Of a DNA stretch of 64,000 nt, positions 1-64,000 are shown piece after piece (positions within the stretch are counted from its first letter, which is position 1; each line of letters starts with the position of its first letter). The DNA is from Tunturiibacter empetritectus (GTDB taxonomy: Bacteria; Acidobacteriota; Terriglobia; Terriglobales; Acidobacteriaceae). The stretch lies in the NCBI RefSeq assembly GCF_014201375.1, contig NZ_JACHDZ010000003.1:496001-560000 (forward strand), in the 5' to 3' direction. The notes beneath the pieces were generated by a model. That model ran no database searches. It was not told the DNA's origin and worked only from the letters and a program-made list of their open reading frames with translations. Position numbers and translations under genes: made by a program.

Positions 1-480
1 AAAGACGGGTATGTTATTGCCGACGATGTCCCAATTGCCTTGATCGGTGTACATTTTAACCGCGAAGCCTCGAACATCGCGAGCCGTGTCGGAAGAGCCC
101 ATGTTGCCCGCAACAGTCGAAAACCGAGTGAACACCGGAGTCTTAATTCCAACCTTGGTGAGCACTCGCGCCTTCGTAATCCCCTCCAGCGAGTGAGTCA
201 GCTCAAAATAGCCTTTCGCACCAAATCCTCGAGCATGAACGATGCGCTCCGGAATACGCTCATGGTCAAAGTGCTGGGTCTTTTCCACCAGCAAATGATC
301 TTCAAGGAGAACAGGCCCCCGCACTCCGGCCTTCAGCGAATTCTCGTCGTCTCCGACAACGAGACCTCTCTGGTTTGTTAGTTGAGGATGCGTGGTGCCC
401 GCAATTTGATGGAATTCTCCACCGGCACCTGTTTCATGATCTGCCGCCACGTTCTTGGCAGACTTTTTTGTCTTAGACAT
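1..480 (-). CDS. katE: Catalase, N-terminal 160 residues (cut by window edge)
   Basis: Haem catalase that dismutates hydrogen peroxide. The frame is open from the ATG at 480 to base 1 with no stop. Seen: the motif [15 protein letters not shown] around residues 80-93, whose His82 matches the catalytic His; FTRFSTV near 118-123; and VGNNIPVF near 153-160, where Asn155 sits 73 residues after the His, the spacing known for catalases. The stretch [14 protein letters not shown] and the long N-terminal lead resemble HPII (KatE)-type enzymes, but the C-terminal domain that would settle the clade lies outside the window. A good ribosome site (AAAGGG) lies 7 bases before the start. It is divergent from the PIG-L operon, with a shared 275-base promoter region that shows no clear operator. 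Confidence 0.93.
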
Positions 481-755
481 GTTTTGACCCTTTATGTAAT
501 GAGTTGAACTTACTGCTATACCGGAGTCTGTCCTCAACGGTCGTCGGTCGCGCAAGATGGGCGCTGGTATGGCAGCTAAACATGGGATGCAAAATATGAG
601 AGACGTGGAATGTTTGACATTATGAACGTTTAGAGAGCTTGCATAGCTTATCTATCTAGAAATCTCGAATCACACGAACTGACCATATAGAGAATGGCAT
701 CACATATTCAGTACCGCCGTGTGTCTCTCATCTATCCCATAAGTGGTCCATAGAA

Positions 756-1448
756 ATGCCGACAGTTGTCCCTCTCACTCCAGAAACGGAATGGCTCCCA
801 AAATTACGTCACCTACCAAATTGGGAGCCCCCACTCACCCCGACGCTCGTTCTGGCTCCGCATCCTGATGACGAAACTCTCGGATCGGGTGGTCTTATCG
901 CAAGACTTTGCGGGCGAGGTGTTCCGGTAGTCGTGGTTGCTATTACGGATGGAGAAAACGCTTATGCCGACACACGAAATATGAGTGGGATTCGAGTGCA
1001 GGAACAGGTTGAAGCACTTTATCGGCTTGGCGTACCGGAATCTATGATTCGCCGCCTGCGCCTGCCGGATCGGGATGTATCCGCCTGCGAAGATCGGCTC
1101 GTTGATTCACTCTTGCCGATGGTAAAAGGCGGAATGCACCTTGTCGCACCGTGGAAACGCGACTTTCATCCCGACCATGAGGCGGCAGGACGAGCAGCAG
1201 CTAGAGTGGCCCAAATCAGGGGTGTCATCCTCACCTCTTACCTCTTTTGGACGTGGCATCGGGGTGTACCCGACATGCTTGAAGGACTGTCTGTCGAAAA
1301 GGTCTCACTTACCGATGCTGAACTCCAAACAAAACGTTACGCCTTGGAGGCTCATGCATCTCAATTCGATCACGCTGACGGCCAGCCTATCCTTTCACCC
1401 GAACTGCTGATGCCTACTCAACGAGACTACGAGGTCTACATCCGGTGA
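756..1448 (+). CDS. PIG-L (LmbE-like) family deacetylase
   Basis: Zinc-dependent deacetylase family acting on N-acetyl-sugar-like substrates (GlcNAc-PI, mycothiol or bacillithiol precursors and others). The signature PHPDDE at residues 35-40 supplies two zinc ligands (His36, Asp39), and the HPDHE near residue 143 supplies the third His. At 230 residues it is of normal length, with no signal peptide, so it is cytosolic. It is the first gene of a tight four-gene operon; its stop overlaps the next start by four bases (GTGA). The substrate cannot be read from the sequence. The neighbours (methyltransferase, glycosyltransferase, acyl-CoA dehydrogenase-like) suggest tailoring of a glycoconjugate or glycolipid. 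Confidence 0.88.
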   Translation: MPTVVPLTPETEWLPKLRHLPNWEPPLTPTLVLAPHPDDETLGSGGLIARLCGRGVPVVVVAITDGENAYADTRNMSGIRVQEQVEALYRLGVPESMIRRLRLPDRDVSACEDRLVDSLLPMVKGGMHLVAPWKRDFHPDHEAAGRAAARVAQIRGVILTSYLFWTWHRGVPDMLEGLSVEKVSLTDAELQTKRYALEAHASQFDHADGQPILSPELLMPTQRDYEVYIR

Positions 1449-2029
1449 GTATAGAAACCAAAGTCGAATCGTCTCCCGCTTTCTTTGAGGAGAAATATCG
1501 AGAGAATGCTGACCCCTGGGACTTTTCGCACAGTGCTTACGAACTGGGACGTTACGACGCAATCATCAATGCGATCGCTCATCGAACTTATCGCTGGGCA
1601 TTTGAACCGGGTTGTTCCATCGGCGTGCTCACAGAACGTCTAGCAGCATATTGCGGCACTGTTGATGCCATCGACTTTTCGCCGACTGCAATCATGCAGG
1701 CTCAGAGGCGATGTGCTCATTTGCATAATGTTGAAGTACGTTGCGCAGCGCTGCCAGACGAAGTGCCAGCGAAGAATCTCGATCTCCTCGTTTTGAGCGA
1801 AATAGGCTATTACTTCACCCCTCAAGCTTGGCAGCAGATCTCCTCCACATTAGTCGATTCGATTGCTCAAGGCGCTACCGTTTTGGCTGCGCATTGGCTA
1901 GGCCATTCTCAGGATCATTGCATCTCAGGCGATGAGGTCCACGAGATTCTGCTTGCTCATCCGAAGCTCTTGGTCGACCACTCGGAACGCAACCAAAGTA
2001 TGAGGCTTGATCGGCTGGTGCGTTTGTGA
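1445..2029 (+). CDS. NodS-like SAM-dependent methyltransferase
   Basis: Class I S-adenosylmethionine methyltransferase resembling nodulation protein S, the N-methyltransferase of the Nod-factor amino sugar. Seen: an N-terminal FEEKYRENADPWDF and YELGRYDAI block typical of the NodS/SAM group, the SAM-binding loop FEPGCSIGVLTERLA around residues 53-67, and the acidic DAIDFSP strand near 75-81. It is 194 residues long. The start is GTG, overlapping the stop of the deacetylase gene in a GTGA, so the two are probably translationally coupled. Its own stop overlaps the next GTG in the same way. N- versus O-methylation is not decided by sequence alone. Confidence 0.85.
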   Translation: MSIETKVESSPAFFEEKYRENADPWDFSHSAYELGRYDAIINAIAHRTYRWAFEPGCSIGVLTERLAAYCGTVDAIDFSPTAIMQAQRRCAHLHNVEVRCAALPDEVPAKNLDLLVLSEIGYYFTPQAWQQISSTLVDSIAQGATVLAAHWLGHSQDHCISGDEVHEILLAHPKLLVDHSERNQSMRLDRLVRL

Positions 2030-2736
2030 AAGCTCCTTGGCATATCGCGATCGTCATTCCGGCTCGGGATGAACAAGATCTTCTTCCCAGATGCCTTCGG
2101 TCCGTACAAAAGGCCCGTCTGATGCTGCCCTCGCACGTGACAAGCGACCTGATAGTCGTTACCGATCAGTCAACTGATGAGTCCTTCCGCGTCGCACAGG
2201 AAATCGTCCAAGAAAGCGGAATAGTCATCGAGATTGAAGCGGGCTGCGTGGGAACCGCACGGGCGCTAGGTGTGCAGCTCGCTTTAGAGCGCTATGAGGG
2301 ACCAAGAAAACTCTGCTGGCTGGCGAATACCGATGCTGACTGTGAAGTACCTGTCACCTGGCTCGAGGATCAAATGGAGTATGCGAAGACAGGAGTTGCC
2401 GCGGTTGCGGGCATTATCGATGTGGACTCCTTCATCGATCACGACTCCTCCGTCCCGGACAGATTCCGTCTTTCTTATTTAATCCACTCGGACGGAACTC
2501 ATCCCCACGTGCATGGAGCCAACTTTGGAGTGAGAGCGGATGTGTATCTTCAGGCCGGGGGCTGGCAAGATCTTCCAAGCGCAGAAGACCTTGATCTGTG
2601 GCGGCGCCTGAAAATAGGAATACACCAACGCATATCAGATGCTAGCTTATGTGTCTTAACCAGTGGAAGAAGGATAGGGCGTGCACCACTCGGCTTCGCA
2701 GATGCTCTTGCCGCACACAATGGAGTTACGGGATGA
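2026..2736 (+). CDS. Family 2 glycosyltransferase
   Basis: GT-A fold glycosyltransferase. Seen: VIPARDEQDLLPRCLRS at the N-terminus, a nucleotide-binding strand with TDQSTDES, a DxD-type metal site in NTDADCEVP near residue 105, and the late SAEDLDLWRRL with the ED acceptor/catalytic pair. It is 236 residues long with no transmembrane segment, so it is shorter than membrane synthases such as NodC and probably transfers a single sugar. GTG start overlapping the upstream stop, ATGA overlap with the downstream gene. Donor and acceptor are unknown. The order deacetylase-methyltransferase-glycosyltransferase recalls Nod-factor-like chemistry, but that is inference. Confidence 0.86.
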   Translation: MKAPWHIAIVIPARDEQDLLPRCLRSVQKARLMLPSHVTSDLIVVTDQSTDESFRVAQEIVQESGIVIEIEAGCVGTARALGVQLALERYEGPRKLCWLANTDADCEVPVTWLEDQMEYAKTGVAAVAGIIDVDSFIDHDSSVPDRFRLSYLIHSDGTHPHVHGANFGVRADVYLQAGGWQDLPSAEDLDLWRRLKIGIHQRISDASLCVLTSGRRIGRAPLGFADALAAHNGVTG

Positions 2737-3680
2737 CAACGGACGAGCTGAAGTCCCGACTGACAGACGTTGTTAAGCAGAAGCTGCCACTCCCGGGAGG
2801 GGGGCGTACATCCGAGCGCCATCAGCTACTGGCCGAGACAGCGCGAGAGGATCTCAGCTTGGCGAAGCTTGCAGAAGCTCATTGGGATGCGGCGGCAATC
2901 CTCGCGGAGGCGGGACGCCGTGCTGAACCTAACATGTTATACGCGGTTTGGGGTTCTGAGATCCCGGGCCACGCAGTTCGGCTGGAGCGAACTACAGATG
3001 GTTTCCAGATCAGTGGCGAAAAGCCGTTTTGCAGCGGGCTTGGAATAGTAGATCGAGCCCTCCTCACAGTCGGGCTACCACACCCACGCCTCGTCGAAGT
3101 AGACCTGAGAAAAAATTCAAGCCAGATCAGCTACGATCTGGAAGTCTGGAAGACGGAAGCTTTTCGGAACACTCAGACGGGGGCGATAACACTCCATGAA
3201 TTGCGGGTGTCACCTGACTCCCTGATCGGCGGCCCAGCCTGGTACCTTGAGAGACCGGGTTTCTGGCACGGTGCCTGTGGGCCAGCGGCGTGCTGGGCTG
3301 GAGGCGTTGCCGGTCTATTAGACTTTGCCCTCGTTAGCAAACGTGACGACCCTCATACCCTGGCGCATCTTGGCGCAATGCAAGCCGCTGTTTGGGGAAT
3401 GTATGCACTATTAAAGCAGGCCGCCGATGAGATTGATGCAGCCCCTTCAGATTCGAAGGCTGCACAGATTCGCGCCTTGAAGGTCCGCCATTTAATTGAT
3501 GGGATGGGTACGGCGACACTTCAACGATTTGCCCGGGCGTATGGTCCCTATCCGTTATCGATGAATGAAGAGACAGCGAGTCGCTATCAGGAAGTGGGTC
3601 TATATATGCGCCAGTCCCATGCGGAACGTGACTTAGAGTCTTTGGGCCAACTAACGCTAACCGAAATTATTGAGTCCTGA
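2733..3680 (+). CDS. Acyl-CoA dehydrogenase-like protein
   Basis: Flavoprotein of the acyl-CoA dehydrogenase fold, 315 residues, shorter than the usual 380-400. Seen: the middle beta-domain pattern with SGEKPFCSGLGIVDRALLTV near residues 95-115 (the ACAD family SGxKxFxSxA-like strand), and an alpha-helical C-terminal half (AGGVAGLLDFALV, LGAMQAAVWGMYALLKQAAD). The ATG at 2733 overlaps the glycosyltransferase stop (ATGA), so I prefer it to the in-frame start 84 bases upstream inside that gene. The short N-terminal domain and an ill-conserved catalytic base suggest a divergent role, perhaps oxidation of an acyl or amino-sugar substrate tied to the operon product. Confidence 0.8.
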   Translation: MTTDELKSRLTDVVKQKLPLPGGGRTSERHQLLAETAREDLSLAKLAEAHWDAAAILAEAGRRAEPNMLYAVWGSEIPGHAVRLERTTDGFQISGEKPFCSGLGIVDRALLTVGLPHPRLVEVDLRKNSSQISYDLEVWKTEAFRNTQTGAITLHELRVSPDSLIGGPAWYLERPGFWHGACGPAACWAGGVAGLLDFALVSKRDDPHTLAHLGAMQAAVWGMYALLKQAADEIDAAPSDSKAAQIRALKVRHLIDGMGTATLQRFARAYGPYPLSMNEETASRYQEVGLYMRQSHAERDLESLGQLTLTEIIES

Positions 3681-3706
3681 GAATGCATCTCGTCGCTTTT
3701 ACTGTC

Positions 3707-4149
3707 CTAGTCGTTGACATCCCCGACTTTCCCAGAGTTCGCTTTCCGCGGACGCGATTCGCATTCTGCTTCGATTTTCTCGTACTTGGATTGAAGTTCA
3801 TCTAGCTCTAGGTCGCTTAGATTCTCGATGTCTATCATCTGGTCACGAGCCTTATCAATTGCGCGGATAAGCTCGTTGAGCTTTAAATTAATAGCGCGTG
3901 AGTCGCGATTTTGCGTGTTCTGGATGAGAAAAACTATAAGGAACGTGACAATCGACGTGCCGGTATTGATGACCAATTGCCAAGTATCGGAAAGCGAAAT
4001 AGGGGACCCATAGCGGCCCAAAGCACAATGACAGAGCCGGCTCCAGCGAACGCCCACTTCGAGCCCAGCCAGCCGGAGGCGGAAGCTGCGAACTGCCCGA
4101 ACCAATCGTTTGTGGTTCTCACTTGCACCTCAATTGGTTTTCTATCCAT
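3707..4149 (-). pseudogene. Low-affinity iron permease-like membrane protein, frameshifted
   Basis: Two overlapping minus-strand frames together rebuild one protein of the low-affinity iron permease family. The first frame, starting at 4149, gives the N-terminus (WFGQFAASASGWLGSKWAF and a membrane helix ending WAAMGPLFRF). The second gives SDTWQLVINTGTSIVTFLIV, FLIQNTQNRD and the acidic tail LNELIRAIDKARDQMIDIE. The switch occurs at 3991-3993, a run of three A on the plus strand (three T on the coding strand); one extra T restores RF-SDTW. This is either a real one-base deletion or a homopolymer sequencing error. The known family has about 130-145 residues and two membrane helices. It would be cytoplasmic-membrane located. 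Confidence 0.8.
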
Positions 4150-4338
4150 ATCGTTCCCCTCAGAGCGACAACTGGTCGAGTTTCCATAGGTTCTGTAACG
4201 GAGACGTCATCCCTATCGTTATGGGATGTCTCCATCCACCCCGCCATTTGCATAGAAAGTAAAAACCTCCCATCATTTCCTGACAAGCAGCAGGTCAATA
4301 ATCACTGAGGTATCCTACATGGGGAGTCAGGAGACCAA

Positions 4339-4704
4339 GTGCCGGATACGAATCGTGTGGTTTTCGTAGTAGACGACGAAGTGGTGATCGCCCACACCCT
4401 TGCCGTCATTTTAAATCAAGCTGGTTTTAGGGCGAGCGCATTTGATCACCCGGACAAGGCCATTGCTGCTTCTGTCGACCTGACGCCAGATCTTCTCATC
4501 AGCGATGTTGTGATGCCAGGCATGACCGGAGTTGAATTGGCTATCCACTTCCGTCGAACGCAGCCAAAGTGTAAAGTGCTGCTCTTCTCGGGACAAGCCG
4601 CGACTGTAGATCTGCTGAAAAAAGCGCGGGAGCAGGGCTACGACTTCGACCTCCTGTCCAAGCCCGTCCATCCGGCTGATCTTCTTGTAAAGCTACGAAG
4701 TTGA
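4339..4704 (+). CDS. Single-domain response regulator (CheY-like)
   Basis: Receiver domain only, 121 residues. Seen: acidic pair VVDDE at residues 11-14, phosphoacceptor Asp56 in LLISDVVMPGMTG, the LLFSGQ switch Ser near 84, and Lys108 in SKPVHP. No output domain follows, so it probably acts by protein contact or as a phosphate sink. The GTG start is supported by GGGGAGTCAGGAG just upstream; no in-frame ATG is better. The adjacent kinase gene begins 95 bases downstream, making a likely pair. It is a clear relative of the receiver gene at 9126-9503 (shared FSGQ, EQGYDF, KPxHP). Confidence 0.88.
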   Translation: MPDTNRVVFVVDDEVVIAHTLAVILNQAGFRASAFDHPDKAIAASVDLTPDLLISDVVMPGMTGVELAIHFRRTQPKCKVLLFSGQAATVDLLKKAREQGYDFDLLSKPVHPADLLVKLRS

Positions 4705-4799
4705 CTTCCGAATTCATTGTGCAACAAACAGGTGAAGTATCGAGTTAAGTGGTAGCTGGTTTAGGCCAACCTTTCGTTCCCTAATGTCCTCAGATAGTC

Positions 4800-5552
4800 A
4801 TGGACTCGCCCTTCGTTTCTAGCGGCTCCTTTGAGGACGAAGGTCAAAAGCTCAAAGCCTGTGAAGAGAATCTTCGACGCTATCACCAGCTTGCACTGGC
4901 GGGTAGGTTGGTCGGTGCGACCATGCATGAGGTCAACAATCGCCTCGCTGCTTTAACTAACCTTATCTTCTTGGCCAGATCGTCGGGCCAATCCGAACCA
5001 CAACGCACCGAATACCTTGATGAGGCGGACCTTCAGCTCCGCAGTTTAGCGGAGATCACCACCAGAAGTCTTACGTTCATTCGTGTGGACGCGGAATCGA
5101 AAGAGGTCGATCTGGTTGATTTGGCCACGTCCGCCCTTAAACTTCATCGGGAACAGATTGCAAAAAAGAGGATTAATGTTCAGACTCGCTCATCCGATGT
5201 TGCACGGGCTTGTGTGAACAAGGGTGAAATCTTTCAGGTTCTAACCAATCTTCTCTTGAATTCTTTGGACGCTGTTCCACACTCAGGAAATCTTCACGTT
5301 CGTGTTGCCATCCGCAGCTTGAACGCGATCATCACGGTTGCTGACAATGGTTCGGGAATTCCGAGATCGATGCAGAACACACTATTCGACTCGTTCAAGA
5401 GCAACAAGTCTGAAGGAAACGGTCTAGGCCTTTGGATCGTCAGAGAAATAGTTCAAGGGCACGGCGGCGCCATTCGGTACCGCACAAGCAATAGGCAAAA
5501 CAAAAGCGGGACGGTCTTTCGGATTGTGTTACCGATCCAGAGAGCATCATGA
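4800..5552 (+). CDS. Soluble histidine kinase without sensor domain
   Basis: Two-component kinase of 250 residues. The dimerisation/phosphoacceptor helix has ATMHEVNNRLAALTN with His43. The ATPase domain has an N-box (LTNLLLNSLDAVPHSG), G1 (VADNGSGIP), F-box-like LFDSFKSNKSEG and G2 (GNGLGLWIVREI). There is no membrane segment and no recognisable PAS or GAF; the first 30 residues are too short for a sensor. It is probably paired with the upstream single-domain regulator. In this HWE/NtrB-like class the HEVNN variant of HEINN is noticeable. A 17-codon reading frame overlaps its stop (ATGA at 5549) but I do not call it a gene. Confidence 0.87.
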   Translation: MDSPFVSSGSFEDEGQKLKACEENLRRYHQLALAGRLVGATMHEVNNRLAALTNLIFLARSSGQSEPQRTEYLDEADLQLRSLAEITTRSLTFIRVDAESKEVDLVDLATSALKLHREQIAKKRINVQTRSSDVARACVNKGEIFQVLTNLLLNSLDAVPHSGNLHVRVAIRSLNAIITVADNGSGIPRSMQNTLFDSFKSNKSEGNGLGLWIVREIVQGHGGAIRYRTSNRQNKSGTVFRIVLPIQRAS

Positions 5553-5700
5553 CTGCTTACGAACCGCCCAGCTCAATGGATATCTTCAAAGAGTATTTGT
5601 GACCTCGCGATTCGACCGCTATCGTGTGCGGCGGACTTGGATCAAATCTTGTAGACGCTCAAACTAGTTAGTAATCTGAAGTGGAATTATCTGAACCACG

Positions 5701-6708
5701 TTACGGCTGGCCTGCGCCCCCACCTGCTCCATAAATGTTGCCAGTCGTGTAGCTAGCGTCGTTTGCTGCGAGTTGCACATAAATGCTTGCGAGTTCGGCT
5801 GGCTGTCCTGCTCGGCGTAGTGGGTAAGTTTCGCCGAAATGAATTAGATGATCTTGGGTTGCTCCGCCTGAAACCTGAAGCGGTGTCCAAATCGGGCCCG
5901 GCGCGACTCCGTTCACCCGAATTCCTTTAGGGCCAAATTGCTTCGCCAGCGATTTAACGTAGTTCATAGTCGCAGCTTTGGTCTGAGCATAGTCATACAA
6001 GTTGCCCGCAGGATCATAGGCCTGCTCAGACGTGGTTGCGATGATGCAAGAACCCGGCTGCATGTGGGGTAGTGCCGCCTTGATGATCCAGAACGGAGCG
6101 TAGATGTTGGTCTTCATGGTGGCGTCGAAGGCTTCCGTGGTGAGTTGAAGGATGTCTTCGCACTGTTGTTGACGTCCAGCGTTGGAGACGATGATATCTA
6201 AGCCACCAAACGCTTCGATCGTTTTACTTACAAGTTCCTTACAGTAACTCTCCTCGCGAAGGTCGCCTGGGATCTGGATGGCCTTACGTCCTTCAGCTCT
6301 GATCAGTTCAACAACTTCGCGTGCATCAGGCTCCTCCGAAGGGTAATAGCTGATGACAACATCAGCGCCCTCTCGCGCATAAGCGATCGCGGCGGCCCTC
6401 CCCATGCCTGAGTCTCCGCCGGTAATAAGAGCTTTGCGTCCCTTCAGACGGCCCGATCCCTTGTAGCTCGTCTCCCCGTGATCCGGTCTTGGATTCATCT
6501 TACTTGCGAGTCCAGGCCATGGTTGTGATTGCCCCGGATATGGTGGTTTCGGATATTTGGAGGTCGGGTCAACAAAAGGTGCAGCGGTGCTAACACCCGT
6601 TGTCTGAGCTTGCGCACTCGGTACAGCAGCTGTGACCGCGGCGGATGCGATGCCCGTTCCTAGATTGGCAACAAGATCACGGCGGGAAATTGGATTAGCG
6701 GAACTCAT
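5701..6708 (-). CDS. Tat-exported short-chain dehydrogenase/reductase
   Basis: Classical SDR of 335 residues with an N-terminal twin-arginine signal: ISRRDLVANLGTG followed by a hydrophobic Ala-rich stretch and a cleavage-like AQA near residue 34. The linker KYPKPPYPGQSQPWPGL and SYKGSGRLKGRKALITGG are typical of the YhdF/YghA-type general-stress SDRs. The cofactor loop TGGDSGMGRA is near residues 95-105, and catalytic YDYAQTKAA (Tyr, Lys) near 240. Export of an NAD(P)-dependent SDR is unusual; many acidobacterial and proteobacterial relatives carry the same leader. The substrate is unknown, probably an alcohol or sugar. Downstream of the alcohol dehydrogenase remnant on the same strand. Confidence 0.88.
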   Translation of the reverse strand: MSSANPISRRDLVANLGTGIASAAVTAAVPSAQAQTTGVSTAAPFVDPTSKYPKPPYPGQSQPWPGLASKMNPRPDHGETSYKGSGRLKGRKALITGGDSGMGRAAAIAYAREGADVVISYYPSEEPDAREVVELIRAEGRKAIQIPGDLREESYCKELVSKTIEAFGGLDIIVSNAGRQQQCEDILQLTTEAFDATMKTNIYAPFWIIKAALPHMQPGSCIIATTSEQAYDPAGNLYDYAQTKAATMNYVKSLAKQFGPKGIRVNGVAPGPIWTPLQVSGGATQDHLIHFGETYPLRRAGQPAELASIYVQLAANDASYTTGNIYGAGGGAGQP

Positions 6709-6763
6709 ATTTCGGGATCTCCAGAGATTGCGGTGAGTTTAGTAGCATTAGCCACAAGGCCCT

Positions 6764-7666
6764 TCAAGATGCGGCTTCTGCCCAAGGATCGATCACGATC
6801 TTTGTCACATTTTCTTTCTTGTCTCTCCAGACCTCGTACATCTCGGGGGCCTGCTCAAGCGTGATGCGATGAGAGATGATGTAACTTGGATCGATTTGTC
6901 CCTTCTCGATCCGCTCAAGCAGAGGCTTCATGTAGTTATGCATGTTCGTCTGGCCCATCTTCATGGTGATGCCTTTACCAAAGGCCGCCCCAAACGGTAC
7001 TTTATCCAGGACGCCGCCGTAAACCCCAGGTACTGACAGCGTGCCGCCCTTACGCACAGCCTGAATCGCCTGTCGGAGGACGCTAGGCCGATCCGTCTCC
7101 ATCATCAAAGCGACTTTGATTTTGTCGTAAGTTCCTTGCAACTGTGCAGAATGAGCTTAGAGGCCTACCGCATCAATGCAGGCGTCCGGCCCTATCCCTC
7201 CGGTTAGATCCTTGAGTGCGGTAAGTACGCTGACATCCTCCTCAGAATAATCAACCGTAATTGCACCGAGGCTTCGCGCCATCTCAAGACGTTCCGGAAG
7301 ACGATCAATCGCGATCACTCGCGCAGCGCCAAGCAAAAATGCGCTTGCCACAGCGAACTGCCCGACAGGTCCGCAACCCCATACCGCAACCGTATCTCCT
7401 GGCAGAATCTGTGCATTCTCAGCCGCCATGTAACCGGTCGGGAAAATATCGGAAAGGAAGAGCACTTTCTCATCCGGGAGGTCACTTTCGATCTTCAAAG
7501 GACCTACATTAGCGAAAGGAACACGAGCATACTGCGCCTGCCCGCCCGCATAGCCACCCATCATATGCGAGTAGCCAAAGAGGCAAGAGCCAGAATATCC
7601 ATAAGCCGCCTCCATTAGATGGGCATTCGGATTGCCTTCGGTTCTAGGAATCTCGCCGCTTTCAGA
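6764..7666 (-). pseudogene. Zinc-type alcohol dehydrogenase remnant
   Basis: Remnant of a medium-chain, zinc-dependent dehydrogenase of the glutathione-independent formaldehyde dehydrogenase-like group. Preserved: [33 protein letters not shown], the Rossmann loop [23 protein letters not shown], then a stop TAA at 7157-7159, and in the same frame GTYDKIKVALMMETDRP, GGTLSVPGVYGG and a complete C-terminus. The N-terminal third with the catalytic zinc ligands is missing; an in-frame TAA at 7667-7669 closes the frame upstream. So there are at least two lesions: 5' loss and one nonsense codon where homologues have Glu. Non-functional as an enzyme. Confidence 0.85.
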
Positions 7667-7828
7667 TTAAGCCATCTCTCTGTGCCTAGGTCCTGCTGCA
7701 GCATCTCCGGGCGGCCACTTTGTGGAGTCTGCCACAGAACCCGTCGTCAGTGGATCACCAGGGCCCATGTAGTGGCCGCCCCCGCCAAAGAGAACTAACA
7801 AGATGATGAGAATGACTATTAGAGGCAT
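7667..7828 (-). CDS. Small hydrophobic protein, probably truncated
   Basis: Reading frame of 53 residues with one membrane helix (MPLIVILIILLVLFGGGG) followed by a glycine turn and a polar, proline-rich tail. The start resembles the tiny DUF3309-like membrane proteins common in soil bacteria, which normally end with a second hydrophobic helix; that helix is absent here. Its stop is the same TAA that terminates the alcohol dehydrogenase remnant frame, so this may be a 5' piece joined to unrelated sequence by deletion. No strong ribosome site is seen. It may not be expressed. Confidence 0.4.
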   Translation of the reverse strand: MPLIVILIILLVLFGGGGHYMGPGDPLTTGSVADSTKWPPGDAAAGPRHREMA

Positions 7829-8114
7829 GGGCGGAAGTGTAGCACGCGGTTCCCTTGGATCTTCCATATCCGGCGCATATGGCCCAAACAGTCTGAGGTC
7901 GCAACACATGAAACGATCAAGGGACAGAGCAAAGTGAATGGGGTTATAAGACAGATAATGAGAAGGGCGCGAATTAGCCAGGTAAGGATGCTGCGAAAGT
8001 CGGTAGCGTGCTTTCGCTTCAAACTTGCCGGACGCTGGCAACCATCGACGGGTGCAGACGATAACCCTCGTACAATATGTAATTGCGGCACGAGCTGTTT
8101 ACCAAGGGAGTGCA

Positions 8115-8351
8115 ATGGCTAAGAAAAAATCCGAAAAGAGAGCTATAGAGACACTTGATAAAGCAGTCAACAATGCTATGAAGAGTGGCGTCAGCGGAGG
8201 TCTGGTTGATCAGACGGTGGCATCCGCGATGCATGCTGCGACTGTGAAAGCCGCTAGAAAGGCAGCTGTTCCAACCCTAGATCGTGGTAAAGCCACGAAG
8301 CCACTGTCAGCCAAAACAGCAGCAAAAATTCAGCAAGAGATTCTGGATTGA
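8115..8351 (+). CDS. Small basic alanine/lysine-rich protein
   Basis: Protein of 78 residues that I do not recognise. It starts MAKKKSEKRA and is rich in Lys, Ala and Thr (VKAARKAAVP, KPLSAKTAAK), with predicted helices and no membrane segment; net positive. The ATG at 8115 follows AAGGGAGTGCA, a good ribosome site, which decides the start against the longer frame. The composition recalls small nucleic-acid-binding or histone-H1-like tails, but no domain is evident. It abuts the convergent DUF2062 gene with no gap. Confidence 0.6.
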   Translation: MAKKKSEKRAIETLDKAVNNAMKSGVSGGLVDQTVASAMHAATVKAARKAAVPTLDRGKATKPLSAKTAAKIQQEILD

Positions 8352-8861
8352 TCAGCCCTGGGCGGAACGCGAACGGAACAGAGTTCGGTGGCGACGCATC
8401 AGCAGCACCAGAGCCCGCCGGAGATAAATTGCAATCAAGGGCATCGCGATTGCACCCACCAGGCCCCAAACGACAAGTGCATGCCACTCCCATTGCCAGA
8501 TATCACGAATTAGTCTCCAAGGGTGATGGCTCAGATGCTCGATCTGCTGTCGGCTCAGCGGAAGACGGCTAGTGTGAAAAAGATGTACTCCTAACTGAAT
8601 GAACGGGATAAACAAGAGTAAGTGGATGGGTGTCATTGCATGCGCACCGACCTGCGATGCGATCTGATTCAAGCCGAACGCCCAAGCGATCATAATCACC
8701 ATAATCGTGGTGAGTCCCACCGAAGGGTTGATCCCGATGACTATTCCCAGTGCCAAACTCCACGCTAGACGGCGGGGTGATACACCTCCACGTAGTTGGC
8801 GCAGCAGGGGGCGCAGTATCTTGCAGCGAAAAAACTCGCGTATCGACTCAGGGACAAGCAC
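8352..8861 (-). CDS. DUF2062 family membrane protein
   Basis: Integral membrane protein of 169 residues with the family pattern SPRRLAWSLALGIVIGINPS, a helix through VMVIMIAWAFGLN, the polar AHAMTPIHLLLFIPF and a last helix VVWGLVGAIAMPLIAIYL. The DUF2062 function is unknown; members occur alone or fused to glycosyltransferases. Its start at 8861 leaves a 264-base upstream region in which I see no other gene. It converges on the small basic protein gene. Confidence 0.85.
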   Translation of the reverse strand: MLVPESIREFFRCKILRPLLRQLRGGVSPRRLAWSLALGIVIGINPSVGLTTIMVIMIAWAFGLNQIASQVGAHAMTPIHLLLFIPFIQLGVHLFHTSRLPLSRQQIEHLSHHPWRLIRDIWQWEWHALVVWGLVGAIAMPLIAIYLRRALVLLMRRHRTLFRSRSAQG

Positions 8862-9125
8862 GAAGTGGTGAGACGCCTTTCCGCGGGTCTTGGTTGTAAA
8901 CCAAACTTCTATATGTGGGTGACGTGTCTACTCGCCAGCGTGAGCAACGTCAGCCTGCGCTTGGTCGACTGACGGAGCTTTGAGGGCACGGGCATGCACA
9001 TAAACACCAGCCAGTTTCGAAGTCTAGCCGAAGAACCGCTTTGGCCAGCCGCCGCGCCGTAAGAAACGCTCGAAGCCGCCGCTTTAGGTAGGCGGAAATC
9101 GGAGTGCAATCTATCTTTTCTGCCT

Positions 9126-9503
9126 CTATAACCCGCGTATCAATTCAACCATCTTGGTTGGGTGAATCGGTTTGAGGACGAGCGTGAAATCGTACCCTTG
9201 TTCGTTGGCAATTTTTGTCATCGTTCCCGAAGAGTCCTGCCCAGAAAAAATCAACATCTTGCACTCAGGTGCGATAGCCCTAACCGCCATCGCCAGTTCG
9301 ACTCCGTTTAGTCCCGGCATCATTACGTCGGTCAATAGGTAGTCAGGCGGACTAATCTTTGCAGCCTCCAACGCTGCTAGCGGGTCAAAGTATGGAACGG
9401 CGTTGAACAAATTCATCTGCAACACGACAGCGAACATCTTCGCGATTTCTTCTTCGTCGTCGACCACGAAGATACTGGGCTGCGTTTCGAACGGGTTTTC
9501 CAT
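9126..9503 (-). CDS. Single-domain response regulator (CheY-like)
   Basis: Receiver domain of 125 residues: VVDDEEE at 13-19, phosphoacceptor Asp59 in LLTDVMMPGLNG, FSGQ Ser87, Lys111 in LKPIHP. No output domain. I take the ATG at 9503 (MENPFETQPS) rather than the longer frame, because the extension has no family similarity. It lies 185 bases downstream of the PAS kinase on the same strand, so it is the likely partner of that kinase. It is paralogous to the regulator at 4339-4704. Confidence 0.87.
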   Translation of the reverse strand: MENPFETQPSIFVVDDEEEIAKMFAVVLQMNLFNAVPYFDPLAALEAAKISPPDYLLTDVMMPGLNGVELAMAVRAIAPECKMLIFSGQDSSGTMTKIANEQGYDFTLVLKPIHPTKMVELIRGL

Positions 9504-9688
9504 CTTTATACCTAAGATGCGTATCGCCGGCCAAAATCGGATAGCGGATTCTAGAAAGTTGGCATCCGCATGGCGTATTTGGTCATTTGGCCAGCCAGAT
9601 TTGCAACAACAGATTGACGCCATATCATCCTAGCCATCAGCCAAGAGCGGAAGGAGCGAAGAACGCAACCTTATCGCTATAAATTTCC

Positions 9689-11251
9689 TCAATCGGAGAA
9701 GAATAGGCTGATTACTGTTCCCGATCTTCCCGGACGAGTCGTGCTTCGCACCGCGATAGTTCCACCACTTTTTGCTATCAGGTCTTTGGTGATCCAGAGG
9801 CCAAGACCCGTACCTCCGATGCCTTTTGTCGAAAAGAACGGTTCAAAAAGCTGTGCCTGCACATCCGAATCCATCCCGGTCCCATTGTCTGCGACAAGCA
9901 GCCGAACTCCTTCCGACCCAATCTTGCGGTTTCGGCTCCTGTGGGCGCGGATCACTAGCTTTCCCCCATGGCGCATGGCGTCGTACGCATTGGCCACAAG
10001 ATTCACTAGCACTTGTCTCAGCTCCCCTTCAAAACATAGGAGGGGAGGGCTCGTTTGGCAATCGGTTGTCGCGACAATGCCTGAGTTTTGCAGTCTTCCA
10101 CGATAGAGAGACAGCACCGAATCAGCGAGTGCCTGAAGGTCGACTTCCGTTCGATTGGAACTTTGCTTATGAAACCGCAGAGTGTGTGTTGCGATGTGGG
10201 AGACGCGTGCGAGTTCCTCCTGCGCAGTCATAACGTACTGTAGTGTCTCCGGATCATCGACGCGAGAACTCAGAATGTAGAGCAGGTTCGTTACGGACTC
10301 AAGCGGGTTGTTGATCTCGTGTGCGATGGAGCTGGCCAGCCGTCCAGCAGAAGCGAGCTTTTCGCTTTGCAGTAAAGCTTTTTCCGCCCGCTTGCGGTCG
10401 GTTGTATCGCGGATAATGGCTGAAAAGCCGACGAGCGTCCCGGGAGCTTCCATGTGCGGCGTCAGGCTCACCGAGACGTCAATAGAGCGGCCCGATCGAT
10501 GGAGGGCGAGGGTTTCGCGGTGGACTTCCTCGCCACGTCGGAGTCTCTCTTCTGTGTCTCCCATTGCATCAGGTATAAAAAGCGATTGCAGCATTCGCCC
10601 CTTACCCTCCACCGCCGTATATCCGAAGATCTGCTCCGCGCCGTTATTCCAGCTCTCGACCTGGCCGCGTGTACTCAATCGAATGATGCCGTCCGCGGAT
10701 CGGCGCACGATTTCGGCAACCTCCTCGAATTCGCGCCTCGCCCTCAGAAGTTCAGACTCGTACAGCCTTCGCTGCCCCGCGCCGAAGACACTTAGGTGAA
10801 AGCGTGTAAGCTTGCTGCTCTCATCCGTATGAACGGCGGCGTTTACGAAAACGGGGACTTGACTGCCGTCAGGCCGCCGGATGGTCAAAACAATCTCATC
10901 GAGGGAGCCACGCAATCGAAGGCTCGGCAGGAATTGCGTCTCGTAGAAGATAACGCTCCCACGGGTGAGCAGATCGTCGAGGTTCAGTCCCGTTAGTTCA
11001 CCGCGATCCCGGCCAACCATTGCGAGGAACTTCTCATTAGCGTGGAGAAAGGTCCCATTTTCCGCGATTACAACGAAACCGCTGGGGAGCGACTCTAATG
11101 CATTTACCGCAAAGGAGCTATCTAGGCCAATAATGGGAAGGGTTTCTCGTGCAGAAAGTTCTGCAGAGCTTTGACCACTTCTTTCGGAGCGCTCATGTGT
11201 GGACAGTGTCCCGTCGCGTCGATCATTACGAATTCGCTCGTCGGAAGGCAC
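9689..11251 (-). CDS. PAS-PAS sensor histidine kinase
   Basis: Cytosolic kinase of up to 520 residues. A first PAS domain (about 47-155) contains FVVIAENGTFLHANEKFLAM and FYETQFLPSLRLRGS, a pattern also seen in RsbP-like PAS proteins. A second PAS lies at about 175-285 (ADGIIRLSTRGQVESWNNGA, GFSAIIRDTTDRKRAE). The phosphoacceptor is ASSIAHEINNPLESV (His311), and the ATPase domain has LVNLVANAYDAMRHGG, VADNGTGMD, FFSTKGIGGTGLGLWI. The assigned start lies inside the upstream RsbQ-like hydrolase gene (130-base overlap); the first 35 residues are low-complexity, so the true start may be nearer 11140. Coupling to the hydrolase suggests it senses that enzyme's product. Confidence 0.87.
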   Translation of the reverse strand: MPSDERIRNDRRDGTLSTHERSERSGQSSAELSARETLPIIGLDSSFAVNALESLPSGFVVIAENGTFLHANEKFLAMVGRDRGELTGLNLDDLLTRGSVIFYETQFLPSLRLRGSLDEIVLTIRRPDGSQVPVFVNAAVHTDESSKLTRFHLSVFGAGQRRLYESELLRARREFEEVAEIVRRSADGIIRLSTRGQVESWNNGAEQIFGYTAVEGKGRMLQSLFIPDAMGDTEERLRRGEEVHRETLALHRSGRSIDVSVSLTPHMEAPGTLVGFSAIIRDTTDRKRAEKALLQSEKLASAGRLASSIAHEINNPLESVTNLLYILSSRVDDPETLQYVMTAQEELARVSHIATHTLRFHKQSSNRTEVDLQALADSVLSLYRGRLQNSGIVATTDCQTSPPLLCFEGELRQVLVNLVANAYDAMRHGGKLVIRAHRSRNRKIGSEGVRLLVADNGTGMDSDVQAQLFEPFFSTKGIGGTGLGLWITKDLIAKSGGTIAVRSTTRPGRSGTVISLFFSD

Positions 11252-11943
11252 TTGTGAACATATTCTCCCACGCTTGTGCCAGCGATCGCATCTTTTCTAC
11301 ACTGCACGATCAAAGTGTTCGTTCTGACTTTCACGAGATCGGACCTATTGTCGGACAAGAAGGTCACCCGTGCGAAGTGGTTCGCAAGGAAAGGGTTCAT
11401 CCTACAAAAGCTTGCTTGTAGTTCATCGGCAAGTTCTGGCGTCTCGGGGTTGCCCATAATTACTGGCGCCATTGTGGCGGACCAAGCGACATGGTTGCTC
11501 TCAAGCGACTCGAGCAAATCTTCGACGTCACCGCGTTCCATGCCACCTTTGTAGTCGCCAGAATTTATATAGCAAGGCGACGGACCGATCATAGTGAGAC
11601 TTGCGAAATATTCAGGTTGTTCAATCGCGGCGAGCGCACCGATCATCGAGCTGACAGAATGGCCGACGAAGTGAACATTGTGCAAATTGAGTTCTTCGAT
11701 GATCTCTATGACGTCTTGAGCGTACCCCCGCAGGGTACTATAGCGAGTCTTATCGAAGGCGGCTGCGTCGGATAGTCCCGAGCCGACATAGTCGAAGAGG
11801 ACCACCTTGAAGTCATCCGTGAAAGAAGGCACGACGTGCCTCCACATGTTCTGATCGCAGCCGTAACCGTGTGCGAACATCAGTGTTCGATCGCCGCTCC
11901 CGAGGATCTTCACGTTATTGCGATGACTCGCTGTCATGGGCAC
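11122..11943 (-). CDS. rsbQ: RsbQ/KAI2-like alpha/beta hydrolase
   Basis: Alpha/beta hydrolase of 273 residues. The nucleophile is Ser96 in VGHSVSSMIG, with Asp218 in QCRKDAIAG and His246 in ATGHCPHMS; these positions are practically those of Bacillus RsbQ. Other hallmark strings: FAHGYGCDQNMW, VLFDYVGSGLSD, GPSPCYINSGDYKGG, ASFCRMNPFLA, ATGHCPHMS. RsbQ supplies a small hydrophobic ligand or product sensed by the PAS domain of RsbP in energy stress. Here the downstream overlapping gene encodes a PAS histidine kinase instead of an RsbP phosphatase, so a similar sensing role feeding a two-component output is inferred. Confidence 0.9.
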   Translation of the reverse strand: MPMTASHRNNVKILGSGDRTLMFAHGYGCDQNMWRHVVPSFTDDFKVVLFDYVGSGLSDAAAFDKTRYSTLRGYAQDVIEIIEELNLHNVHFVGHSVSSMIGALAAIEQPEYFASLTMIGPSPCYINSGDYKGGMERGDVEDLLESLESNHVAWSATMAPVIMGNPETPELADELQASFCRMNPFLANHFARVTFLSDNRSDLVKVRTNTLIVQCRKDAIAGTSVGEYVHKCLPTSEFVMIDATGHCPHMSAPKEVVKALQNFLHEKPFPLLA

Positions 11944-12191
11944 CCAACAGCAAGTATGGCAGATTGAGAGGATACTCGGCTCTAGAAATGTCGCCGAATC
12001 ACCTCACCTGGAGCGCGTCAACGATTTGCTTTCAAAATGTCGATCCGAATAGTAAAGGACCAAAATGAGCTCTTGGCGCCCAAAGTTCGTCGGCGCTGAA
12101 CGAAGGCTAGGTAAACTTAGCTGGTTGGAATTAGCTTTTGTTAGCGCCATTGAGATCACTATTTTAGCGTACCCATGGGTGAATAAAAGCA

Positions 12192-14357
12192 TTAGGCTTC
12201 GTCCACTTCGGATTCGTCCGGGATTGAGTCCGCATGAAGCTCGATGGCTGTCATCACTGCATTCGCTATGAACACTAATGTTTTCTTTTGATGTTCCGAC
12301 AATTGCCTTGGCCGAGTGTCGAGCACGCATATAGAACCGATAATCGTGTCGTCGTGGGCTTTCAGTGGGGCGCCAGCATAGAAGCGAATGCCGTTGTCCT
12401 TGAGGAAGCAATCATGAGAAAAGCGCTCATCTTCCGCAACGTCAGGAATCACCAAGCTTGATTCCGAAAAAGATGCCTGACTGCAGATTGACAGGTCACG
12501 ATCCGATTCCGGGGAAGTCAGTGAGGCCGCGGGCAATCCACACTGCGCCTCCCAAAATCTTCGTTGGCCGTCCATGACTGTTATGAGTGCAATTGGGGCT
12601 TCGAACGCTCTGGCCAAATCTGATGCAAGACGGCTAAAAACTCCCTCCTCTGGTCCGTCAAATAAATCTATTCGCTCCATTTCTTGAACAGTCTCACCCA
12701 GTACGGCGTCAACTGGGCCTTCCGTTTCAATTTGAGCTTCGGAAGGGTACAACAAGGAAGAGAGGTATTCATTCAGCAATTGCAATGAAGACACAACGTG
12801 TTGCGCGTCTTCAGTCGGGATGCGGCTTCTAAGATTAGACAGAACATCGTCGCTGCTTAACACGCAAGCTACAACCACAGCTTGGGGGAAGCGTAAGCGG
12901 ATTTGGTGGCATCGCATCCTCAGGTGCCGTACTGCACGGGGAGGTACACCAATGACGCAGACAACATCAGATTCAAGTTCAGCCAGTGTTTGTTGAACGT
13001 CAGATGTGTTGTAGTCGGCTGACATCACCGTTGCTGAAGCTATATCTTCCAGGACTTGCAACGCGAGTTGACACGCTACCTCATCCGCTAAATCTCTTGC
13101 CGGTATACACACCACGGTTTTTTCGGTTACGCGGGATGGGGAGGCGATGGTTTGAGAGAGGTTATAGACATTTTCCACGAGCTCTTCAATTTCCTGAAGC
13201 ATCTCCTCTGCACGTGTCGCTGTGATTTCTTCAGCATATCGAGCTTCCTCGATCATAGTGAGCGCCGGGATAATGACTGTGTCGTAAACTTCAGCTCTTG
13301 GCGTTGTCGTCAAAACATGGTCCAGCAGTGCCTTTGCTTCGTGTGTATTTGATGAGAGTATTCGCTGATAAAAGCGCTCCGAAGGGGGAGGGATTCGCTC
13401 CTCACCGAACAGCACATCGAGAAATTGCAGCTGAGGAACCTGCCGCCCCATAACAACAAGACAAACGGTAAGAGGAGTCGAAAGCAATAGCCCAGGTAAG
13501 CCCCAGAGAAGTGTCCAAAAAATTGCGGCGATCAATATCGCGAGAGCTGACATCCCGGTAGATGCGCCGTATAGCAGAGGCTCTATGAAGTTTCCTGCTA
13601 TCAGTTCAAGCACTAGATATAAGATCACAGTCCAAATTAGTTCACTCCAGTGCGCAGAGACTGCGATCGAAACGAGTAGTGGGCCCGCGGCCGCAATTAG
13701 AATTCCGATGTAAGGTACGAAACGTAGAACACAGGTCAATACTCCCCAAAGCAAAGGCTTTGGTACACCGATCACCCATAGAGCGCCGCTCACCGCAACC
13801 CCGTAAAGGAGATTCACTACAAGTTGCATCAGCAGATAACGACTGACGCGGCGACTTGCATCCTCAATGGCCGTCGTCGTGACATGCATACGTCCTTTTC
13901 CAGCCAGTCGTAATGCTCTGTCTCTTAAATCTTCCCGTCCCAAAAGCATAAAAATGAGGAAGATTACAACTATGAAGATTGTTGTCAGAGGGTGGATGAG
14001 GGGAACAACAGTTCGGCTTGCCATGCTCATTACTGACTCGTCCGGCTCTTCGATTCGGACAGTGAGAGGGCCGGTTGGCGTTGAGGAGGAAATTGGAGTG
14101 TTTGATCGATTAGCTGTCCTTTGCTTTGGAGCCACGGGAAGAATCGGTACCGGTGATACCGCCCCCCCGCTTGCGATCTGCTTGCTAATACTGGTCAACA
14201 TTCCAACCGTGCTGCTCAACCTACCAGCGGAATTGAGATGAAGGGCTCCAACCTTGTCAGTGACGTTCTGTTGATACTGCGGAAGTTCCACCGCAAGACT
14301 GTACACCTGGCCGAGAACCGCCCAACCCAACGCGCCTAGGCTCACGCACCTGAGCAC
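12192..14357 (-). CDS. AI-2E family permease fused to B12-fold-like and GAF domains (5' truncated)
   Basis: Long frame of 721 codons. About residues 1-320 match the AI-2E permease family from mid-domain on: LAVELPQYQQNVTDKV, a loop rich in Ser/Pro, membrane helices, CVLRFVPYIGILIAA, LVLELIAGNFIEPLLYG, and LWGLPGLLLSTPL. Then comes a helical linker, a domain EKTVVCIPARDLADEVACQ ... VVCVIGVPPRAVRHL like the cobalamin-binding-fold tails of acidobacterial homologues, and a C-terminal GAF domain (LARAFEAPIALITVMD, IGSICVLDTRPRQLS). The first two or three membrane helices are missing: an in-frame TGA lies 18 bases before the GTG start at 14357, and upstream sequence in other frames is not hydrophobic. 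Possibly a decayed gene. Confidence 0.72.
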   Translation of the reverse strand: MLRCVSLGALGWAVLGQVYSLAVELPQYQQNVTDKVGALHLNSAGRLSSTVGMLTSISKQIASGGAVSPVPILPVAPKQRTANRSNTPISSSTPTGPLTVRIEEPDESVMSMASRTVVPLIHPLTTIFIVVIFLIFMLLGREDLRDRALRLAGKGRMHVTTTAIEDASRRVSRYLLMQLVVNLLYGVAVSGALWVIGVPKPLLWGVLTCVLRFVPYIGILIAAAGPLLVSIAVSAHWSELIWTVILYLVLELIAGNFIEPLLYGASTGMSALAILIAAIFWTLLWGLPGLLLSTPLTVCLVVMGRQVPQLQFLDVLFGEERIPPPSERFYQRILSSNTHEAKALLDHVLTTTPRAEVYDTVIIPALTMIEEARYAEEITATRAEEMLQEIEELVENVYNLSQTIASPSRVTEKTVVCIPARDLADEVACQLALQVLEDIASATVMSADYNTSDVQQTLAELESDVVCVIGVPPRAVRHLRMRCHQIRLRFPQAVVVACVLSSDDVLSNLRSRIPTEDAQHVVSSLQLLNEYLSSLLYPSEAQIETEGPVDAVLGETVQEMERIDLFDGPEEGVFSRLASDLARAFEAPIALITVMDGQRRFWEAQCGLPAASLTSPESDRDLSICSQASFSESSLVIPDVAEDERFSHDCFLKDNGIRFYAGAPLKAHDDTIIGSICVLDTRPRQLSEHQKKTLVFIANAVMTAIELHADSIPDESEVDEA

Positions 14358-14674
14358 TACAGTCGTTCGGCGTCACCAGTCCTTTGGACATGATGTCGCT
14401 GACACTGAAGCTGGCCTGGTTAGGGTTTGGGAAGAAAGGGATGCGACCGTCCATGAAGACCTGGAGCCATTGCGTCTCCGCAGGATAGATCGCCACTAGT
14501 TTTCTATTCGTTCCCCGCTGGAGCCGTGGGTTCGAGCAGATTCGTCTCAGTTTTGTATAGCACGGATGTTATGACCGCAAATATTCACGCCACGCAAGCT
14601 CCCGAGAGCGTTGTGCCATCGACGACTAGGATCGCGCATCTTCTATTGAGAACAGCACAGTGGGCTCAAACTCT

Positions 14675-16258
14675 ATGCGCACGTACTCAAAAGAAGCTAG
14701 ATCTTCAAAAGTCGTAATTGTCGGGGCAGGACCTGGAGGACTAGCAGTTGCAATGCTGCTGGCGAGGTCGGGAGTCCAAGTCAGCGTTCTCGAAAAGCGT
14801 AACCAGGTAGGCGGTAGAACCTCAACGATCGAACGAGATGGTTTCAAGTTCGACGTTGGTCCAACATTCTTTTTGTATCCAAAGGTTCTAAGAGAAATAT
14901 TTAAAACTTCAGGATACGATCTGGATGCCGAAGTGCCGATGACTCGGCTGGATCCTCAGTACAGGTTGGTGTTCGGTGCAGGGGGTGAGTTACTGGCGAC
15001 GCCGAATGCTGACCGCATGAGGCAGGCAATTGCAATGATCTCACCTGCAGATGCGGCTCGTCTCGAAAACTTTATGGCGCAGAATCGGAAAAAGCTAGCT
15101 AGCTTCATACCGTTTCTACAATCTCCCTTCGAGAGCTGGAAGGATTTGGCAAAACCGGAAATGATGAGGCTACTGCCTTTGCTGGCTCCGTGGAGGTCTT
15201 TGGATCAAGATTTACAGCGGCACTTCAAAGACGAGAGAATTCGGCTCGGCTTCAGCTTTCAGTCGAAATACCTGGGAATGAGCCCATTCCAGTGCCCCAG
15301 CCTGTTTTCTATTCTTTCATTTCTCGAATACGAGCACGGAGTATTTCACCCGACAGGAGGATGTGGTGCGATCACCCAGGCAATGGCAAGGATCGCTCGA
15401 GAGATGGGAGTAAAGATTCTGCTCAACGAGCCGGTAGAGCGAGTGCTAGTGGAAAACGGAAAGGCAATCGGCGTAGAGACAGCGCACTATACCCTCCCCG
15501 CTGATGCGGTGGTGGTGAATGCAGACTTCGCAGGTGCGATGCGTCAAATGGTTCCGAATCATTTGAGAAGGAAGTGGACGAACGAAACTCTGGCAAAGAA
15601 GGACTACTCCTGTTCGACGTTCATGATGTATCTGGGAATCGACGGGTGCTACGACGATGTGTCACACCACACAATCTACCTGGCGGAGGACTACAGGCAA
15701 AATCTGAAGGATATTGAAACGCTACACAGGCTCTCAGCAAACCCGTCGTTCTACGTTCAAAATGCGAGTGTTACCGACCTTACGCTGGCCCCAAAGGGGA
15801 AGAGCACCCTCTATGTACTCTTACCTGTTACACATGAGACTGGTTCAAAAGGGAGCAACTCAGTGGATTGGGAAAAGGAGACCCCGCGGTTTCGAAAGCT
15901 AGCCTTTGAACAACTGGCAAAGATTGGCATCAAAGATGTCGAGAGACGGATAGTAACGGAGAAGATTATGACTCCATCAGGCTGGAGCGGCGAGTTCAAT
16001 CTTTACAAGGGGGCCACCTTCAGCATGGCCCACTCGCTGAAGCAGATGCTTCATCTGCGTCCTCATAATCGATTTGAAGATGTGGGACAGATGTACCTCG
16101 TTGGTGGAGGAACACACCCAGGCAGCGGATTGCCTGTGATCTTCGAGTCGGCTCGAATTACATCGCGACTCCTGCTAGAAGACCTGAAGATCGAGCCTCA
16201 GTGGGCGAGCTCTGTATCCGCAATATCTGACGATAAGTTGGTCGGCGTGGCATCATAG
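14675..16258 (+). CDS. crtN: CrtN/CrtI-type carotenoid desaturase
   Basis: FAD-dependent desaturase of the CrtI/CrtN/CrtP family, 527 residues, membrane-associated. Seen: dinucleotide fold VVIVGAGPGGLAVAMLLA near 13-30, EKRNQVGGRTSTIERDGFK, FDVGPTFFLYP, and the C-terminal signature GQMYLVGGGTHPGSGLPVI. It is first of a five-gene co-directional run whose content (two desaturase-like proteins, aldehyde dehydrogenase, acyl- and glycosyltransferase) matches C30 carotenoid acid-ester pathways as in staphylococci, Planococcus and Methylomonas. It may desaturate dehydrosqualene or squalene to diapolycopene; which paralogue desaturates and which oxidises is not certain. ATG at 14675; a GTG 15 bases upstream is an alternative and neither has a strong ribosome site. 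Confidence 0.82.
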   Translation: MRTYSKEARSSKVVIVGAGPGGLAVAMLLARSGVQVSVLEKRNQVGGRTSTIERDGFKFDVGPTFFLYPKVLREIFKTSGYDLDAEVPMTRLDPQYRLVFGAGGELLATPNADRMRQAIAMISPADAARLENFMAQNRKKLASFIPFLQSPFESWKDLAKPEMMRLLPLLAPWRSLDQDLQRHFKDERIRLGFSFQSKYLGMSPFQCPSLFSILSFLEYEHGVFHPTGGCGAITQAMARIAREMGVKILLNEPVERVLVENGKAIGVETAHYTLPADAVVVNADFAGAMRQMVPNHLRRKWTNETLAKKDYSCSTFMMYLGIDGCYDDVSHHTIYLAEDYRQNLKDIETLHRLSANPSFYVQNASVTDLTLAPKGKSTLYVLLPVTHETGSKGSNSVDWEKETPRFRKLAFEQLAKIGIKDVERRIVTEKIMTPSGWSGEFNLYKGATFSMAHSLKQMLHLRPHNRFEDVGQMYLVGGGTHPGSGLPVIFESARITSRLLLEDLKIEPQWASSVSAISDDKLVGVAS

Positions 16259-16260
16259 CG

Positions 16261-17754
16261 ATGCCGATCTCTGCGATTAGGGAAGAGACGCCTCACTGTA
16301 ATCCCCTGCGTATGGACGAAGTTGTGAAAGTTGATGTCGTCAGACTTTCTTCGCTTCGCGAGACTCAGCGCACATGGGCCGCGCTGCCGATACAACAGCG
16401 TCTGACCGTACTACAGCGTGCCAGGTTTGCGATGTCGGGGATGGCCGACGCGTTCTCCAACGCAATACCATCCCATCTGTGGCGGACGCCCGCCGATACC
16501 AGAGTCGCAGAGGTACTTCCACTGCTGGCTGCGTGCCGCTTTCTGGAGCAACAGGCAGAAAAGATTCTAAGGGTGCGACGATTGAGCCGACGAGGGCTAC
16601 CTTTCTTGCTGACAGGGATCAGCAGTGAGATTCAGCGCGTCCCTTACGGAGTTGTTCTCATTCTGGGACCAGCGAACTATCCGCTTTTCTTGCCCGGAGT
16701 ACAAACCTTGCAGGCATTAGCTGCGGGCAATGCGGTGGTGTTGAAGCCCGGGAGCGGCGGAGCCCCCATAGCGCGACTCTTTGCAGAAGCGCTCTATGTT
16801 GCGGGCCTCCCACGCGGTTTGTTGGAGGTGACGGATGATTCGATCGCGGTAGCAGAGGAGGTTCTACGGTCTCCCGTGGACAAAGTGATCTTCACGGGTT
16901 CTGCTCTGAATGCACGAAAGATCCTACGAGTATGCGCGGAAAAGATAATCCCATGTGTGGTGGAAGCTTCGGGATGCGATGCCGTCGTTGTGCTGCCTTC
17001 TGCTGATTTGAATCGAGTGGTAAAGGCGGTGACGTTTGGTATCCGTCTGAACGGCTCGGCTACCTGCATGGCTCCGCGAAGAGTATTGCTGGTAAATGCA
17101 TCCGAGGATCGAAAGAAAATGCTGGTCAGCATGTTGTCCAAGGAATTCGATGAATGCAGGCCCACGCATCTTGACGAGATCACGCGAGAGAATCTGCGCG
17201 AAATGCTATATGAGGCAGAACTTTTGGGCGCTCGCGAACATGGCTCGCTCACTTCAGACCAGCGACCGATTCTAGTAACTGAGGTGAAATCCGAGATGCG
17301 CCTTGCTCAGGCCGATCTGTTCGCTCCTGTACTGTCGATAATCGACGTATCGAGCGAGACAGAATTATTAGCGGCGCAGGAGGCCTGCCCTTTCGCGCTG
17401 ACGGCGTCGGTGTTTGGGCGTGAAGAAGAAGCGAGGCGTTTGGCGGCGGCGCTCAACGTGGGCACTGTGCTGATCAACGACGTCATCATCGGAACTGCGG
17501 ATCCGCGTGTCCCGTTCGGCGGCCGAAGAGAAAGCGGATTCGGTACTACCCGCGGTTCTGAGGGGCTGCTTGAGATGACCGTTGCAAAAGTGATTACCGT
17601 TCAGCGCGGTAAGAGTCTTCGTACCTATGAAGTAATGGGTGAACAGCATAGGGAGTTGTTCAATGGCATAATCCAGGCGTCGCACGCGCAAACGATAAGT
17701 CAGCGATGTCACGGCTTCGCTAAGGCGGTACGGGCAGCAGTGGCGCTCAGGTAA
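16261..17754 (+). CDS. Aldehyde dehydrogenase (diapocarotenal dehydrogenase-like)
   Basis: ALDH superfamily enzyme, 497 residues. Seen: ILGPANYP with oxyanion Asn139, the NAD-site LKPGSGGAPIARL near 162-173, IFTGSALNARK near 210-220, general base Glu235 in VVEASGCDA, nucleophile Cys269 in NGSATCMAPRR, and PFGGRRESGFGTTRG near the C-terminus. It begins two bases after the desaturase stop. In C30 pathways such an enzyme (CrtNc/AldH) converts 4,4'-diapocarotenal to the carboxylic acid, which is the role I infer from position. A second in-frame ATG 17 codons in could also serve as the start. Confidence 0.85.
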   Translation: MPISAIREETPHCNPLRMDEVVKVDVVRLSSLRETQRTWAALPIQQRLTVLQRARFAMSGMADAFSNAIPSHLWRTPADTRVAEVLPLLAACRFLEQQAEKILRVRRLSRRGLPFLLTGISSEIQRVPYGVVLILGPANYPLFLPGVQTLQALAAGNAVVLKPGSGGAPIARLFAEALYVAGLPRGLLEVTDDSIAVAEEVLRSPVDKVIFTGSALNARKILRVCAEKIIPCVVEASGCDAVVVLPSADLNRVVKAVTFGIRLNGSATCMAPRRVLLVNASEDRKKMLVSMLSKEFDECRPTHLDEITRENLREMLYEAELLGAREHGSLTSDQRPILVTEVKSEMRLAQADLFAPVLSIIDVSSETELLAAQEACPFALTASVFGREEEARRLAAALNVGTVLINDVIIGTADPRVPFGGRRESGFGTTRGSEGLLEMTVAKVITVQRGKSLRTYEVMGEQHRELFNGIIQASHAQTISQRCHGFAKAVRAAVALR

Positions 17755-17772
17755 GGTAGCGAAAGGAATAGC

Positions 17773-19308
17773 ATGCGGGACGGTGAAACGAAAGTTGGAG
17801 TGATTGGAAGCGGACTTGCCGGGTTGGCGGCTGCTTGTACCCTGGCTGCTCGTGGATACCAAGTGGAGGTGTTCGAAAAGAACGCGTGGCTGGGGGGCAA
17901 AGCAGCGCAGTTGCGAACCGCAGGATTCCGCTTCGACATGGGGCCAACAATTCTGATTCAACCTTCGGTCCTGAGAAGAATCTTCGATGAAGCTGGACGG
18001 CGCTTAGAAGACTATGTGCCCATGGTTAGACTTGATCCACAGTGGCGCTGCTTCTTCGAAGATGGAACAAAGATGGATCTGCACGATGACGCGTCCGCAA
18101 TGGCGCAAGAACTCGAGGAAATTTGGCCAAGGATGGGCGCGGGCTACCTGAAGTTTCTTGAGACATCAAAGCAGCTGCATTCGATCAGTGACCGATTCTT
18201 CTTCTGGAGATCGATCGGGTCGATGAAAGACACGATGGATTTGGGTGGAGCTTTCGACATCAAAGTTCTTAGAGACGTGATGCGAATGAGGCTGGGTAAG
18301 ACAGTTGCAGGTACGATCCGAGAGTTCATCCCAGATCCGAATGTCGCGCAGATGCTTGACCATTTTGTGCAGTATGTGGGAAGCTCACCCGATGCTTCGC
18401 CCGCGATTCTCTGTGCAATCGGACACATGCAGATGGAGGAAGGAATCTGGTATCCGCTCGGCGGAACGCGCGCCGTGCCAGAGGCTCTTGTGAAATTGGC
18501 TGGCGAGCTTGGTGTCGTATTTCACACGGAGACCGATGTGTCGCAAATTATTACGGATGTCCCACGGCACGGTGGACGAGCCGGTGGCAAGGTGACTGGA
18601 CTCGTTACGGCAATGGGCAAAGTCCATCATTTCAATGCTGTCGTCTCAAATGAAGACGCGGTGCGAACCCACCGCGAGCTCGTCGGCGGAGCGACTGCGA
18701 AGGAGTTTGAACTTAAGCGACACTACGAGCCAGCATGCTCCGGCGTAGTGCTCTACCTTGGGCTGAATCAGCGGTACGAACATCTGGCGCATCATGACTT
18801 TGTGTTTTCGCGCGACCCTCATGAGGAGTTTCATTCAATCTATGAGTTGGGTGAGCCTGCTCCCGACCCCACGTGTTATCTGGCCGCAACGGCCGCGACC
18901 GATCCGACAAGCGCTCCCGAAGGCGGCGAAGCGCTATATGTGCTCGTACACACACCGTATCTGCGCGAACATCATGATTGGTCCAAAATGCTTCCTGCGT
19001 ATCGGCAGGTGATCTTGAATAAGCTAAAACGAACCGCGGGGCTCGAGGACATCGAGAAGCGTATTGTCTTCGAAGCGGCGCTGACGCCACAGGATATTCA
19101 TGAGCGTTACCGGGTGTTGAAAGGAGCTATCTACGGGATCTCAAGTCATGGAGTCTTTCAGGGCGCATTCAAACCGGCCAATCGCAGTAAGGAACTGGCC
19201 GGAATGTATCTGGCAGGCGGAGCTGCGCACCCAGGACCTGGAATGCCTATGGTGATGATGTCGGGATGGATCGCTGCGGATTCGCTCGATCATGATGCTC
19301 GGGGTTGA
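17773..19308 (+). CDS. crtP: CrtP/CrtNb-type carotenoid oxidase/desaturase
   Basis: Second FAD-dependent CrtN/CrtP-family protein, 511 residues: VGVIGSGLAGLAAACTLAARG near 7-27, FEKNAWLGGKAAQLRTAGF, RFDMGPTILIQPSVLRRIF and the C-terminal GMYLAGGAAHPGPGMPMVMM. In characterised C30 clusters the second paralogue (CrtP or CrtNb) oxidises a terminal methyl of diaponeurosporene/diapolycopene to an aldehyde, which the adjacent aldehyde dehydrogenase would oxidise further. The assignment of oxidase rather than desaturase rests on the neighbourhood. ATG with GAAAGGA eight bases upstream. The downstream gene follows closely. Confidence 0.82.
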   Translation: MRDGETKVGVIGSGLAGLAAACTLAARGYQVEVFEKNAWLGGKAAQLRTAGFRFDMGPTILIQPSVLRRIFDEAGRRLEDYVPMVRLDPQWRCFFEDGTKMDLHDDASAMAQELEEIWPRMGAGYLKFLETSKQLHSISDRFFFWRSIGSMKDTMDLGGAFDIKVLRDVMRMRLGKTVAGTIREFIPDPNVAQMLDHFVQYVGSSPDASPAILCAIGHMQMEEGIWYPLGGTRAVPEALVKLAGELGVVFHTETDVSQIITDVPRHGGRAGGKVTGLVTAMGKVHHFNAVVSNEDAVRTHRELVGGATAKEFELKRHYEPACSGVVLYLGLNQRYEHLAHHDFVFSRDPHEEFHSIYELGEPAPDPTCYLAATAATDPTSAPEGGEALYVLVHTPYLREHHDWSKMLPAYRQVILNKLKRTAGLEDIEKRIVFEAALTPQDIHERYRVLKGAIYGISSHGVFQGAFKPANRSKELAGMYLAGGAAHPGPGMPMVMMSGWIAADSLDHDARG

Positions 19309-19331
19309 GTCGTAATGAGGCAAGCAACTAT

Positions 19332-20168
19332 ATGGATGCGCCACCCATTTCGTTGATGACGCTTCGATTCTTTCGGAGAATCGTGCGCAGCTACTTTCGA
19401 CGGCATTTTCACGCCGTAAGGGTAAGTGGAGCTGAGAGGCTTTCGACGCTGGCCAAAACAATTGCAGGACCGGTGATCGTCTATGCAAATCACAGTTCGT
19501 GGTGGGATCCGATGGTGTCCGTCTATCTCGCGGAGAGACTAATGGACGCGCGCCAGCACTACGCTCCGATGGATGCAGCTGCACTAGAGCGATATGCGAT
19601 TCTAAAACGAGTGGGCATTTTTGGCGTCCAGATGAACTCAGCACGCGGAGCGGCGCAGTTTTTGAAAACCAGCAAAGCAATTTTGACGGCGGGCGGTGTG
19701 GTATGGGTTACACCGCAGGGTCGCTTTGTAGATGGCAGGGCGAGGCCGCTGGAGTTCAAACCGGGTCTGTCTGCCTTGGCATCGCGAGTAGCTGCAAGCG
19801 CCGGTCGATGCACCGTAGTTCCGCTCGCGATTGAGTATCCGTTCTGGGACGAGCGGTTGCCGGAATGCTTACTGCACTTCGGAGAGCCAATGAAGGTGAA
19901 TTCAGGGCAGGACGCAGAGATATTGCAACAGCAGTTGGTTGAATCGCTGGAGGCAGCGATGAACACCTTACGCACAATGGCCATAGAGCGCGATGCTCGA
20001 AACTTCCATACCTTGTCGCATGGAAAACTAGGTATGGGCGGTTTCTATGGAGGTTGGCAAAGACTAAAGGCGTCCTTGACCGGCCGGCCCTTTGACCCGG
20101 AGCACACCGTGATGCCGAAACGTAGTGCGGATCTGGTTTCCTGCGAGGACCACACCGATGATGCTTGA
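19332..20168 (+). CDS. PlsC-type lysophospholipid acyltransferase family protein
   Basis: LPLAT/PlsC superfamily acyltransferase, 278 residues. Catalytic block NHSSWWDP at 53-60 (NHxxxxD-type HX4D) and the later [11 protein letters not shown] corresponding to the second conserved block. Peripheral membrane protein. In the operon its likely task is acylation of the sugar of a glycosyl diapocarotenoate, analogous to staphyloxanthin maturation; however, staphylococcal CrtO is not a PlsC-type enzyme, so this is a functional analogy only. I favour the ATG at 19332; a TTG at 19305 overlapping the previous stop would add nine residues. Overlaps the next gene by 11 bases. Confidence 0.8.
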
Positions 20169-21294
20169 GGCTCTCACAATAGCGGCGATGCTCTGCTCTT
20201 TGGCGCCCGCAGTATTGTTTTGCGTAAACTGGCGGCGATATCTCCCTCCACCGCAAGCCGAGCCCTCATACCTGCCCGCTCTTTCGGTTCTAATTCCAGC
20301 GAGGGATGAAGAAGATGGAATTGCTGCCGTGGTGGAAAGTGTTCTCGCAAGCACCGGCGTGAGCTTCGAAGTGATCGTGATGGACGATTGCTCGTCCGAT
20401 CGAACGGCCGATATCGTCGAGGCGATCGCGAAGAAGGATGCAAGGGTGAGACTGGAGCGCACTCAAGCATTGCCAAGCGGTTGGAACGGCAAGCAGCACA
20501 CGTGTTGGACCCTGGCACTTGCTGCCAGGCACGAATTGCTCTGTTTTGTAGACGCCGACGTACGACTAAAGCCGGAGTGCCTGGCCCGTATGACAGTCTT
20601 CTTGCAGCGAGGCCGACGGGGGCTAGTCACTGGTTTCCCACAGCAGGCGACGGAGACGTGGCTTGAACGGCTCCTGTTGCCCCTGATTCACTTTGTCCTA
20701 CTTGGATTTCTTCCCGTCGAACGAATGAGGAATACTACCGATCCGGCGTTCGCAGCAGGCTGCGGGCAGTTTATTCTCGTTCGTCGAGAAGACTACTTCG
20801 CATGTGGCGGACACGCAGAGATTAAGACAACGATGCATGACGGACTCCTTCTTCCGAGGTTGTTCCGACAGTATGGATATCGAACAGATTTGGCGGATCT
20901 AACTGATCTCGCGACGTGCAGGATGTATCGCAACGCTCTGCAGGTGTGGCAAGGGCTTGCCAAAAATGCAACGGAGGGACTAGCGTCGCCAGTAAGAATT
21001 TTGCCGATCAGCCTGCTTCTATTTCTTGGTCAGATAGTCCCGTTCATGCTGGCAGCATGGCTATTGCTGGTGCGGGAATCTTCGGTTGCAGAGACTGTCT
21101 ATGTGTTAATCGCAATCACTGGAGCGTGGCTGCCGCGTTTTATGGCGGCGTACCGATTTCGCCAGAGCTGGCGCGGAGCGTGCCTCCATCCCCTCGATGT
21201 TGGCATACTGCTTGCTGTACAGTGGTACGCTCTTACACGAAAGATAACCGGTGGAAGTGTTAGGTGGAAAGAGCGGTCCTATTCTCATTTATAA
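20158..21294 (+). CDS. crtQ: Membrane family 2 glycosyltransferase (CrtQ-like)
   Basis: GT2 enzyme of 378 residues with an N-terminal membrane helix (about 4-23), a GT-A domain ([60 protein letters not shown]) and three C-terminal hydrophobic helices. The architecture fits CrtQ, which glucosylates 4,4'-diaponeurosporenoate, and also hopanoid-associated HpnB-like transferases; the operon favours the former. Start ATG 20158 has GAGGA nine bases upstream and overlaps the acyltransferase gene. It is the last gene of the run, and no clear terminator hairpin follows. Confidence 0.8.
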
Positions 21295-21626
21295 AGGCGA
21301 GGCACTTAGAGAGAATCTTTCTCCACGATCTACGCGCGGTTTAGCTAGCGTTGAAGCTGGATTAGTCCTGAAAAACGCTTCTCGTCACCTATTCCGAAAT
21401 GACCGGCGACTCGGGAACTGCGAGCTCGGCTTCTCGGTGAGTGATAAATCGCCAACGCACACATTCAGTTGCTAGAACCTGGAAGTGTGTATTGGCCTGT
21501 TGGCAACAGGCGAGGGTTAAGTGCCAGGGCTTGCTTCGAACACCATTGCCAAGTGAACGAGCCTGAGCGTTCTACACGAAGCTAGTGGAAGCCGACAACT
21601 TTAGTTTATCGTCGACAGCACTCCGG
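21295..21626. other. Intergenic gap after carotenoid operon
   Basis: 332 bases between the carotenoid glycosyltransferase and the convergent lipoprotein gene. I see no convincing gene. It contains a 26-base segment at 21439-21464 that is repeated with four mismatches at 25396-25421 on the other side of the lipoprotein gene. Confidence 0.5.
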
Positions 21627-24600
21627 CTACGGCGCGCCAGAGATGTCGCTTCCCTGAAGGATATACAGGGTACCTACTGTGGTGCCTTCACTCGGCCAGT
21701 TCGTAGTCACGAAGGCGAGCCCGTTCGTTCCCCAGCGAACCATGCGCCACGGAGCGCCGAGCACGTCCGGAATTGCGATCGTCTTCAGCAGCGCCTGCGT
21801 GTTGAGGTCATAGATGTTCAGCGTGTACGAGTTGGCTCCCTGCCCTGAGTTGTTGATCCCGACCGTGCTTGAGGACGTGAGGACGAAGGCTCGATTTAGT
21901 GCTGAGTCCGTGGCGACCAGGACACCCTGGCCCGAATCGAACTTACCGACCTGCACCGGCCCGACCGGATTTGTAATCACACCCGAGTCGCTGTAAAGCA
22001 GCTTGGTTCCCGGATCGTAATGAACCTGCAGCCCGAAGCCGCCCGAATTGAGGCCGTTCGCAGGCGATACGCCGGACGGGGAGACGGTAACGCCGTAGAT
22101 TTCTTGCGGCGAGATCCCATTTTGCACTTGACCGTAAAGCGTATTCGCATCGGCGCCCCATGCAAGACTGCTGAACTCGACGCCGCTTGTGTAGTACGAG
22201 AGCGTGTTCGGACGAGCGGTAGCGTTGTCATAAATTGCGAGAAGACAGCTGTTGGGCTCAACGTTCCCTATGCCTTCCGATACCGCAATCGTTTGAGGAT
22301 TTCCGGGAGCCACCTTAATCGCTACAGGAAACGTGCAACTATTCTGCGCGCCCAGCGTGCCTGTAGCTCCAGCACCCATCGGAATCGTGAGACTCAATGA
22401 GAAAGACGGCAAGGAATACTGCTGAACGATCGCCTGGCCTAAGAAACCAGCATAGAGATAGCTTCCATCGTCAGAGAGCGCGATGGTGCTCGGTTGGTCG
22501 GCAACGGGAATCGTCTGCCGGATAGCAGCAGCGGCCGGGTCGATGACGGCAATCGTATTGGGCGACACGGGATCGCCAGCGGGAACCGAAACGTAAAGCA
22601 GGTTGCGTGCGGAGTCCCAGGCAAGATCGCTGCCTGAGACGTTGAGCACCTGCATCTGCGCCTTGGCTCCCAGATTCGGAACCACCGTGAAGCCTATCGA
22701 ATTGGAACTGCCTGTTCCCGGACCATTGCTAACCGCGAGTAAGCTTGCCACCGGCTGGCTTAGCGCTGCCGCGGGAATAGTGACGACCATCTGGGTGTCG
22801 GAGATGGAGTCAATCAACAGGTTCTGATTGTTCCACGTCACTTGAGAGGATTGCGTAAAGTCGCGGCCCGTCAGCGTCACTTGCGTGTCCGCACTCCCCA
22901 CCGCAACGCTGACCGGCGTTACCAACGCGAGCGTAGGCGAGGGCGCGACAAAGCCGCCAACTGCGGACGTAACACCCGTAGGCGTAACAAACGAGCCATC
23001 GATCAGGTAGACCTGCGAGGCGCCATTTGCCGCAAGTCCGCTCGCTCCCCAGCGAACAATGGTCGAAGCGCCCTCGAGACCTTCGACCAGCATCGAGTTG
23101 ATGTAATTGAATCGATCGAGACCGAAGGCCTGAATGTACTCTCCACCCGGAGCGGGATTGTTGGGGTAAAAGCCGTAGGCGTTCAGATAGAAGCCGAGGC
23201 GCTGCGTAGTATCCAGCGCAAAGGGATTTTGCTCGTATGAGAGGGTGTTCTGGACCTGCATCTGGCCCAGAGCCTGGCCGGTTGCAGCATTCAACACATG
23301 CCCATATCCGTCGATCAGGTTCCCGGTCGAAGGATCGTAGGCGAGATGCCTCACGAAATCACCAAGCGCGCCCCCGTACGCTTGCGCCAGGGTGATGCCA
23401 CTGGCCGTGACTGAAAACACATCCTCCGGTCCACCCGAATAAGCCGAGTCTGTCCCGTAAAGAGTTGTGCTGTCTTTGCCCCAGACCAGCGAGTCATAGA
23501 CATTGGGGTACGCCGGCGGACCAACGGTTGTGGCTCGCGAGATACCATCGTCGTAGACCGCAACACCTCCGACAGCGCTCTCGGGATTCGTGTCGCCTGT
23601 ATGGAGCGAAACGGCGACCGTATGCGGCTGTCCTGGAGCAGCAGTCACAGCCGCCGTCGTATTCATAACGCCGTTGGCGCCCTTGCCCAAAGCAAATGTA
23701 ATGTCCGGTGTAAGCGATGGAAGGATGAGGCGTTCGATCTGGCCCGTCGACGGCAGTGTAGCGTAGATGTAGCTGCCGTCGGAGGTGACAGCGATGCCGG
23801 CCGGCTGACTCGGAAGCGTCTGGGATGCGATCACGGTTCCCTGGAGCGGATCGATCGTCACGATGCTGTTCGGATTGTTCGCCGAGCTGGAAAGAGTCGA
23901 CGCGACAAGGAGATTGTGGACGCTATCCCAGGCCAGATCCGCCGCAGCGACGTTCACCGTACGCACACGATTACTCGCGCTGATCACATTCAACGTTTGC
24001 GTCTGGGACGTGCCTCCACCGGGGGCTGGATTCGAGACCGCGATCGTGACCGTGCCGACGGTCGAAAGCACACTCGCCGGTACCGTGACCGTAGCCACAG
24101 CGCTCAGCTGGCCCGTGGTGAACGGCTGCACCGCGGTTCCGTTGATCAGAATCGTTGACGATTGAAGGAAGTTGCTTCCACTAAGCACAAGCAGGAAGTC
24201 TGGCGCTCCTGCCGTCACAGCTGTCGCTGAGAGGCTGTTGAGCACAGGTGCAGGATTCACAATCGGCAGCGTCAGCGTATTTGCGCCCTTGACCCCCGAC
24301 GCCGAATCGGCGACCGTGATCGGCGTCGACCCCGTTGAAAAGGTGATCGCGCTCGTAACCGTGAATTGGATCGAAGTAGTCGAGATGAAATGCGTAGTGA
24401 GCGGGATGCTGCTGGCAGAGACGACTGTGGTGGGCGTGAAGTAATTGCCGGTCAATGTGACCGTCTGGGGTGCATTGCTTACCAGCACGGTGGAGGGGGC
24501 GAGCGAGTCGAGCTCAGCCGGGTGCTCAGAAAGAGATACTGCGACGGTCTGCGAGCTGCCGCCACCCGGCGCGGGGTTCGACACCGACAAGGTCAGAGTG

Positions 24601-25199
24601 CCCATGGATGCCAGAAGCGCGGCCGGGGCCACAGCCGTAAGCTGTGTTCCGCTGACCAGCGTGGTCGCCAGCGATGTCGTTCCCGATATCACCACCGACG
24701 AAGAATTAAAATTTGTGCCGGTCAGAGTAAACGTAGTGTCGGCAGAGCCTGCATACAAAGAGTTCGGGGTTATGCTTATTAGCGTCGGTTTCGGGTTCGT
24801 CACCGAGACCTGCTGCGTCGAAGAGCCGCCGCCCGAGGTCTGACCGTCCGGATTTGTAACCGTGACGTTCGCAGCCGATGCTAACGCCGCCAGGTTTGCG
24901 GGCACTGTCGTGGTGAGTGTCGTCGCATTCACATAGGTGGTTGTGAGTGCTGTTCCGTTCCAGCTGATCGCCGACTGCGGTTGAAAATTGCTTCCCGTCA
25001 CCGTCAGCGTGAACGGCCCCGAGCCCGCAGGAACATTTGTCGGAGATACACCCGTAACGGCGGGTGCGGGCGCCTGGGTGCCACTTCCGCCGCTGTTACT
25101 AGTTGTGCTGCCGCTGGAACCGCCAGAGCATCCAGTCAGGCTTAGGGAAAAAACAACCAACAGTATAGGCAGGGAAAGGAACTTCAAAAGTTTGGTCAT
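21627..25199 (-). CDS. Large IPT/TIG and beta-propeller lipoprotein
   Basis: Surface or periplasmic lipoprotein of 1190 residues. The signal peptide ends in the lipobox SLTGC (Cys at about 24), followed by a Gly/Ser/Thr linker. Four IPT/TIG immunoglobulin-like repeats follow (each with patterns like GSNFQPQSAISWNG, TGTNFNSSSVVI, TGNYFTPTTVV, SGSNFLQSSTIL), then a YVTN-like propeller segment (DLAWDSVHNLLVAS, GIAVTSDGSYIYATL). A further TIG repeat (TGRDFTQSSQVTWNN) precedes a second propeller (DLAWDSARNLLYVS, TIALSDDGSYLYAGF). No enzyme motif. Likely adhesion, polysaccharide binding or scaffolding. Typical for acidobacteria, which encode many such proteins; the exact partner is unknown. Confidence 0.85.
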   Translation of the reverse strand: MTKLLKFLSLPILLVVFSLSLTGCSGGSSGSTTSNSGGSGTQAPAPAVTGVSPTNVPAGSGPFTLTVTGSNFQPQSAISWNGTALTTTYVNATTLTTTVPANLAALASAANVTVTNPDGQTSGGGSSTQQVSVTNPKPTLISITPNSLYAGSADTTFTLTGTNFNSSSVVISGTTSLATTLVSGTQLTAVAPAALLASMGTLTLSVSNPAPGGGSSQTVAVSLSEHPAELDSLAPSTVLVSNAPQTVTLTGNYFTPTTVVSASSIPLTTHFISTTSIQFTVTSAITFSTGSTPITVADSASGVKGANTLTLPIVNPAPVLNSLSATAVTAGAPDFLLVLSGSNFLQSSTILINGTAVQPFTTGQLSAVATVTVPASVLSTVGTVTIAVSNPAPGGGTSQTQTLNVISASNRVRTVNVAAADLAWDSVHNLLVASTLSSSANNPNSIVTIDPLQGTVIASQTLPSQPAGIAVTSDGSYIYATLPSTGQIERLILPSLTPDITFALGKGANGVMNTTAAVTAAPGQPHTVAVSLHTGDTNPESAVGGVAVYDDGISRATTVGPPAYPNVYDSLVWGKDSTTLYGTDSAYSGGPEDVFSVTASGITLAQAYGGALGDFVRHLAYDPSTGNLIDGYGHVLNAATGQALGQMQVQNTLSYEQNPFALDTTQRLGFYLNAYGFYPNNPAPGGEYIQAFGLDRFNYINSMLVEGLEGASTIVRWGASGLAANGASQVYLIDGSFVTPTGVTSAVGGFVAPSPTLALVTPVSVAVGSADTQVTLTGRDFTQSSQVTWNNQNLLIDSISDTQMVVTIPAAALSQPVASLLAVSNGPGTGSSNSIGFTVVPNLGAKAQMQVLNVSGSDLAWDSARNLLYVSVPAGDPVSPNTIAVIDPAAAAIRQTIPVADQPSTIALSDDGSYLYAGFLGQAIVQQYSLPSFSLSLTIPMGAGATGTLGAQNSCTFPVAIKVAPGNPQTIAVSEGIGNVEPNSCLLAIYDNATARPNTLSYYTSGVEFSSLAWGADANTLYGQVQNGISPQEIYGVTVSPSGVSPANGLNSGGFGLQVHYDPGTKLLYSDSGVITNPVGPVQVGKFDSGQGVLVATDSALNRAFVLTSSSTVGINNSGQGANSYTLNIYDLNTQALLKTIAIPDVLGAPWRMVRWGTNGLAFVTTNWPSEGTTVGTLYILQGSDISGAP

Positions 25200-25533
25200 T
25201 GAACCCAGCAGACGGTGGATTTTTGGCGGAATTCTGCAGCCAATTGTATGGCAAGTCCAACCTTCAAACGAAGAATTTATCCAGAATTCGCCCAGGACCT
25301 AGCAGTTCAACCTGCCTCTGGAACCTCAGATCACAGCGAAAGCGTCGACTCGTGTCGGGTGGCGAAGATGGGAGGATTCTAGATCTGAGCCCAACGAGTG
25401 GTAAATCGCTAATGCACTCATCGACGATTCGATCACTGCCGGGAAGCCGACTTCTCATTACTAACCTTTGGCGCTACCGCACCGAAGATTTCGCTAAGGA
25501 CTGCATCCACCGCCATTCAATCTGTTCCGGACA
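25200..25533. other. Intergenic gap upstream of the TIG lipoprotein
   Basis: 334 bases between the permease stop and the lipoprotein start, both on the minus strand. No gene seen. It should carry the lipoprotein promoter. It contains the second copy (25396-25421) of the 26-base imperfect repeat. Confidence 0.5.
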
Positions 25534-26943
25534 TCAGGTCTTCCGTCGCCATTTCGCACTCAGAAAAACTGCCGCACCGCCACCGACGAGCAGGAGCGTT
25601 GAACCGAGTACCTTGGCGATCGCCAACCCTTTGTGCGGTTCGTCGTCAGGCGGAACGAGCGCCAGAACAATCGTCAGCAACGTCGTAATCAGCCCGACAG
25701 AGGCGAGTAGAACTGCAACTGCCCTTCCGCCCGGAAACCGTATTCCTCCGCGAGGAAAAGGTTCGCGCTGCAACCGGATCATCGCCAGAAAGAGAAAGAC
25801 AAATGGGATGAAGTAGGTGACGATCGACATGCTTACGAGCAGATCATAGGCGCTCTGCACCGTGCTGCCGGCCTGGCTCAGCAACGCACAGAGCATTCCC
25901 GCCACGCCATAGAAGATGATCGCGATCCATGGCGTTCCCCACCTTGCATGGACGCGTCCGAAGGTCTTCGGCAGGTAGCGGTCGATGCCCGCCACAAAGG
26001 GCAGCCTGGAGGTGGAGGAGAGAAAGGAAGCGGCTCCTCCGATGCTGTTGAGCGCAAGGAAAAGCGCGATCACTACGACCACCCACGAAAGTCCGAGACG
26101 TGCACACATTACCTGAATGGCGCTTGCGAAGCCGCCGACGCCACTGATTTCCGCGCTCGGCAACGCGATAAGCATTGCGATTGTTCCAGCTATATAACTG
26201 CCGGCGAGAATTACTCCCGAGACGATAAGGGCGCGTGGAATGGTGCGCCGGGCGTTCTTGATCTCCTCGCTCATAAAGGAGCCCGTCTCGCAACCACCGA
26301 AGGCGAAGAAGATCGTCGACCAGAAGATCGCATTCTTAAGATCGGCGTGAGGAGTCATACTCACCGCCGTGAACTTCGTCGCGGACCCGAAGCGGAAGAC
26401 ACTGACGCCTGCGACCATGAGCAGGATGAGGATTGGAATCCAGCTGCCAAACGCTCCTATGCTGTTGAGCCACTTCCCGAACTTCAACCCAAGAACGTTG
26501 AGCACGGTAATTACCGCGAGCCAAAGCAGCGCAAATAAGAGGTAGTAGCTGCCGGTGGTGGCTAGCTTCTGTCCGTGGGGAAAGGCGAAGAGCAAGCTAC
26601 CAGCTCCGAAGTAGAGGACCGCGGGGAAGTATGGAAGATTACTCATCCAGTAGGTCCAGGCAGCGAGAAAGCCCGAAAAGTCGCCAAAGGCACGCTGCGT
26701 CCAGACGTAGAGTCCGCCCTCGTCCGGGTAGCGCGCCGAGAGTTCGAGCACACTCGCAGCGAGAGGCACGAAGAAGAAGAGACACGCGAAGATCCAAACC
26801 AGGATCGTGCTCGGACCGGCCGCAGCCGCGGTGGCTACCCAGCGCAAACTCAGTCCGCCCGCAATGTAGAAGAGGGTCAGATCGAAGAAGCCCAGTTCGC
26901 GCTTCAGGAGTTGCTTCTCTCCCAACTGGCCGGGCTCCGTCAT
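25534..26943 (-). CDS. APC family amino acid/amine permease
   Basis: Secondary transporter of 469 residues with about twelve hydrophobic segments. N-terminal ELGFFDLTLFYIAGGLSLRW corresponds to the first helix with the substrate-backbone GG motif; LSARYPDEGGLYVWTQRAFG is the conserved helix-2/3 loop of APC transporters, and GCETGSFMSEEIKNARRTIP is the conserved helix-6/loop motif. It resembles the glutamate:GABA/putrescine-type branch; the substrate is not certain. Its ATG overlaps the stop of the upstream FAD-oxidoreductase by four bases (ATGA), so transporter and enzyme are co-translated and probably handle the same amine or amino acid. Confidence 0.87.
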   Translation of the reverse strand: MTEPGQLGEKQLLKRELGFFDLTLFYIAGGLSLRWVATAAAAGPSTILVWIFACLFFFVPLAASVLELSARYPDEGGLYVWTQRAFGDFSGFLAAWTYWMSNLPYFPAVLYFGAGSLLFAFPHGQKLATTGSYYLLFALLWLAVITVLNVLGLKFGKWLNSIGAFGSWIPILILLMVAGVSVFRFGSATKFTAVSMTPHADLKNAIFWSTIFFAFGGCETGSFMSEEIKNARRTIPRALIVSGVILAGSYIAGTIAMLIALPSAEISGVGGFASAIQVMCARLGLSWVVVVIALFLALNSIGGAASFLSSTSRLPFVAGIDRYLPKTFGRVHARWGTPWIAIIFYGVAGMLCALLSQAGSTVQSAYDLLVSMSIVTYFIPFVFLFLAMIRLQREPFPRGGIRFPGGRAVAVLLASVGLITTLLTIVLALVPPDDEPHKGLAIAKVLGSTLLLVGGGAAVFLSAKWRRKT

Positions 26944-28550
26944 CGGGCGTCATCCAGATCGCGAAGCACCGCCATCGCAGCATTGCGCCCGTTGATGCCG
27001 ATCACGCTGCCGCCGGGGTGGGTACACGCGCCGCACAGATAAACGCCCTTCATCGGAGTTCTAGCGGCGAGGCGCTTGCTCCACATATAGGCAGGAAGGC
27101 ACTCGCCCTGGAAGATATGTCCGCCGGTGAGGCCGACCTTCTGCTCGATGTCAGGCGGTCCCAACACCTGCACATCGACAACGGCCTCTTGCAGATTGCT
27201 GCAGAAGCGGCCGATCGAGCACAACGCCAGGGCCTTTGCCTCGCTGCGACGCTCCTCCCAACTGCCTGACGCAAACTTGTAGGGAACGTACTGCGCGAAG
27301 ACGCTCATGGTGTGCAGGCCCGCCGGAGCTACGGTTGCATCGTGCACACTCTGAAAGTAAAGCTCGCACCAGAGCTGCTCCGGAAGGGACCCCGCACGAG
27401 CTGCCGCATAGCCGGCTTTCCACTCGGCCTTCGTCAACGGAGCATTGATCTGGCCGTAGTGATGCGGCTCGTCGACTCCGGACCGAGCGGTAAAGTCTGG
27501 CAGCTCGCGAAGCAATACGTTCAGTTTCACGGTGCATCCTTCGATTGGCACCGCGCGCACCTTAGCAGCCCAGGCTGGGTCCGCACCGGCATCCAGCATG
27601 CGCAAGGTGCGGATCGGGTCTGCGTTGGATACGACCACCCGCGAAGTGATGCGCTCTCCACCCTCTAGCAACACGCCCTCGCCGGGAAGAATCTGCGCAA
27701 CGTTGACGCCCGTGGCCACAACTGCTCCAGCCTCGCCGGCAGCATCGCAGAAGTAAAACGACACCATGCCCATGCCGCCCTTCACATAACCCCACATACC
27801 CGGCATCCCGCCGAGCCGGCCGGAAGAGTGATGGAAGCGAATCGAGGCTGTACCGGCGTCGAAAGGACTCGCGTTGGTGCCAATCACACCTTGCCCCAGA
27901 TAAGCAGACTGCAATCGCTCGTCGACAAGATAGCGCTCGACAAACTCCGCCATCGACCAGCTGAAAAGAAGATGGTGCGCCTCGACGTCATCTTTGAGCA
28001 GATCTTCGAGTTGCTCCTGTGTTGGCGCATCACCAATCCACAGATCGCGCCGGCCGTCGTAGGAATTGTCACTTGCAGGTCGAAGCGCATCTCGCAATCG
28101 ACGAACCACGTCATTCATCGCACGCCAGCCTTCAACGTCGCGCGGCGAGAAGCGACGAACTTCTTCTTCACATCGCGTGTCATCATCCCAAAGCTGAATA
28201 CTGCTGCCATCCAGAAAGGGTACAAACAGCCCGTTGACAGCGGGTGTCCACGTAAAGCCGCGGCTGGGCAAGCCGAGTTCTTCGATCACGAGCGGATGCA
28301 GCAGCCCGGCAAGATAGGCACAGGGAGACATTCGGATACCGGGAAATGGCTCTTCAACCGTGCAGGCTCCCCCAACTCGCTCACGACTCTCAAGCACCAG
28401 TACGCGCTGACCTGCCCGCGCCAGGTAAGTCGCGCACGCCAATCCGTTGTGGCCCGCCCCCACAACGATCGCATCCCAGTGACGCGCGGCAATTTCTTTG
28501 AGCGGCACCGGAAGCACGACTTTCCCCAAGATTGCCGCCGTCGCAGACAT
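26940..28550 (-). CDS. NAD(P)/FAD-dependent oxidoreductase (phytoene dehydrogenase/PYROXD2-like)
   Basis: Flavoprotein of 536 residues: DAIVVGAGHNGLACATYLA near 27-45, ESRERVGGACTVEEPFPG, and C-terminal GVYLCGACTHPGGSVIGINGRNAA. These match the COG1233 branch that includes the PYROXD2 proteins and CrtO-type ketolases rather than the CrtN-like enzymes at 14.7-19.3 kb. I start at ATG 28550 (MSATAAILGK) because the 94-residue upstream extension of the open frame is Cys/Arg-rich and unlike the family. The downstream permease overlaps it. The substrate is unknown. Divergent from the Gfo/Idh/MocA gene. Confidence 0.83.
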   Translation of the reverse strand: MSATAAILGKVVLPVPLKEIAARHWDAIVVGAGHNGLACATYLARAGQRVLVLESRERVGGACTVEEPFPGIRMSPCAYLAGLLHPLVIEELGLPSRGFTWTPAVNGLFVPFLDGSSIQLWDDDTRCEEEVRRFSPRDVEGWRAMNDVVRRLRDALRPASDNSYDGRRDLWIGDAPTQEQLEDLLKDDVEAHHLLFSWSMAEFVERYLVDERLQSAYLGQGVIGTNASPFDAGTASIRFHHSSGRLGGMPGMWGYVKGGMGMVSFYFCDAAGEAGAVVATGVNVAQILPGEGVLLEGGERITSRVVVSNADPIRTLRMLDAGADPAWAAKVRAVPIEGCTVKLNVLLRELPDFTARSGVDEPHHYGQINAPLTKAEWKAGYAAARAGSLPEQLWCELYFQSVHDATVAPAGLHTMSVFAQYVPYKFASGSWEERRSEAKALALCSIGRFCSNLQEAVVDVQVLGPPDIEQKVGLTGGHIFQGECLPAYMWSKRLAARTPMKGVYLCGACTHPGGSVIGINGRNAAMAVLRDLDDAR

Positions 28551-28728
28551 ACAGGCCAGTATCAACGTCCGAGTCGTAATAGCAAAGCAAAAACAGATGT
28601 GGACCTCTGATACTGCTGCAGCCAGACTGCGTCCGACCAGTTGGAGCGATCTGGCTTCCCTGCTCTTCTTCCCACTTGCGAGACAAAATCTTTTGCGGAG
28701 AATATCGTTGCAGGTAGTGGTCAACTTC

Positions 28729-30096
28729 ATGATACGAGGACAGGGGCACGTGTTGAATCGTAGAAATTTCCTGAAAGCCGCGGGAACAGCAACCGCGGAG
28801 ACGTTGCTGGGATCAAGGATGTATGCGCTCACAACAGCTCAGACCAGCCCTGCCGTCCCAGTCGCGCCCAACGATCACATCCAGTTCGCGCTGATCGGGG
28901 CAGGCATTCAGGGCCAATTCGACACAAAGACCGCAGTGCAGGTTCCCGGCGTGAAGCTATTGGCCGTAGCAGACTGCTACGACGGCAGGCTCGAGCACAG
29001 CAAGGAGCTTTGGGGCAACGACCTCTTTACGACGCGTGACTACAAGGAGATCCTCGCCCGCAAGGATATCGACGCCGTCCTCATTGCCACGCCGGACCAT
29101 TGGCACAAGCAGGCAGCCATCGACGCCATGAACGCAGGCAAGGATGTCTACTGCGAAAAGCCGATGATCCATCTGTACTCCGATGGACCCGAGATGATCG
29201 AGACCGCTCGCACCTCAAACCGCATCCTCCAGATCGGAAGCCAGCGCGTAAGCTCGATCATCTATTCGAAGGCGAAGGAGCTGTTAGCTTCGGGCGCCAT
29301 CGGCCAGCTCAACATGGTCACTGCGCGCTGGGACCGCAACTCCTCCATGGGCGCATGGAACTACACCGTACCTCTCGACGCATCGACCGAAACCTGCGAC
29401 TGGCCACGCTTTCAGGGGACCGCTCCCAAAATTCCCTTCAACGCCGAGCACTTCTTCCAGTGGCGCAAATGGAAGGCATACAGCAGTGGCGTAGCCGGCG
29501 ATCTCTTCGTGCACCTCTTCAGCGGCACTCACTTCATCACTGGATCGCACGGCCCCACGCGAGCGATGGCAACCGGTGGCCTGCGCTTCTGGAAGGACGG
29601 ACGCGACGTGCCCGACGTCATGCTTGGCCTCTTTGACTACCGCGAAGGATTCAACCTCAGCCTCCGTGTGAACTTCGTCGACGGCGGCGAGGAGAGTGAA
29701 GGGCTGATCTTTACCGGATCGGAGGGAACCATGGAGATCGCCGGCAGTACTGTCAGCGTAAACCGTGTGCCACTCAAGAAAGAGCCGGGCTACACCATCG
29801 GAACCTTTACCGATGCGATGCAAAAACGCATCCTTGAAGACTACCAGCAGAAATATCCGGTCACGCATCCATCTGGCGGTCCAACCGCGGGGTTTGAGAA
29901 ATATGTAGCTCCCGCCGGATACAGCGACAGCTATGACCACTTCAGTAACTTCTTCTCGGCGGTTCGCACGCGGAAACCGGTTGTGGAAGATGCGGTGTTT
30001 GGCTTCCGCGCCGCCGGCGCTGCCCTACTGAGCAATCTCAGCATGGAGCGTGGTGAAGTTGTGAAGTGGGACCCGGACGCGATGAAGCTCGTGTGA
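28729..30096 (+). CDS. Secreted Gfo/Idh/MocA family oxidoreductase
   Basis: NAD-dependent sugar or cyclitol oxidoreductase family, 455 residues, with a twin-arginine leader (LNRRNFLKAAGTATA). The Rossmann motif is FALIGAGIQGQ near 47-57, and the family signature CEKPMIHLYSDG lies near 140-151 with the catalytic-region Lys. Exported family members are abundant in acidobacteria and planctomycetes and are linked to polysaccharide use. The ATG at 28729 gives a leader of normal length; GTG at 28750 and TTG at 28753, nearer to an AGGGG, are alternatives. The next gene encodes a secreted beta-helix protein, suggesting shared carbohydrate metabolism. Confidence 0.85.
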   Translation: MIRGQGHVLNRRNFLKAAGTATAETLLGSRMYALTTAQTSPAVPVAPNDHIQFALIGAGIQGQFDTKTAVQVPGVKLLAVADCYDGRLEHSKELWGNDLFTTRDYKEILARKDIDAVLIATPDHWHKQAAIDAMNAGKDVYCEKPMIHLYSDGPEMIETARTSNRILQIGSQRVSSIIYSKAKELLASGAIGQLNMVTARWDRNSSMGAWNYTVPLDASTETCDWPRFQGTAPKIPFNAEHFFQWRKWKAYSSGVAGDLFVHLFSGTHFITGSHGPTRAMATGGLRFWKDGRDVPDVMLGLFDYREGFNLSLRVNFVDGGEESEGLIFTGSEGTMEIAGSTVSVNRVPLKKEPGYTIGTFTDAMQKRILEDYQQKYPVTHPSGGPTAGFEKYVAPAGYSDSYDHFSNFFSAVRTRKPVVEDAVFGFRAAGAALLSNLSMERGEVVKWDPDAMKLV

Positions 30097-30273
30097 AATA
30101 TCTCTGAAAAATCAATTGATCGCGACGCAAATCCTCTGAAAGTCAATCTCTAACTCAAGAATTCTTTGTAAAGGATGCCGGCTTCAAACGTTTTTGTAGG
30201 GCGAAAACTGTCGACACTCCTCGATTGACAAGCAAGTAAAACGCAGACTATCTTTGCCGGCGCAATCCACCCC

Positions 30274-32130
30274 ATGCGTACCGGAGTTGCCAACGTGAGA
30301 TACAGAGCAAGCAAACCTATCCCTGCGAAGCCAGCCTTCGCGCGCCTCGTCGGAACACTTCTCTTAGCCGCAGGTGCACTTGCCAGTTCAGCTGTCGCTC
30401 AAAACACATCAGATCTCGGCCCCAACGTTTACATCTTCGACCCCAGCATGTCGACGAGCCAGATCCAGGCAACGGTCGACTCCATCTCCAACCAGCAAAT
30501 AAGCAATCAGTTCGGCACGCAGCGCTATGCCCTGTTGTTCAAGCCCGGCGTCTACGGTAGCGCCGCTACTCCCCTCAACTTCACGGTAGGCTTTTACACC
30601 GAGGTCGCCGGATTGGGTGCTTCGCCGGACGATGTCGTCATCAACGGCTCCATTGATGTCTACAACCAGTGCTTCGGCTCGAACAATTGCATCGCGCTCG
30701 ACAACTTCTGGCGGTCGCTGTCGAACCTCGCCATCAACGTCAACACGCCTAACTTCGGTTGCTACTCCGGTGAGTTCTGGGCCGTGTCGCAGGCGGCCCC
30801 GATGCGCCGCGTCCACATCACCGGCAACACCACGCTCATGGACTACTGCTCAGGCCCCTCGTATGCGAGCGGAGGTTTCATCGCCGACTCTGAAACCGGC
30901 TCTATCGTCAACGGGTCCCAGCAGCAGTTCTACGTCCGCAACAGCAACATCGGCAGCTGGTCGAACGGGGTCTGGAACCAGGTCTTCTCCGGCGTCGCAG
31001 GAGCGCCGGCGCAGAGCTATCCGAATCCTACCTACACGACCCTCCCGAGTACGCCGGTCAGCCGCGAGAGACCATTCCTCTACAGCGACAGCAATGGCAA
31101 CTACAAAGTTTTTATTCCTGCACTACAGAAAAACTCGTCTGGCGTCAGTTGGTCGAGCGGAAGCACGCCTGGTCAATCAAAGTCCATCAACAACTTCTTC
31201 ATCGCGACCCCCTCCACCAATGTGGAGGCGATTAATCTCGCACTGCTCTTTGGCAAGAGCCTCATCCTCACTCCGGGCGTCTATGAGCTCAAAGACTCCA
31301 TCCGCGTCCTCTATCCCAACACCATCGTTCTCGGCCTCGGCTTCGCGACGCTCGTCCCGCAGATCGGCCGACCTGCGCTTACCGTCACAGATGTAGACGG
31401 AGTGCGGATCGCAGGCCTTATCGTGGATGCCGGCCCGATCAACTCCGACGTGCTCGTCCGACTCGGCAGCTCGAGGCTGAGAAGTCTGGACAACCGGTTC
31501 GGGATTAACCTTTTCCGGGATCACTCCTCGAATCCATCCTCCTTGAGCGATATCTTCTTCCGCATCGGCGGAGTCGCCGCTGGAAGCGCCACCACGAGCC
31601 TCGAAATCAACAGCAACGACGTCCTGGTCGACGACATCTGGGCATGGCGCGCAGACCACGGCGCTGGAGTCGGCTGGATCGTAAACACCGCAGATCACGG
31701 CATGATCGTCAACGGCGATAACGTAACCGCAACCGGCCTCTTCGTGGAGCACTACCAGAAGGAGCAGGTGCTGTGGAACGGCAACGGCGGCGAGACCATC
31801 TTCTACCAGAGTGAACTGCCCTACGATCCGCCGAGCCAGAGCGCATGGACCGACGGAACCGCCAATGGCTATCCGTCGTACGTCGTCTCCAACTCAGCGA
31901 CCACGCATCAGGCCTACGGCCTCGGCATCTACTCCTTCTTCAATCAGGGAATCAACATCATCGAAGACAATGCGATGACCGTTCCCAACGCAAGCGGAGT
32001 CGCGATTCACGACGTCGGCACAATCTGGCTCAATGGCAGCGGGCAGATCACCCACGTCATCAACGGACAAGGCGCAACGGTCAACAGCAGCAACGCGGAT
32101 ACACTAAGCCCTGTCGTGCTCTACCCATAG
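30274..32130 (+). CDS. Secreted right-handed beta-helix protein (pectate lyase-like fold)
   Basis: Secreted protein of 618 residues. The signal peptide runs from about residue 20 to 43 (LVGTLLLAAGALASSAVAQ). Two pectate-lyase-3/GH55-like segments are seen: YALLFKPGVYGSAATPLNF with FYTEVAGLGASPDDVVING in the first half, and KSLILTPGVYELKDSIRV with IVLGLGFATLVPQIGRPAL in the second, separated by a loop rich in Ser/Pro. Related actinobacterial and acidobacterial proteins are often mis-titled adenylyl cyclase. Probable polysaccharide-degrading or -binding activity; no catalytic residues can be assigned with confidence. Preceded by the Gfo/Idh/MocA gene by 177 bases. Confidence 0.78.
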   Translation: MRTGVANVRYRASKPIPAKPAFARLVGTLLLAAGALASSAVAQNTSDLGPNVYIFDPSMSTSQIQATVDSISNQQISNQFGTQRYALLFKPGVYGSAATPLNFTVGFYTEVAGLGASPDDVVINGSIDVYNQCFGSNNCIALDNFWRSLSNLAINVNTPNFGCYSGEFWAVSQAAPMRRVHITGNTTLMDYCSGPSYASGGFIADSETGSIVNGSQQQFYVRNSNIGSWSNGVWNQVFSGVAGAPAQSYPNPTYTTLPSTPVSRERPFLYSDSNGNYKVFIPALQKNSSGVSWSSGSTPGQSKSINNFFIATPSTNVEAINLALLFGKSLILTPGVYELKDSIRVLYPNTIVLGLGFATLVPQIGRPALTVTDVDGVRIAGLIVDAGPINSDVLVRLGSSRLRSLDNRFGINLFRDHSSNPSSLSDIFFRIGGVAAGSATTSLEINSNDVLVDDIWAWRADHGAGVGWIVNTADHGMIVNGDNVTATGLFVEHYQKEQVLWNGNGGETIFYQSELPYDPPSQSAWTDGTANGYPSYVVSNSATTHQAYGLGIYSFFNQGINIIEDNAMTVPNASGVAIHDVGTIWLNGSGQITHVINGQGATVNSSNADTLSPVVLYP

Positions 32131-32265
32131 ACACCCAGCATTTCAGAGACAGATTGCATCGAACATCACTGAGGGACGCAGACGTCATGCTGTCCCTCAA
32201 GTGCTTTGTCCCATCGCGTCACTCAAAGCATCACAAGTTACACCTCAGGCCATCACGAAGCACAA

Positions 32266-33339
32266 TCACGTGCTCACCTCCAGCTCGTCGAACCTGCGCC
32301 ACTTGTAAAACCAGATCGAGACGATCCAGCTCAAGGCAAAGAGTCCAATGATGACGTAGCCCAGCGTGCCGAAGTTTTCATTGAGCGTTCCAACCCAGGA
32401 CCAGAACGTCCCGTGAAAGTGAAACTGGTCGGCCATCAACCCCAGCGCTTCGATCCCCCCCACCATCACTGCGACGATGACCGAGATCAGGGTAATCGTC
32501 ATGTTGTAGTAGATCTTGCGAATTGGCTTCACGAAGGCCCATCCGTACGCGCCCAGCATCAAAACATTGTCCGTCGTATCGATCAGAGACATGCCTGCCG
32601 CAAACAACGCAGGAAAAACCAGAACCGACCAAAGCGACAATCCCCTTGCGGCCTCGGAGGCCGAGAGGCCAAGCAGTCCAATCTCCGTCGCGGTATCGAA
32701 TCCGAGGCCAAATAGAATGCCGAGCGGATACATGTGCCAGCTATGCCGGATCAACGCGAACATCGGTCGAAAGAGGCGAGATAGAAATCCGCGGCTGCCC
32801 AGCAGCAGATCGAAGTCTTCCTCAACGTAGCGCTCCCCTCGACGAACCCGCCGGAAAGCAAGATACACCGACCGCAGAACCGCCATGTTCACGATTGCAA
32901 TCCCAAACAGAAATAGCGTCGAGACGAGCGTCCCAACCACTCCGCCGATATGTCTCACGGCATCCAGTCGATGTTGCAGCGACAGTGCTGTAGCCGAGAT
33001 CGCAATAGACCCCAGCACCACAATCGTCGAGTGCCCCATTGAGAACATGAAACCCACCGCGACCGGACGCTTGCCCTCCTGCATCAACTTGCGCGTTACA
33101 TTGTCGATCGCTGCAATATGATCGGCGTCCACCGCATGACGAAGGCCGAAGCTGTAAGCCAGAAACGCAGTACCCAGCAACACTGGATAGTGTCGAAACG
33201 CAAGAAACGCCCACATCCATGCGGCAACATTCATCAGCAGCAAAAGGCTGTAGATAGCGAGAACCTTGCGCCTGGTATTGGCCGCAATATGGTCAAGCAC
33301 GCCGCTAAGCAGATCTTTCATCCAGTCCTTACTAAACAA
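32266..33339 (-). CDS. NicT family nickel/cobalt transporter
   Basis: High-affinity nickel/cobalt permease (HoxN/NixA/NicT family), 357 residues, eight predicted membrane helices. The diagnostic helix-2 motif RHAVDADHIAAIDN (HX4DH) is present, as are FMFSMGHSTIV, LFGLGFDTATEIGLL and FPALFAAGMSLIDTTDNVLM, the four family signatures. Nickel versus cobalt preference cannot be fixed. No Ni-enzyme or cobalamin gene is adjacent and no riboswitch is seen upstream, although a B12-dependent mutase subunit is encoded further along at 50.5 kb. Confidence 0.92.
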   Translation of the reverse strand: MFSKDWMKDLLSGVLDHIAANTRRKVLAIYSLLLLMNVAAWMWAFLAFRHYPVLLGTAFLAYSFGLRHAVDADHIAAIDNVTRKLMQEGKRPVAVGFMFSMGHSTIVVLGSIAISATALSLQHRLDAVRHIGGVVGTLVSTLFLFGIAIVNMAVLRSVYLAFRRVRRGERYVEEDFDLLLGSRGFLSRLFRPMFALIRHSWHMYPLGILFGLGFDTATEIGLLGLSASEAARGLSLWSVLVFPALFAAGMSLIDTTDNVLMLGAYGWAFVKPIRKIYYNMTITLISVIVAVMVGGIEALGLMADQFHFHGTFWSWVGTLNENFGTLGYVIIGLFALSWIVSIWFYKWRRFDELEVST

Positions 33340-33422
33340 TACGAATCACAGTACAACATCAGATCGAGCAGCGTCTCATCCGCCGCAGAAAGTATCTTCA
33401 GATCTTCGAAGAACATCCCACC

Positions 33423-33935
33423 TCAAGGAGCGACCCTGGTCAAAGCCGTAATCTCCTCAACAAACTCGGGCCACGCTTCACATAGCTCCTCCCGTTCACC
33501 GGCGTCATAGTCCTCAAACTCAAATCCCGGGCTCACCGTACATCCGAGCAGCGCCCAGCGTCCTCCTTCAACCAGCCGCGAGCCTTGCCACACGCCCCGC
33601 TCCACCACCACCTGCGGCCTCTGGCCACGCAGCAGATCGTTCCCAATCACCACCGTCTGGCCCTTTCCCTTCTCGACCAACTGCAGCATCTCCACCGCAT
33701 CCCCGGCATAAAAATGAAACACCTCATCCGACTTCAGCCGGTGCATCTCGCTGAACGTCTCCGACTCCAGCAGATAGTAGATCGCGGTTCCAGTCCGCCG
33801 CGCCCCCGCGTATCTCTCATCGCCAAACGCACTGGCCTCCACCTTCTCCGCAGCCTCGTAGGTCCTCACATACCATCCACCCTCGCGCGGATGCGGTTGC
33901 AACCCAAGTAATTTCTTCACGTCCTCTGCAGTCAT
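33423..33935 (-). CDS. Cupin DUF985 family protein
   Basis: Small cupin of 170 residues: LGLQPHPREGGWYVRTYEA at the start, TAIYYLLESETFSEMHRLKSDEV in the centre, then FHFYAGDAVEMLQL, VWQGSRLVEGGRWALLGCTVSPGFEFEDYD. All are landmarks of the DUF985 (YML079w-like) cupin family whose members have a jelly-roll fold without a clearly established reaction; sugar or small-ligand binding has been proposed. Complete and of normal length. It lies just upstream of the nickel transporter on the same strand, possibly co-transcribed. Confidence 0.87.
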   Translation of the reverse strand: MTAEDVKKLLGLQPHPREGGWYVRTYEAAEKVEASAFGDERYAGARRTGTAIYYLLESETFSEMHRLKSDEVFHFYAGDAVEMLQLVEKGKGQTVVIGNDLLRGQRPQVVVERGVWQGSRLVEGGRWALLGCTVSPGFEFEDYDAGEREELCEAWPEFVEEITALTRVAP

Positions 33936-34009
33936 CCAAGCCCTCTCACGCTATGCTGGTACTACTCCACCCATTCTAGTTTCCCGCGCCTCACAGGAGC
34001 CCTGACCTG

Positions 34010-35323
34010 ATGCACCTCCGCACTCGCCTGGAGCACTACTTCGGCTTCTCAGCACACGCGACCAACTGGCGAACAGAGATCCTTGCCGGCCTCACGACCT
34101 TCATCACGATGGCTTACATCATCTTCGTGAACCCATCCCTCCTCAGCAAAACCGGCATGCCGCTCGCCGCCGTCACCACCGCCACCTGCCTCTGCGCAGC
34201 CTTCGGCAGCATCCTCATGGGAAGCATCGCCAACTACCCTCTTGCCCTCGCGCCCGGCATGGGCCTCAACGCCTACTTCACCTACACCGTCGTCCTCGGC
34301 ATGGGAGTCCCCTGGCAAACGGCACTTGGCGCCGTCTTCCTCTCCGGCATCATCTTCCTCGCCCTCACCTTTAGCGGCATCCGCCAGCGCCTCGTCGCCG
34401 CCATCCCCCATCAACTGCACGCAGCCGTCGGCGGAGGCATCGGCCTCTACATCGCCTTCATCGGATTTCGCAATGCCGGCATCATCGTGCCTAGCGCCGC
34501 CACCACGGTCACCCTCGGAAACCTGCGCGCACCCGGCACGGCCCTGGCAATCTTTGGTCTCCTGCTCATCGCGATCCTGCAAGTCCTCCGCGTGCGAGCC
34601 TCCATGCTCGTCGGCGTCCTCACCACCACCTTCCTCGGCATCCTCTGCCATCAAGTCCACTGGGAGCCCGCGCACTACGACCTCTCCGCCATCAAAGTCA
34701 CAGCCTTCCACCTCGACATCCTCGGCGCGCTCCACATCGGAGCCTTCGAGATCATCTTCGTCTTCCTCTTCGTCGATCTCTTCGATAACATCGGCACCCT
34801 CGTCGCCGTCACCCAGCGCGCCGGACTCATCGCCCCCGACCACACCATCCCCCGCCTCAACCGCATCTTCCTCGCCGATGCCAGCTCCACCATCGTCGGC
34901 TCCCTCGCCGGCACCAGCACCGTCACCAGCTACATCGAGTCCTCCGCCGGAGTCGCCGCAGGAGGCCGCACCGGCGTCACCGCCATCGTCACCGGCATCC
35001 TCTTCTTCCTCGCGCTCTTTCTCGCTCCCCTCGTCGGAGCCATCCCTACCTTCGCCACCGCACCCGCGCTCATCCTCGTAGGAGGCCTAATGCTGACCGG
35101 CCTGGGCGAGATCGAGTGGGACGACCCGCAGATCGGTATACCCGCCTTCCTTACCGTCGCGACCATCCCACTCACCTGGTCCATCGCCGACGGCCTCAGC
35201 TTCGGCCTCACCAGCTACGCACTCCTCCAGCTCCTCACAGGCCGCGCCCGCCGTCAGGACTGGATGCTCTATCTCCTCGCCGCCCTCTTCCTCCTGCGCT
35301 TTGTCTTTCTCATCAGCAAATAA
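34010..35323 (+). CDS. NCS2 family purine permease (AzgA-like)
   Basis: Nucleobase:cation symporter of the AzgA branch, 437 residues with twelve or more hydrophobic helices. Seen: YFGFSAHATNWRTEILAGL at the N-terminus, FITMAYIIFVNPSLLS, ALAPGMGLNAYFTYTV (substrate-site helix), IAFIGFRNAGII, FLFVDLFDNIGTLVAVTQRA and GTSTVTSYIESSAGVAAGGRTG. These identify adenine/guanine/hypoxanthine transporters. Divergent from the cupin gene by about 75 bases. The very C-rich coding strand marks the start of the high-GC part of the window. Confidence 0.92.
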   Translation: MHLRTRLEHYFGFSAHATNWRTEILAGLTTFITMAYIIFVNPSLLSKTGMPLAAVTTATCLCAAFGSILMGSIANYPLALAPGMGLNAYFTYTVVLGMGVPWQTALGAVFLSGIIFLALTFSGIRQRLVAAIPHQLHAAVGGGIGLYIAFIGFRNAGIIVPSAATTVTLGNLRAPGTALAIFGLLLIAILQVLRVRASMLVGVLTTTFLGILCHQVHWEPAHYDLSAIKVTAFHLDILGALHIGAFEIIFVFLFVDLFDNIGTLVAVTQRAGLIAPDHTIPRLNRIFLADASSTIVGSLAGTSTVTSYIESSAGVAAGGRTGVTAIVTGILFFLALFLAPLVGAIPTFATAPALILVGGLMLTGLGEIEWDDPQIGIPAFLTVATIPLTWSIADGLSFGLTSYALLQLLTGRARRQDWMLYLLAALFLLRFVFLISK

Positions 35324-35338
35324 CCCACGCCACGAACC

Positions 35339-38300
35339 TCACAGCCCCTTATCTCTGCCTCCAATCCTGCGAAAGAGTCGAGACAGAAGCTGAGGAGAAG
35401 TTGATTCATAGATGAGCGAGCCGGAGACGTTCAGCTCTACCTCGGTTCCTGCTCCTGCTTCACTCCACACCGCCAGATGTGCGCCAATCCGTTTGGCGCG
35501 CTCTCGCATACCAGGCAACCCCCAATGTCCCGCGCGTTCTCCCACCTCCAGAACCTTCCGGTCGATCCCCTTCCCATCGTCGCGAATCCGCACGCGCAGC
35601 AGCCTCTTCCCATACGTAATCTCCGCTTCGATCTTCTGCGCCTCCCCATGCTTGAAGGAGTTTCGCAGCGCCTCTCGTACGATATGGTAAACATCGTCCC
35701 GGAAGATCGGATCCAGCGGCTTCGCTGTCCCTTCCTCGACGACAGAGAACCCAGGCCTCGCCCCCTCTTCGATCTTGGCCCCAAGCTCTTCTCCCAGCGC
35801 GGTGATCATGTGAGCGAGATCATCGTCGACCAGCGTTGAAGATCGTATGTCATAGATTGCGTTCCGCCCCTCCACCATCGCCTGGTCCGCGCTCTGCAGA
35901 GCGGTGTCAAGACTCTTCTCCGCCTTGGAAGGATCTCGTGGAATCAGATCCCGGGCCGTCTGAAAATGAAGAATCAATCCCTGAAAACTCTGCAGCAGCG
36001 TGTCGTGCAACTCGCGAGCGATTCGCGTTCGCTCCGACAGCCGCTCGATAAACTGCACATCCATCCGCGACGTGACCTGGCCGACATGCCACTGATAGAC
36101 ACCCCACGCCAGGGCCCCAACCGCCGCCGCACACAGCAACAGAAACCAGTTCGTCTGGTAGAAAGCCGGAACCACCGTCAGATTCAACGATGGCCCATCC
36201 ATATTCCAGACTCCATCGCAGTTCTCGGCGATGACGCGGAACGTGTAAGACCCTGGGTCGAGGTTTGTGTAGATGGCCTCCCGCACTCCAACCGGCTCGC
36301 TCCAGCCTCGATCGAATCCATCAAGGCGATACTTGTATCGAATTCGCTCCGGCAGGGAAAGATTCACACCGGAAAAGCCGAACGTTATCCGCCGGCTAAC
36401 AGATGGAACCCGAACAGCCGTCTTTATATCAATAAAATCTCCATCGACAGAAACCGAATCGATCTTCGCCAGAACCGGCGCGGCACCCCGTATAGCTCGA
36501 ATCGGATCGACGACCGAAAGTCCGTGGTTCATGGAAAACCAGATCCGTCCCAGCGGATCTTCGACAACCGATTGCTGCCTCTTGACCCCCTCGACTCCAC
36601 TCAGGCCATCACTCGTCCCATACTCTCTTACATCCTCCGCGATCGCGCCGCTCAGCAGCCTGTCGCGCCTCACTCTTAAAACATGATTAGACGTCGCAAC
36701 CCAAAGCCAGCCATTGGTGTCCTCCGCAACTCCGAAGATCTGCTCGTGCAGCGACTCCGGCACATTACGAGGAATATGGATCGTACCGGCGTTGAAATAC
36801 GCGAGCCCCGACGTCGTCCCGACCCACAGCACGTGGCTTGAATCCTCAAGCAGGCAATCGATATCGGGCGAAGGCAGCCCATCGGTCTCTGTATAGGTTC
36901 GCAACTGGCCGCGTAGCAGCTGAGTCAAACCAACCGGCGTTGCAAACCACATGCTTCCGTCGGCGCCCTCCACCATCGCTGTCACAGTATTCGACGGCAT
37001 CCCATTCGCCATCGTGTAGGAGGTAAACTTACCGTCCTTCAGTTCACTCACCCCGCCGCTGAGAGTCCCAGCCCATACCGATCCGTCGCGATTCTGATGA
37101 ACCGCATACACACTGTCCTGAAGCAGCCCGTCCGCATGCGTGTAGGTCTTCGTCTCGAAGCCGCCCTTGGCAACACGCAGCCGTGTGAGTCCGCCTCGTT
37201 GTCTGCCCGCCCATAACTCATCGTGGCCTCCCGTAATGGAGTACACCACATCTCTATCCATGCCTCCGGCGGTCACGCTCTCGATCTTGCCGCCTTTCAG
37301 CCAGTGCAATCCGCCGTCGAAAGGGGCGAACCACGTGCGTCCTTCCGCATCGACATAGACCGGACCGCCGCTCGTCGATCGCAAGTCCCGGTCAACCGCA
37401 TAGCTCACAAAAGTGCTGTCGCGAAGCCGTTCAACACCTCGCGGCGTTCCCAGCCATATATCCCCCTCTCTATCCTCAAAAACAGAGTTCACCGCCAGAT
37501 CGGACGCCACCGTACCGTCGTCATCGAAAGAGACGCCGCCGGCGTTGGACCGAAACAGTCCATGAGACGTGCCGATCCAGGTGTTTCCATCCCTGTCACG
37601 AATCGCCGAGAGCGCCGACACCTTCGAAAGCTCCGAGGGCACGCCTTCGCGAGTGATTCTGGATCCGGTCCAGCGCAGAACACCCTTGTCGGTTCCAATC
37701 CACAGCTCACCGTTCTCCGTCGGAAGCAGGCAATTGATCCTTCCCTCCACCCCTGGGGCTACGTCGTGAATCTGCCCGTCTTTCAGATAGAAGAGACCCT
37801 TATCGGGCGTACCCAGCCAGATGATGCCGTCGCTGGTCTCCGCGATCGCCGTCACCGAAGTATTCGGTTTGGCAAATCGGTGAGTCGCCACGCCCGTCGC
37901 CCAGCTCAACCGGCTTGAGAGCTCATCGTTCATCACCGCCGCCTGAGCAGGATCGGATCTCCCCGGCGTCGGCGGTGCGGTAAGCACCTCGAACTTGCCG
38001 GCGTGGTATCCAAGCGGACCCAGAGCCAGCGACGAGAGAAGCGCCGAGCCATCCCGGCGCCGCCCAATCGATGTAATTCCAACCTCTGCCTGACTGTGGC
38101 CAGGGTCGAACCTCCCATCGCGATATCGCAGGATCGTAGTATTCGCCAGAAGAATCCACAGATTCGATTGCGAGTCCGCGATCAGCTCCTGAACAGGGCC
38201 GATCGGAAGCGCCGTTGGCGTCTGCTGCTCGAAGACCTGAAAGCTCAGCCCGTCGAAGCGAACTAGGCCCTTCTCCGTCCCGATCCACAGATAGCCATTG

Positions 38301-38473
38301 GGCCCCTGGGCTATCGAGGTCACCGCCCCCCCGGTGAACCCTCTCTCAAGCCCCCAGCTCTCCCGCATGTACTGCGAGATAGCCCGGTTCGGATCGACAG
38401 CATAAACCGTCCGGGCGAAGCACATCGCAACAAACACGGCCACCAATTTTCCGACAAGCCGATAAACTCTCAT
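35339..38473 (-). CDS. Two-component regulator propeller histidine kinase
   Basis: Giant sensor kinase of 1044 residues. Signal peptide 1-25 (VAVFVAMCFARTVYA), then a periplasmic array of propeller repeats (YLWIGTEKGLVRFDG, GELWIGTDKGVLRW, NTWIGTSHGLFR, DIWLGTPRGVERL, VLWVGTTSGLAYF), a Y_Y_Y domain (RYKYRLDGFDRGWSEP), one membrane helix (WFLLLCAAAVGALAWGVYQW) and a cytoplasmic HisKA_3/HATPase module (IARELHDTLLQSFQG at about 830; DDGKGIDRK, GHWGLPGMRERA). This kinase class normally pairs with a LuxR-type regulator, absent here. The ATG at 38473 starts eight bases after the GH16-like gene's stop, suggesting an operon; carbohydrate sensing is inferred. Confidence 0.9.
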   Translation of the reverse strand: MRVYRLVGKLVAVFVAMCFARTVYAVDPNRAISQYMRESWGLERGFTGGAVTSIAQGPNGYLWIGTEKGLVRFDGLSFQVFEQQTPTALPIGPVQELIADSQSNLWILLANTTILRYRDGRFDPGHSQAEVGITSIGRRRDGSALLSSLALGPLGYHAGKFEVLTAPPTPGRSDPAQAAVMNDELSSRLSWATGVATHRFAKPNTSVTAIAETSDGIIWLGTPDKGLFYLKDGQIHDVAPGVEGRINCLLPTENGELWIGTDKGVLRWTGSRITREGVPSELSKVSALSAIRDRDGNTWIGTSHGLFRSNAGGVSFDDDGTVASDLAVNSVFEDREGDIWLGTPRGVERLRDSTFVSYAVDRDLRSTSGGPVYVDAEGRTWFAPFDGGLHWLKGGKIESVTAGGMDRDVVYSITGGHDELWAGRQRGGLTRLRVAKGGFETKTYTHADGLLQDSVYAVHQNRDGSVWAGTLSGGVSELKDGKFTSYTMANGMPSNTVTAMVEGADGSMWFATPVGLTQLLRGQLRTYTETDGLPSPDIDCLLEDSSHVLWVGTTSGLAYFNAGTIHIPRNVPESLHEQIFGVAEDTNGWLWVATSNHVLRVRRDRLLSGAIAEDVREYGTSDGLSGVEGVKRQQSVVEDPLGRIWFSMNHGLSVVDPIRAIRGAAPVLAKIDSVSVDGDFIDIKTAVRVPSVSRRITFGFSGVNLSLPERIRYKYRLDGFDRGWSEPVGVREAIYTNLDPGSYTFRVIAENCDGVWNMDGPSLNLTVVPAFYQTNWFLLLCAAAVGALAWGVYQWHVGQVTSRMDVQFIERLSERTRIARELHDTLLQSFQGLILHFQTARDLIPRDPSKAEKSLDTALQSADQAMVEGRNAIYDIRSSTLVDDDLAHMITALGEELGAKIEEGARPGFSVVEEGTAKPLDPIFRDDVYHIVREALRNSFKHGEAQKIEAEITYGKRLLRVRIRDDGKGIDRKVLEVGERAGHWGLPGMRERAKRIGAHLAVWSEAGAGTEVELNVSGSLIYESTSPQLLSRLFRRIGGRDKGL

Positions 38474-38480
38474 AGCGCCA

Positions 38481-39599
38481 TCATGGAAGATACTCGAACT
38501 TCTCCAGAACAACTTCGCTGTCCTTCAGCATCGGATACTTGTCGCTCGCAACCACGTAGAACAACAACTGCATCTTCTCGTGGCCAGGCGACGGCACCCC
38601 CGAGGTAAAGACATGCTCCGCGACAACCGGAGCGCCTTTGTGAATCGAGTCTCCGCGCACTGTCACAAACTTCACGCGCCCCGGCTCCCAGTGGAACGAG
38701 TGAGTCACCTTTCCCGCAGGCTCCACGAACGGAGCCACATTGCCCGGAACATAAAAAGGCTGAATGCCAAACTGCGCATTGTCCTTACTGGAGCCATCGC
38801 CCCACTGACTCATCTCGACATCCACCTCGCGGTAGTTCTGCTCTCCTCCAAAATCGTCGAAGGTATTCAAACTCAGTACCGAGGCCGGTTCCAGATGAGA
38901 CGTGTCTCGCACCGTAAAGAGGTACGTTCCATATCCCAGGCTTCGCGTCATCTCCACCTCCGCGCAGGACCACTTATTCCCCTTCTTCCTGATGCGAAGA
39001 TGAAGCGCCCCCTCCGGATCGACCCACGCGTTATCGCCTTCGTAGGGAAGATTCAACCCTCCGCGATCCGAGGCAATCGTCCGTACTCCCCAGTCATAGC
39101 CACTGAATTTGATCGGCACCGTAGGTGCAATCTGAGGCTTGCCCACGCCATCCACAATCGCCACCGCAGCCACCGAGCCGCCGGCCGACGGTGGCACATC
39201 CAGCGTCGGCGGTGGTTGATATCCCGTATCTACCAGCATCGCGGCATACTTGAACCCGAGATGAGTCGACGTACTCCAGGTCGAGTCCGCCCCGATGGGA
39301 AGAAAGGGCTGATCCGGCCACGGCTGAACCCACCACGGCCCGCTCATCGCATAGATAACGATTCGTTGGCCAGGCCGCGCGCCACTGACACGTCCCGAGA
39401 TCGTATCCACCCGCTCGCGGCCGCCCTGTGCAGCCGGAGGAATCTTCGTAAATTCAATAGTCGGACTGGCTACGTCCTGCCGGGAGCGGCACCCAGCCAG
39501 CAAAAGCAGAGACACGGTAAGACAAACCGCATAGCCCATCGAAACCGACGAAACCGCACTCCGCGTCAGGCCACGCCGATAGCCCGACAGACACCGCAC
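38481..39599 (-). CDS. GH16-like jelly-roll lipoprotein
   Basis: Lipoprotein with a lipobox LLLLAGC. The C-terminal half is a lectin/glucanase jelly-roll: YGTYLFTVRDTSHLEP, ASVLSLNTFDDFGG, then REVDVEMSQWG, which contains the GH16 catalytic pattern E-V-D-V-E. The N-terminal part (about residues 45-150) resembles an Ig-like or carbohydrate-binding domain. It may cut beta-glucan-like polymers or only bind them. The open frame extends upstream to 40022, but I prefer GTG 39599, which supplies a positively charged signal region; ATG 39539 is the shorter alternative. The stop is just before the propeller kinase start, so the enzyme and its possible sensor are likely co-transcribed. Confidence 0.78.
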   Translation of the reverse strand: MRCLSGYRRGLTRSAVSSVSMGYAVCLTVSLLLLAGCRSRQDVASPTIEFTKIPPAAQGGRERVDTISGRVSGARPGQRIVIYAMSGPWWVQPWPDQPFLPIGADSTWSTSTHLGFKYAAMLVDTGYQPPPTLDVPPSAGGSVAAVAIVDGVGKPQIAPTVPIKFSGYDWGVRTIASDRGGLNLPYEGDNAWVDPEGALHLRIRKKGNKWSCAEVEMTRSLGYGTYLFTVRDTSHLEPASVLSLNTFDDFGGEQNYREVDVEMSQWGDGSSKDNAQFGIQPFYVPGNVAPFVEPAGKVTHSFHWEPGRVKFVTVRGDSIHKGAPVVAEHVFTSGVPSPGHEKMQLLFYVVASDKYPMLKDSEVVLEKFEYLP

Positions 39600-40035
39600 G
39601 AAAAAGCCATCTCTGGAAGCGTTCGCATAATGTTGAGCCACAAAACCCCCGGAAATTAACTCAGTCTTCTCAGTTGAAATAGCAATCATAGTCCATCCCG
39701 CTCTCCCCCCATTCAACAGACACGATCTCCCTCCAGCCCAGTTCCAGCAAAGAAAACGCCCCAATCTCATCGTTCTTCCCGGCGCAAAACAGCCTCCGCA
39801 ACAGAGCATCTCGGACCATCGAAAGCCCTCGCTCGCATGGTGTAAGATATGGTCTTCCGCCCACGTAGATGCGGTTGGATCGTTGCACCAGAGATCCGCA
39901 GCTTCGATACGAAGCGGATGCAGTTTATGGATCAAAGTGCCCTCGGGCGGCGTTCCACGAGGGAACGTACCTGAAGCTCCGACAACACCACCCTGGGCAG
40001 CCACCTCAATTTTGTAAAACACCGGAGTTCTTCAC
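39600..40035. other. Divergent intergenic region before ssb
   Basis: 436 bases between the divergent lipoprotein and ssb genes. Open frames here look like shadows without family similarity. It must contain the ssb promoter, but I cannot point to reliable -35/-10 boxes. A short inverted sequence (CCCTCG/CGAGGG) occurs near 39940-39963. Confidence 0.4.
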
Positions 40036-40500
40036 ATGGCAAAAGGCGTCAACAAAGTCTTCCTCCTCGGCAACGTCGGCAAAGACCCCGAGATCCGCGC
40101 CACCGCCGGCGGCATGACCGTCGCAAGCTTCTCTCTCGCCACCGCCGACCGGCAAAAAGACGCCCAGGGCAACTGGGCCGACAAGACCGAGTGGCACAAT
40201 ATCGTCTGTTTTCAGCGCACCGCCGAGGTTGTCCGCGACTACGTCAAAAAGGGCTCGCAGATTCTCATCGAAGGCAAGATCCAGACCCGCTCCTGGGACG
40301 ATAAAACCAGCGGCGAGAAGAAGTATAAGACCGAGATCCTCTGCAACGAACTCACTCTCCTCGGCGGTAAACCCGCGGGCGAAGGCGCCTCCACCGGCGG
40401 CTACTCCAAGTCCAACACCGCCAGCTACGATCAGCGCACACCCTCCAGCCAGCCCGACTACGCCGACGTGGGCATCACCGACGACGACATCCCCTTCTAA
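40036..40500 (+). CDS. ssb: Single-stranded DNA-binding protein
   Basis: Bacterial SSB, 154 residues. The N-terminal OB-fold (about 1-110) shows VNKVFLLGNVGKDPEIR, FSLATADRQ, TEWHNIVCFQRTAEVV, YVKKGSQILIEGKIQTRSW. A flexible Gly/Ser/Pro tail follows, ending in the acidic tip DDDIPF used to recruit repair and replication partners. Binds ssDNA as a tetramer in replication, recombination and repair. Complete. Followed by a strong hairpin terminator. Not beside the rpsF/rpsR genes here, so it may be a second copy or the main one at a moved locus. Confidence 0.96.
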   Translation: MAKGVNKVFLLGNVGKDPEIRATAGGMTVASFSLATADRQKDAQGNWADKTEWHNIVCFQRTAEVVRDYVKKGSQILIEGKIQTRSWDDKTSGEKKYKTEILCNELTLLGGKPAGEGASTGGYSKSNTASYDQRTPSSQPDYADVGITDDDIPF

Positions 40501-40551
40501 AGACGACTCTCTTCTCATCTGTCCATCGAGTCGACGAGTTTGAGCACACAA

Positions 40552-40588
40552 AGAGAGGAGGAGGAGCTACCAGCTTCTCCTCCTCTCT
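40552..40588. terminator. Strong bidirectional hairpin between ssb and ADOP permease
   Basis: Inverted repeat with 17-base arms: left 40552-40568 (AGAGAGGAGGAGGAGCT) and right 40572-40588, separated by ACC, with one G-T pair. It lies between the convergent ssb and permease genes, ideal for terminating both. It lacks a long U run on either side. Confidence 0.75.
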
Positions 40589-40638
40589 TCGCTTAGACTC
40601 TTCGCGGAGAGACTGTCCCCCTCCCGTCCTGCCGTCGC

Positions 40639-43323
40639 TTAATCCGTACGCAACGCCGTCATAGGGTCAATCCGTGTCGCTCGTCGCGCCGGAATATAAC
40701 AAGCTGCCAAAGCCACTCCCATCATCAACACCATCACGGCGAGAAAGGTCGACGGGTCGTAAGGCCGCACCCCATACAACAACGACGAGCCCGCGATCGT
40801 TCGAGTCAGCCCCAGCGCAACGATCAGCCCACACCCGGCGCCGATCAGCGCAAGCCTGCTGCCGTGCCCCAGCACCCACCGAAGCACATCCCTGCGATCC
40901 GCCCCCAGCGCCATGCGTATCCCGATCTCACGCGACCGCTGCCCCACAAGATAAGAGATCACGCCATACATCCCAATGCTCGCCAGCACCAGCGCCGTGC
41001 CCGCAAATACTGCCAGCAGAATCATCGCGAACCGCCGTGTGGCAAGCGTGTCGGAGATAACATCGTCCATCGTCTCCGGGTTATAAACCACCTGCTCCTG
41101 ATTCATCTGGGTCACCGATCTTTCGATGCTCTTGAAGCTCGGAGTAGCGCCGGACTTCGAACGCACCACCGTATCCATCCCCAGCACAACCATACTCAAC
41201 TGAACCTCCGGCAACTGCATCATCGATTGATAGGTCTCAGCACGCAGCGGATTGACCAGGTCGCTATCAAGTCCCCATTGATTCACATGCCCCACAACCC
41301 CCACCACCAGCGCCGGATCATCAAACTGATCAAGATGAATGCGTTTACCGATCGGATCGGCATCCCCGAAGAACTTCCGCGCAAACACATCATCAATCAC
41401 AATCACCCGCTGCGACTTCTCATCATCGGTGTCCAAAAGGAATCGGCCCCGCAGCAAAGGAATCCCCATCACCCGCAGATAGTCTGCACCGACCAGATAC
41501 CGTATCGCCGAACGCATCGTGTTCTGACTTGCCGGCTTCGGTTCTCCCTCCAGCCAAAAGAACTGCTCATCATCCGATATCATAGGCAGCGCAGCCCACG
41601 AAAACGATACCGCTTCAACATCCGGCGTAAGAGCGGTCCTCCGTTGCGCCTCGCGCAGATAGGCTCGCATCGCGTCGGGACTCGCACCCTTCATCTCCGG
41701 CGCAGCCTCGAGACCAAACGTCATCACACCCTTCGAACGAAAACCCGGATCCACGTTCGACAGCTTCACCATGCTGCGAATCATCAAACCCGCGCCGATC
41801 AACAACACCAGAGCCGAAGCCATCTGAAGGATGACCAGCGAATCCTGCATCCGGTGACTTGCGACACCAGTCCCGCGGCCACCGGACTTCAGCGCGCTCT
41901 GCACATTCTGTTTAAACATCTTCATCGCAGGCGCGAAACCAAACAGCGTCCCCGAAGCCAGCGAGATCAACGCCGTAAAGCACAGCACCAGCCAGCTCAA
42001 ATGAATCTCCGCGGCACGCGGCAGCCCTTGCGGCAGCATCTTCACCAGCGCCTGCGTTCCAACAGCAGCCAGCACAAGGCCCAACCCTCCGCCCAGCACG
42101 GAAAGGATCAAACTCTCCGTCAGCAGCTGCCGCAACAGGCGCCCGCGACTTGCTCCCAGCGCCGACCGCACCGCAAACTCCTGCGCGCGGACATTCGACC
42201 TCGCCAGCAACAGATTCGCAACATTGACACAGGCAATCAGCAGCACAAACACGACAGCCCCCATCAAGACCACGAGCAGCGGGCGCACTTCGCGCACCAG
42301 CGACTCCTTGAACGGCACCAGCCTGGCGCGAATCCCCTGATCCTCCGCCGGGAAAGTCGCCTCAAGGCCTCGCGAGACTCTCTCCATATCCGCCTGCGCC
42401 TGCTCCAGCGTCACCCCCGGCTTCAGCCTCGCGATACCGTGTATCCCAAGCCCCGCCGCCCGATCACTCAACGCAGGATTTTGAAACTGACCGATCGGCA
42501 CATAGATATCGCTGGCACGAAAGTTATTAATCGCAAGGTTGAAGCTCGCAGGCATCACCCCGACAACGACATAGTCGCGTCCATCGAGTGTGAGCGCCTT
42601 CCCAATCACATCAGGCCGCCCTCCAAGCTTCCGCTGCCAGAACCCCGCGCTGATCATAGCCACAGGACTTTGCCCAATCTCATCTTCATGCTGAGCGAAC
42701 AACCGCCCCATTACCGGCTTCACTCCCAGAAGAGGAAAAAACTCCGAAGAGACAAGCTCGCCCCGCACCTCCTCCGAAGCCCCCGTACCCGTCAGGATGT
42801 ACCCTGTGCCGCGCGAAACAGCCAGTGCACTCAAAGTCTTGTTATCGCGCTGCCAGTCACGAAAGTTCAGGTAGGAGATGGAGCCTTCATTGAAGTTCTG
42901 CTTAGCCGCATGGACCGTAAGCAGCTCCTCGGAGTGAGGATAAGGAAGTGGGTTCAGCAGCACCGCATTGATCACAGAAAACAGAGCCGTGTTCGCTCCG
43001 ATTCCGAGCGCCAGCGTCAGCACCGCCACAACAGTAAATCCACGACTCTTCCCCAGCACACGCAGACCAAACCGAATATCCTGCCACAGAGTCTCGATGC
43101 CAGGAAGCCCCTGCCTCTCACGATAGGCCTGCCTCGTCTGCTCCAATCCACCAAGCCGAATCAAAGCCTGTCGCCGTGCCTCCTCCTCCGACATTCCGGA
43201 GCGGACATTGTCCTCGATATGCATCTGAAGATGGCTCTCCAGTTCGTCAGCCAGCTCCGTGCCTCCGCTTGAATTGCTCAAAGCCCCAAGAACCCGCATC
43301 CAGAACGCCCGCAGTCTTCTCAT
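40639..43323 (-). CDS. ADOP-type ABC transporter permease
   Basis: Acidobacterial duplicated orphan permease, 894 residues. An N-terminal cytoplasmic prefix (about 1-75: LADELESHLQMHIEDNVRSG, EEARRQALIRLGGLEQTRQAYR) is followed by a MacB-like core with FTVVAVLTLALGIGANTALFSVINAVLL, a large periplasmic domain, an FtsX block (NVRAQEFAVRSALGASRGRLLRQLLTES), and a second half with VGQRSREIGIRMALGADRRDVL. Such permeases lack an adjacent ATPase and occur in many copies in acidobacteria; none is adjacent here. Function unknown, probably macrolide-exporter-like or mechanotransmission. ATG 43323 chosen; the nine-codon extension adds nothing recognisable. Confidence 0.93.
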   Translation of the reverse strand: MRRLRAFWMRVLGALSNSSGGTELADELESHLQMHIEDNVRSGMSEEEARRQALIRLGGLEQTRQAYRERQGLPGIETLWQDIRFGLRVLGKSRGFTVVAVLTLALGIGANTALFSVINAVLLNPLPYPHSEELLTVHAAKQNFNEGSISYLNFRDWQRDNKTLSALAVSRGTGYILTGTGASEEVRGELVSSEFFPLLGVKPVMGRLFAQHEDEIGQSPVAMISAGFWQRKLGGRPDVIGKALTLDGRDYVVVGVMPASFNLAINNFRASDIYVPIGQFQNPALSDRAAGLGIHGIARLKPGVTLEQAQADMERVSRGLEATFPAEDQGIRARLVPFKESLVREVRPLLVVLMGAVVFVLLIACVNVANLLLARSNVRAQEFAVRSALGASRGRLLRQLLTESLILSVLGGGLGLVLAAVGTQALVKMLPQGLPRAAEIHLSWLVLCFTALISLASGTLFGFAPAMKMFKQNVQSALKSGGRGTGVASHRMQDSLVILQMASALVLLIGAGLMIRSMVKLSNVDPGFRSKGVMTFGLEAAPEMKGASPDAMRAYLREAQRRTALTPDVEAVSFSWAALPMISDDEQFFWLEGEPKPASQNTMRSAIRYLVGADYLRVMGIPLLRGRFLLDTDDEKSQRVIVIDDVFARKFFGDADPIGKRIHLDQFDDPALVVGVVGHVNQWGLDSDLVNPLRAETYQSMMQLPEVQLSMVVLGMDTVVRSKSGATPSFKSIERSVTQMNQEQVVYNPETMDDVISDTLATRRFAMILLAVFAGTALVLASIGMYGVISYLVGQRSREIGIRMALGADRRDVLRWVLGHGSRLALIGAGCGLIVALGLTRTIAGSSLLYGVRPYDPSTFLAVMVLMMGVALAACYIPARRATRIDPMTALRTD

Positions 43324-43550
43324 AAACCCTCCTCTACAACAGAGAAGCAACCTGAGACCAGAGCCAGTGTGCGCTGCCCCGCATCCATCCTAGTCTCGCT
43401 GAGTCTCCCCGGACCACTCCTATTGCCAACCCATACATATTCGCACTTCCCCTATGGCATGGCAATAGGTATCTCAAAAGACTGTCGAAATTCAGAAGCC
43501 TCTCTTCAAGCAAAGCTCAGACCGATAAAACGCTGCTACGATAGACGCAT

Positions 43551-43602
43551 GGGAATGAGGTCTCCCAAAACCGCCGTAAGCACCCGGCTGATGACCTCTG
43601 CC
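43551..43602 (+). promoter_or_regulatory. Fluoride (crcB-motif) riboswitch
   Basis: The 52 bases fit the fluoride aptamer. Stem 1 is GGGA (43551-43554) with TCCC (43563-43566). The loop holds ATGAGGTC. The second stem is GCCG (43573-43576) with CGGC (43585-43588). It is followed by TGATGACCTCTGCC. The pseudoknot pairs GAGGTC (43557-43562) with GACCTC (43593-43598). The arrangement and the strings ATGAGG and CTGATG..CCTCT match the known aptamer, and a crcB gene starts 40 bases downstream. Expression would switch on when fluoride binds. Confidence 0.9.
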
Positions 43603-43641
43603 AATTCGATCTTCTTAATCTGAGGAACAACGAGGCAGACG

Positions 43642-44064
43642 ATGTCTTATCTCTGGGTCACAATCGGCAGTGCACTGGGCGGCTTACTGCGTTACACCAT
43701 CACGCGCCTCACCCTCACCTACAGCATCGGGTTCCCCTTCGGCACCATCCTCATCAATGTGCTCGGGTCTTTCGTCATCGGTTACTTCGGCACCCTCACC
43801 CTGCAAAGCGGCCGCTATCCCGCCTCCGAGAACCTCCGTCTCTTCGTCATGGTCGGCATCTGCGGAGGCTTCACCACCTTCTCTTCCTTCAGTCTCCAGA
43901 CCTACGACCTGATGCGCTCCGGCGCATGGGGCAGAGCCCTCGCCAACGTTCTCCTCTCCGTCATCCTGTGCATCGCCGCAGTAGCCGCGGGCCATCTTCT
44001 CGCCCACCGCACCGTCCCCGCCCAGGCCATCGCCGAAACAGCCCACGAAGAGTACACGGGGTAA
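43642..44064 (+). CDS. crcB: Fluoride ion channel CrcB/Fluc
   Basis: Small membrane protein of 140 residues with four helices that works as a dual-topology dimeric fluoride channel. Seen: the family strings GSALGGLLRYTI, GFPFGTILINVLGSFVIGY (conserved Asn in the pore) and GICGGFTTFSSFSLQTYDL (Phe-box and Na site). The C-terminal tail after about residue 120 is polar and variable. Placed behind the fluoride riboswitch, so it exports fluoride that accumulates in acid environments. A cyaY gene follows 28 bases later and may be read through. Confidence 0.95.
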   Translation: MSYLWVTIGSALGGLLRYTITRLTLTYSIGFPFGTILINVLGSFVIGYFGTLTLQSGRYPASENLRLFVMVGICGGFTTFSSFSLQTYDLMRSGAWGRALANVLLSVILCIAAVAAGHLLAHRTVPAQAIAETAHEEYTG

Positions 44065-44092
44065 AGCAGAGTACACCGGGTAAACTAACCTC

Positions 44093-44431
44093 ATGATCGA
44101 CGAAGCCACCTTCCGCCGCGAATCCGACCGTGCCCTCGAGTCCCTCAAGCAATCCCTCATCTCCGCCGAGGACGACGACGCAGGCTTCGAGTTCGAAGAC
44201 AACAACGGCGTCATGAACATCATCTTCGAGAACGGCTCCAGCAAGTTCGTCATCACGCCCAACACCCCCATCCGCCAGGTCTGGATCTCCGCGCAAGCCA
44301 CCAGCTACAAGCTCGACTGGGCCGAAGCCACCGGCGTCTTCACCCTCACCAAAACCGGAGAAGACCTCAAGGCCCTCACCCAGCGCCTCCTCCGCGAGCA
44401 CCTCAAAGACCCCGCCATCACTCTCCCCTGA
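44093..44431 (+). CDS. cyaY: Iron donor/frataxin homologue CyaY
   Basis: Bacterial frataxin, 112 residues. The N-terminal helix with an acidic ridge (SAEDDDAGFEFEDNNGV) binds iron, and the beta-sheet has GVMNIIFENGSSKFVITPN, the conserved PIRQVWISAQATSYKLDW (usual PxxQIWLSS) and a C-terminal helix. It modulates Fe-S cluster assembly by IscS. Of normal length. Close behind crcB, possibly co-transcribed. A short near-repeat, AGAGTACACNGGGTAAA, occurs twice just before its start. Confidence 0.9.
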   Translation: MIDEATFRRESDRALESLKQSLISAEDDDAGFEFEDNNGVMNIIFENGSSKFVITPNTPIRQVWISAQATSYKLDWAEATGVFTLTKTGEDLKALTQRLLREHLKDPAITLP

Positions 44432-44578
44432 AGCGTTTACCACTACGCCGTAAAGAACCTGCTTGCCAACTCGCAATACCGTAATAAACTGAACCCTCCT
44501 AAGCGGCCATCCCGGCCACTGGGAATACACACAACTGACGAGGAACGCTCCCGTACTTGGGAGGATGGGATAGCCATC

Positions 44579-45364
44579 ATGACGCCGAAGCTGTCCGTAG
44601 CGATCATCACGCTCAACGAAGAGGCCAACCTGGCCCGTACCCTCGCCAGCGTCCAATTCGCCGACGAGATCATCGTCGTTGACTCCGGCTCCACCGACCG
44701 CACCCTAGAGATCGCCGCCGAATTCAAGGCCAAGCTCTTCCTCGAACCCTGGCAGGGCTTCGCCGCCCAGAAGAACTTCGCCATCGAGCAATGTACCGGC
44801 ACCTGGATCCTCTCCCTCGACGCCGACGAAGCCCTCACCCCCGAGCTCCAAGCCGAGATCAGCGCTCTCCTCGCCGCCTCTCCCTCCGCCGACGCCTACC
44901 TCCTCCGCCGCCGCAATCTCTTCCTGGGCCGCTGGATCCGTCACGGCGGCTTCTATCCCGACCCCCACCTCCGCCTCTTCCGCCGCCACTCCGCCAACTT
45001 CGCTCCTCCCGCCCGCTTCACCGACCGCCCCGTCCACGAGACCATCGCACTCGACGGCGTCACCGAGACCCTCAAACACGACATCGTCCACCACGCCTAC
45101 CCCACCCTCGAGAGCTACATCGAAAGCCTCAACCGCTACAGCACCCTCGGCGCACAGCTCGTCATCGACAAGGGCCACACCAGCGACTCCCGTCTCGCCC
45201 TCCTCCACAACGTCCTCATCCTCCCCATCCTCACCTTCTTCCGAAACTACCTCCTCCGCCTCGGCTTCCTCGACGGCCGCGAGGGCCTCCTCCTCCACCT
45301 CTACCACTCCACCTACACCAGCTGGCAGTACGCCAAGGCCTGGCAAACCGCCCGCAGATCCTGA
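44579..45364 (+). CDS. WaaE/KdtX-like family 2 glycosyltransferase
   Basis: GT2 enzyme of 261 residues. Seen: LSVAIITLNEEANLARTLAS, DEIIVVDSGSTDRTLEIA, FAAQKNFAIEQCTGTWILSL, DADEALTPEL (DxD motif), then YPDPHLRLFRR and VHETI before LKHDIVHHAYPTLESYIE. This run of motifs is that of the LPS-core beta-1,4-glucosyltransferase WaaE/KdtX group. Cytosolic or membrane-peripheral. Probably adds a sugar to the lipopolysaccharide inner core; the acceptor is not proven. GGGAGGATGGGATAG upstream offers a ribosome site. Confidence 0.88.
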   Translation: MTPKLSVAIITLNEEANLARTLASVQFADEIIVVDSGSTDRTLEIAAEFKAKLFLEPWQGFAAQKNFAIEQCTGTWILSLDADEALTPELQAEISALLAASPSADAYLLRRRNLFLGRWIRHGGFYPDPHLRLFRRHSANFAPPARFTDRPVHETIALDGVTETLKHDIVHHAYPTLESYIESLNRYSTLGAQLVIDKGHTSDSRLALLHNVLILPILTFFRNYLLRLGFLDGREGLLLHLYHSTYTSWQYAKAWQTARRS

Positions 45365-45407
45365 CCACAGAACAAAAAATCTCGCGGTGAGTTTATAGTT
45401 CCGTCCT

Positions 45408-45640
45408 CAAGAAAAGTAATCATCATTTTCGATCGCGCAGTGGAGCCCCCGAACAATAAGAAGCTTTCTCCGTCAAAAAGTAATCGTCATTTCGACCGAA
45501 GCTGCTCACGGTTTTATCGTGAGCAGCGCAGTGGATTGCGGCCACATCTCTCAGTCGCAGAGAACCGATTCATGCTGCGGTATCCGTCAAGACCCCCGCA
45601 TTTGTCTTTGCCGTTGCCGTTGTTTGCTCCCTCTGGTGTA
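45408..45640. repeat. Composite intergenic repeat with hairpin
   Basis: This non-coding stretch holds two related units, AAAGTAATCATCATTTTCGA near 45413-45433 followed by GCGCAGTGGAG, and AAAAGTAATCGTCATTTCGA near 45475-45495 followed by GCGCAGTGGA near 45525-45534. The second unit contains a perfect 10-base hairpin: GCTGCTCACG (45501-45510) and CGTGAGCAGC (45518-45527) with a 7-base loop. Downstream, 45588-45620 is a Thr/Gly-like CCCCCGCATTTGTC and a CCGTTG tandem. It resembles the CATTTCGACCGAAGC..GCGCAGTGG dispersed repeats of acidobacterial genomes (from memory). It separates the glycosyltransferase and protease genes. Confidence 0.65.
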
Positions 45641-45650
45641 AAACAAAACC

Positions 45651-48218
45651 ATGCCCAAACGCATGACCCTGGCCCTCCTCGCCATCTCCACAATTTATGC
45701 CACTCTTCCGGTTACAATCTCCGCGCAAGCCATCGCCGCCAAAACCACCGGCATGAAGCACCTCGACGGCTACCTTCCGCTCGACTGGGACGCGAAGACC
45801 GGCAAGCTCTATCTCGAGATCCCCCACCTCGACGCCTCCAGCCGCAGCCCCGACCTCCTCTACACCCACTCCCTCCCCTACGGCACCGGCTCCAACGACC
45901 TCGGCCTCGACCGCGGCCAGATCTCCTCCGGCGAAATCCTCCACTTCGAGCGCACCGGCCCCAAGGTCCTCCTCGTCGAACCCAACCAGCACTTCCGCTC
46001 CACCTCCGCCGACCCATCCGAGCAGCTAGCCGTCCATCAGTCCTTCCCCGAGTCCGTCCTCTTCGGTTTCAAGGTCGAAGCAGAAGACCCCAGCGGCGCA
46101 GTCCTCATCGACGCGACAGACTTCTACCTCCGCGACGCCCACGGCGTAGCCGAAATCCTCACCACCACCAAGCAAGGCACCTACAAACTCGACCCCACTC
46201 GCTCCACCATCGCCCTCGACGCCACCAAAGCCTTCCCCAAAAATACCGAAGTAGAGTCCATCCTCACTTTCACCACCGAAGACCCAGCCAAAGCAGAGTT
46301 CGTCACCAACGTAACCCCCGACCCCCACGCCCTCACCCTCCGCGAGCACCAATCCTTCATCGAGCTCCCCGGCCCCGGCTTCACCCCCCGCCGCTTCGAC
46401 CCCCGCGCCGGCTACTTCCCCACCACCTATCGCGACTACGCCGCCCCGCTAGGCGCCCCGCTCGACCAGCACTTCATCATCCGCCACCGCCTCCTCAAAA
46501 AAGATCCCTCCTGCAACCACGCCTGCGAAGCCGTAACCCCCATCCAGTACTACGTCGACCGCGGCGCCCCCGAGCCCATCCGCACCGCCCTCCTCGAAGG
46601 AGCGCGCTGGTGGGATCAAGCCTTCCAGGCCGCAGGCTGGGCCACCGGCACCTTCCGCGTCGACCTCCTCCCCGCCGACGCCGACCCCATGGACATACGC
46701 TACAACATCATCCAGTGGGTCCACCGCTACACCCGCGGCTGGAGCTACGGCTCCGCAGTCGTCGACCCGCGCACCGGCGAGATCCTCAAAGGCAACGTAA
46801 CCCTCGGCTCCCTCCGCAGTCGCCAGGACTACCTCATCGCCGAAGCCCTTTTGAGCCCCTACGTCAACGGCAAACCCCTCCCGCCGGCAAACGATCCCAT
46901 GCTAGCGATGGCCCTAGCCCGCACCCGCCAGCTAGCCGCGCACGAGACCGGCCACACCCTCGGCCTAGCCCACAACTTCGCCGCAAGCTCCTTCCCCCAC
47001 ACCCCTGATGAATCCGTCTCCGTCATGGACTATCCCCACCCCTACATCACGCTCAACAAAGAAGGCATCCCCACACTCACCGAAAGCTACGGCGTCAACA
47101 TCGGCATCTGGGACAAGGTCGCCATCGACTACGGCTACCGCGAATTCGATAGCGCCAGCGGCAAACAGAGCAACGCCAGCGGCAAACAGAGCAACGCCAG
47201 CGGCAAGCGCAGCGAAGCCAAGCACCCAGAAGAAGACCCCGCCGCCCTCAACGCCATCCTCGAAGCCAGCGAAAAAACCGGCCTCATCTACATCACCGAC
47301 GAAGACGCCCGTCCCCTCGGCGGCACACACCCACACGCCCACCTATGGGACAACGGTACCGACCCCGCCGATGAACTAGACCGCATCCTCAGTATCCGCA
47401 CAGCCGCCCTCGCCCGCTTCAACGAAAACGCCATCACCACAGGCACTCCCATGGCCCAACTCGAAGACACCCTCGTCCCCCTCTATCTCCTCCACCGTTA
47501 CCAAACCGAAGCCGCAATCAAAGAGATCGGCGGCCTCGACTACCGCTACAACCTCCGCGGCGACAACCAACCCGCGCCCGAGATCGTCCCCTCCGCCGAA
47601 CAGAAGAAAGCCCTCACCGCCGTCCTCAAAACCCTCTCCCCCGACACCCTCACCCTCCCCGAATCACTCCTGAAGATCCTCCCCCCACGCCCCCCCGGCC
47701 TCCCACGCACCCGCGAGTCCTTCCCCTCCGAAACCGGCCTCACCTTTGACCCCATCGCCACCGCCGAGTCCGCCGCCGACCTCACCCTCAACGTCCTCCT
47801 CGACCCCGCCCGCGCCTCACGCCTCGTCCAGTACCACATGCGCCTCGCCGACGCCCCCTCCCTCCGCGGCGTCCTCGAAGCCATCTCCAAAACCACCGCC
47901 GAGCGCCCAGAAGGCGGCCACACCATGTCTTCCGAAGTAGAGCGAGCCGTAGAGTTCCGCGCCCTCGAAGCCATGCTCTCCCTCGCCGTCAACCCGCAAG
48001 CCTCCACGCAAGCACGCGCCATCGCCCGCTCTCACATCAACGATCTCCTCAAGCAGTGGACCATCGCCGCCCCACTCACCGACACCGCCGAAGCCATCCA
48101 CCGCGCCGCACTCATCGACCGCATCAACGACTTCAACCGCGACCCCGCCAAGTTCATCCCCGCCAAGCCCATCGAAGCCCCACCCGGCATGCCCATCGGC
48201 ACCGAAGACGCCTTCTGA
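45651..48218 (+). CDS. Secreted zinc metalloprotease with HExxH motif (DUF4953/DUF5117-like)
   Basis: Secreted protein of 855 residues with signal peptide 1-25 (LALLAISTIYATLPVTISAQA). The zinc motif HETGHTLGLAHNF begins at His431, an HExxHxxGxxH metzincin-type site. N-terminal DUF5117-like and middle DUF5118-type strands are followed by the C-terminal DUF4953-like domain (PASTQARAIARSHINDLLKQ). Likely periplasmic or extracellular protease; substrate unknown. It carries an internal tandem repeat at 47156-47216. Relatives occur in acidobacteria and Bacteroidetes. Confidence 0.88.
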   Translation: MPKRMTLALLAISTIYATLPVTISAQAIAAKTTGMKHLDGYLPLDWDAKTGKLYLEIPHLDASSRSPDLLYTHSLPYGTGSNDLGLDRGQISSGEILHFERTGPKVLLVEPNQHFRSTSADPSEQLAVHQSFPESVLFGFKVEAEDPSGAVLIDATDFYLRDAHGVAEILTTTKQGTYKLDPTRSTIALDATKAFPKNTEVESILTFTTEDPAKAEFVTNVTPDPHALTLREHQSFIELPGPGFTPRRFDPRAGYFPTTYRDYAAPLGAPLDQHFIIRHRLLKKDPSCNHACEAVTPIQYYVDRGAPEPIRTALLEGARWWDQAFQAAGWATGTFRVDLLPADADPMDIRYNIIQWVHRYTRGWSYGSAVVDPRTGEILKGNVTLGSLRSRQDYLIAEALLSPYVNGKPLPPANDPMLAMALARTRQLAAHETGHTLGLAHNFAASSFPHTPDESVSVMDYPHPYITLNKEGIPTLTESYGVNIGIWDKVAIDYGYREFDSASGKQSNASGKQSNASGKRSEAKHPEEDPAALNAILEASEKTGLIYITDEDARPLGGTHPHAHLWDNGTDPADELDRILSIRTAALARFNENAITTGTPMAQLEDTLVPLYLLHRYQTEAAIKEIGGLDYRYNLRGDNQPAPEIVPSAEQKKALTAVLKTLSPDTLTLPESLLKILPPRPPGLPRTRESFPSETGLTFDPIATAESAADLTLNVLLDPARASRLVQYHMRLADAPSLRGVLEAISKTTAERPEGGHTMSSEVERAVEFRALEAMLSLAVNPQASTQARAIARSHINDLLKQWTIAAPLTDTAEAIHRAALIDRINDFNRDPAKFIPAKPIEAPPGMPIGTEDAF
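47152..47218. repeat. In-frame 21-base minisatellite inside metalloprotease gene
   Basis: Tandem units of AGCAACGCCAGCGGCAAACAG encoding SNASGKQ occur about two and a half to three times (GCCAGCGGCAA at 47154, 47175 and 47196), ending with a degenerate GCCAGCGGCAAGCGCAGC. The length is a multiple of three, so expansion or contraction changes the loop length without a frameshift. The encoded Asn/Ser/Gly/Lys loop is poor in bulky residues, typical of a flexible linker after the catalytic domain. Confidence 0.8.
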
Positions 48219-48344
48219 TTCCCCCGCAGAGACCGAATCTCCAGAAGATCCACAAGGAAATCCCACAAACGATACACCACCTCCCGAACCCATCTGGACT
48301 TAGCAATAGAAGAAATCTCTCTTCTTGAATATATTCAACTCAAC

Positions 48345-49961
48345 ATGAACAACTCGGCCGCTGCGCTCCTGCCTTCCTCTTGGTTATCCCTCTTTGTCTT
48401 AGCCATCCTCGCCTCAACCAGCTTTGCACAACCGGCTCCCTCTGCGAAAAATGCTTCGTGCGCAATCGATCATGCTGCCCCAACCGCAACCGAGTTGGCG
48501 TTTTACCGTCAAGACTATAAAAAGTCGGGCGACCTCGCCGCCGCCGAATACAAGGCCGACCCCAAAAACAGCCGCAGCCGGCAGCTTGAGATTGACAGCC
48601 TGATCGGTCAGGGCAAACTCGACGAAGCCAGAAAAAAAACCGATGCATGGACCCTCGCAGAGCCGGCAGATCCTGTCGCGATTGTCACCGCCGGCGAACT
48701 CCGCCACTCTGAAGGAGACTGGCTCGAGTCCTATGCGCTCATGCTCAAAGCGCTCAAGCTCGACCCCTGTCTCCCCGCCGCCTACGAGGGGCTGGCCGAC
48801 TATGAAGCGCTCGCCGGCTATCACGCCACCGCCCAAAAACACCTCGCACTTGCCCACCAACTCAGCCCCAATAACGAGAACATCCGCTTCGCCTGGATCA
48901 ACTCCCTGAATAACGAGCAGTCCGCGACCGAACTTGCAAATTTTGTCCACGAAGCCAAAGCGTTAGACGACAAGCGCAAGACTGCCCTGGCCAGGCGAAT
49001 CGAAGAGCAAGACTCCGGCCTCAAAAATCGTTGCGAACTATCTGCTGCAACCGGCCCTCTGCGAATTCCGATGACACCCGTCTACGGCGCCATCGGTATC
49101 GACCACTACGGCCTCGAAATCGCCTTCAACGGACACAAGCGCACCCTCCAGATCGACACAGGCGCCAGCGGGTTTCTCCTCACGCACAGCAAATTCTCCG
49201 GAATGGGTCTGCAAAAGCTGAGCTCCTCCCGCGTCTGGGGCTTCGGCGATCAGGGGTCCAACGCCATCGAACAATTCACCGCCGCATCCGTTCGTATCGG
49301 AGGCATTGAGTTCAAAAACTGCAACGTCGGTGCTCTGGAAAACTTCAGCGTCATGGGTGGAGGTCACATCGGCCAGGCCCTCGATACGATCGACGGTCTC
49401 GTCGGCACTGACATCTTCTCGCGCTACCTCGTCACAGTCGATTACGTAAAGCATGAGATTCGCCTTGAGCCGTTGCCGCAACCCTCCTCCGCTCCTACAG
49501 CGCCACTGGACGCGCTCAGTGGTGACCCGGCAAATGACCTCAGCAGCTTCGACCGCTTCAAAGCGCCATCCATGCGGAACTGGACCAGCATCTACCGCCG
49601 CGGCCACCAGCTCATCATGCCAGTCGTTATCAACAGCGGCAAGCCGACACTCTTTATTGTCGATACTGGTTCCTTCACCAACTTGATCGACACGGACTTC
49701 GCGAAGCAAGTGACCCGGACAAAGGACTCCATAACCTTCGTGCAGGGGCTCTCCGGAGTCAGCCAACTGAAAGAAGCTGGCAGCTTCACCGCAGACTTCG
49801 CTGGCCTTCGGCTACCCGTCACCGGGATGGACTCGCTCAACCTGTCACGATTCGACGGAGTTCACGGCTTCCTCGGCTACCCCACCCTCGAACAGCTCGT
49901 CATGCACATCGACTATCGTGACAACCTCGTCCTGTTCGAAGCACCCAACGCACACAAGTAA
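48345..49961 (+). CDS. Secreted retropepsin-type double aspartyl protease with TPR region
   Basis: Protein of 538 residues. Signal peptide about 1-28, followed by TPR-like helices (about 45-225: KLDEARKKTDAW, SYALMLKALKLDPCLPAAYEG, TAQKHLALAHQLSP). Then come two retropepsin-like halves. The first has LQIDTGASGF (Asp271) and DGLVGTDIF; the second LFIVDTGSFTN (Asp440) and HGFLGYPTLEQL. Two DTG sites in one chain can form a complete bilobal active site, as in pepsins, without dimerisation. Probably periplasmic. The substrate is unknown. Confidence 0.84.
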   Translation: MNNSAAALLPSSWLSLFVLAILASTSFAQPAPSAKNASCAIDHAAPTATELAFYRQDYKKSGDLAAAEYKADPKNSRSRQLEIDSLIGQGKLDEARKKTDAWTLAEPADPVAIVTAGELRHSEGDWLESYALMLKALKLDPCLPAAYEGLADYEALAGYHATAQKHLALAHQLSPNNENIRFAWINSLNNEQSATELANFVHEAKALDDKRKTALARRIEEQDSGLKNRCELSAATGPLRIPMTPVYGAIGIDHYGLEIAFNGHKRTLQIDTGASGFLLTHSKFSGMGLQKLSSSRVWGFGDQGSNAIEQFTAASVRIGGIEFKNCNVGALENFSVMGGGHIGQALDTIDGLVGTDIFSRYLVTVDYVKHEIRLEPLPQPSSAPTAPLDALSGDPANDLSSFDRFKAPSMRNWTSIYRRGHQLIMPVVINSGKPTLFIVDTGSFTNLIDTDFAKQVTRTKDSITFVQGLSGVSQLKEAGSFTADFAGLRLPVTGMDSLNLSRFDGVHGFLGYPTLEQLVMHIDYRDNLVLFEAPNAHK

Positions 49962-50174
49962 AAAAGAGACGTAGGACCAGCCGATTCTTCCTGTTAGGTT
50001 GAGACCGTACAAAACTCCCTCGCCGCAAACTCACGCCACCAAAACACCACGTTGCCACCATCAATCACCACCCAAACACCACTACAACGCCCAGCCACAG
50101 ACGCCATCCCGGTCAATGAATTCGATCCCGCCGGGGAATCGGTAGCCAGCTTCGCTAAGAGCAAACCTGCCAAA

Positions 50175-50439
50175 AATCTTGTCAAGCCCCATGCCTGCGA
50201 AAACCCGCGTCAACACAGGCGATTCGCGTGGCGTATTCACCCAGCCCAACTCTCTATAATTAAAAGTAGGAGGTTGAGCTACTATTCTTTGTTGACACGA
50301 AAGAGAAGGTAAATTGCTGATTTCAGATATTTTAGGCACAACCCATTGCGAATGAATACTTTGCAGACACATACCTTCTGCAACTAACAGAAACCAAAGT
50401 ACTTCCCTGCAAAATACCCCGAGGGGGGAGGGGGGTACC
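50175..50439. repeat. Dispersed intergenic element A, copy 1
   Basis: About 265 bases between the aspartyl protease and the mutase subunit gene. It opens AATCTTGTCAAGCCCCATGC, contains AAAACCCGC then GATTCGCGTGGCGTATT (50221-50237), an A+T-rich middle with TTGCAGACACATACCTTCTGC, and ends with a run of G and GGTACC (50434-50439), 46 bases before the next start codon. The same order is found at 63115-63394. It has no coding potential I can see. It could be a mobile non-autonomous repeat or a regulatory leader. Confidence 0.72.
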
Positions 50440-50485
50440 TACCCGGCCACCCGCCAGATATACTCGCTCCTCGGTGCCTAACTCA

Positions 50486-50902
50486 ATGCCCAACACGCCT
50501 CCAATCCGCGTTCTCGTCGCAAAGCCTGGCCTCGACGGCCACGACCGCGGCGCTAAAATCATCGCCCGAGCCCTCCGCGACGCCGGCATGGAGGTCATCT
50601 ACACCGGCCTCCGCCAGACCCCCGAGATGATCGTCTCCGCCGCCATTCAGGAGGACGTCGACTGCATCGGCCTCTCCATCCTCTCCGGCGCCCACAACGT
50701 CATCGTCCCCCGCATCACCGCCCTGCTCCGCGAGCAGAAGGCCGAAGACATCCTCCTCGTCCTCGGAGGCACCATCCCCGACGAGGACCAGCCGAAACTA
50801 AAAGAAAACGGCGTCTCGGCCATCTTCGGACCGGGAACGCCGCTTGAAACCACCATCACCTTCATCCGCGAGAACGTAAAACCGCGAACCCTTGCTCTTT
50901 GA
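50486..50902 (+). CDS. Methylmalonyl-CoA mutase B12-binding subunit
   Basis: Cobalamin-binding domain protein of 138 residues. It contains the base-off B12 motif DGHDRG at 17-22 with His19 as the lower cobalt ligand, then [19 protein letters not shown] (SxL..G) and [12 protein letters not shown] (GG-type) motifs. This is the small, separately encoded C-terminal part of methylmalonyl-CoA or related acyl-CoA mutases; the catalytic subunit is not in the window. It works in propionate/valine/isoleucine catabolism. ATG 50486 preferred over GTG 50474. The downstream convergent SDR is separated by repeat B. Confidence 0.93.
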
Positions 50903-50910
50903 AAACTCAT

Positions 50911-51104
50911 GTCCTGCCAGACGGGCGCCCTGCGCGGGCAGCGGTCACTTCGTGACGTGTATACCTTGTCTTGGCAGGATGATATGCATCGGTCCTCCCG
51001 TTGGTCGGAATCAACTTCCCTCGCGACCCACGGGAGCGCCAACCGAAGGGGTACACAAGTCACGAAGTGACCGCCCTCCGCGCAGGAGGCCCGTCCGGCA
51101 GGAC
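50911..51104. repeat. Giant palindromic element B, copy 1, between convergent genes
   Basis: 194 bases that fill the gap between the mutase subunit stop (50902) and the SDR stop (51113). The arms are complementary over their first about 54 bases with few mismatches: GTCCTGCCAGACGGGC... at the left with ...GCCCGTCCGGCAGGAC at the right, then CACTTCGTGAC with GTCACGAAGTG. An inner stem CTCCCGTTGGTCG pairs with CGACCCACGGGAG. It can fold into one long hairpin in either strand. A second copy lies at 60587-60765. Probably a dispersed BIME/REP-like element that also terminates transcription. Confidence 0.9.
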
Positions 51105-51112
51105 AAAAGTCT

Positions 51113-51850
51113 TTACCAGGGCAGCGCCTTACCAAGGTGAAGAAACTCCCCATTCGGCCCACTGTCCTGCAACGTAGCCAGCTCCACCGAGGTCTTCGCC
51201 CCAGTCACGATATCAAGCTGCGCCCCCTCGCCACCCATATCCGTCTTCACCCACCCCGGGTGCGCCGAGTTCACCTTGATCTTCGTATCCTTCAACTCAT
51301 GCGCAAGATGAATCGTGAACGAGTTGAGCGCCGACTTCGAAGCATCATAAGCAAACGTCTTCGCATCGTAGATAAACGACCCCGGCGTAGCATGCAGCGT
51401 ATTCGAACCCAGAATGCTCGAAAGATTCACAATCCGCCCACCCAGGCTCTTCTTCAAAAGAGGCAGCAACGCCTGAGTCAGCCCTACCACCGCGAAAAAA
51501 TTCGTGTTGAACGTCTTCTGTAGAATCTCCTTCGATGTCTTCGTGGTCTCATTGCCTTTACGGCCGTCGAGAAAGATTCCCGCATTATTGACCAGAATAT
51601 CGAGATGTCCATAGTCCTTCTCAAGCAACTTCGCAACCTCAGCATAGTCTGCTGAATTCTCCATATCGAGCTTGACCGCCCGCGCTTCAACGCCATCCTT
51701 CTTCAACTCCGCCACCGCAGCTTCGCCCTTAGCCTCATCGCGAACGCCGATCAACACGGTAATCCCAAGCTTCCCAAGCTGCCGTGCGGTCTCCAGGCCA
51801 ATCCCCTTATTACCACCCGTAATCAGCGCAACCTTCTTGTCAGTACTCAT
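51113..51850 (-). CDS. SDR family NAD(P)-dependent oxidoreductase
   Basis: Short-chain dehydrogenase of 245 residues in the carbonyl-reductase-like branch: ALITGGNKGIGLETARQLG near 8-26, DILVNNAGIF near 85-94, catalytic Ser in IVNLSSILG, and YDASKSALN (Tyr, Lys). Substrate unknown. Last gene of the minus-strand run that begins with the carboxyltransferase at 56284, though the 38-base gap to the thioesterase gene and general role allow an independent function. Confidence 0.87.
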   Translation of the reverse strand: MSTDKKVALITGGNKGIGLETARQLGKLGITVLIGVRDEAKGEAAVAELKKDGVEARAVKLDMENSADYAEVAKLLEKDYGHLDILVNNAGIFLDGRKGNETTKTSKEILQKTFNTNFFAVVGLTQALLPLLKKSLGGRIVNLSSILGSNTLHATPGSFIYDAKTFAYDASKSALNSFTIHLAHELKDTKIKVNSAHPGWVKTDMGGEGAQLDIVTGAKTSVELATLQDSGPNGEFLHLGKALPW

Positions 51851-51887
51851 CCAAACTCACCTCATCAGCGATCTGACTGCAAACCAT

Positions 51888-52337
51888 CTACCCATGGGAT
51901 GCCCGAGACCCGAGATACGCCGCAAAACGTTCCGCATACTTTGGCGGCAGGCCCCTCTTCTTCATGTCCTTGCCCACCACCACATGCACCGTCTCGCCCT
52001 CACACAGCAACGCGCCATCCCCAATCCGCAGCACCTTATACCCGAACTTGATCACCGCGCCACGAGCCGCCACCAACCTCGTCTCCACCACCAACTCATC
52101 GTCATACCGGGCCGGCGCGCGATATCGCACATGCACGTCCACCACCGCAATCCCGCAGCCCTCCTCCACCTCCATTCGCTTGTAGTCCAGCCCCATGCAC
52201 CGGATCAACTCCACCCGCCCCACCTCAAACCAGATCAGGTAGTTCGAGTGATACACCACGCCCATCTGGTCGGTCTCGGCATACCGCACCCGTACCCGGG
52301 CCTCCCCCACACGCTTCTCTGCGACAACTTCAATCAT
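51888..52337 (-). CDS. 4HBT/YbgC-like acyl-CoA thioesterase
   Basis: Hot-dog fold thioesterase of 149 residues: RVRYAETDQMGVVYHSNYL near 15-33, the YbgC/FadM signature in which the Asp is catalytic, then FEVGRVELIRCMGLDY and VDVHVRYRAPARYDDELVVE. Hydrolyses acyl-CoA esters in the cytosol. In this run, with hydratase, lyase and carboxylase genes, it might recycle CoA from branched acyl-CoA intermediates. Complete. Confidence 0.9.
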   Translation of the reverse strand: MIEVVAEKRVGEARVRVRYAETDQMGVVYHSNYLIWFEVGRVELIRCMGLDYKRMEVEEGCGIAVVDVHVRYRAPARYDDELVVETRLVAARGAVIKFGYKVLRIGDGALLCEGETVHVVVGKDMKKRGLPPKYAERFAAYLGSRASHG

Positions 52338-52414
52338 CCAGACAGTCTACCTAATCTGAACCACAATTCAGATCGATCTGATCCGGTCGCAACAGCTACA
52401 AATCCCCGCAACCA

Positions 52415-53197
52415 TCAGCCCCTGCCCCAAACCGGCTTCCTCTTCTCCAGAAATGCCGCCACCCCCTCGCGAAAATCATGCGTTCCTCTGGCCTCTGCAT
52501 TCGCCGCCAACGCCTCCGCAACCGCCGCATCCAGCCACGCCTTATTCTGCGCCCTCAGCAGCCGCTTCGTTGCCGACATCGCCTCCGGACTATTTGCCCT
52601 CAACATCCCCACCAGCTCCAGCGTCCGCGCCGTCAGCTTCTCCGCGTCAACCACCTCATTCACCAACCCCAACCGCTCCGCCTCTTCGCTGGTAAAGATC
52701 CGCCCCGTCAGCAGCAGATCCCGCGCCGGCTTCTCTCCAATCTGCAACACCAGAAAAGCCGACACCACCGCCGGCACAAATCCGATCTTCACCTCCGTAT
52801 ATCCGAACTTCGCCCCCGGCACCGCAAGCGTAAAGTCGCACATCGTCGCCAGACCCGTCCCCCCGGCAATCGCAGCTCCATGTACCGCCGCAATCGTAGG
52901 CTTCGGCAGCTCATACAAGGTTCGAAACAGCCGCGCAATCCGCTCCGCGTCCGCAGTATGTTCCGCAGCGGACTTATCGTTCATCCTCTGCAGCGCGCTC
53001 AAATCCAACCCGGCACAAAACGCCTCCCCCGCGCCCGCGAGCACCACCACGCTGCAGTCGCTCGCGGCAGTCTCTTCCATCGCCTGAATCAACTCCTGCT
53101 GCATCTCCGGTGTCATCGCATTGCGCCGCTCAGGACGATTCAAAGTAATCATCCGAACCCCGTCCACGTCCGTAACCAAAATAGTTACATAACTCAC
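52415..53197 (-). CDS. Enoyl-CoA hydratase/isomerase (methylglutaconyl-CoA hydratase candidate)
   Basis: Crotonase family, 260 residues. Oxyanion-hole segments are GAGEAFCAGLDLSALQ near 58-73 and AIAGGTGLATMCDFTLAV near 105-123, with the catalytic Glu in KFGYTEVKIGFVPA. Downstream of HMG-CoA lyase and a biotin-enzyme carboxyltransferase gene, it is likely the 3-methylglutaconyl-CoA hydratase of leucine breakdown (LiuC/AtuE). The function is inferred from context. The start overlaps nothing; the upstream lyase ends 65 bases away. Confidence 0.85.
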   Translation of the reverse strand: MSYVTILVTDVDGVRMITLNRPERRNAMTPEMQQELIQAMEETAASDCSVVVLAGAGEAFCAGLDLSALQRMNDKSAAEHTADAERIARLFRTLYELPKPTIAAVHGAAIAGGTGLATMCDFTLAVPGAKFGYTEVKIGFVPAVVSAFLVLQIGEKPARDLLLTGRIFTSEEAERLGLVNEVVDAEKLTARTLELVGMLRANSPEAMSATKRLLRAQNKAWLDAAVAEALAANAEARGTHDFREGVAAFLEKRKPVWGRG

Positions 53198-53262
53198 AAA
53201 AAACCCCCTAACTCTCTACTCGACCAGCCCTGCTAACTAGCTGATTCGCTGACTCGCTACGT

Positions 53263-54162
53263 TCACTGCACCCTCTCCCCATACTTCCGCAATATCTCCG
53301 CGCTAGCCGCCAGTAACCCATCCAGCGGCCGCAGTGGCTCCAACTCCGCTCCCAACGCCTTCAACTCCGCCAGCAGCACCTCCGTCGCGACATTTCCCAC
53401 CAGCGCATCCTGGGCAAACGGACAACCACCCAGCCCGCCAATCGCCGCATCGAACCGCCTGCACCCAGCCTCATACGCCGCACGAATCTTCTCTGCCGCC
53501 TGGTCCGGCCTTGCATGCAGATGCACCCCAATCTCAATCCCCTCATGCACTGCCAGAACATCCGCCACCAGATCGCTGACCTGTTTCGGCGTCGCCAGCC
53601 CCACCGTATCCGCCAGCGAGATCTGCGTCACCCCGTTATCCGCCAGCAGATCGCACGCCGCCACCACTTCGTCAATATCCCACGCCTCGCCATAAGGATT
53701 CCCAAACGCCATCGAGATGTACGCCACCACATCCATTCCCGCCTTGTACGCCAACGTGCCCACCTTCTCCAACTCCTCCAGCGCCTCCTCCGGCGTCTGA
53801 CTCTGATTCCGCTGCAAAAACGTCGGCGACACCGAATAAGGAAACCCCAGCGTCTGCACGCTCCCCGTCTTCACCGCCCGCTCGGCACCCTTCCCATTCA
53901 CCACAATGCCAATAATCTCGACATCATCTGGCGGATCAAGATACTCCAGCACCAGCTCCGAATCCGCCATCTGCGGCACCGCCGACCGCGAAACAAAGCT
54001 CACCGCATCGATATGCTTGAACCCCGCCGCAATCAACACCCGCAGATAATCCGCCTTTACCTCCGCTGGCATATTCTTCGGCAAGCCCTGCCAAGCATCC
54101 CGCGGACACTCAATAATCTTCACCAAGTTACTCACTCCCTTGTCGTCCTCTTTCTCTGTCAC
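53263..54162 (-). CDS. mvaB: Hydroxymethylglutaryl-CoA lyase
   Basis: HMG-CoA lyase, 299 residues, final step of leucine degradation: cleaves HMG-CoA to acetoacetate and acetyl-CoA. TIM-barrel family signature: VKIIECPRDAWQGL at the start with metal-binding/catalytic residues, FKHIDAVSFVSRSAVPQMAD, GVHLHARPDQAAEK with the zinc His pair, and GGLGGCPFAQDALVGNVATE with the active-site Cys. Start is GTG at 54162, overlapping the upstream hypothetical gene's stop (GTGA). Homologous names: mvaB/liuE. Confidence 0.93.
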   Translation of the reverse strand: MTEKEDDKGVSNLVKIIECPRDAWQGLPKNMPAEVKADYLRVLIAAGFKHIDAVSFVSRSAVPQMADSELVLEYLDPPDDVEIIGIVVNGKGAERAVKTGSVQTLGFPYSVSPTFLQRNQSQTPEEALEELEKVGTLAYKAGMDVVAYISMAFGNPYGEAWDIDEVVAACDLLADNGVTQISLADTVGLATPKQVSDLVADVLAVHEGIEIGVHLHARPDQAAEKIRAAYEAGCRRFDAAIGGLGGCPFAQDALVGNVATEVLLAELKALGAELEPLRPLDGLLAASAEILRKYGERVQ

Positions 54163-54581
54163 TGAACGACAATGACAGATTTATTCATTCGTGGCGATCC
54201 AGTCCAATCCTCCACCACACCATTCTTAATAGAAGAGCCTTCCATTCCTCCGAAAACAAAAACAAAAGCGTGAGGACCGAAGCTTGCATGTGCACCAGCC
54301 GTGGCGGAAGAAAGAACTATTACAAACCGCTTCAAGACACTAGCTCGAATTTTCCTAGCGGGAAAGGTCACCTTGCCTGTGAGATCAGTGATCAAATCAG
54401 CCTCACTACCTTTAGATTCGGCAGAGTAATCCCGATAGCTTTCACGAACTTTCGCGCCGCTAATCGAATTGTTTGATGTATCTACGACAGAGACCTCCCA
54501 AAGTGGAGCCTGCAGCGACTCGAACGGATAGACGAAGAGAAGAATCACGATAAGCGCTATGACAATTTGAAACTTCCTCAC
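54159..54581 (-). CDS. Small exported protein embedded in leucine operon
   Basis: Protein of 140 residues that I do not recognise. One N-terminal hydrophobic segment (residues 5-18, IVIALIVILLFVYPF) could be a signal or anchor. The next part is like a Pro/Ser carboxypeptidase-regulatory or Ig domain (WEVSVVDTSNNSISGAKVRE, TDLTGKVTFPARKI). It overlaps the carboxyltransferase and lyase genes by four bases on each side, so it is coupled to both, yet its base use is clearly less GC-rich than theirs and no metabolic role is obvious. Possibly a foreign insertion that kept the coupling. Confidence 0.6.
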   Translation of the reverse strand: MRKFQIVIALIVILLFVYPFESLQAPLWEVSVVDTSNNSISGAKVRESYRDYSAESKGSEADLITDLTGKVTFPARKIRASVLKRFVIVLSSATAGAHASFGPHAFVFVFGGMEGSSIKNGVVEDWTGSPRMNKSVIVVQ

Positions 54582-56284
54582 GTCTGCAAAACCCCCGGAT
54601 TAAACCTAGCCACATCCGGATTCAAACTAGCCGCCTCCAATGCCGTCATCAGCACCTCCCGCGTCTTCACCGGATCAATAATCGAATCAATCCAAAGCCT
54701 CGCCGCCCCGTACCTCGGATCGGCCTGCGCATCATACGACGACTTAATCTCGTCATACAGCGCCTTCTTCTCCGCATCCGACAGCACCTTCCCCCCACGC
54801 TCCATCTGCTTCGCCCTCACCTCCGCCAGAGTATTCGCCGCCGAAGCCCCACTCATCACCGCATACCGAGCCGTAGGCCACGCAAACAAAAACCGCGGAT
54901 CATAAGCCTTTCCGCACATCGCATAATGCCCCGCCCCAAAACTCCCACCCACAATCACCGTTATTTTGGGCACAACCGAAGTGCTCACCGCCGAAACCAT
55001 CTTCGCCCCGGCACGAATAATCCCACTCCACTCCGCATCCTTCCCCACCATGAACCCATTCACATCATGCAGAAAGATCAACGGCACCAGACTCTGATTG
55101 CAATCCATAATGAATCGCGCCGCCTTCTGCGCACTCTCCGTATAGATCACCCCGCCGAACTCCGTCCGCTTCTCTCCCGCCTGCGGCCCCACAGCAACCG
55201 TCTGCGACTGGTGCACCTTCTGATTCGCCACAATCCCCACAGCCCGTCCGCCAATTCGAGCATATCCACACAACACCGTCCGCCCAAAATCCTCCTTGTA
55301 CTCATCGAACTCCGAGCGATCCACGATCCGCGCAATCACCTCGCGCATGTCATACACATTGCTCGCAGCCTTCGCCGGATCAGGATCGATCAACCCATAC
55401 AGATCCTCCGCGGCAAACTTCGGCGCATCCTTCGCTGCGTCGTACCCCACGACACTAAACGGGGCCTTCGCCGGCGAGCCAATCTTCCCCACCAGAGAAC
55501 GTAACCGTGCCAGGCACATATGATCATTCGGCTCTTTGAAATCCACAGTGCCCGAGATCTCCGCGTGCATCGCCGCCCCGCCCAGCTCCTCAGCGTCGGT
55601 CTTCTGCCCGATCGCCGCCTGCACCAGCGACGGCCCCGCCAGAAACAACCCCGATCCCTCCGTCATCAACACCGTATCCGTCATCACCGGCAGATAAGCC
55701 CCGCCCGCCACGCACATCCCCATAATCGCCGTAATCTGCGGCACCCCCAGCGAGCTCATCACCGCGTTATTGCGAAACACTCTGCCGAAATCATCCGTAT
55801 CCGGAAACACATCCTCCTGCAGCGGCAGAAACACCCCCGCCGAATCCACCAGATACAGAGTCGGAATCCGATTCTCCAGCGCAATCGTCTGCGCCCGCAG
55901 CACCTTCTTCGCCGTCATCGGAAAAAACGCCCCCGCCTTCACCGTCGCGTCATTTGCGACGATCATGCACAGCCGCCCACTCACCCGCCCCAGCCCGGTC
56001 ACCACCCCCGCCGCCGGCGCGCCGCCATACTCGCCATACATCCCATACGCCGCCCATAGCCCCAACTCCAGAAACTCACTTCCCTCATCCAGCAGCAGCG
56101 CCAGGCGCTCCCGCACTGTCAGCCGCCCCTTGGCCCTCTGCGCCTCCGCAGCCTTCGCCCCGCCACCCAGCCGAATCTCATCCTCCGAGACCCGCAACGC
56201 CGCCATCAACACCTGCAACGCCGCACGATTCGCACCGAACCGCGCCGCCTTCACATCCAGCTTCGACCCCAACGAACTCTCCAA
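54578..56284 (-). CDS. Acyl-CoA carboxylase carboxyltransferase (methylcrotonyl-CoA-type)
   Basis: Beta subunit of a biotin-dependent carboxylase, 568 residues, with the two crotonase-type halves. N half: RERLALLLDEGSEFLELGLW, GVVTGLGRVSGRLCMIVAND, KAGAFFPMTAKKVLRAQTIA, and SAGVFLPLQEDVFPD. C half: FIMDCNQSLVPLIFLHDVNG, VIVGGSFGAGHYAMCGKAYD, and RFLFAWPTARYAVMSGASAA. Methylcrotonyl-CoA carboxylases are about this length. With the lyase and hydratase genes it fits MccB/LiuB in leucine catabolism; the biotin-carrying alpha subunit is not in the window. Confidence 0.9.
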   Translation of the reverse strand: MESSLGSKLDVKAARFGANRAALQVLMAALRVSEDEIRLGGGAKAAEAQRAKGRLTVRERLALLLDEGSEFLELGLWAAYGMYGEYGGAPAAGVVTGLGRVSGRLCMIVANDATVKAGAFFPMTAKKVLRAQTIALENRIPTLYLVDSAGVFLPLQEDVFPDTDDFGRVFRNNAVMSSLGVPQITAIMGMCVAGGAYLPVMTDTVLMTEGSGLFLAGPSLVQAAIGQKTDAEELGGAAMHAEISGTVDFKEPNDHMCLARLRSLVGKIGSPAKAPFSVVGYDAAKDAPKFAAEDLYGLIDPDPAKAASNVYDMREVIARIVDRSEFDEYKEDFGRTVLCGYARIGGRAVGIVANQKVHQSQTVAVGPQAGEKRTEFGGVIYTESAQKAARFIMDCNQSLVPLIFLHDVNGFMVGKDAEWSGIIRAGAKMVSAVSTSVVPKITVIVGGSFGAGHYAMCGKAYDPRFLFAWPTARYAVMSGASAANTLAEVRAKQMERGGKVLSDAEKKALYDEIKSSYDAQADPRYGAARLWIDSIIDPVKTREVLMTALEAASLNPDVARFNPGVLQT

Positions 56285-56431
56285 CTTCCATCCTCCGATA
56301 ACCGGCCAATCACAAAAGCGTGCCAGCCTAGCATCTTAGCTGCACATTACGTTCACCGTCTCGTCCGAACCCGTGTACCCTATCTTCGAACTGAAACCAG
56401 AGATAGTTCAGACATCCCACGGAGACACGGA

Positions 56432-56905
56432 ATGAACCTCCGAACCAAACTCGCACAGTTGATCCTGATCTCCGGCGCGCTTCTCCTGCCTGTCCACGGC
56501 ATCGCTCAAACTCCCACCGTCGACCTCGACAAATCCATCGACCTCTCCGTCGGAAGCCACGCGAAAGTTCAGCAGCTCCTCTTCAACCTCCAGCAAGCCG
56601 TCGCCCAGCACAACCCCGCCGCCGTCGCCGCCCTCGTTCACTACCCCATCAAGGTCAACCCCGGCAAGCGTCCCATCACCATCAAATCCCCAAAGGCCTT
56701 CATCAAGGACTACGACCGCGTCATCACCTCCGACATCTCCTCGGTCATCCTGAAACAAAAATACGACGCTCTCTTCGTCAACTCCCAGGGCGTCATGCTC
56801 GGCGACGGCGAAGTCTGGATCACCGGCTTCTGTCAGGACAAAAATTGCAAAAGCTCCGACATAAAGATCGGCACCATCCAGGACACCACAAACCTCAAGC
56901 CATAA
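56432..56905 (+). CDS. Exported protein of unknown function (SnoaL/NTF2-like candidate)
   Basis: Secreted protein of 157 residues: signal peptide about 1-25 (LILISGALLLPVHGIAQ). The mature part (QQLLFNLQQAVAQHNPAAVA, ALVHYPIKVNPGKRP, KAFIKDYDRVIT, QKYDALFVNSQGVMLGDGEVWITGFC) has the helix-strand pattern of periplasmic NTF2/SnoaL-like small domains and a Cys pair (FCQDKNC). Function unknown. Divergent from the carboxyltransferase gene, convergent with nothing. The pncA gene follows 93 bases later. Confidence 0.75.
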   Translation: MNLRTKLAQLILISGALLLPVHGIAQTPTVDLDKSIDLSVGSHAKVQQLLFNLQQAVAQHNPAAVAALVHYPIKVNPGKRPITIKSPKAFIKDYDRVITSDISSVILKQKYDALFVNSQGVMLGDGEVWITGFCQDKNCKSSDIKIGTIQDTTNLKP

Positions 56906-56998
56906 TCAGGTCCGGGTGCCCCATATCTCGATTTCGAGATGTGGGCATCGTCCGAAGGACGACCGTACTCTTCACTTGTGCTCTACCATCAAGTCACT

Positions 56999-57640
56999 AT
57001 GCAACTCCAACCCACCGACGCACTCCTCGTCATCGACGTCCAAAACGACTTCATGCCCGGCGGCGCATTGCCCATCCCAGACAGCGACGCCGTAGTCCCC
57101 CTCATCAACGCCCTCGCAAAAAAGTTCGACCACGTCATCCTCACCCAGGACTGGCACCCCACCCAACACATTTCCTTCGCCACCACCCACGCCGCAACTC
57201 ATGCGAACGCCCAGCCCTACGAGACCATTCAGGCCCCCTACGGTCCCCAGACCCTCTGGCCCGAACACGTCCTCCAACACACCGAAGGCGCAGCCTTCCA
57301 TCCCGCCCTCTCCATCCCCCACGCCGAACTCATCCTCCGCAAAGGCTTCCGCCGCCACATCGACAGCTACTCCGCCTTCCTCGAGAACGACCACACCACA
57401 CCCACCGGCCTCGCTGGGTACCTCCGCGAGCGCAACCTCACCCGCCTCTTCCTCTGCGGCCTCGCCTACGACTTCTGCGTCCGCTACTCGGCCCTCGACG
57501 GCCACGTCCTCGGCTTCGAAACGGTAGTCCTCGAAGACGCCACCCGCCCCGTCAACCTACCCGGCTCAGTCGATGCAACAAATCAGTCCTTCTCTGCGAA
57601 CAGAATCGCAAAAATTCCAAGCAGCGAACTCGGTGTCTAA
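56999..57640 (+). CDS. pncA: Nicotinamidase/pyrazinamidase
   Basis: PncA, 213 residues, converts nicotinamide to nicotinate in the NAD salvage route. Seen: LLVIDVQNDFMPGG with catalytic Asp13, LTQDWHPTQHISF (metal Asp and His), ILRKGFRRHIDSYSAF with the catalytic Lys and Tyr, and CGLAYDFCVRYSALDG with the nucleophilic Cys. I start at ATG 56999; the 20-codon upstream part of the open frame is unlike the family. The last 20 residues (ATNQSFSANRIAKIPSSE) deviate from the usual ending, as if the 3' end was replaced where the next gene starts. Confidence 0.94.
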   Translation: MQLQPTDALLVIDVQNDFMPGGALPIPDSDAVVPLINALAKKFDHVILTQDWHPTQHISFATTHAATHANAQPYETIQAPYGPQTLWPEHVLQHTEGAAFHPALSIPHAELILRKGFRRHIDSYSAFLENDHTTPTGLAGYLRERNLTRLFLCGLAYDFCVRYSALDGHVLGFETVVLEDATRPVNLPGSVDATNQSFSANRIAKIPSSELGV

Positions 57641-58021
57641 ATGACAGAACACCTCACCGCTTCTGAAAGATCCTCTTCGGACAACTGGAAGGAAGTAACT
57701 GCGACAGTATTATCCAGCACTTACCATCCTGCCCGTCTCCGCGATTTGTCTGATGACTATCAGGACAATAGTTTTTTCGTGGTCAGTTTCAGTTACACCG
57801 TCGACGGAAAGCTTTTCGTCGACGAATACGAACGCAGCGAACCGCTGGATAGAGGGCACGAAATCGTGATTCTCTATAACTCTTCAAAGCCAGGCGAAAA
57901 CAACCTTTCCGAAGTAGCTCCCACATCAAGATCTCGCATTGTTGGTTGGGTTGGAGGGGCGATTCTTGCGGCACTCATCATCTATCTCGCCAAACATTTC
58001 GACCTGCCTGATGAGTTTTAA
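57641..58021 (+). CDS. DUF3592-like membrane protein
   Basis: Protein of 126 residues with an N-terminal beta-rich extracytoplasmic/cytosolic domain (VTATVLSSTYHP, FFVVSFSYTVDGKLFVDE, VILYNSSKPGENNLSE), typical of DUF3592-like sequences, and a C-terminal membrane helix (VGWVGGAILAALIIYLA). Its ATG follows the pncA TAA without a base between. Function unknown. Its composition is lower in GC than the pncA gene around it. The last four bases overlap the convergent HD gene. Confidence 0.68.
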   Translation: MTEHLTASERSSSDNWKEVTATVLSSTYHPARLRDLSDDYQDNSFFVVSFSYTVDGKLFVDEYERSEPLDRGHEIVILYNSSKPGENNLSEVAPTSRSRIVGWVGGAILAALIIYLAKHFDLPDEF

Positions 58022-58638
58022 GAGCTAAGAGACTCGTTCCCTTCCAGCCCCAACTCCCCCGCCCGCGCCTGCATCGCCCGCAGACAGTTCCCCACATGCT
58101 CGTCCACACTCAACCCCAACAACTCCGCCCCATCCGTAATATCCTCCCGCTTCACTGCCCGCGCGAACGCCTTATCCTTCATCTTCTTCTTTACTCCCGC
58201 CACCTCCACCTCGTGAATCGACTTCGAAGGTTTCACCAGCGCACACGCCGTCAAAAAACCCGCAAGCTCATCGCAGGCAAACAACGCCTTATCCAGATGC
58301 GACTCCCGTGGCGTTCCCGAGTAGTCCGCGTGCGCCAAAATCGCATGCACCACCTCCTCCGGCCATCCCAACTCCCGCAGATGCCTCACTCCGACAAACG
58401 GATGCTCCTCCAGCGAAGGATGCCGCTCATAGTCCATATCGTGCAGCAGCCCAGCACTCGCATATCTCCCGACAAACTCCGCAGCCTCTTCCCCCAAAAG
58501 TCCCAACCGCGAAGCCTCCATCACGCCATAGGCCTCCGTGCAAACCGAAACCGCCAGCCCATGCTTCCGCAGACTCTCTCCCTTGGTCCACTCCTCCAAC
58601 AACGCCAGCGCCTGCCCTCGCCCAAAACCATCGCTCAT
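58018..58638 (-). CDS. HD domain metal-dependent hydrolase-like protein
   Basis: HD-superfamily protein of 206 residues. The metal motif is GLLHDMDYERHPSL near 68-81, preceded by KHGLAVSVCTEAYGVMEA (first His) and followed by HAILAHADYSGTPR, matching HDIG-type hydrolases annotated as hydrolase/phosphohydrolase. The C-terminal half is helical (DKAFARAVKREDITDGAELLG). Substrate unknown. I use ATG 58638 (MSDGFGRG). The gene tail overlaps the DUF3592-like gene by four bases. Confidence 0.83.
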   Translation of the reverse strand: MSDGFGRGQALALLEEWTKGESLRKHGLAVSVCTEAYGVMEASRLGLLGEEAAEFVGRYASAGLLHDMDYERHPSLEEHPFVGVRHLRELGWPEEVVHAILAHADYSGTPRESHLDKALFACDELAGFLTACALVKPSKSIHEVEVAGVKKKMKDKAFARAVKREDITDGAELLGLSVDEHVGNCLRAMQARAGELGLEGNESLSS

Positions 58639-58868
58639 GCAATAACTCCTCCTCTCCAAATCTAACCCGATCCCCGCCTATCTCCTCCCCGCTGAGCCAG
58701 CAAGTTACCACTTTGGTTCCTTTCCGGCTTTTTCCGACATTTGTGGAGTCTTTAGCGGTTTTTTTGTTGACTCACCCGAGTCCCAGTGTCAATCTAGGCA
58801 CATCATATGTTCCGTTATCGGACATGTGCTGGGTCCTTGCTCTGGGTCCCTTCGCAACAACACAACTT

Positions 58869-59402
58869 ATGGCAACCATGATGGCACCTGTCGAACAACG
58901 TGAGGTACTACGTTGCGACCACTGCAGTTTGGTGCAGTTTCGGACAGCCAATGCGCTGTGCCGCCGCTGCCACAAATGCCTCGAGGTCGAAGAGCCCGAA
59001 CCAGCTCCCGCACCACTGGCGCTGGTTCCCCCACCATCAACCCAGGAAGGCGGCCTGCAGGTAGCCAGCGCCGTTCGAGACCTGCGCCACGTGCGCAATC
59101 TCTCGCAGCGTCAGCTTGCAGCTCGCATGGGAGTACCACGCACCTACATCTCCAAGATCGAGAATGGCAAGGCCATGCCGACCCTGTCCTCCCTCGATCG
59201 CCTCGCTCGCGCACTCCAGGTCGACATCTCCGCCCTGCTGCGCGACTCCAACACCCGCCATCGCGACGAGACCGCGGTCCTGATGACCGATCCCTTCCTC
59301 GCCGAGATCGCCACCTACACCTCGCAACTCGACGAACTACAGCGGTCCATCTTCCTGAATCATGTTCGCGAACTGGCCGCAGGACGCCGTCGTACCGCGT
59401 AA
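58869..59402 (+). CDS. Zinc-ribbon XRE-type HTH regulator
   Basis: DNA-binding protein of 177 residues. An N-terminal zinc ribbon (Cys16, Cys19, Cys31, Cys34 in LRCDHCSLVQF and LCRRCHKCL) is followed by a Pro/Ala-rich linker and an XRE HTH domain (SQRQLAARMGVPRTYISKIE, near 93-112) with a following dimer helix, then an extra helical part (LDELQRSIFLNHVRELAAGR). The ATG at 58869 gives a compact domain order; the longer frame upstream is shadow. Regulates an unknown promoter. Confidence 0.85.
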   Translation: MATMMAPVEQREVLRCDHCSLVQFRTANALCRRCHKCLEVEEPEPAPAPLALVPPPSTQEGGLQVASAVRDLRHVRNLSQRQLAARMGVPRTYISKIENGKAMPTLSSLDRLARALQVDISALLRDSNTRHRDETAVLMTDPFLAEIATYTSQLDELQRSIFLNHVRELAAGRRRTA

Positions 59403-59586
59403 ATAGCGTCCCTGCAACACCGGCCCGCAACACCGCTCCACGACCTCCAGGGAGGCGTCAGCATTTCACGTGACGCCTTCCTCTCCTTCTCCCCTCAACT
59501 CCCCGCCTCCCTCGCGCGAAAGATGTATAGGGCGTTCATTGCGCGCCCCCCAGCGGTGTGCTAGCGTCAATATCTGCGAGGTCGCT

Positions 59587-60573
59587 TTGCGCGCATCATC
59601 ACCCCTACCGAACTCCAGCCGCGTCCCCAATCGCAGCCATGAGCTCTCTGCCGAAGAGCAGAGCGTCTACCGGCAGCTGGATCCAGCAAAAATTCCCCAG
59701 CACGTCGCCATCATCATGGACGGCAACGGCCGCTGGGCCGGAAAACGTGCCCTCAAGCGCTTCCTCGGCCACCAGAAGGGCGCCGAGTCCGTTCAGTTCG
59801 TCGTAGAGACCGCCTCGCGCATCAACCTGCCCTGGCTCACCCTCTACGCCTTCTCGCTCGAAAACAATCTCCGCCGCCCCAAGTCCGAAGTCAGCTTCCT
59901 CATGAAGCTTCTCAAAAGCTACCTCGTCGGAAACGTCAAACGCATGAACGACAACAACGTTCGCATGGCCTACATCGGCCGCACCCACGACCTGCCGCAG
60001 GAGGTCCAGGACACCATGCAGTGGGCCTCGGAGTCCACGGCCAAGAACACCGGCACTACCCTCACCCTGGCCCTCAACTATGGCGCCCGCTCCGAGATCG
60101 TCGACGCCGTCCGCACCATCCTCACCGACCTCACCACCGAAGCCCACACCCGCGGCTGTTCCGTCGAGGATCTCCTCGGAGCCGGCGCACTCGAGTCCCT
60201 CGACGAGCCCACCATCGCCCGCGCCCTCTACACCGCGCACATGCCCGACCCCGACCTCGTCATCCGCACCTCCGGCGAGCAGCGCATCTCCAACTTCCTC
60301 CTCTGGCAGATCGCCTACTCCGAGATCTTCGTCACCGACCGCCTCTGGCCCGACTTCAACGGCCTTCACCTGCTCGAGGCCATCAACGCCTACCAGCATC
60401 GCGAGCGCCGATTCGGTGGCCTCGGCGAAAGCTTCACCGACGAAGACCTCAACAACCTCGAGCCCGCCGAAGAAGTAGCCGCCGAGATCAAGGACCACCT
60501 CATCCCCAAATCGGACGCCAAAGCCGAGAGCAAATCAGAAGCAAAGCCCGACGCCGTCCTCACCCGCCGCTAG
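59587..60573 (+). CDS. uppS: Undecaprenyl diphosphate synthase
   Basis: Cis-prenyltransferase making the lipid carrier of peptidoglycan and LPS. Seen: HVAIIMDGNGRWAGKRALKR with the catalytic Asp, GAESVQFVVETASRIN, LTLYAFSLENNLRRP, LNYGARSEIVDAVR, DPDLVIRTSGEQRISNFLLWQ and FVTDRLWPDFNGL. The C-terminal tail is Lys/Glu-rich. The start is uncertain: no ATG lies in frame before the core. I prefer TTG 59587 with GAGG upstream; the GTG at 59470 is longer. A typical location with cdsA and dxr. Confidence 0.92.
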   Translation: MRASSPLPNSSRVPNRSHELSAEEQSVYRQLDPAKIPQHVAIIMDGNGRWAGKRALKRFLGHQKGAESVQFVVETASRINLPWLTLYAFSLENNLRRPKSEVSFLMKLLKSYLVGNVKRMNDNNVRMAYIGRTHDLPQEVQDTMQWASESTAKNTGTTLTLALNYGARSEIVDAVRTILTDLTTEAHTRGCSVEDLLGAGALESLDEPTIARALYTAHMPDPDLVIRTSGEQRISNFLLWQIAYSEIFVTDRLWPDFNGLHLLEAINAYQHRERRFGGLGESFTDEDLNNLEPAEEVAAEIKDHLIPKSDAKAESKSEAKPDAVLTRR

Positions 60574-60586
60574 CAAGCTAACAATA

Positions 60587-60765
60587 GTCCTGCCGGACGG
60601 GCCTCCTGCGCGGAGCGCGGGCGTTCGCACGCCTTTTTAAAGCTTCGCGTGGTCCTCCCGTTGGTCGGCACAATCATCCCTCGCGACCAACGGGAGCGCC
60701 AAACCGAAGGGGTATACACGTCACGAAGTGACCGACCTCCGCGCAGGAGGGCCGTCCGACAGGAC
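60587..60765. repeat. Giant palindromic element B, copy 2, between convergent genes
   Basis: 179 bases between the uppS stop (60573) and the PadR stop (60789). Ends GTCCTGCCGGACGGGCC and GGCCGTCCGACAGGAC pair, as do CTCCTGCGCGGAG/CTCCGCGCAGGAG and CTCCCGTTGGTCG/CGACCAACGGGAG. The inner part of the left arm is replaced by a different stretch containing a small terminator (60620-60638). Right half nearly identical to copy 1, including GGGGTATACACGTCACGAAGTGACC. Confidence 0.88.
60620..60638 (+). terminator. Intrinsic terminator within element B copy 2
   Basis: GGCGT (60620-60624), loop TCGC, ACGCC (60629-60633), then TTTTT. A 5-base stem followed by a T run, 46 bases past the uppS stop on the plus strand. 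Short, so moderate strength at best. Confidence 0.5.
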
Positions 60766-60788
60766 ACCCGCGTCTCGCGCCGTGATAG

Positions 60789-61391
60789 TCACGCCCTCTC
60801 AATCTGCTTGGCAGCCGCGTCGATGATGTCCGTAATCGCGTGAATCTGTTCCGTCGTCAGCGGCCCCTTCTTCATCCGCAACGACATCCGGAAGTTCTCG
60901 ACAGCGCGTTCGATCTGAGGAGAACGACCACTCCCCTGCTCACTGCGAGCATGGTCCATCCTCGCGAAGATCGCATCTACCATCGCCTTGTTCTCGGCGA
61001 GTGACTTTGCCCCTTCTTCCGTGATCGTATAAAGCTTCCGCGCGCCCTCGGAGACCACGGTCGCGTGCCCCATCTCCTCGAGCATCGTCAGCATCGGATA
61101 CACCACGCCCGGACTCGGCGCATACATTCCGCCCAGCCGCTCCTGGATCGACTTGATGATCTCGTAGCCATGGCTCGGCTTCTCCGCAATCTGCTGCAGG
61201 ATCACGTAGCGAAGATCGCCCGCGCCGAAGAACCGCATCGGGCCTCCCCGTCCTCCGCGAAAACCATGCCGCCCTCCGCCAAAGTCGCCAAATCCACCTC
61301 GTTGATCGTCCCTGTGTCTCTCACCACGGCCTTCTTCTCTGCCATGGCAACCTCTGTAGTGCTCGTGTAAGTGCTCGTGTAGTTTTCTCAT
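60789..61391 (-). CDS. PadR family regulator with His/Gly/Arg-rich N-terminal extension
   Basis: PadR winged-helix repressor, 200 residues. Winged HTH domain from about 52 to 130: LRYVILQQIAEKPSHGYEII, GMYAPSPGVVYPMLTMLEEMG, ARKLYTITEEG. C-terminal helix for dimerisation (LTTEQIHAITDIIDAA). The first 51 residues are rich in His, Arg and Gly (LHEHLHEHYRGCHG, GGRHGFRGGRGG), suggestive of metal binding or disorder. It has an adjacent palindrome upstream and is divergent from cdsA, so it likely autoregulates. Family members sense phenolics or drugs. Confidence 0.86.
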   Translation of the reverse strand: MRKLHEHLHEHYRGCHGREEGRGERHRDDQRGGFGDFGGGRHGFRGGRGGPMRFFGAGDLRYVILQQIAEKPSHGYEIIKSIQERLGGMYAPSPGVVYPMLTMLEEMGHATVVSEGARKLYTITEEGAKSLAENKAMVDAIFARMDHARSEQGSGRSPQIERAVENFRMSLRMKKGPLTTEQIHAITDIIDAAAKQIERA

Positions 61392-61410
61392 GCCATGGAT
61401 AGTACTAAGA

Positions 61411-61434
61411 TATATCTTGATAAGTCAAGATATA
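61411..61434. promoter_or_regulatory. Palindromic operator (PadR-like) in padR-cdsA gap
   Basis: Perfect inverted repeat with 10-base arms: TATATCTTGA (61411-61420), centre TAAG, and TCAAGATATA (61425-61434). It lies 20 bases upstream of the PadR start within the 100-base divergent gap. AT-rich dyads of this kind are typical PadR-family operators. Likely autoregulation. Confidence 0.7.
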
Positions 61435-61491
61435 AAATAAAATAATCTTCCCCAGCCGATATCTAGCCCGATATATCCTGTTCAGGACTTC

Positions 61492-62355
61492 ATGAAACGC
61501 ATTCTTACAGCCTTAGTTCTCATCCTCGCCGTCTTCGCCCTCATCTTCTTCGGACAGCTGTGGATGATCACCCTCTTCAGCGCCATCGTCGCAGAACTCG
61601 CAGCCTACGAGTACCTCAAGCTGGCCTCAGTCGGTGCCGAAGCCCACGGCGCCAAACTCCGCATCCCCATCTGGTGGATGATCCTCGGAACCGCCCTCGC
61701 CTTCGTCGTCACCCTGCCTAACTTTCCAGTAGAAGCCCAGCTCCCCGTACTCAGCGCGCTCACCCTGGTCCTCTTCGCCTGGAACGGCTTCCGCGCCCCC
61801 CTTATCCAGGTCCTGCCCGACACAGCCCAGGGACTCTTCGGCCTCATCTACATCGCCTATCCCCTCACCCTCGTGCCTCTGCTCTGGAAGCAGGAGGACG
61901 GCCCCGCCCTCGTGCTCTTCCTCATGGTCTGCGTCTGGGCCGGCGACATTGCAGCCCTGTACATCGGCCGAGCCTTCGGCAAACGCAAGCTCGCGCCCCG
62001 TCTCAGCCCTGGAAAGACCAGGGCCGGCTCCATCGCCTCCATCATCGGCAGCATGATCGCCGGAGGCATCGTCATCGCCATCGCCGACGCCCTCACCGCC
62101 CACGGCAACACCCTGCTCCACATCTCCGAGCCGCTCTGGCAATCGCTCCTGCTAGCCGCAATCCTCAACATCGCCGCTCAGCTAGGCGACCTCCTCGAGT
62201 CCGCCATCAAGCGCGGAGCAGGCGTCAAAGACTCCGGAACCATGCTCCCCGGCCACGGCGGAATCCTCGACCGCATCGACGCCCTCCTCCTCGCCGCCCC
62301 AGTCCTCTGGTACATCCTCCTCCTCAAGGACTACTTCGGCCTCGGCCGCTTCTAG
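61492..62355 (+). CDS. cdsA: Phosphatidate cytidylyltransferase
   Basis: Makes CDP-diacylglycerol, the entry to phospholipid synthesis, in the cytoplasmic membrane. 287 residues with about eight hydrophobic helices. The family signature near the C-terminus is LLESAIKRGAGVKDSGTMLPGHGGILDRIDALL, split here between SAIKRGAGVKDSG and HGGILDRIDALL, preceded by the D-D loop (VWAGDIAALYIGRAFGKRKL, LSPGKTRAGSI). Complete with a near-consensus start. Between uppS/padR and dxr as in many bacteria. Confidence 0.93.
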   Translation: MKRILTALVLILAVFALIFFGQLWMITLFSAIVAELAAYEYLKLASVGAEAHGAKLRIPIWWMILGTALAFVVTLPNFPVEAQLPVLSALTLVLFAWNGFRAPLIQVLPDTAQGLFGLIYIAYPLTLVPLLWKQEDGPALVLFLMVCVWAGDIAALYIGRAFGKRKLAPRLSPGKTRAGSIASIIGSMIAGGIVIAIADALTAHGNTLLHISEPLWQSLLLAAILNIAAQLGDLLESAIKRGAGVKDSGTMLPGHGGILDRIDALLLAAPVLWYILLLKDYFGLGRF

Positions 62356-62459
62356 CCCCCAAAACGATTCTGCCCTCCGATAGTGGGCCAGTTTGAAAAT
62401 CCGGGCAACCAGAGTTACCTATAACCCCGTTTTCCGCTAGCCGCTGTATCTTAGCGAAT

Positions 62460-63017
62460 ATGGCTTTTGGCTGGCGTTCACTTTTGGGTAGGCTAAGTGG
62501 TTCGCGCGGAGACACACCGGCTGTCAGCTTTGTCTTGCTAGAAAGCAAATTTGAACCGCTCCCGGACTATTTGCTCCTTGACCGTGCCAAGTCTGCGTAT
62601 GAGAAAGCGCAACCGAAAGGCGGGATTGAACTGCTCGAGGACCGTACGGATGCTTCTCGAGTGCTGAGGGTTGAGAACTTCTTTTTTGCTTTTCATCAGG
62701 CCCAGCGGCAGTACTCCCGCCCTTCGTTCAAGAATCCTGAAGTGATTGACCAGGCTTGGAGCAATCACGTCTGCTGGTCGAGCTTCGACTGGGCTTCACC
62801 GGCACTCAAAGAGAAAGATAAACAAGGTGCTCGCAAACTCATGCTGCCTCTGGTCGATCTTCTGTGGACTCCAAACACTACAGGTCTTTTCTTCCCGGAT
62901 CATGGCTTGACCATCCCAAGCATGGGCGACCTCAACGAAAGCATGCGTTGGGCAGATCGGAATGGCATTCCGGTGCAAGAACTTTTCCCAACAATGACAT
63001 CGCCGAAGCCGAAATAG
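62460..63017 (+). CDS. Protein of unknown function between cdsA and dxr
   Basis: Protein of 185 residues that I do not recognise. Soluble, no signal peptide; mixed alpha/beta with Trp/Phe-rich segments (RVENFFFAFHQAQRQYSRPS, WSNHVCWSSFDWASPALKEK, LLWTPNTTGLFFPDH). May be related to DUF4261-like immunity/effector-associated domains, but this is only an impression. Its composition is less GC-rich than cdsA and dxr and it breaks the usual cdsA-dxr adjacency, which points to insertion. A repeat element follows it. Confidence 0.6.
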   Translation: MAFGWRSLLGRLSGSRGDTPAVSFVLLESKFEPLPDYLLLDRAKSAYEKAQPKGGIELLEDRTDASRVLRVENFFFAFHQAQRQYSRPSFKNPEVIDQAWSNHVCWSSFDWASPALKEKDKQGARKLMLPLVDLLWTPNTTGLFFPDHGLTIPSMGDLNESMRWADRNGIPVQELFPTMTSPKPK

Positions 63018-63114
63018 AAACTCAGCCGCTGGAGCTATTTCCTTGAAAGTCCAGTTTTCGTAAAACTTCAGTCTTACGCGCCAAACTGACCCACGACCCC
63101 TCCTCCCATGCCCA

Positions 63115-63394
63115 AATCCTGTCAACCCCCAATGCCCTTAAAACCCGCACCAATCAAGAGAATTCGCATGGCGTATTAGTTACCCTCAAACGGCTATACT
63201 TGAAGTAGTTCTGAAAATAGTCTTTGAAGTAGTTCCGAACTAACCTGGACATTCACAAGAGATGCGACGTAACTCCTTTGTTTGCACGTATCTGCAAGTA
63301 ACTCTTTGTATATGACATATTTACGCGACAACACGACCCACATCTCCATGCAAAGAAAAGACTTACGCGCCGGTAATAGGAGGGGGGGGGTACC
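63115..63394. repeat. Dispersed intergenic element A, copy 2
   Basis: About 280 bases upstream of dxr. Opens AATCCTGTCAACCCCCAATGC, then AAAACCCGC and GAATTCGCATGGCGTATT (63160-63177), CTATACTTGAAGTAG, TTTGCACGTATCTGCAAGTAA, and ends in a G run with GGTACC (63389-63394), 81 bases before the start of dxr. Matches copy 1 (50175-50439) in order and in several blocks but is diverged in the middle. Confidence 0.72.
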
Positions 63395-63475
63395 CCACTT
63401 CGGGCCAGCCGTGCTGCACACCGCCAGCCTCCTTGAGTATCCGAACCAATCCACACCCCCCGAGGCCCACGCCTC

Positions 63476-64000
63476 GTGAAAAAGCTCGCAATACTCGGCT
63501 CAACCGGCTCCATCGGCCACAGCACCCTCTCCATCTGCGAGTCCTTCCCCGACCGCTACCAGGTCATCTCCCTCGCCGCTGGCACCAACATCGACTCCGC
63601 CTTCGCCCAGTGCCTCCGCTGGCGCCCGAAGGTCATCTCCCTCGCCACCGAAGCCCTCGCAGCCACTCTGCTCACCCGCCTCAAGGCCGCAGGCATCACC
63701 AGCATCGAAGTCGTCCACGGCACCGCAGGCACCATCCACGTCGCAACGCTGCCCGAGGTCAACTTCGTAGTCTCCGCAATCGTAGGCGTAGCCGGCCTCG
63801 AAGCCACCTACGCCGCGGTCTGTGCCGGCAAGACCATCGGCCTCGCCAACAAAGAGTGCCTCGTAGCCGCAGGCGAGCTCATCCTCGCCGCCGCGAAGCA
63901 GCACAACGTAGCCCTCCTCCCTATCGACTCCGAGCACAACGCAGTCCACCAGTGCCTGCGCGGCGGTACCGCAGCCGAAGTGAAACAGATCTGGCTCACC
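63476..64000 (+). CDS. dxr: 1-deoxy-D-xylulose 5-phosphate reductoisomerase, N-terminal part (cut by window edge)
   Basis: Second enzyme of the MEP isoprenoid pathway, NADPH-dependent. The frame is open from GTG 63476 to the last base (175 codons). Seen: the NADPH loop LGSTGSIGHSTL at 7-18, FVVSAIVGVAGLEATYAAV near 101-119, GLANKECLVAAGE with the conserved Lys-Glu pair and IDSEHNAVHQCL, where the metal-binding Asp-Ser-Glu triad lies (usually DSEHSA/N). Start is GTG, since no ATG precedes the N-terminal strand; weak ribosome site. Repeat element A copy 2 lies just upstream. Confidence 0.93.
   Translation, partial: MKKLAILGSTGSIGHSTLSICESFPDRYQVISLAAGTNIDSAFAQCLRWRPKVISLATEALAATLLTRLKAAGITSIEVVHGTAGTIHVATLPEVNFVVSAIVGVAGLEATYAAVCAGKTIGLANKECLVAAGELILAAAKQHNVALLPIDSEHNAVHQCLRGGTAAEVKQIWLT

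Follow-up and report, generated by a model that had tools for sequence, protein, structure and literature searches.

In the genome of Tunturiibacter empetritectus, the space between two convergent genes is filled almost entirely by one giant palindrome, which raises the question whether such a structure serves the ends of the two genes or belongs to a kind of repeat that is merely found there. The whole stretch of 64,000 nucleotides that was analysed is called the window in the following; it contains a second copy about 10 kb downstream. A first-pass annotation had read the element as a bidirectional terminator or as a REP-like mobile element specialised for convergent ends, possibly as an RNA with its own function. 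According to the analyses described here, both copies probably belong to a non-autonomous family of interspersed palindromic repeats of the REP/BIME/ERIC type with upkeep at the DNA level. They appear to represent a new family within a known kind of bacterial repeat and not a dedicated gene terminator.

Structure and local hairpins of the element

Copy 1 (50911..51104, 194 bp) has a long left and a short right arm; neither the two full elements nor the modules of copy 1 carry a strand assignment. The giant palindrome described initially is real: its ungapped inverted arms (50902-50965 and 51050-51113, 64 nt) are 83% complementary and the RNA fold of -134.3 kcal/mol (z -12.5) was equalled by none of 200 shuffles. 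The flanking genes encode a protein with a B12-binding domain (PF02310, 50486..50902, plus strand, start codon uncertain) and a short-chain dehydrogenase (PF00106, 51113..51850, minus strand). Their stops at 50902 and 51113 are convergent as reported, with a spacing of 8 nt each and not 9. Copy 2 (60587..60765, 179 bp) has two short arms, the left one being of the type II defined below, and lies between genes for a member of the undecaprenyl diphosphate synthase family (PF01255, 59587..60573, plus strand, start codon uncertain) and a PadR-like regulator (PF03551, 60789..61391, minus strand). Its setting had been called identical; the stops are indeed convergent, but they are 13 and 23 nt away. 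The ungapped arm pairing of copy 2 extends over 34 nt (88%), and its fold of -115.5 kcal/mol (z -7.0) was likewise equalled by 0 of 200 shuffles. Neither copy was matched by Rfam covariance models in the window part 47000-64000 at E-values up to 1.

A full copy of 180-195 bp consists of two inverted arms, each with a chain of the hairpins H1, H2 and H3, which flank and are joined by the central stem H5; frequently one arm exceeds the other by about 15 nt. The consensus of H1 is GTCC[TGCC]GGAC (loops in brackets), and H2 is a 4-bp stem with the loop TGCGC. In type I arms H3 reads GTCAC[TTC]GTGAC followed by GTATAC, in type II arms it reads GGCGTTCGCACGCC, often with TTTTT thereafter, and short arms carry a small H4, CC[TTC]GG or GC[TTC]GC. 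In copy 1 the left end (50911..50926) comprises the H1 hairpin region GTCCTGCCAGAC plus GGGC and corresponds to the family consensus; it is followed by H2 (50927..50939, GCCC[TGCGC]GGGC) and H3 (50944..50956, GTCAC[TTC]GTGAC). The central stem H5 (50995..51036) is formed by CTCCCGTTGGTCG and CGACCCACGGGAG. The right arm contains H3 (51059..51071, GTCAC[GAA]GTGAC), H2 (51076..51088, CTCC[GCGCA]GGAG) and the right end (51089..51104) with GCCC and the H1 hairpin GTCC[GGCA]GGAC. The H2 stems of the two arms are unlike each other while each is complementary in itself, an example of local covariation. A terminator-like module of copy 2, GGCGT[TCGC]ACGCC followed by TTTTT, was read from the sequence at 60620..60638 on the plus strand.

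Within 26 half-elements the local helices were paired in 96.7% of the cells, with 41 double-change cells against 13.5 in shuffles and a covariation score of 0.179 against 0.081. Two of five covariation measures were no better than in shuffles, which counts against the reading as a REP-like repeat; pairs with a double change numbered 6 against 4.3 (a value reached in 45 of 500 shuffles) and further pair types 17 against 16.8. In the 78 full copies, 132 of 156 arms have an H2 whose two sides are complementary to each other, and five stem types are common. The H2 stem was alike in both arms of 12 copies, compared with 11.3 expected from random pairing, and H3 was identical between arms in 19 of 78 copies compared with 20.4, where type II arms were parsed roughly. 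Since the stems of the two arms match only at the random level, the giant pairing from arm to arm is a side effect of having two inverted arms that resemble each other. The preserved feature is the short local hairpin and not the giant palindrome.

The five common H2 stems are each one base pair off CCCC/GGGG, which is itself absent from the 20 stem types listed. Moreover, at least five arms in 20 further stretches of the same genome bear an extra hairpin of the type CCCCACAAAC...GTTTGTGGGG; at the loci L396, L397, L400, L401 and L415 such extra, apparently covarying hairpins lie within the H2 region and are of the types CCCCACAAAC, CCCCGCAAAC and CCCCACGAAC.

Spread of the family and placement beside stop codons

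Both copies are members of one dispersed family with at least 130 distinct places in the genome of origin (G000). In a DNA search of this genome all of the 40 scored candidates (out of 231) belonged to the family, and a covariance model of the half-element, built from 26 copies, gave 150 scored hits (2676 candidates) that correspond to 130 distinct places, 78 of them with both ends intact. As only 150 of 2676 candidates were scored here and at most 62 per genome across the genus, copy counts are lower bounds. A 15-base end motif (up to two mismatches) occurred 316 times compared with 36 for the reversed control, and in the 20 further stretches chosen around it family modules were seen at 26 places, of which 24 lie outside the 130.

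The covariance-model scan of acidobacterial genomes, suggested by the first-pass annotation, was carried out with the half-element model and yielded matches in 37 of 60 genomes of the genus; 23 had no match, some of these being incomplete. In a sample of the phylum nine of 199 genomes were matched, all from the same genus (1 of 119 genera). The DNA search gave matches in 24 of 37 same-genus genomes, the own genome included, and in none of 24 others. The family is genus-restricted. In named genomes at least 91 stretches matched, and the 80 listed come from Edaphobacter lichenicola strains, Granulicella sp., Terriglobus MAGs, Acidobacteriaceae KBS 89 and MAGs whose names are less precise. Among the papers listed, none was seen from its title or abstract opening to report the family for Edaphobacter or Granulicella.

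The placement relative to genes depends on calls by a home-made gene predictor (about 80% coding) in place of an annotation, which is a point against the preferred reading. The element midpoint was outside predicted genes at all 130 places, of which 53 are convergent, 64 co-directional and 13 divergent gaps. The background of 222 gaps of at least 30 bp, taken from 20 spaced stretches and the window, comprised 33 convergent, 142 co-directional and 47 divergent gaps. Enrichment at convergent 3' ends, as expected for the REP-like alternative of the first-pass annotation, is thus borne out (53/130 versus 33/222, p = 9e-8). Its wording "specialised for convergent ends" is too narrow, however, as 64 of the 130 places are co-directional and 33 of 42 full copies there lie at most 15 nt from the upstream stop. 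Under uniform placement of the co-directional copies 9.5 would be expected, with a maximum of 20 in 10,000 draws, and 15.1 with the 20 nt nearest the start excluded. A distance between -5 and 15 nt was found for 92 of 131 intact ends that face a stop and for one of 74 that face a start. Overall, a stop is found no farther than 20 nt away at 102 of 130 places, the hit edge being used where an end is missing. Among the named relatives (80 listed loci with 91 exact matches to an arm, 27 of which have the second end close by), the corresponding figures for the 20 full copies that remain after removal of redundant ones and of those at locus edges were 19 of 25 stop-facing and 1 of 15 start-facing ends. 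The stop codon is a stronger placement rule than the convergent gap.

Site history and the origin of stop proximity

For a comparison with sister species, ortholog flanks were viewed in 30 of 60 genomes per protein. Three sites (A, B and C) offered an empty comparison, the third not being a clean insertion. Site A, the site of copy 1, is filled in G000, G014 and G031 with 7-8 nt to each stop and carries a truncated copy in G065. It is empty in G071 and G028, where 9 nt separate the two stops, and G002, G078 and G077 have no element there either. The dehydrogenase stop stays put, and the B12-binding gene has other final codons in filled than in empty genomes. At site B, the site of copy 2, the distances to the two stops are 855 and 336 nt in G031, 13 and 358 nt in G014, and 13 and 23 nt in G000; a truncated copy lies in a gap of 458 nt in G065, and G071 has a gap of 1269 nt without an element. 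From this series it follows that first one flank and then the other lost DNA, and this stepwise shrinkage of the gap means that flank loss produces at least some of the stop proximity. At site C the element lies 6-7 nt past the stop equivalent to position 62355 of the window; it is present in G031 only, in which about 0.7 kb of the adjacent DNA of G000 is missing.

The sites seen in sister species are mostly shared and give no sign of present mobility, which counts against the preferred reading: besides A and B, site D is common to G031, G065 and G014, and site E to G065 and G014. At these fixed sites stems were swapped and some cores apparently flipped. Orthologous copies are on average 86.6% identical (nine pairs, 81.8-90.9), compared with 83.8% (sd 3.8, 400 pairs) for paralogous copies. 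The flipped orientation fitted best in six of the nine orthologous pairs, clearly so for G000 versus G014 and G031 at site B and for G065 versus G014 and G031 at site D. In the other two pairs it was ahead by just 2.1 and 1.3 points, and site D is not self-consistent.

Taken together, we propose that the copies spread in ancestors of the clade, that insertions elsewhere may have been purged and that flanking DNA would have been lost until stop codons were reached. The hairpins would be kept complementary and shuffled by recombination or by template switching during replication, not by RNA selection, and effects on mRNA 3' ends, termination at type II arms included, would be incidental. Quasipalindrome template switching has been reported to homogenise the arms of inverted repeats, to invert spacers and to maintain hairpins (PMC8604942, PMC8794818), and it may act on these elements. 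A more far-reaching version can be put forward tentatively: the element might itself be a focus of deletions, whose hairpins provoke adjacent losses that are halted by selection at the stops, so that convergent gaps are trimmed down to the element, and whose stems are meanwhile altered by template switching, so that they covary in the absence of selection on an RNA.

The stop proximity could alternatively reflect selection for a function at the 3' end. It appears unlikely to us that the element is a functional bidirectional terminator or 3'-end stabiliser that selection holds beside stops, although the tight spacing after the stop and the convergent enrichment fit such a role and terminators are scarce at other 3' ends (4/142 co-directional and 6/62 convergent in a simple scan). 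Also in its favour, 29 of 205 intact-ended arms carry a T run behind a GC hairpin. These arms are spread over 29 of the 130 copies, one per copy, so that no copy has a T-run hairpin in both directions, and most arms lack a T run altogether. They do not favour the stop side either (11/29 versus 79/154 type I arms, p = 0.23), and a preferential placement of terminator arms at stops was rejected. The 23 genus genomes without a model match, some of them incomplete, also speak against this reading. As a general role, bidirectional termination finds no support. The idea of an RNA with its own function fared no better, as the sense strand showed no excess of G.U over A.C among non-Watson-Crick pairs (14 G.T and 25 A.C in stop-adjacent arms; 15 and 16 in the other arms), which argues against selection at the RNA level.

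Alternatively, the insertion could recognise the stop codon or the termination zone, the adjacency thus being set from the beginning. The homology between filled and empty sites reaches the stop codon on the dehydrogenase side of site A and at site C, and the empty site A offers just 9 nt between the stops. On the other hand, at copy 2's site the element of G031 lies far from both stops, the proximity in G014 and G000 accompanies the loss of flanking DNA, and a weak outer motif is seen both beside stops and away from them. We regard stop-targeted insertion as improbable. The outer motif, AGA..cT, is situated just beyond the element ends, with the T adjoining the end in 77-83%; since it is present in both situations, some of the flank may belong to the element.

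Mobilisation and relation to known repeats

No mobilising enzyme was found with PF01797 in the genus genomes or with Pfam between close pairs of elements, and this counts against the preferred reading as a REP-like repeat. Movement as a REPIN or BIME, with a RAYT (Y1 transposase) working on hairpins in single-stranded DNA, would agree with the head-to-head arms, the preserved local hairpins, the lack of a clear target duplication and a 3'-end bias like that of known REPs (PMC3733652). The own genome contains one intact PF01797 gene and one fragment, and other element-rich genomes such as G005, G019, G031, G065, G071, G076 and G082 have 1-3 matches. However, the 14 kb around the RAYT gene of G000 are free of the element motif, PF01797 had no match in G002, G014, G027 and G028, each with at least 62 element hits, and it had 4-6 matches in G009, G013 and G066, which are without element hits. 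Over the 60 genus genomes PF01797 showed no clear association with the element, and no RAYT gene flanked by the repeat was found, flanks having been read at the G000 gene; RAYT mobilisation was rejected and seems hardly probable, although a diverged HuH enzyme could escape the PF01797 model. The intact gene itself (L033:6148-6663, minus strand; about 442148-442663 of contig C1) has a truncated copy nearby, and the repeated text KPKGMVGFYR..., common to several ORFs between and beside the two, suggests that another repeat family is present locally.

Least probable is a MITE derived from a DDE insertion sequence whose ends match, since apart from the inverted ends TGTCC...GGACA neither a clear target duplication in the 78 full copies nor a transposase domain in the 17 proteins encoded between 12 close element pairs was found. 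A parent transposase with these ends may lie outside the close pairs and the listed part of the 316 end-motif places, within which none was seen. In the flanks of the full copies no word of six or more letters was shared and 4-mers recurred in at most two copies per offset; 2-mers reached 14 copies at one offset compared with 4.9 by naive chance, which ignores base composition. An A precedes the left end in 5 of 78 copies, so that TA abutting this end is rare. The close pairs numbered 15, of which 12 enclosed predicted genes, one did not, and two fell outside any single stretch. Pfam hits were obtained for 14 of the 17 proteins, and a composite transposon between nearby copies was dismissed in the absence of a transposase among them. 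One protein of 151 aa between two elements (L125:2709-3164, minus strand; about 118562-119017 of contig C4 in G000) had a marginal match to Recombinase (PF07508, 21.8 bits, cut-off 21.1).

The reading as a palindromic repeat maintained at the DNA level suggests that hairpin upkeep in DNA, and not RNA function, can be the source of strong covariation and of a huge predicted fold; structure-based RNA discovery should take this as a warning. With well over 100 copies, filled and empty sites in sister species, shrinking gaps and swapped stems, the family also constitutes a countable system that bears on the reason why palindromic repeats come to lie next to stops.

Among known families, REPs are described in PMC3733652 as single palindromes of 20-40 bp with a GTAG/CGTC tag, in which the CGTC stems have 8-9 bp; conv-REPs are found no more than 20 bp from the 3' ends on both sides, and uni-REPs close to the 3' end of the upstream gene. 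Since REPs elsewhere thus adjoin convergent 3' ends and upstream stops, the stop-adjacent location is a known property of this kind of repeat. Like REPs, BIMEs and REPINs, our elements are dispersed intergenic palindromes near gene 3' ends with inverted pairs and compensatory changes (PMC3733652, PMC3116915), and two inverted repeats surround a spacer at the 78 of 130 places with both ends. They differ in having three hairpins per arm and a central stem within 180-195 bp, and no linkage to a RAYT was found. CGTC is present at the H1 edge, yet no stem of REP length carries the tag, the stems of H1 (4 bp), H2 (4 bp) and H3 (5 bp) being parts of a larger composite. ERIC, YPAL and Correia/NEMIS are likewise palindromic repeats with many intergenic copies, of roughly 100-170 bp (PMC2229807); by description they have target duplications, TA in the case of ERIC, whereas here none is clear, and the arms are modular with swapped stems. 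High-copy palindromes are also known from acidobacteria as the TIR repeats of TIRYT genes and the class-3 TnpA-Y1 structures, about 600 of the latter in Solibacter (PMC3733652, PMC6006769); these flank Y1 genes, beside which our family was not found. Quasipalindrome template switching, by contrast, is a mutational process and no repeat family, and is proposed here as the mechanism of upkeep. What is unusual about the present family is the composite architecture with independent arms, the swapping and apparent flipping, and the shrinkage of gaps at fixed sites.
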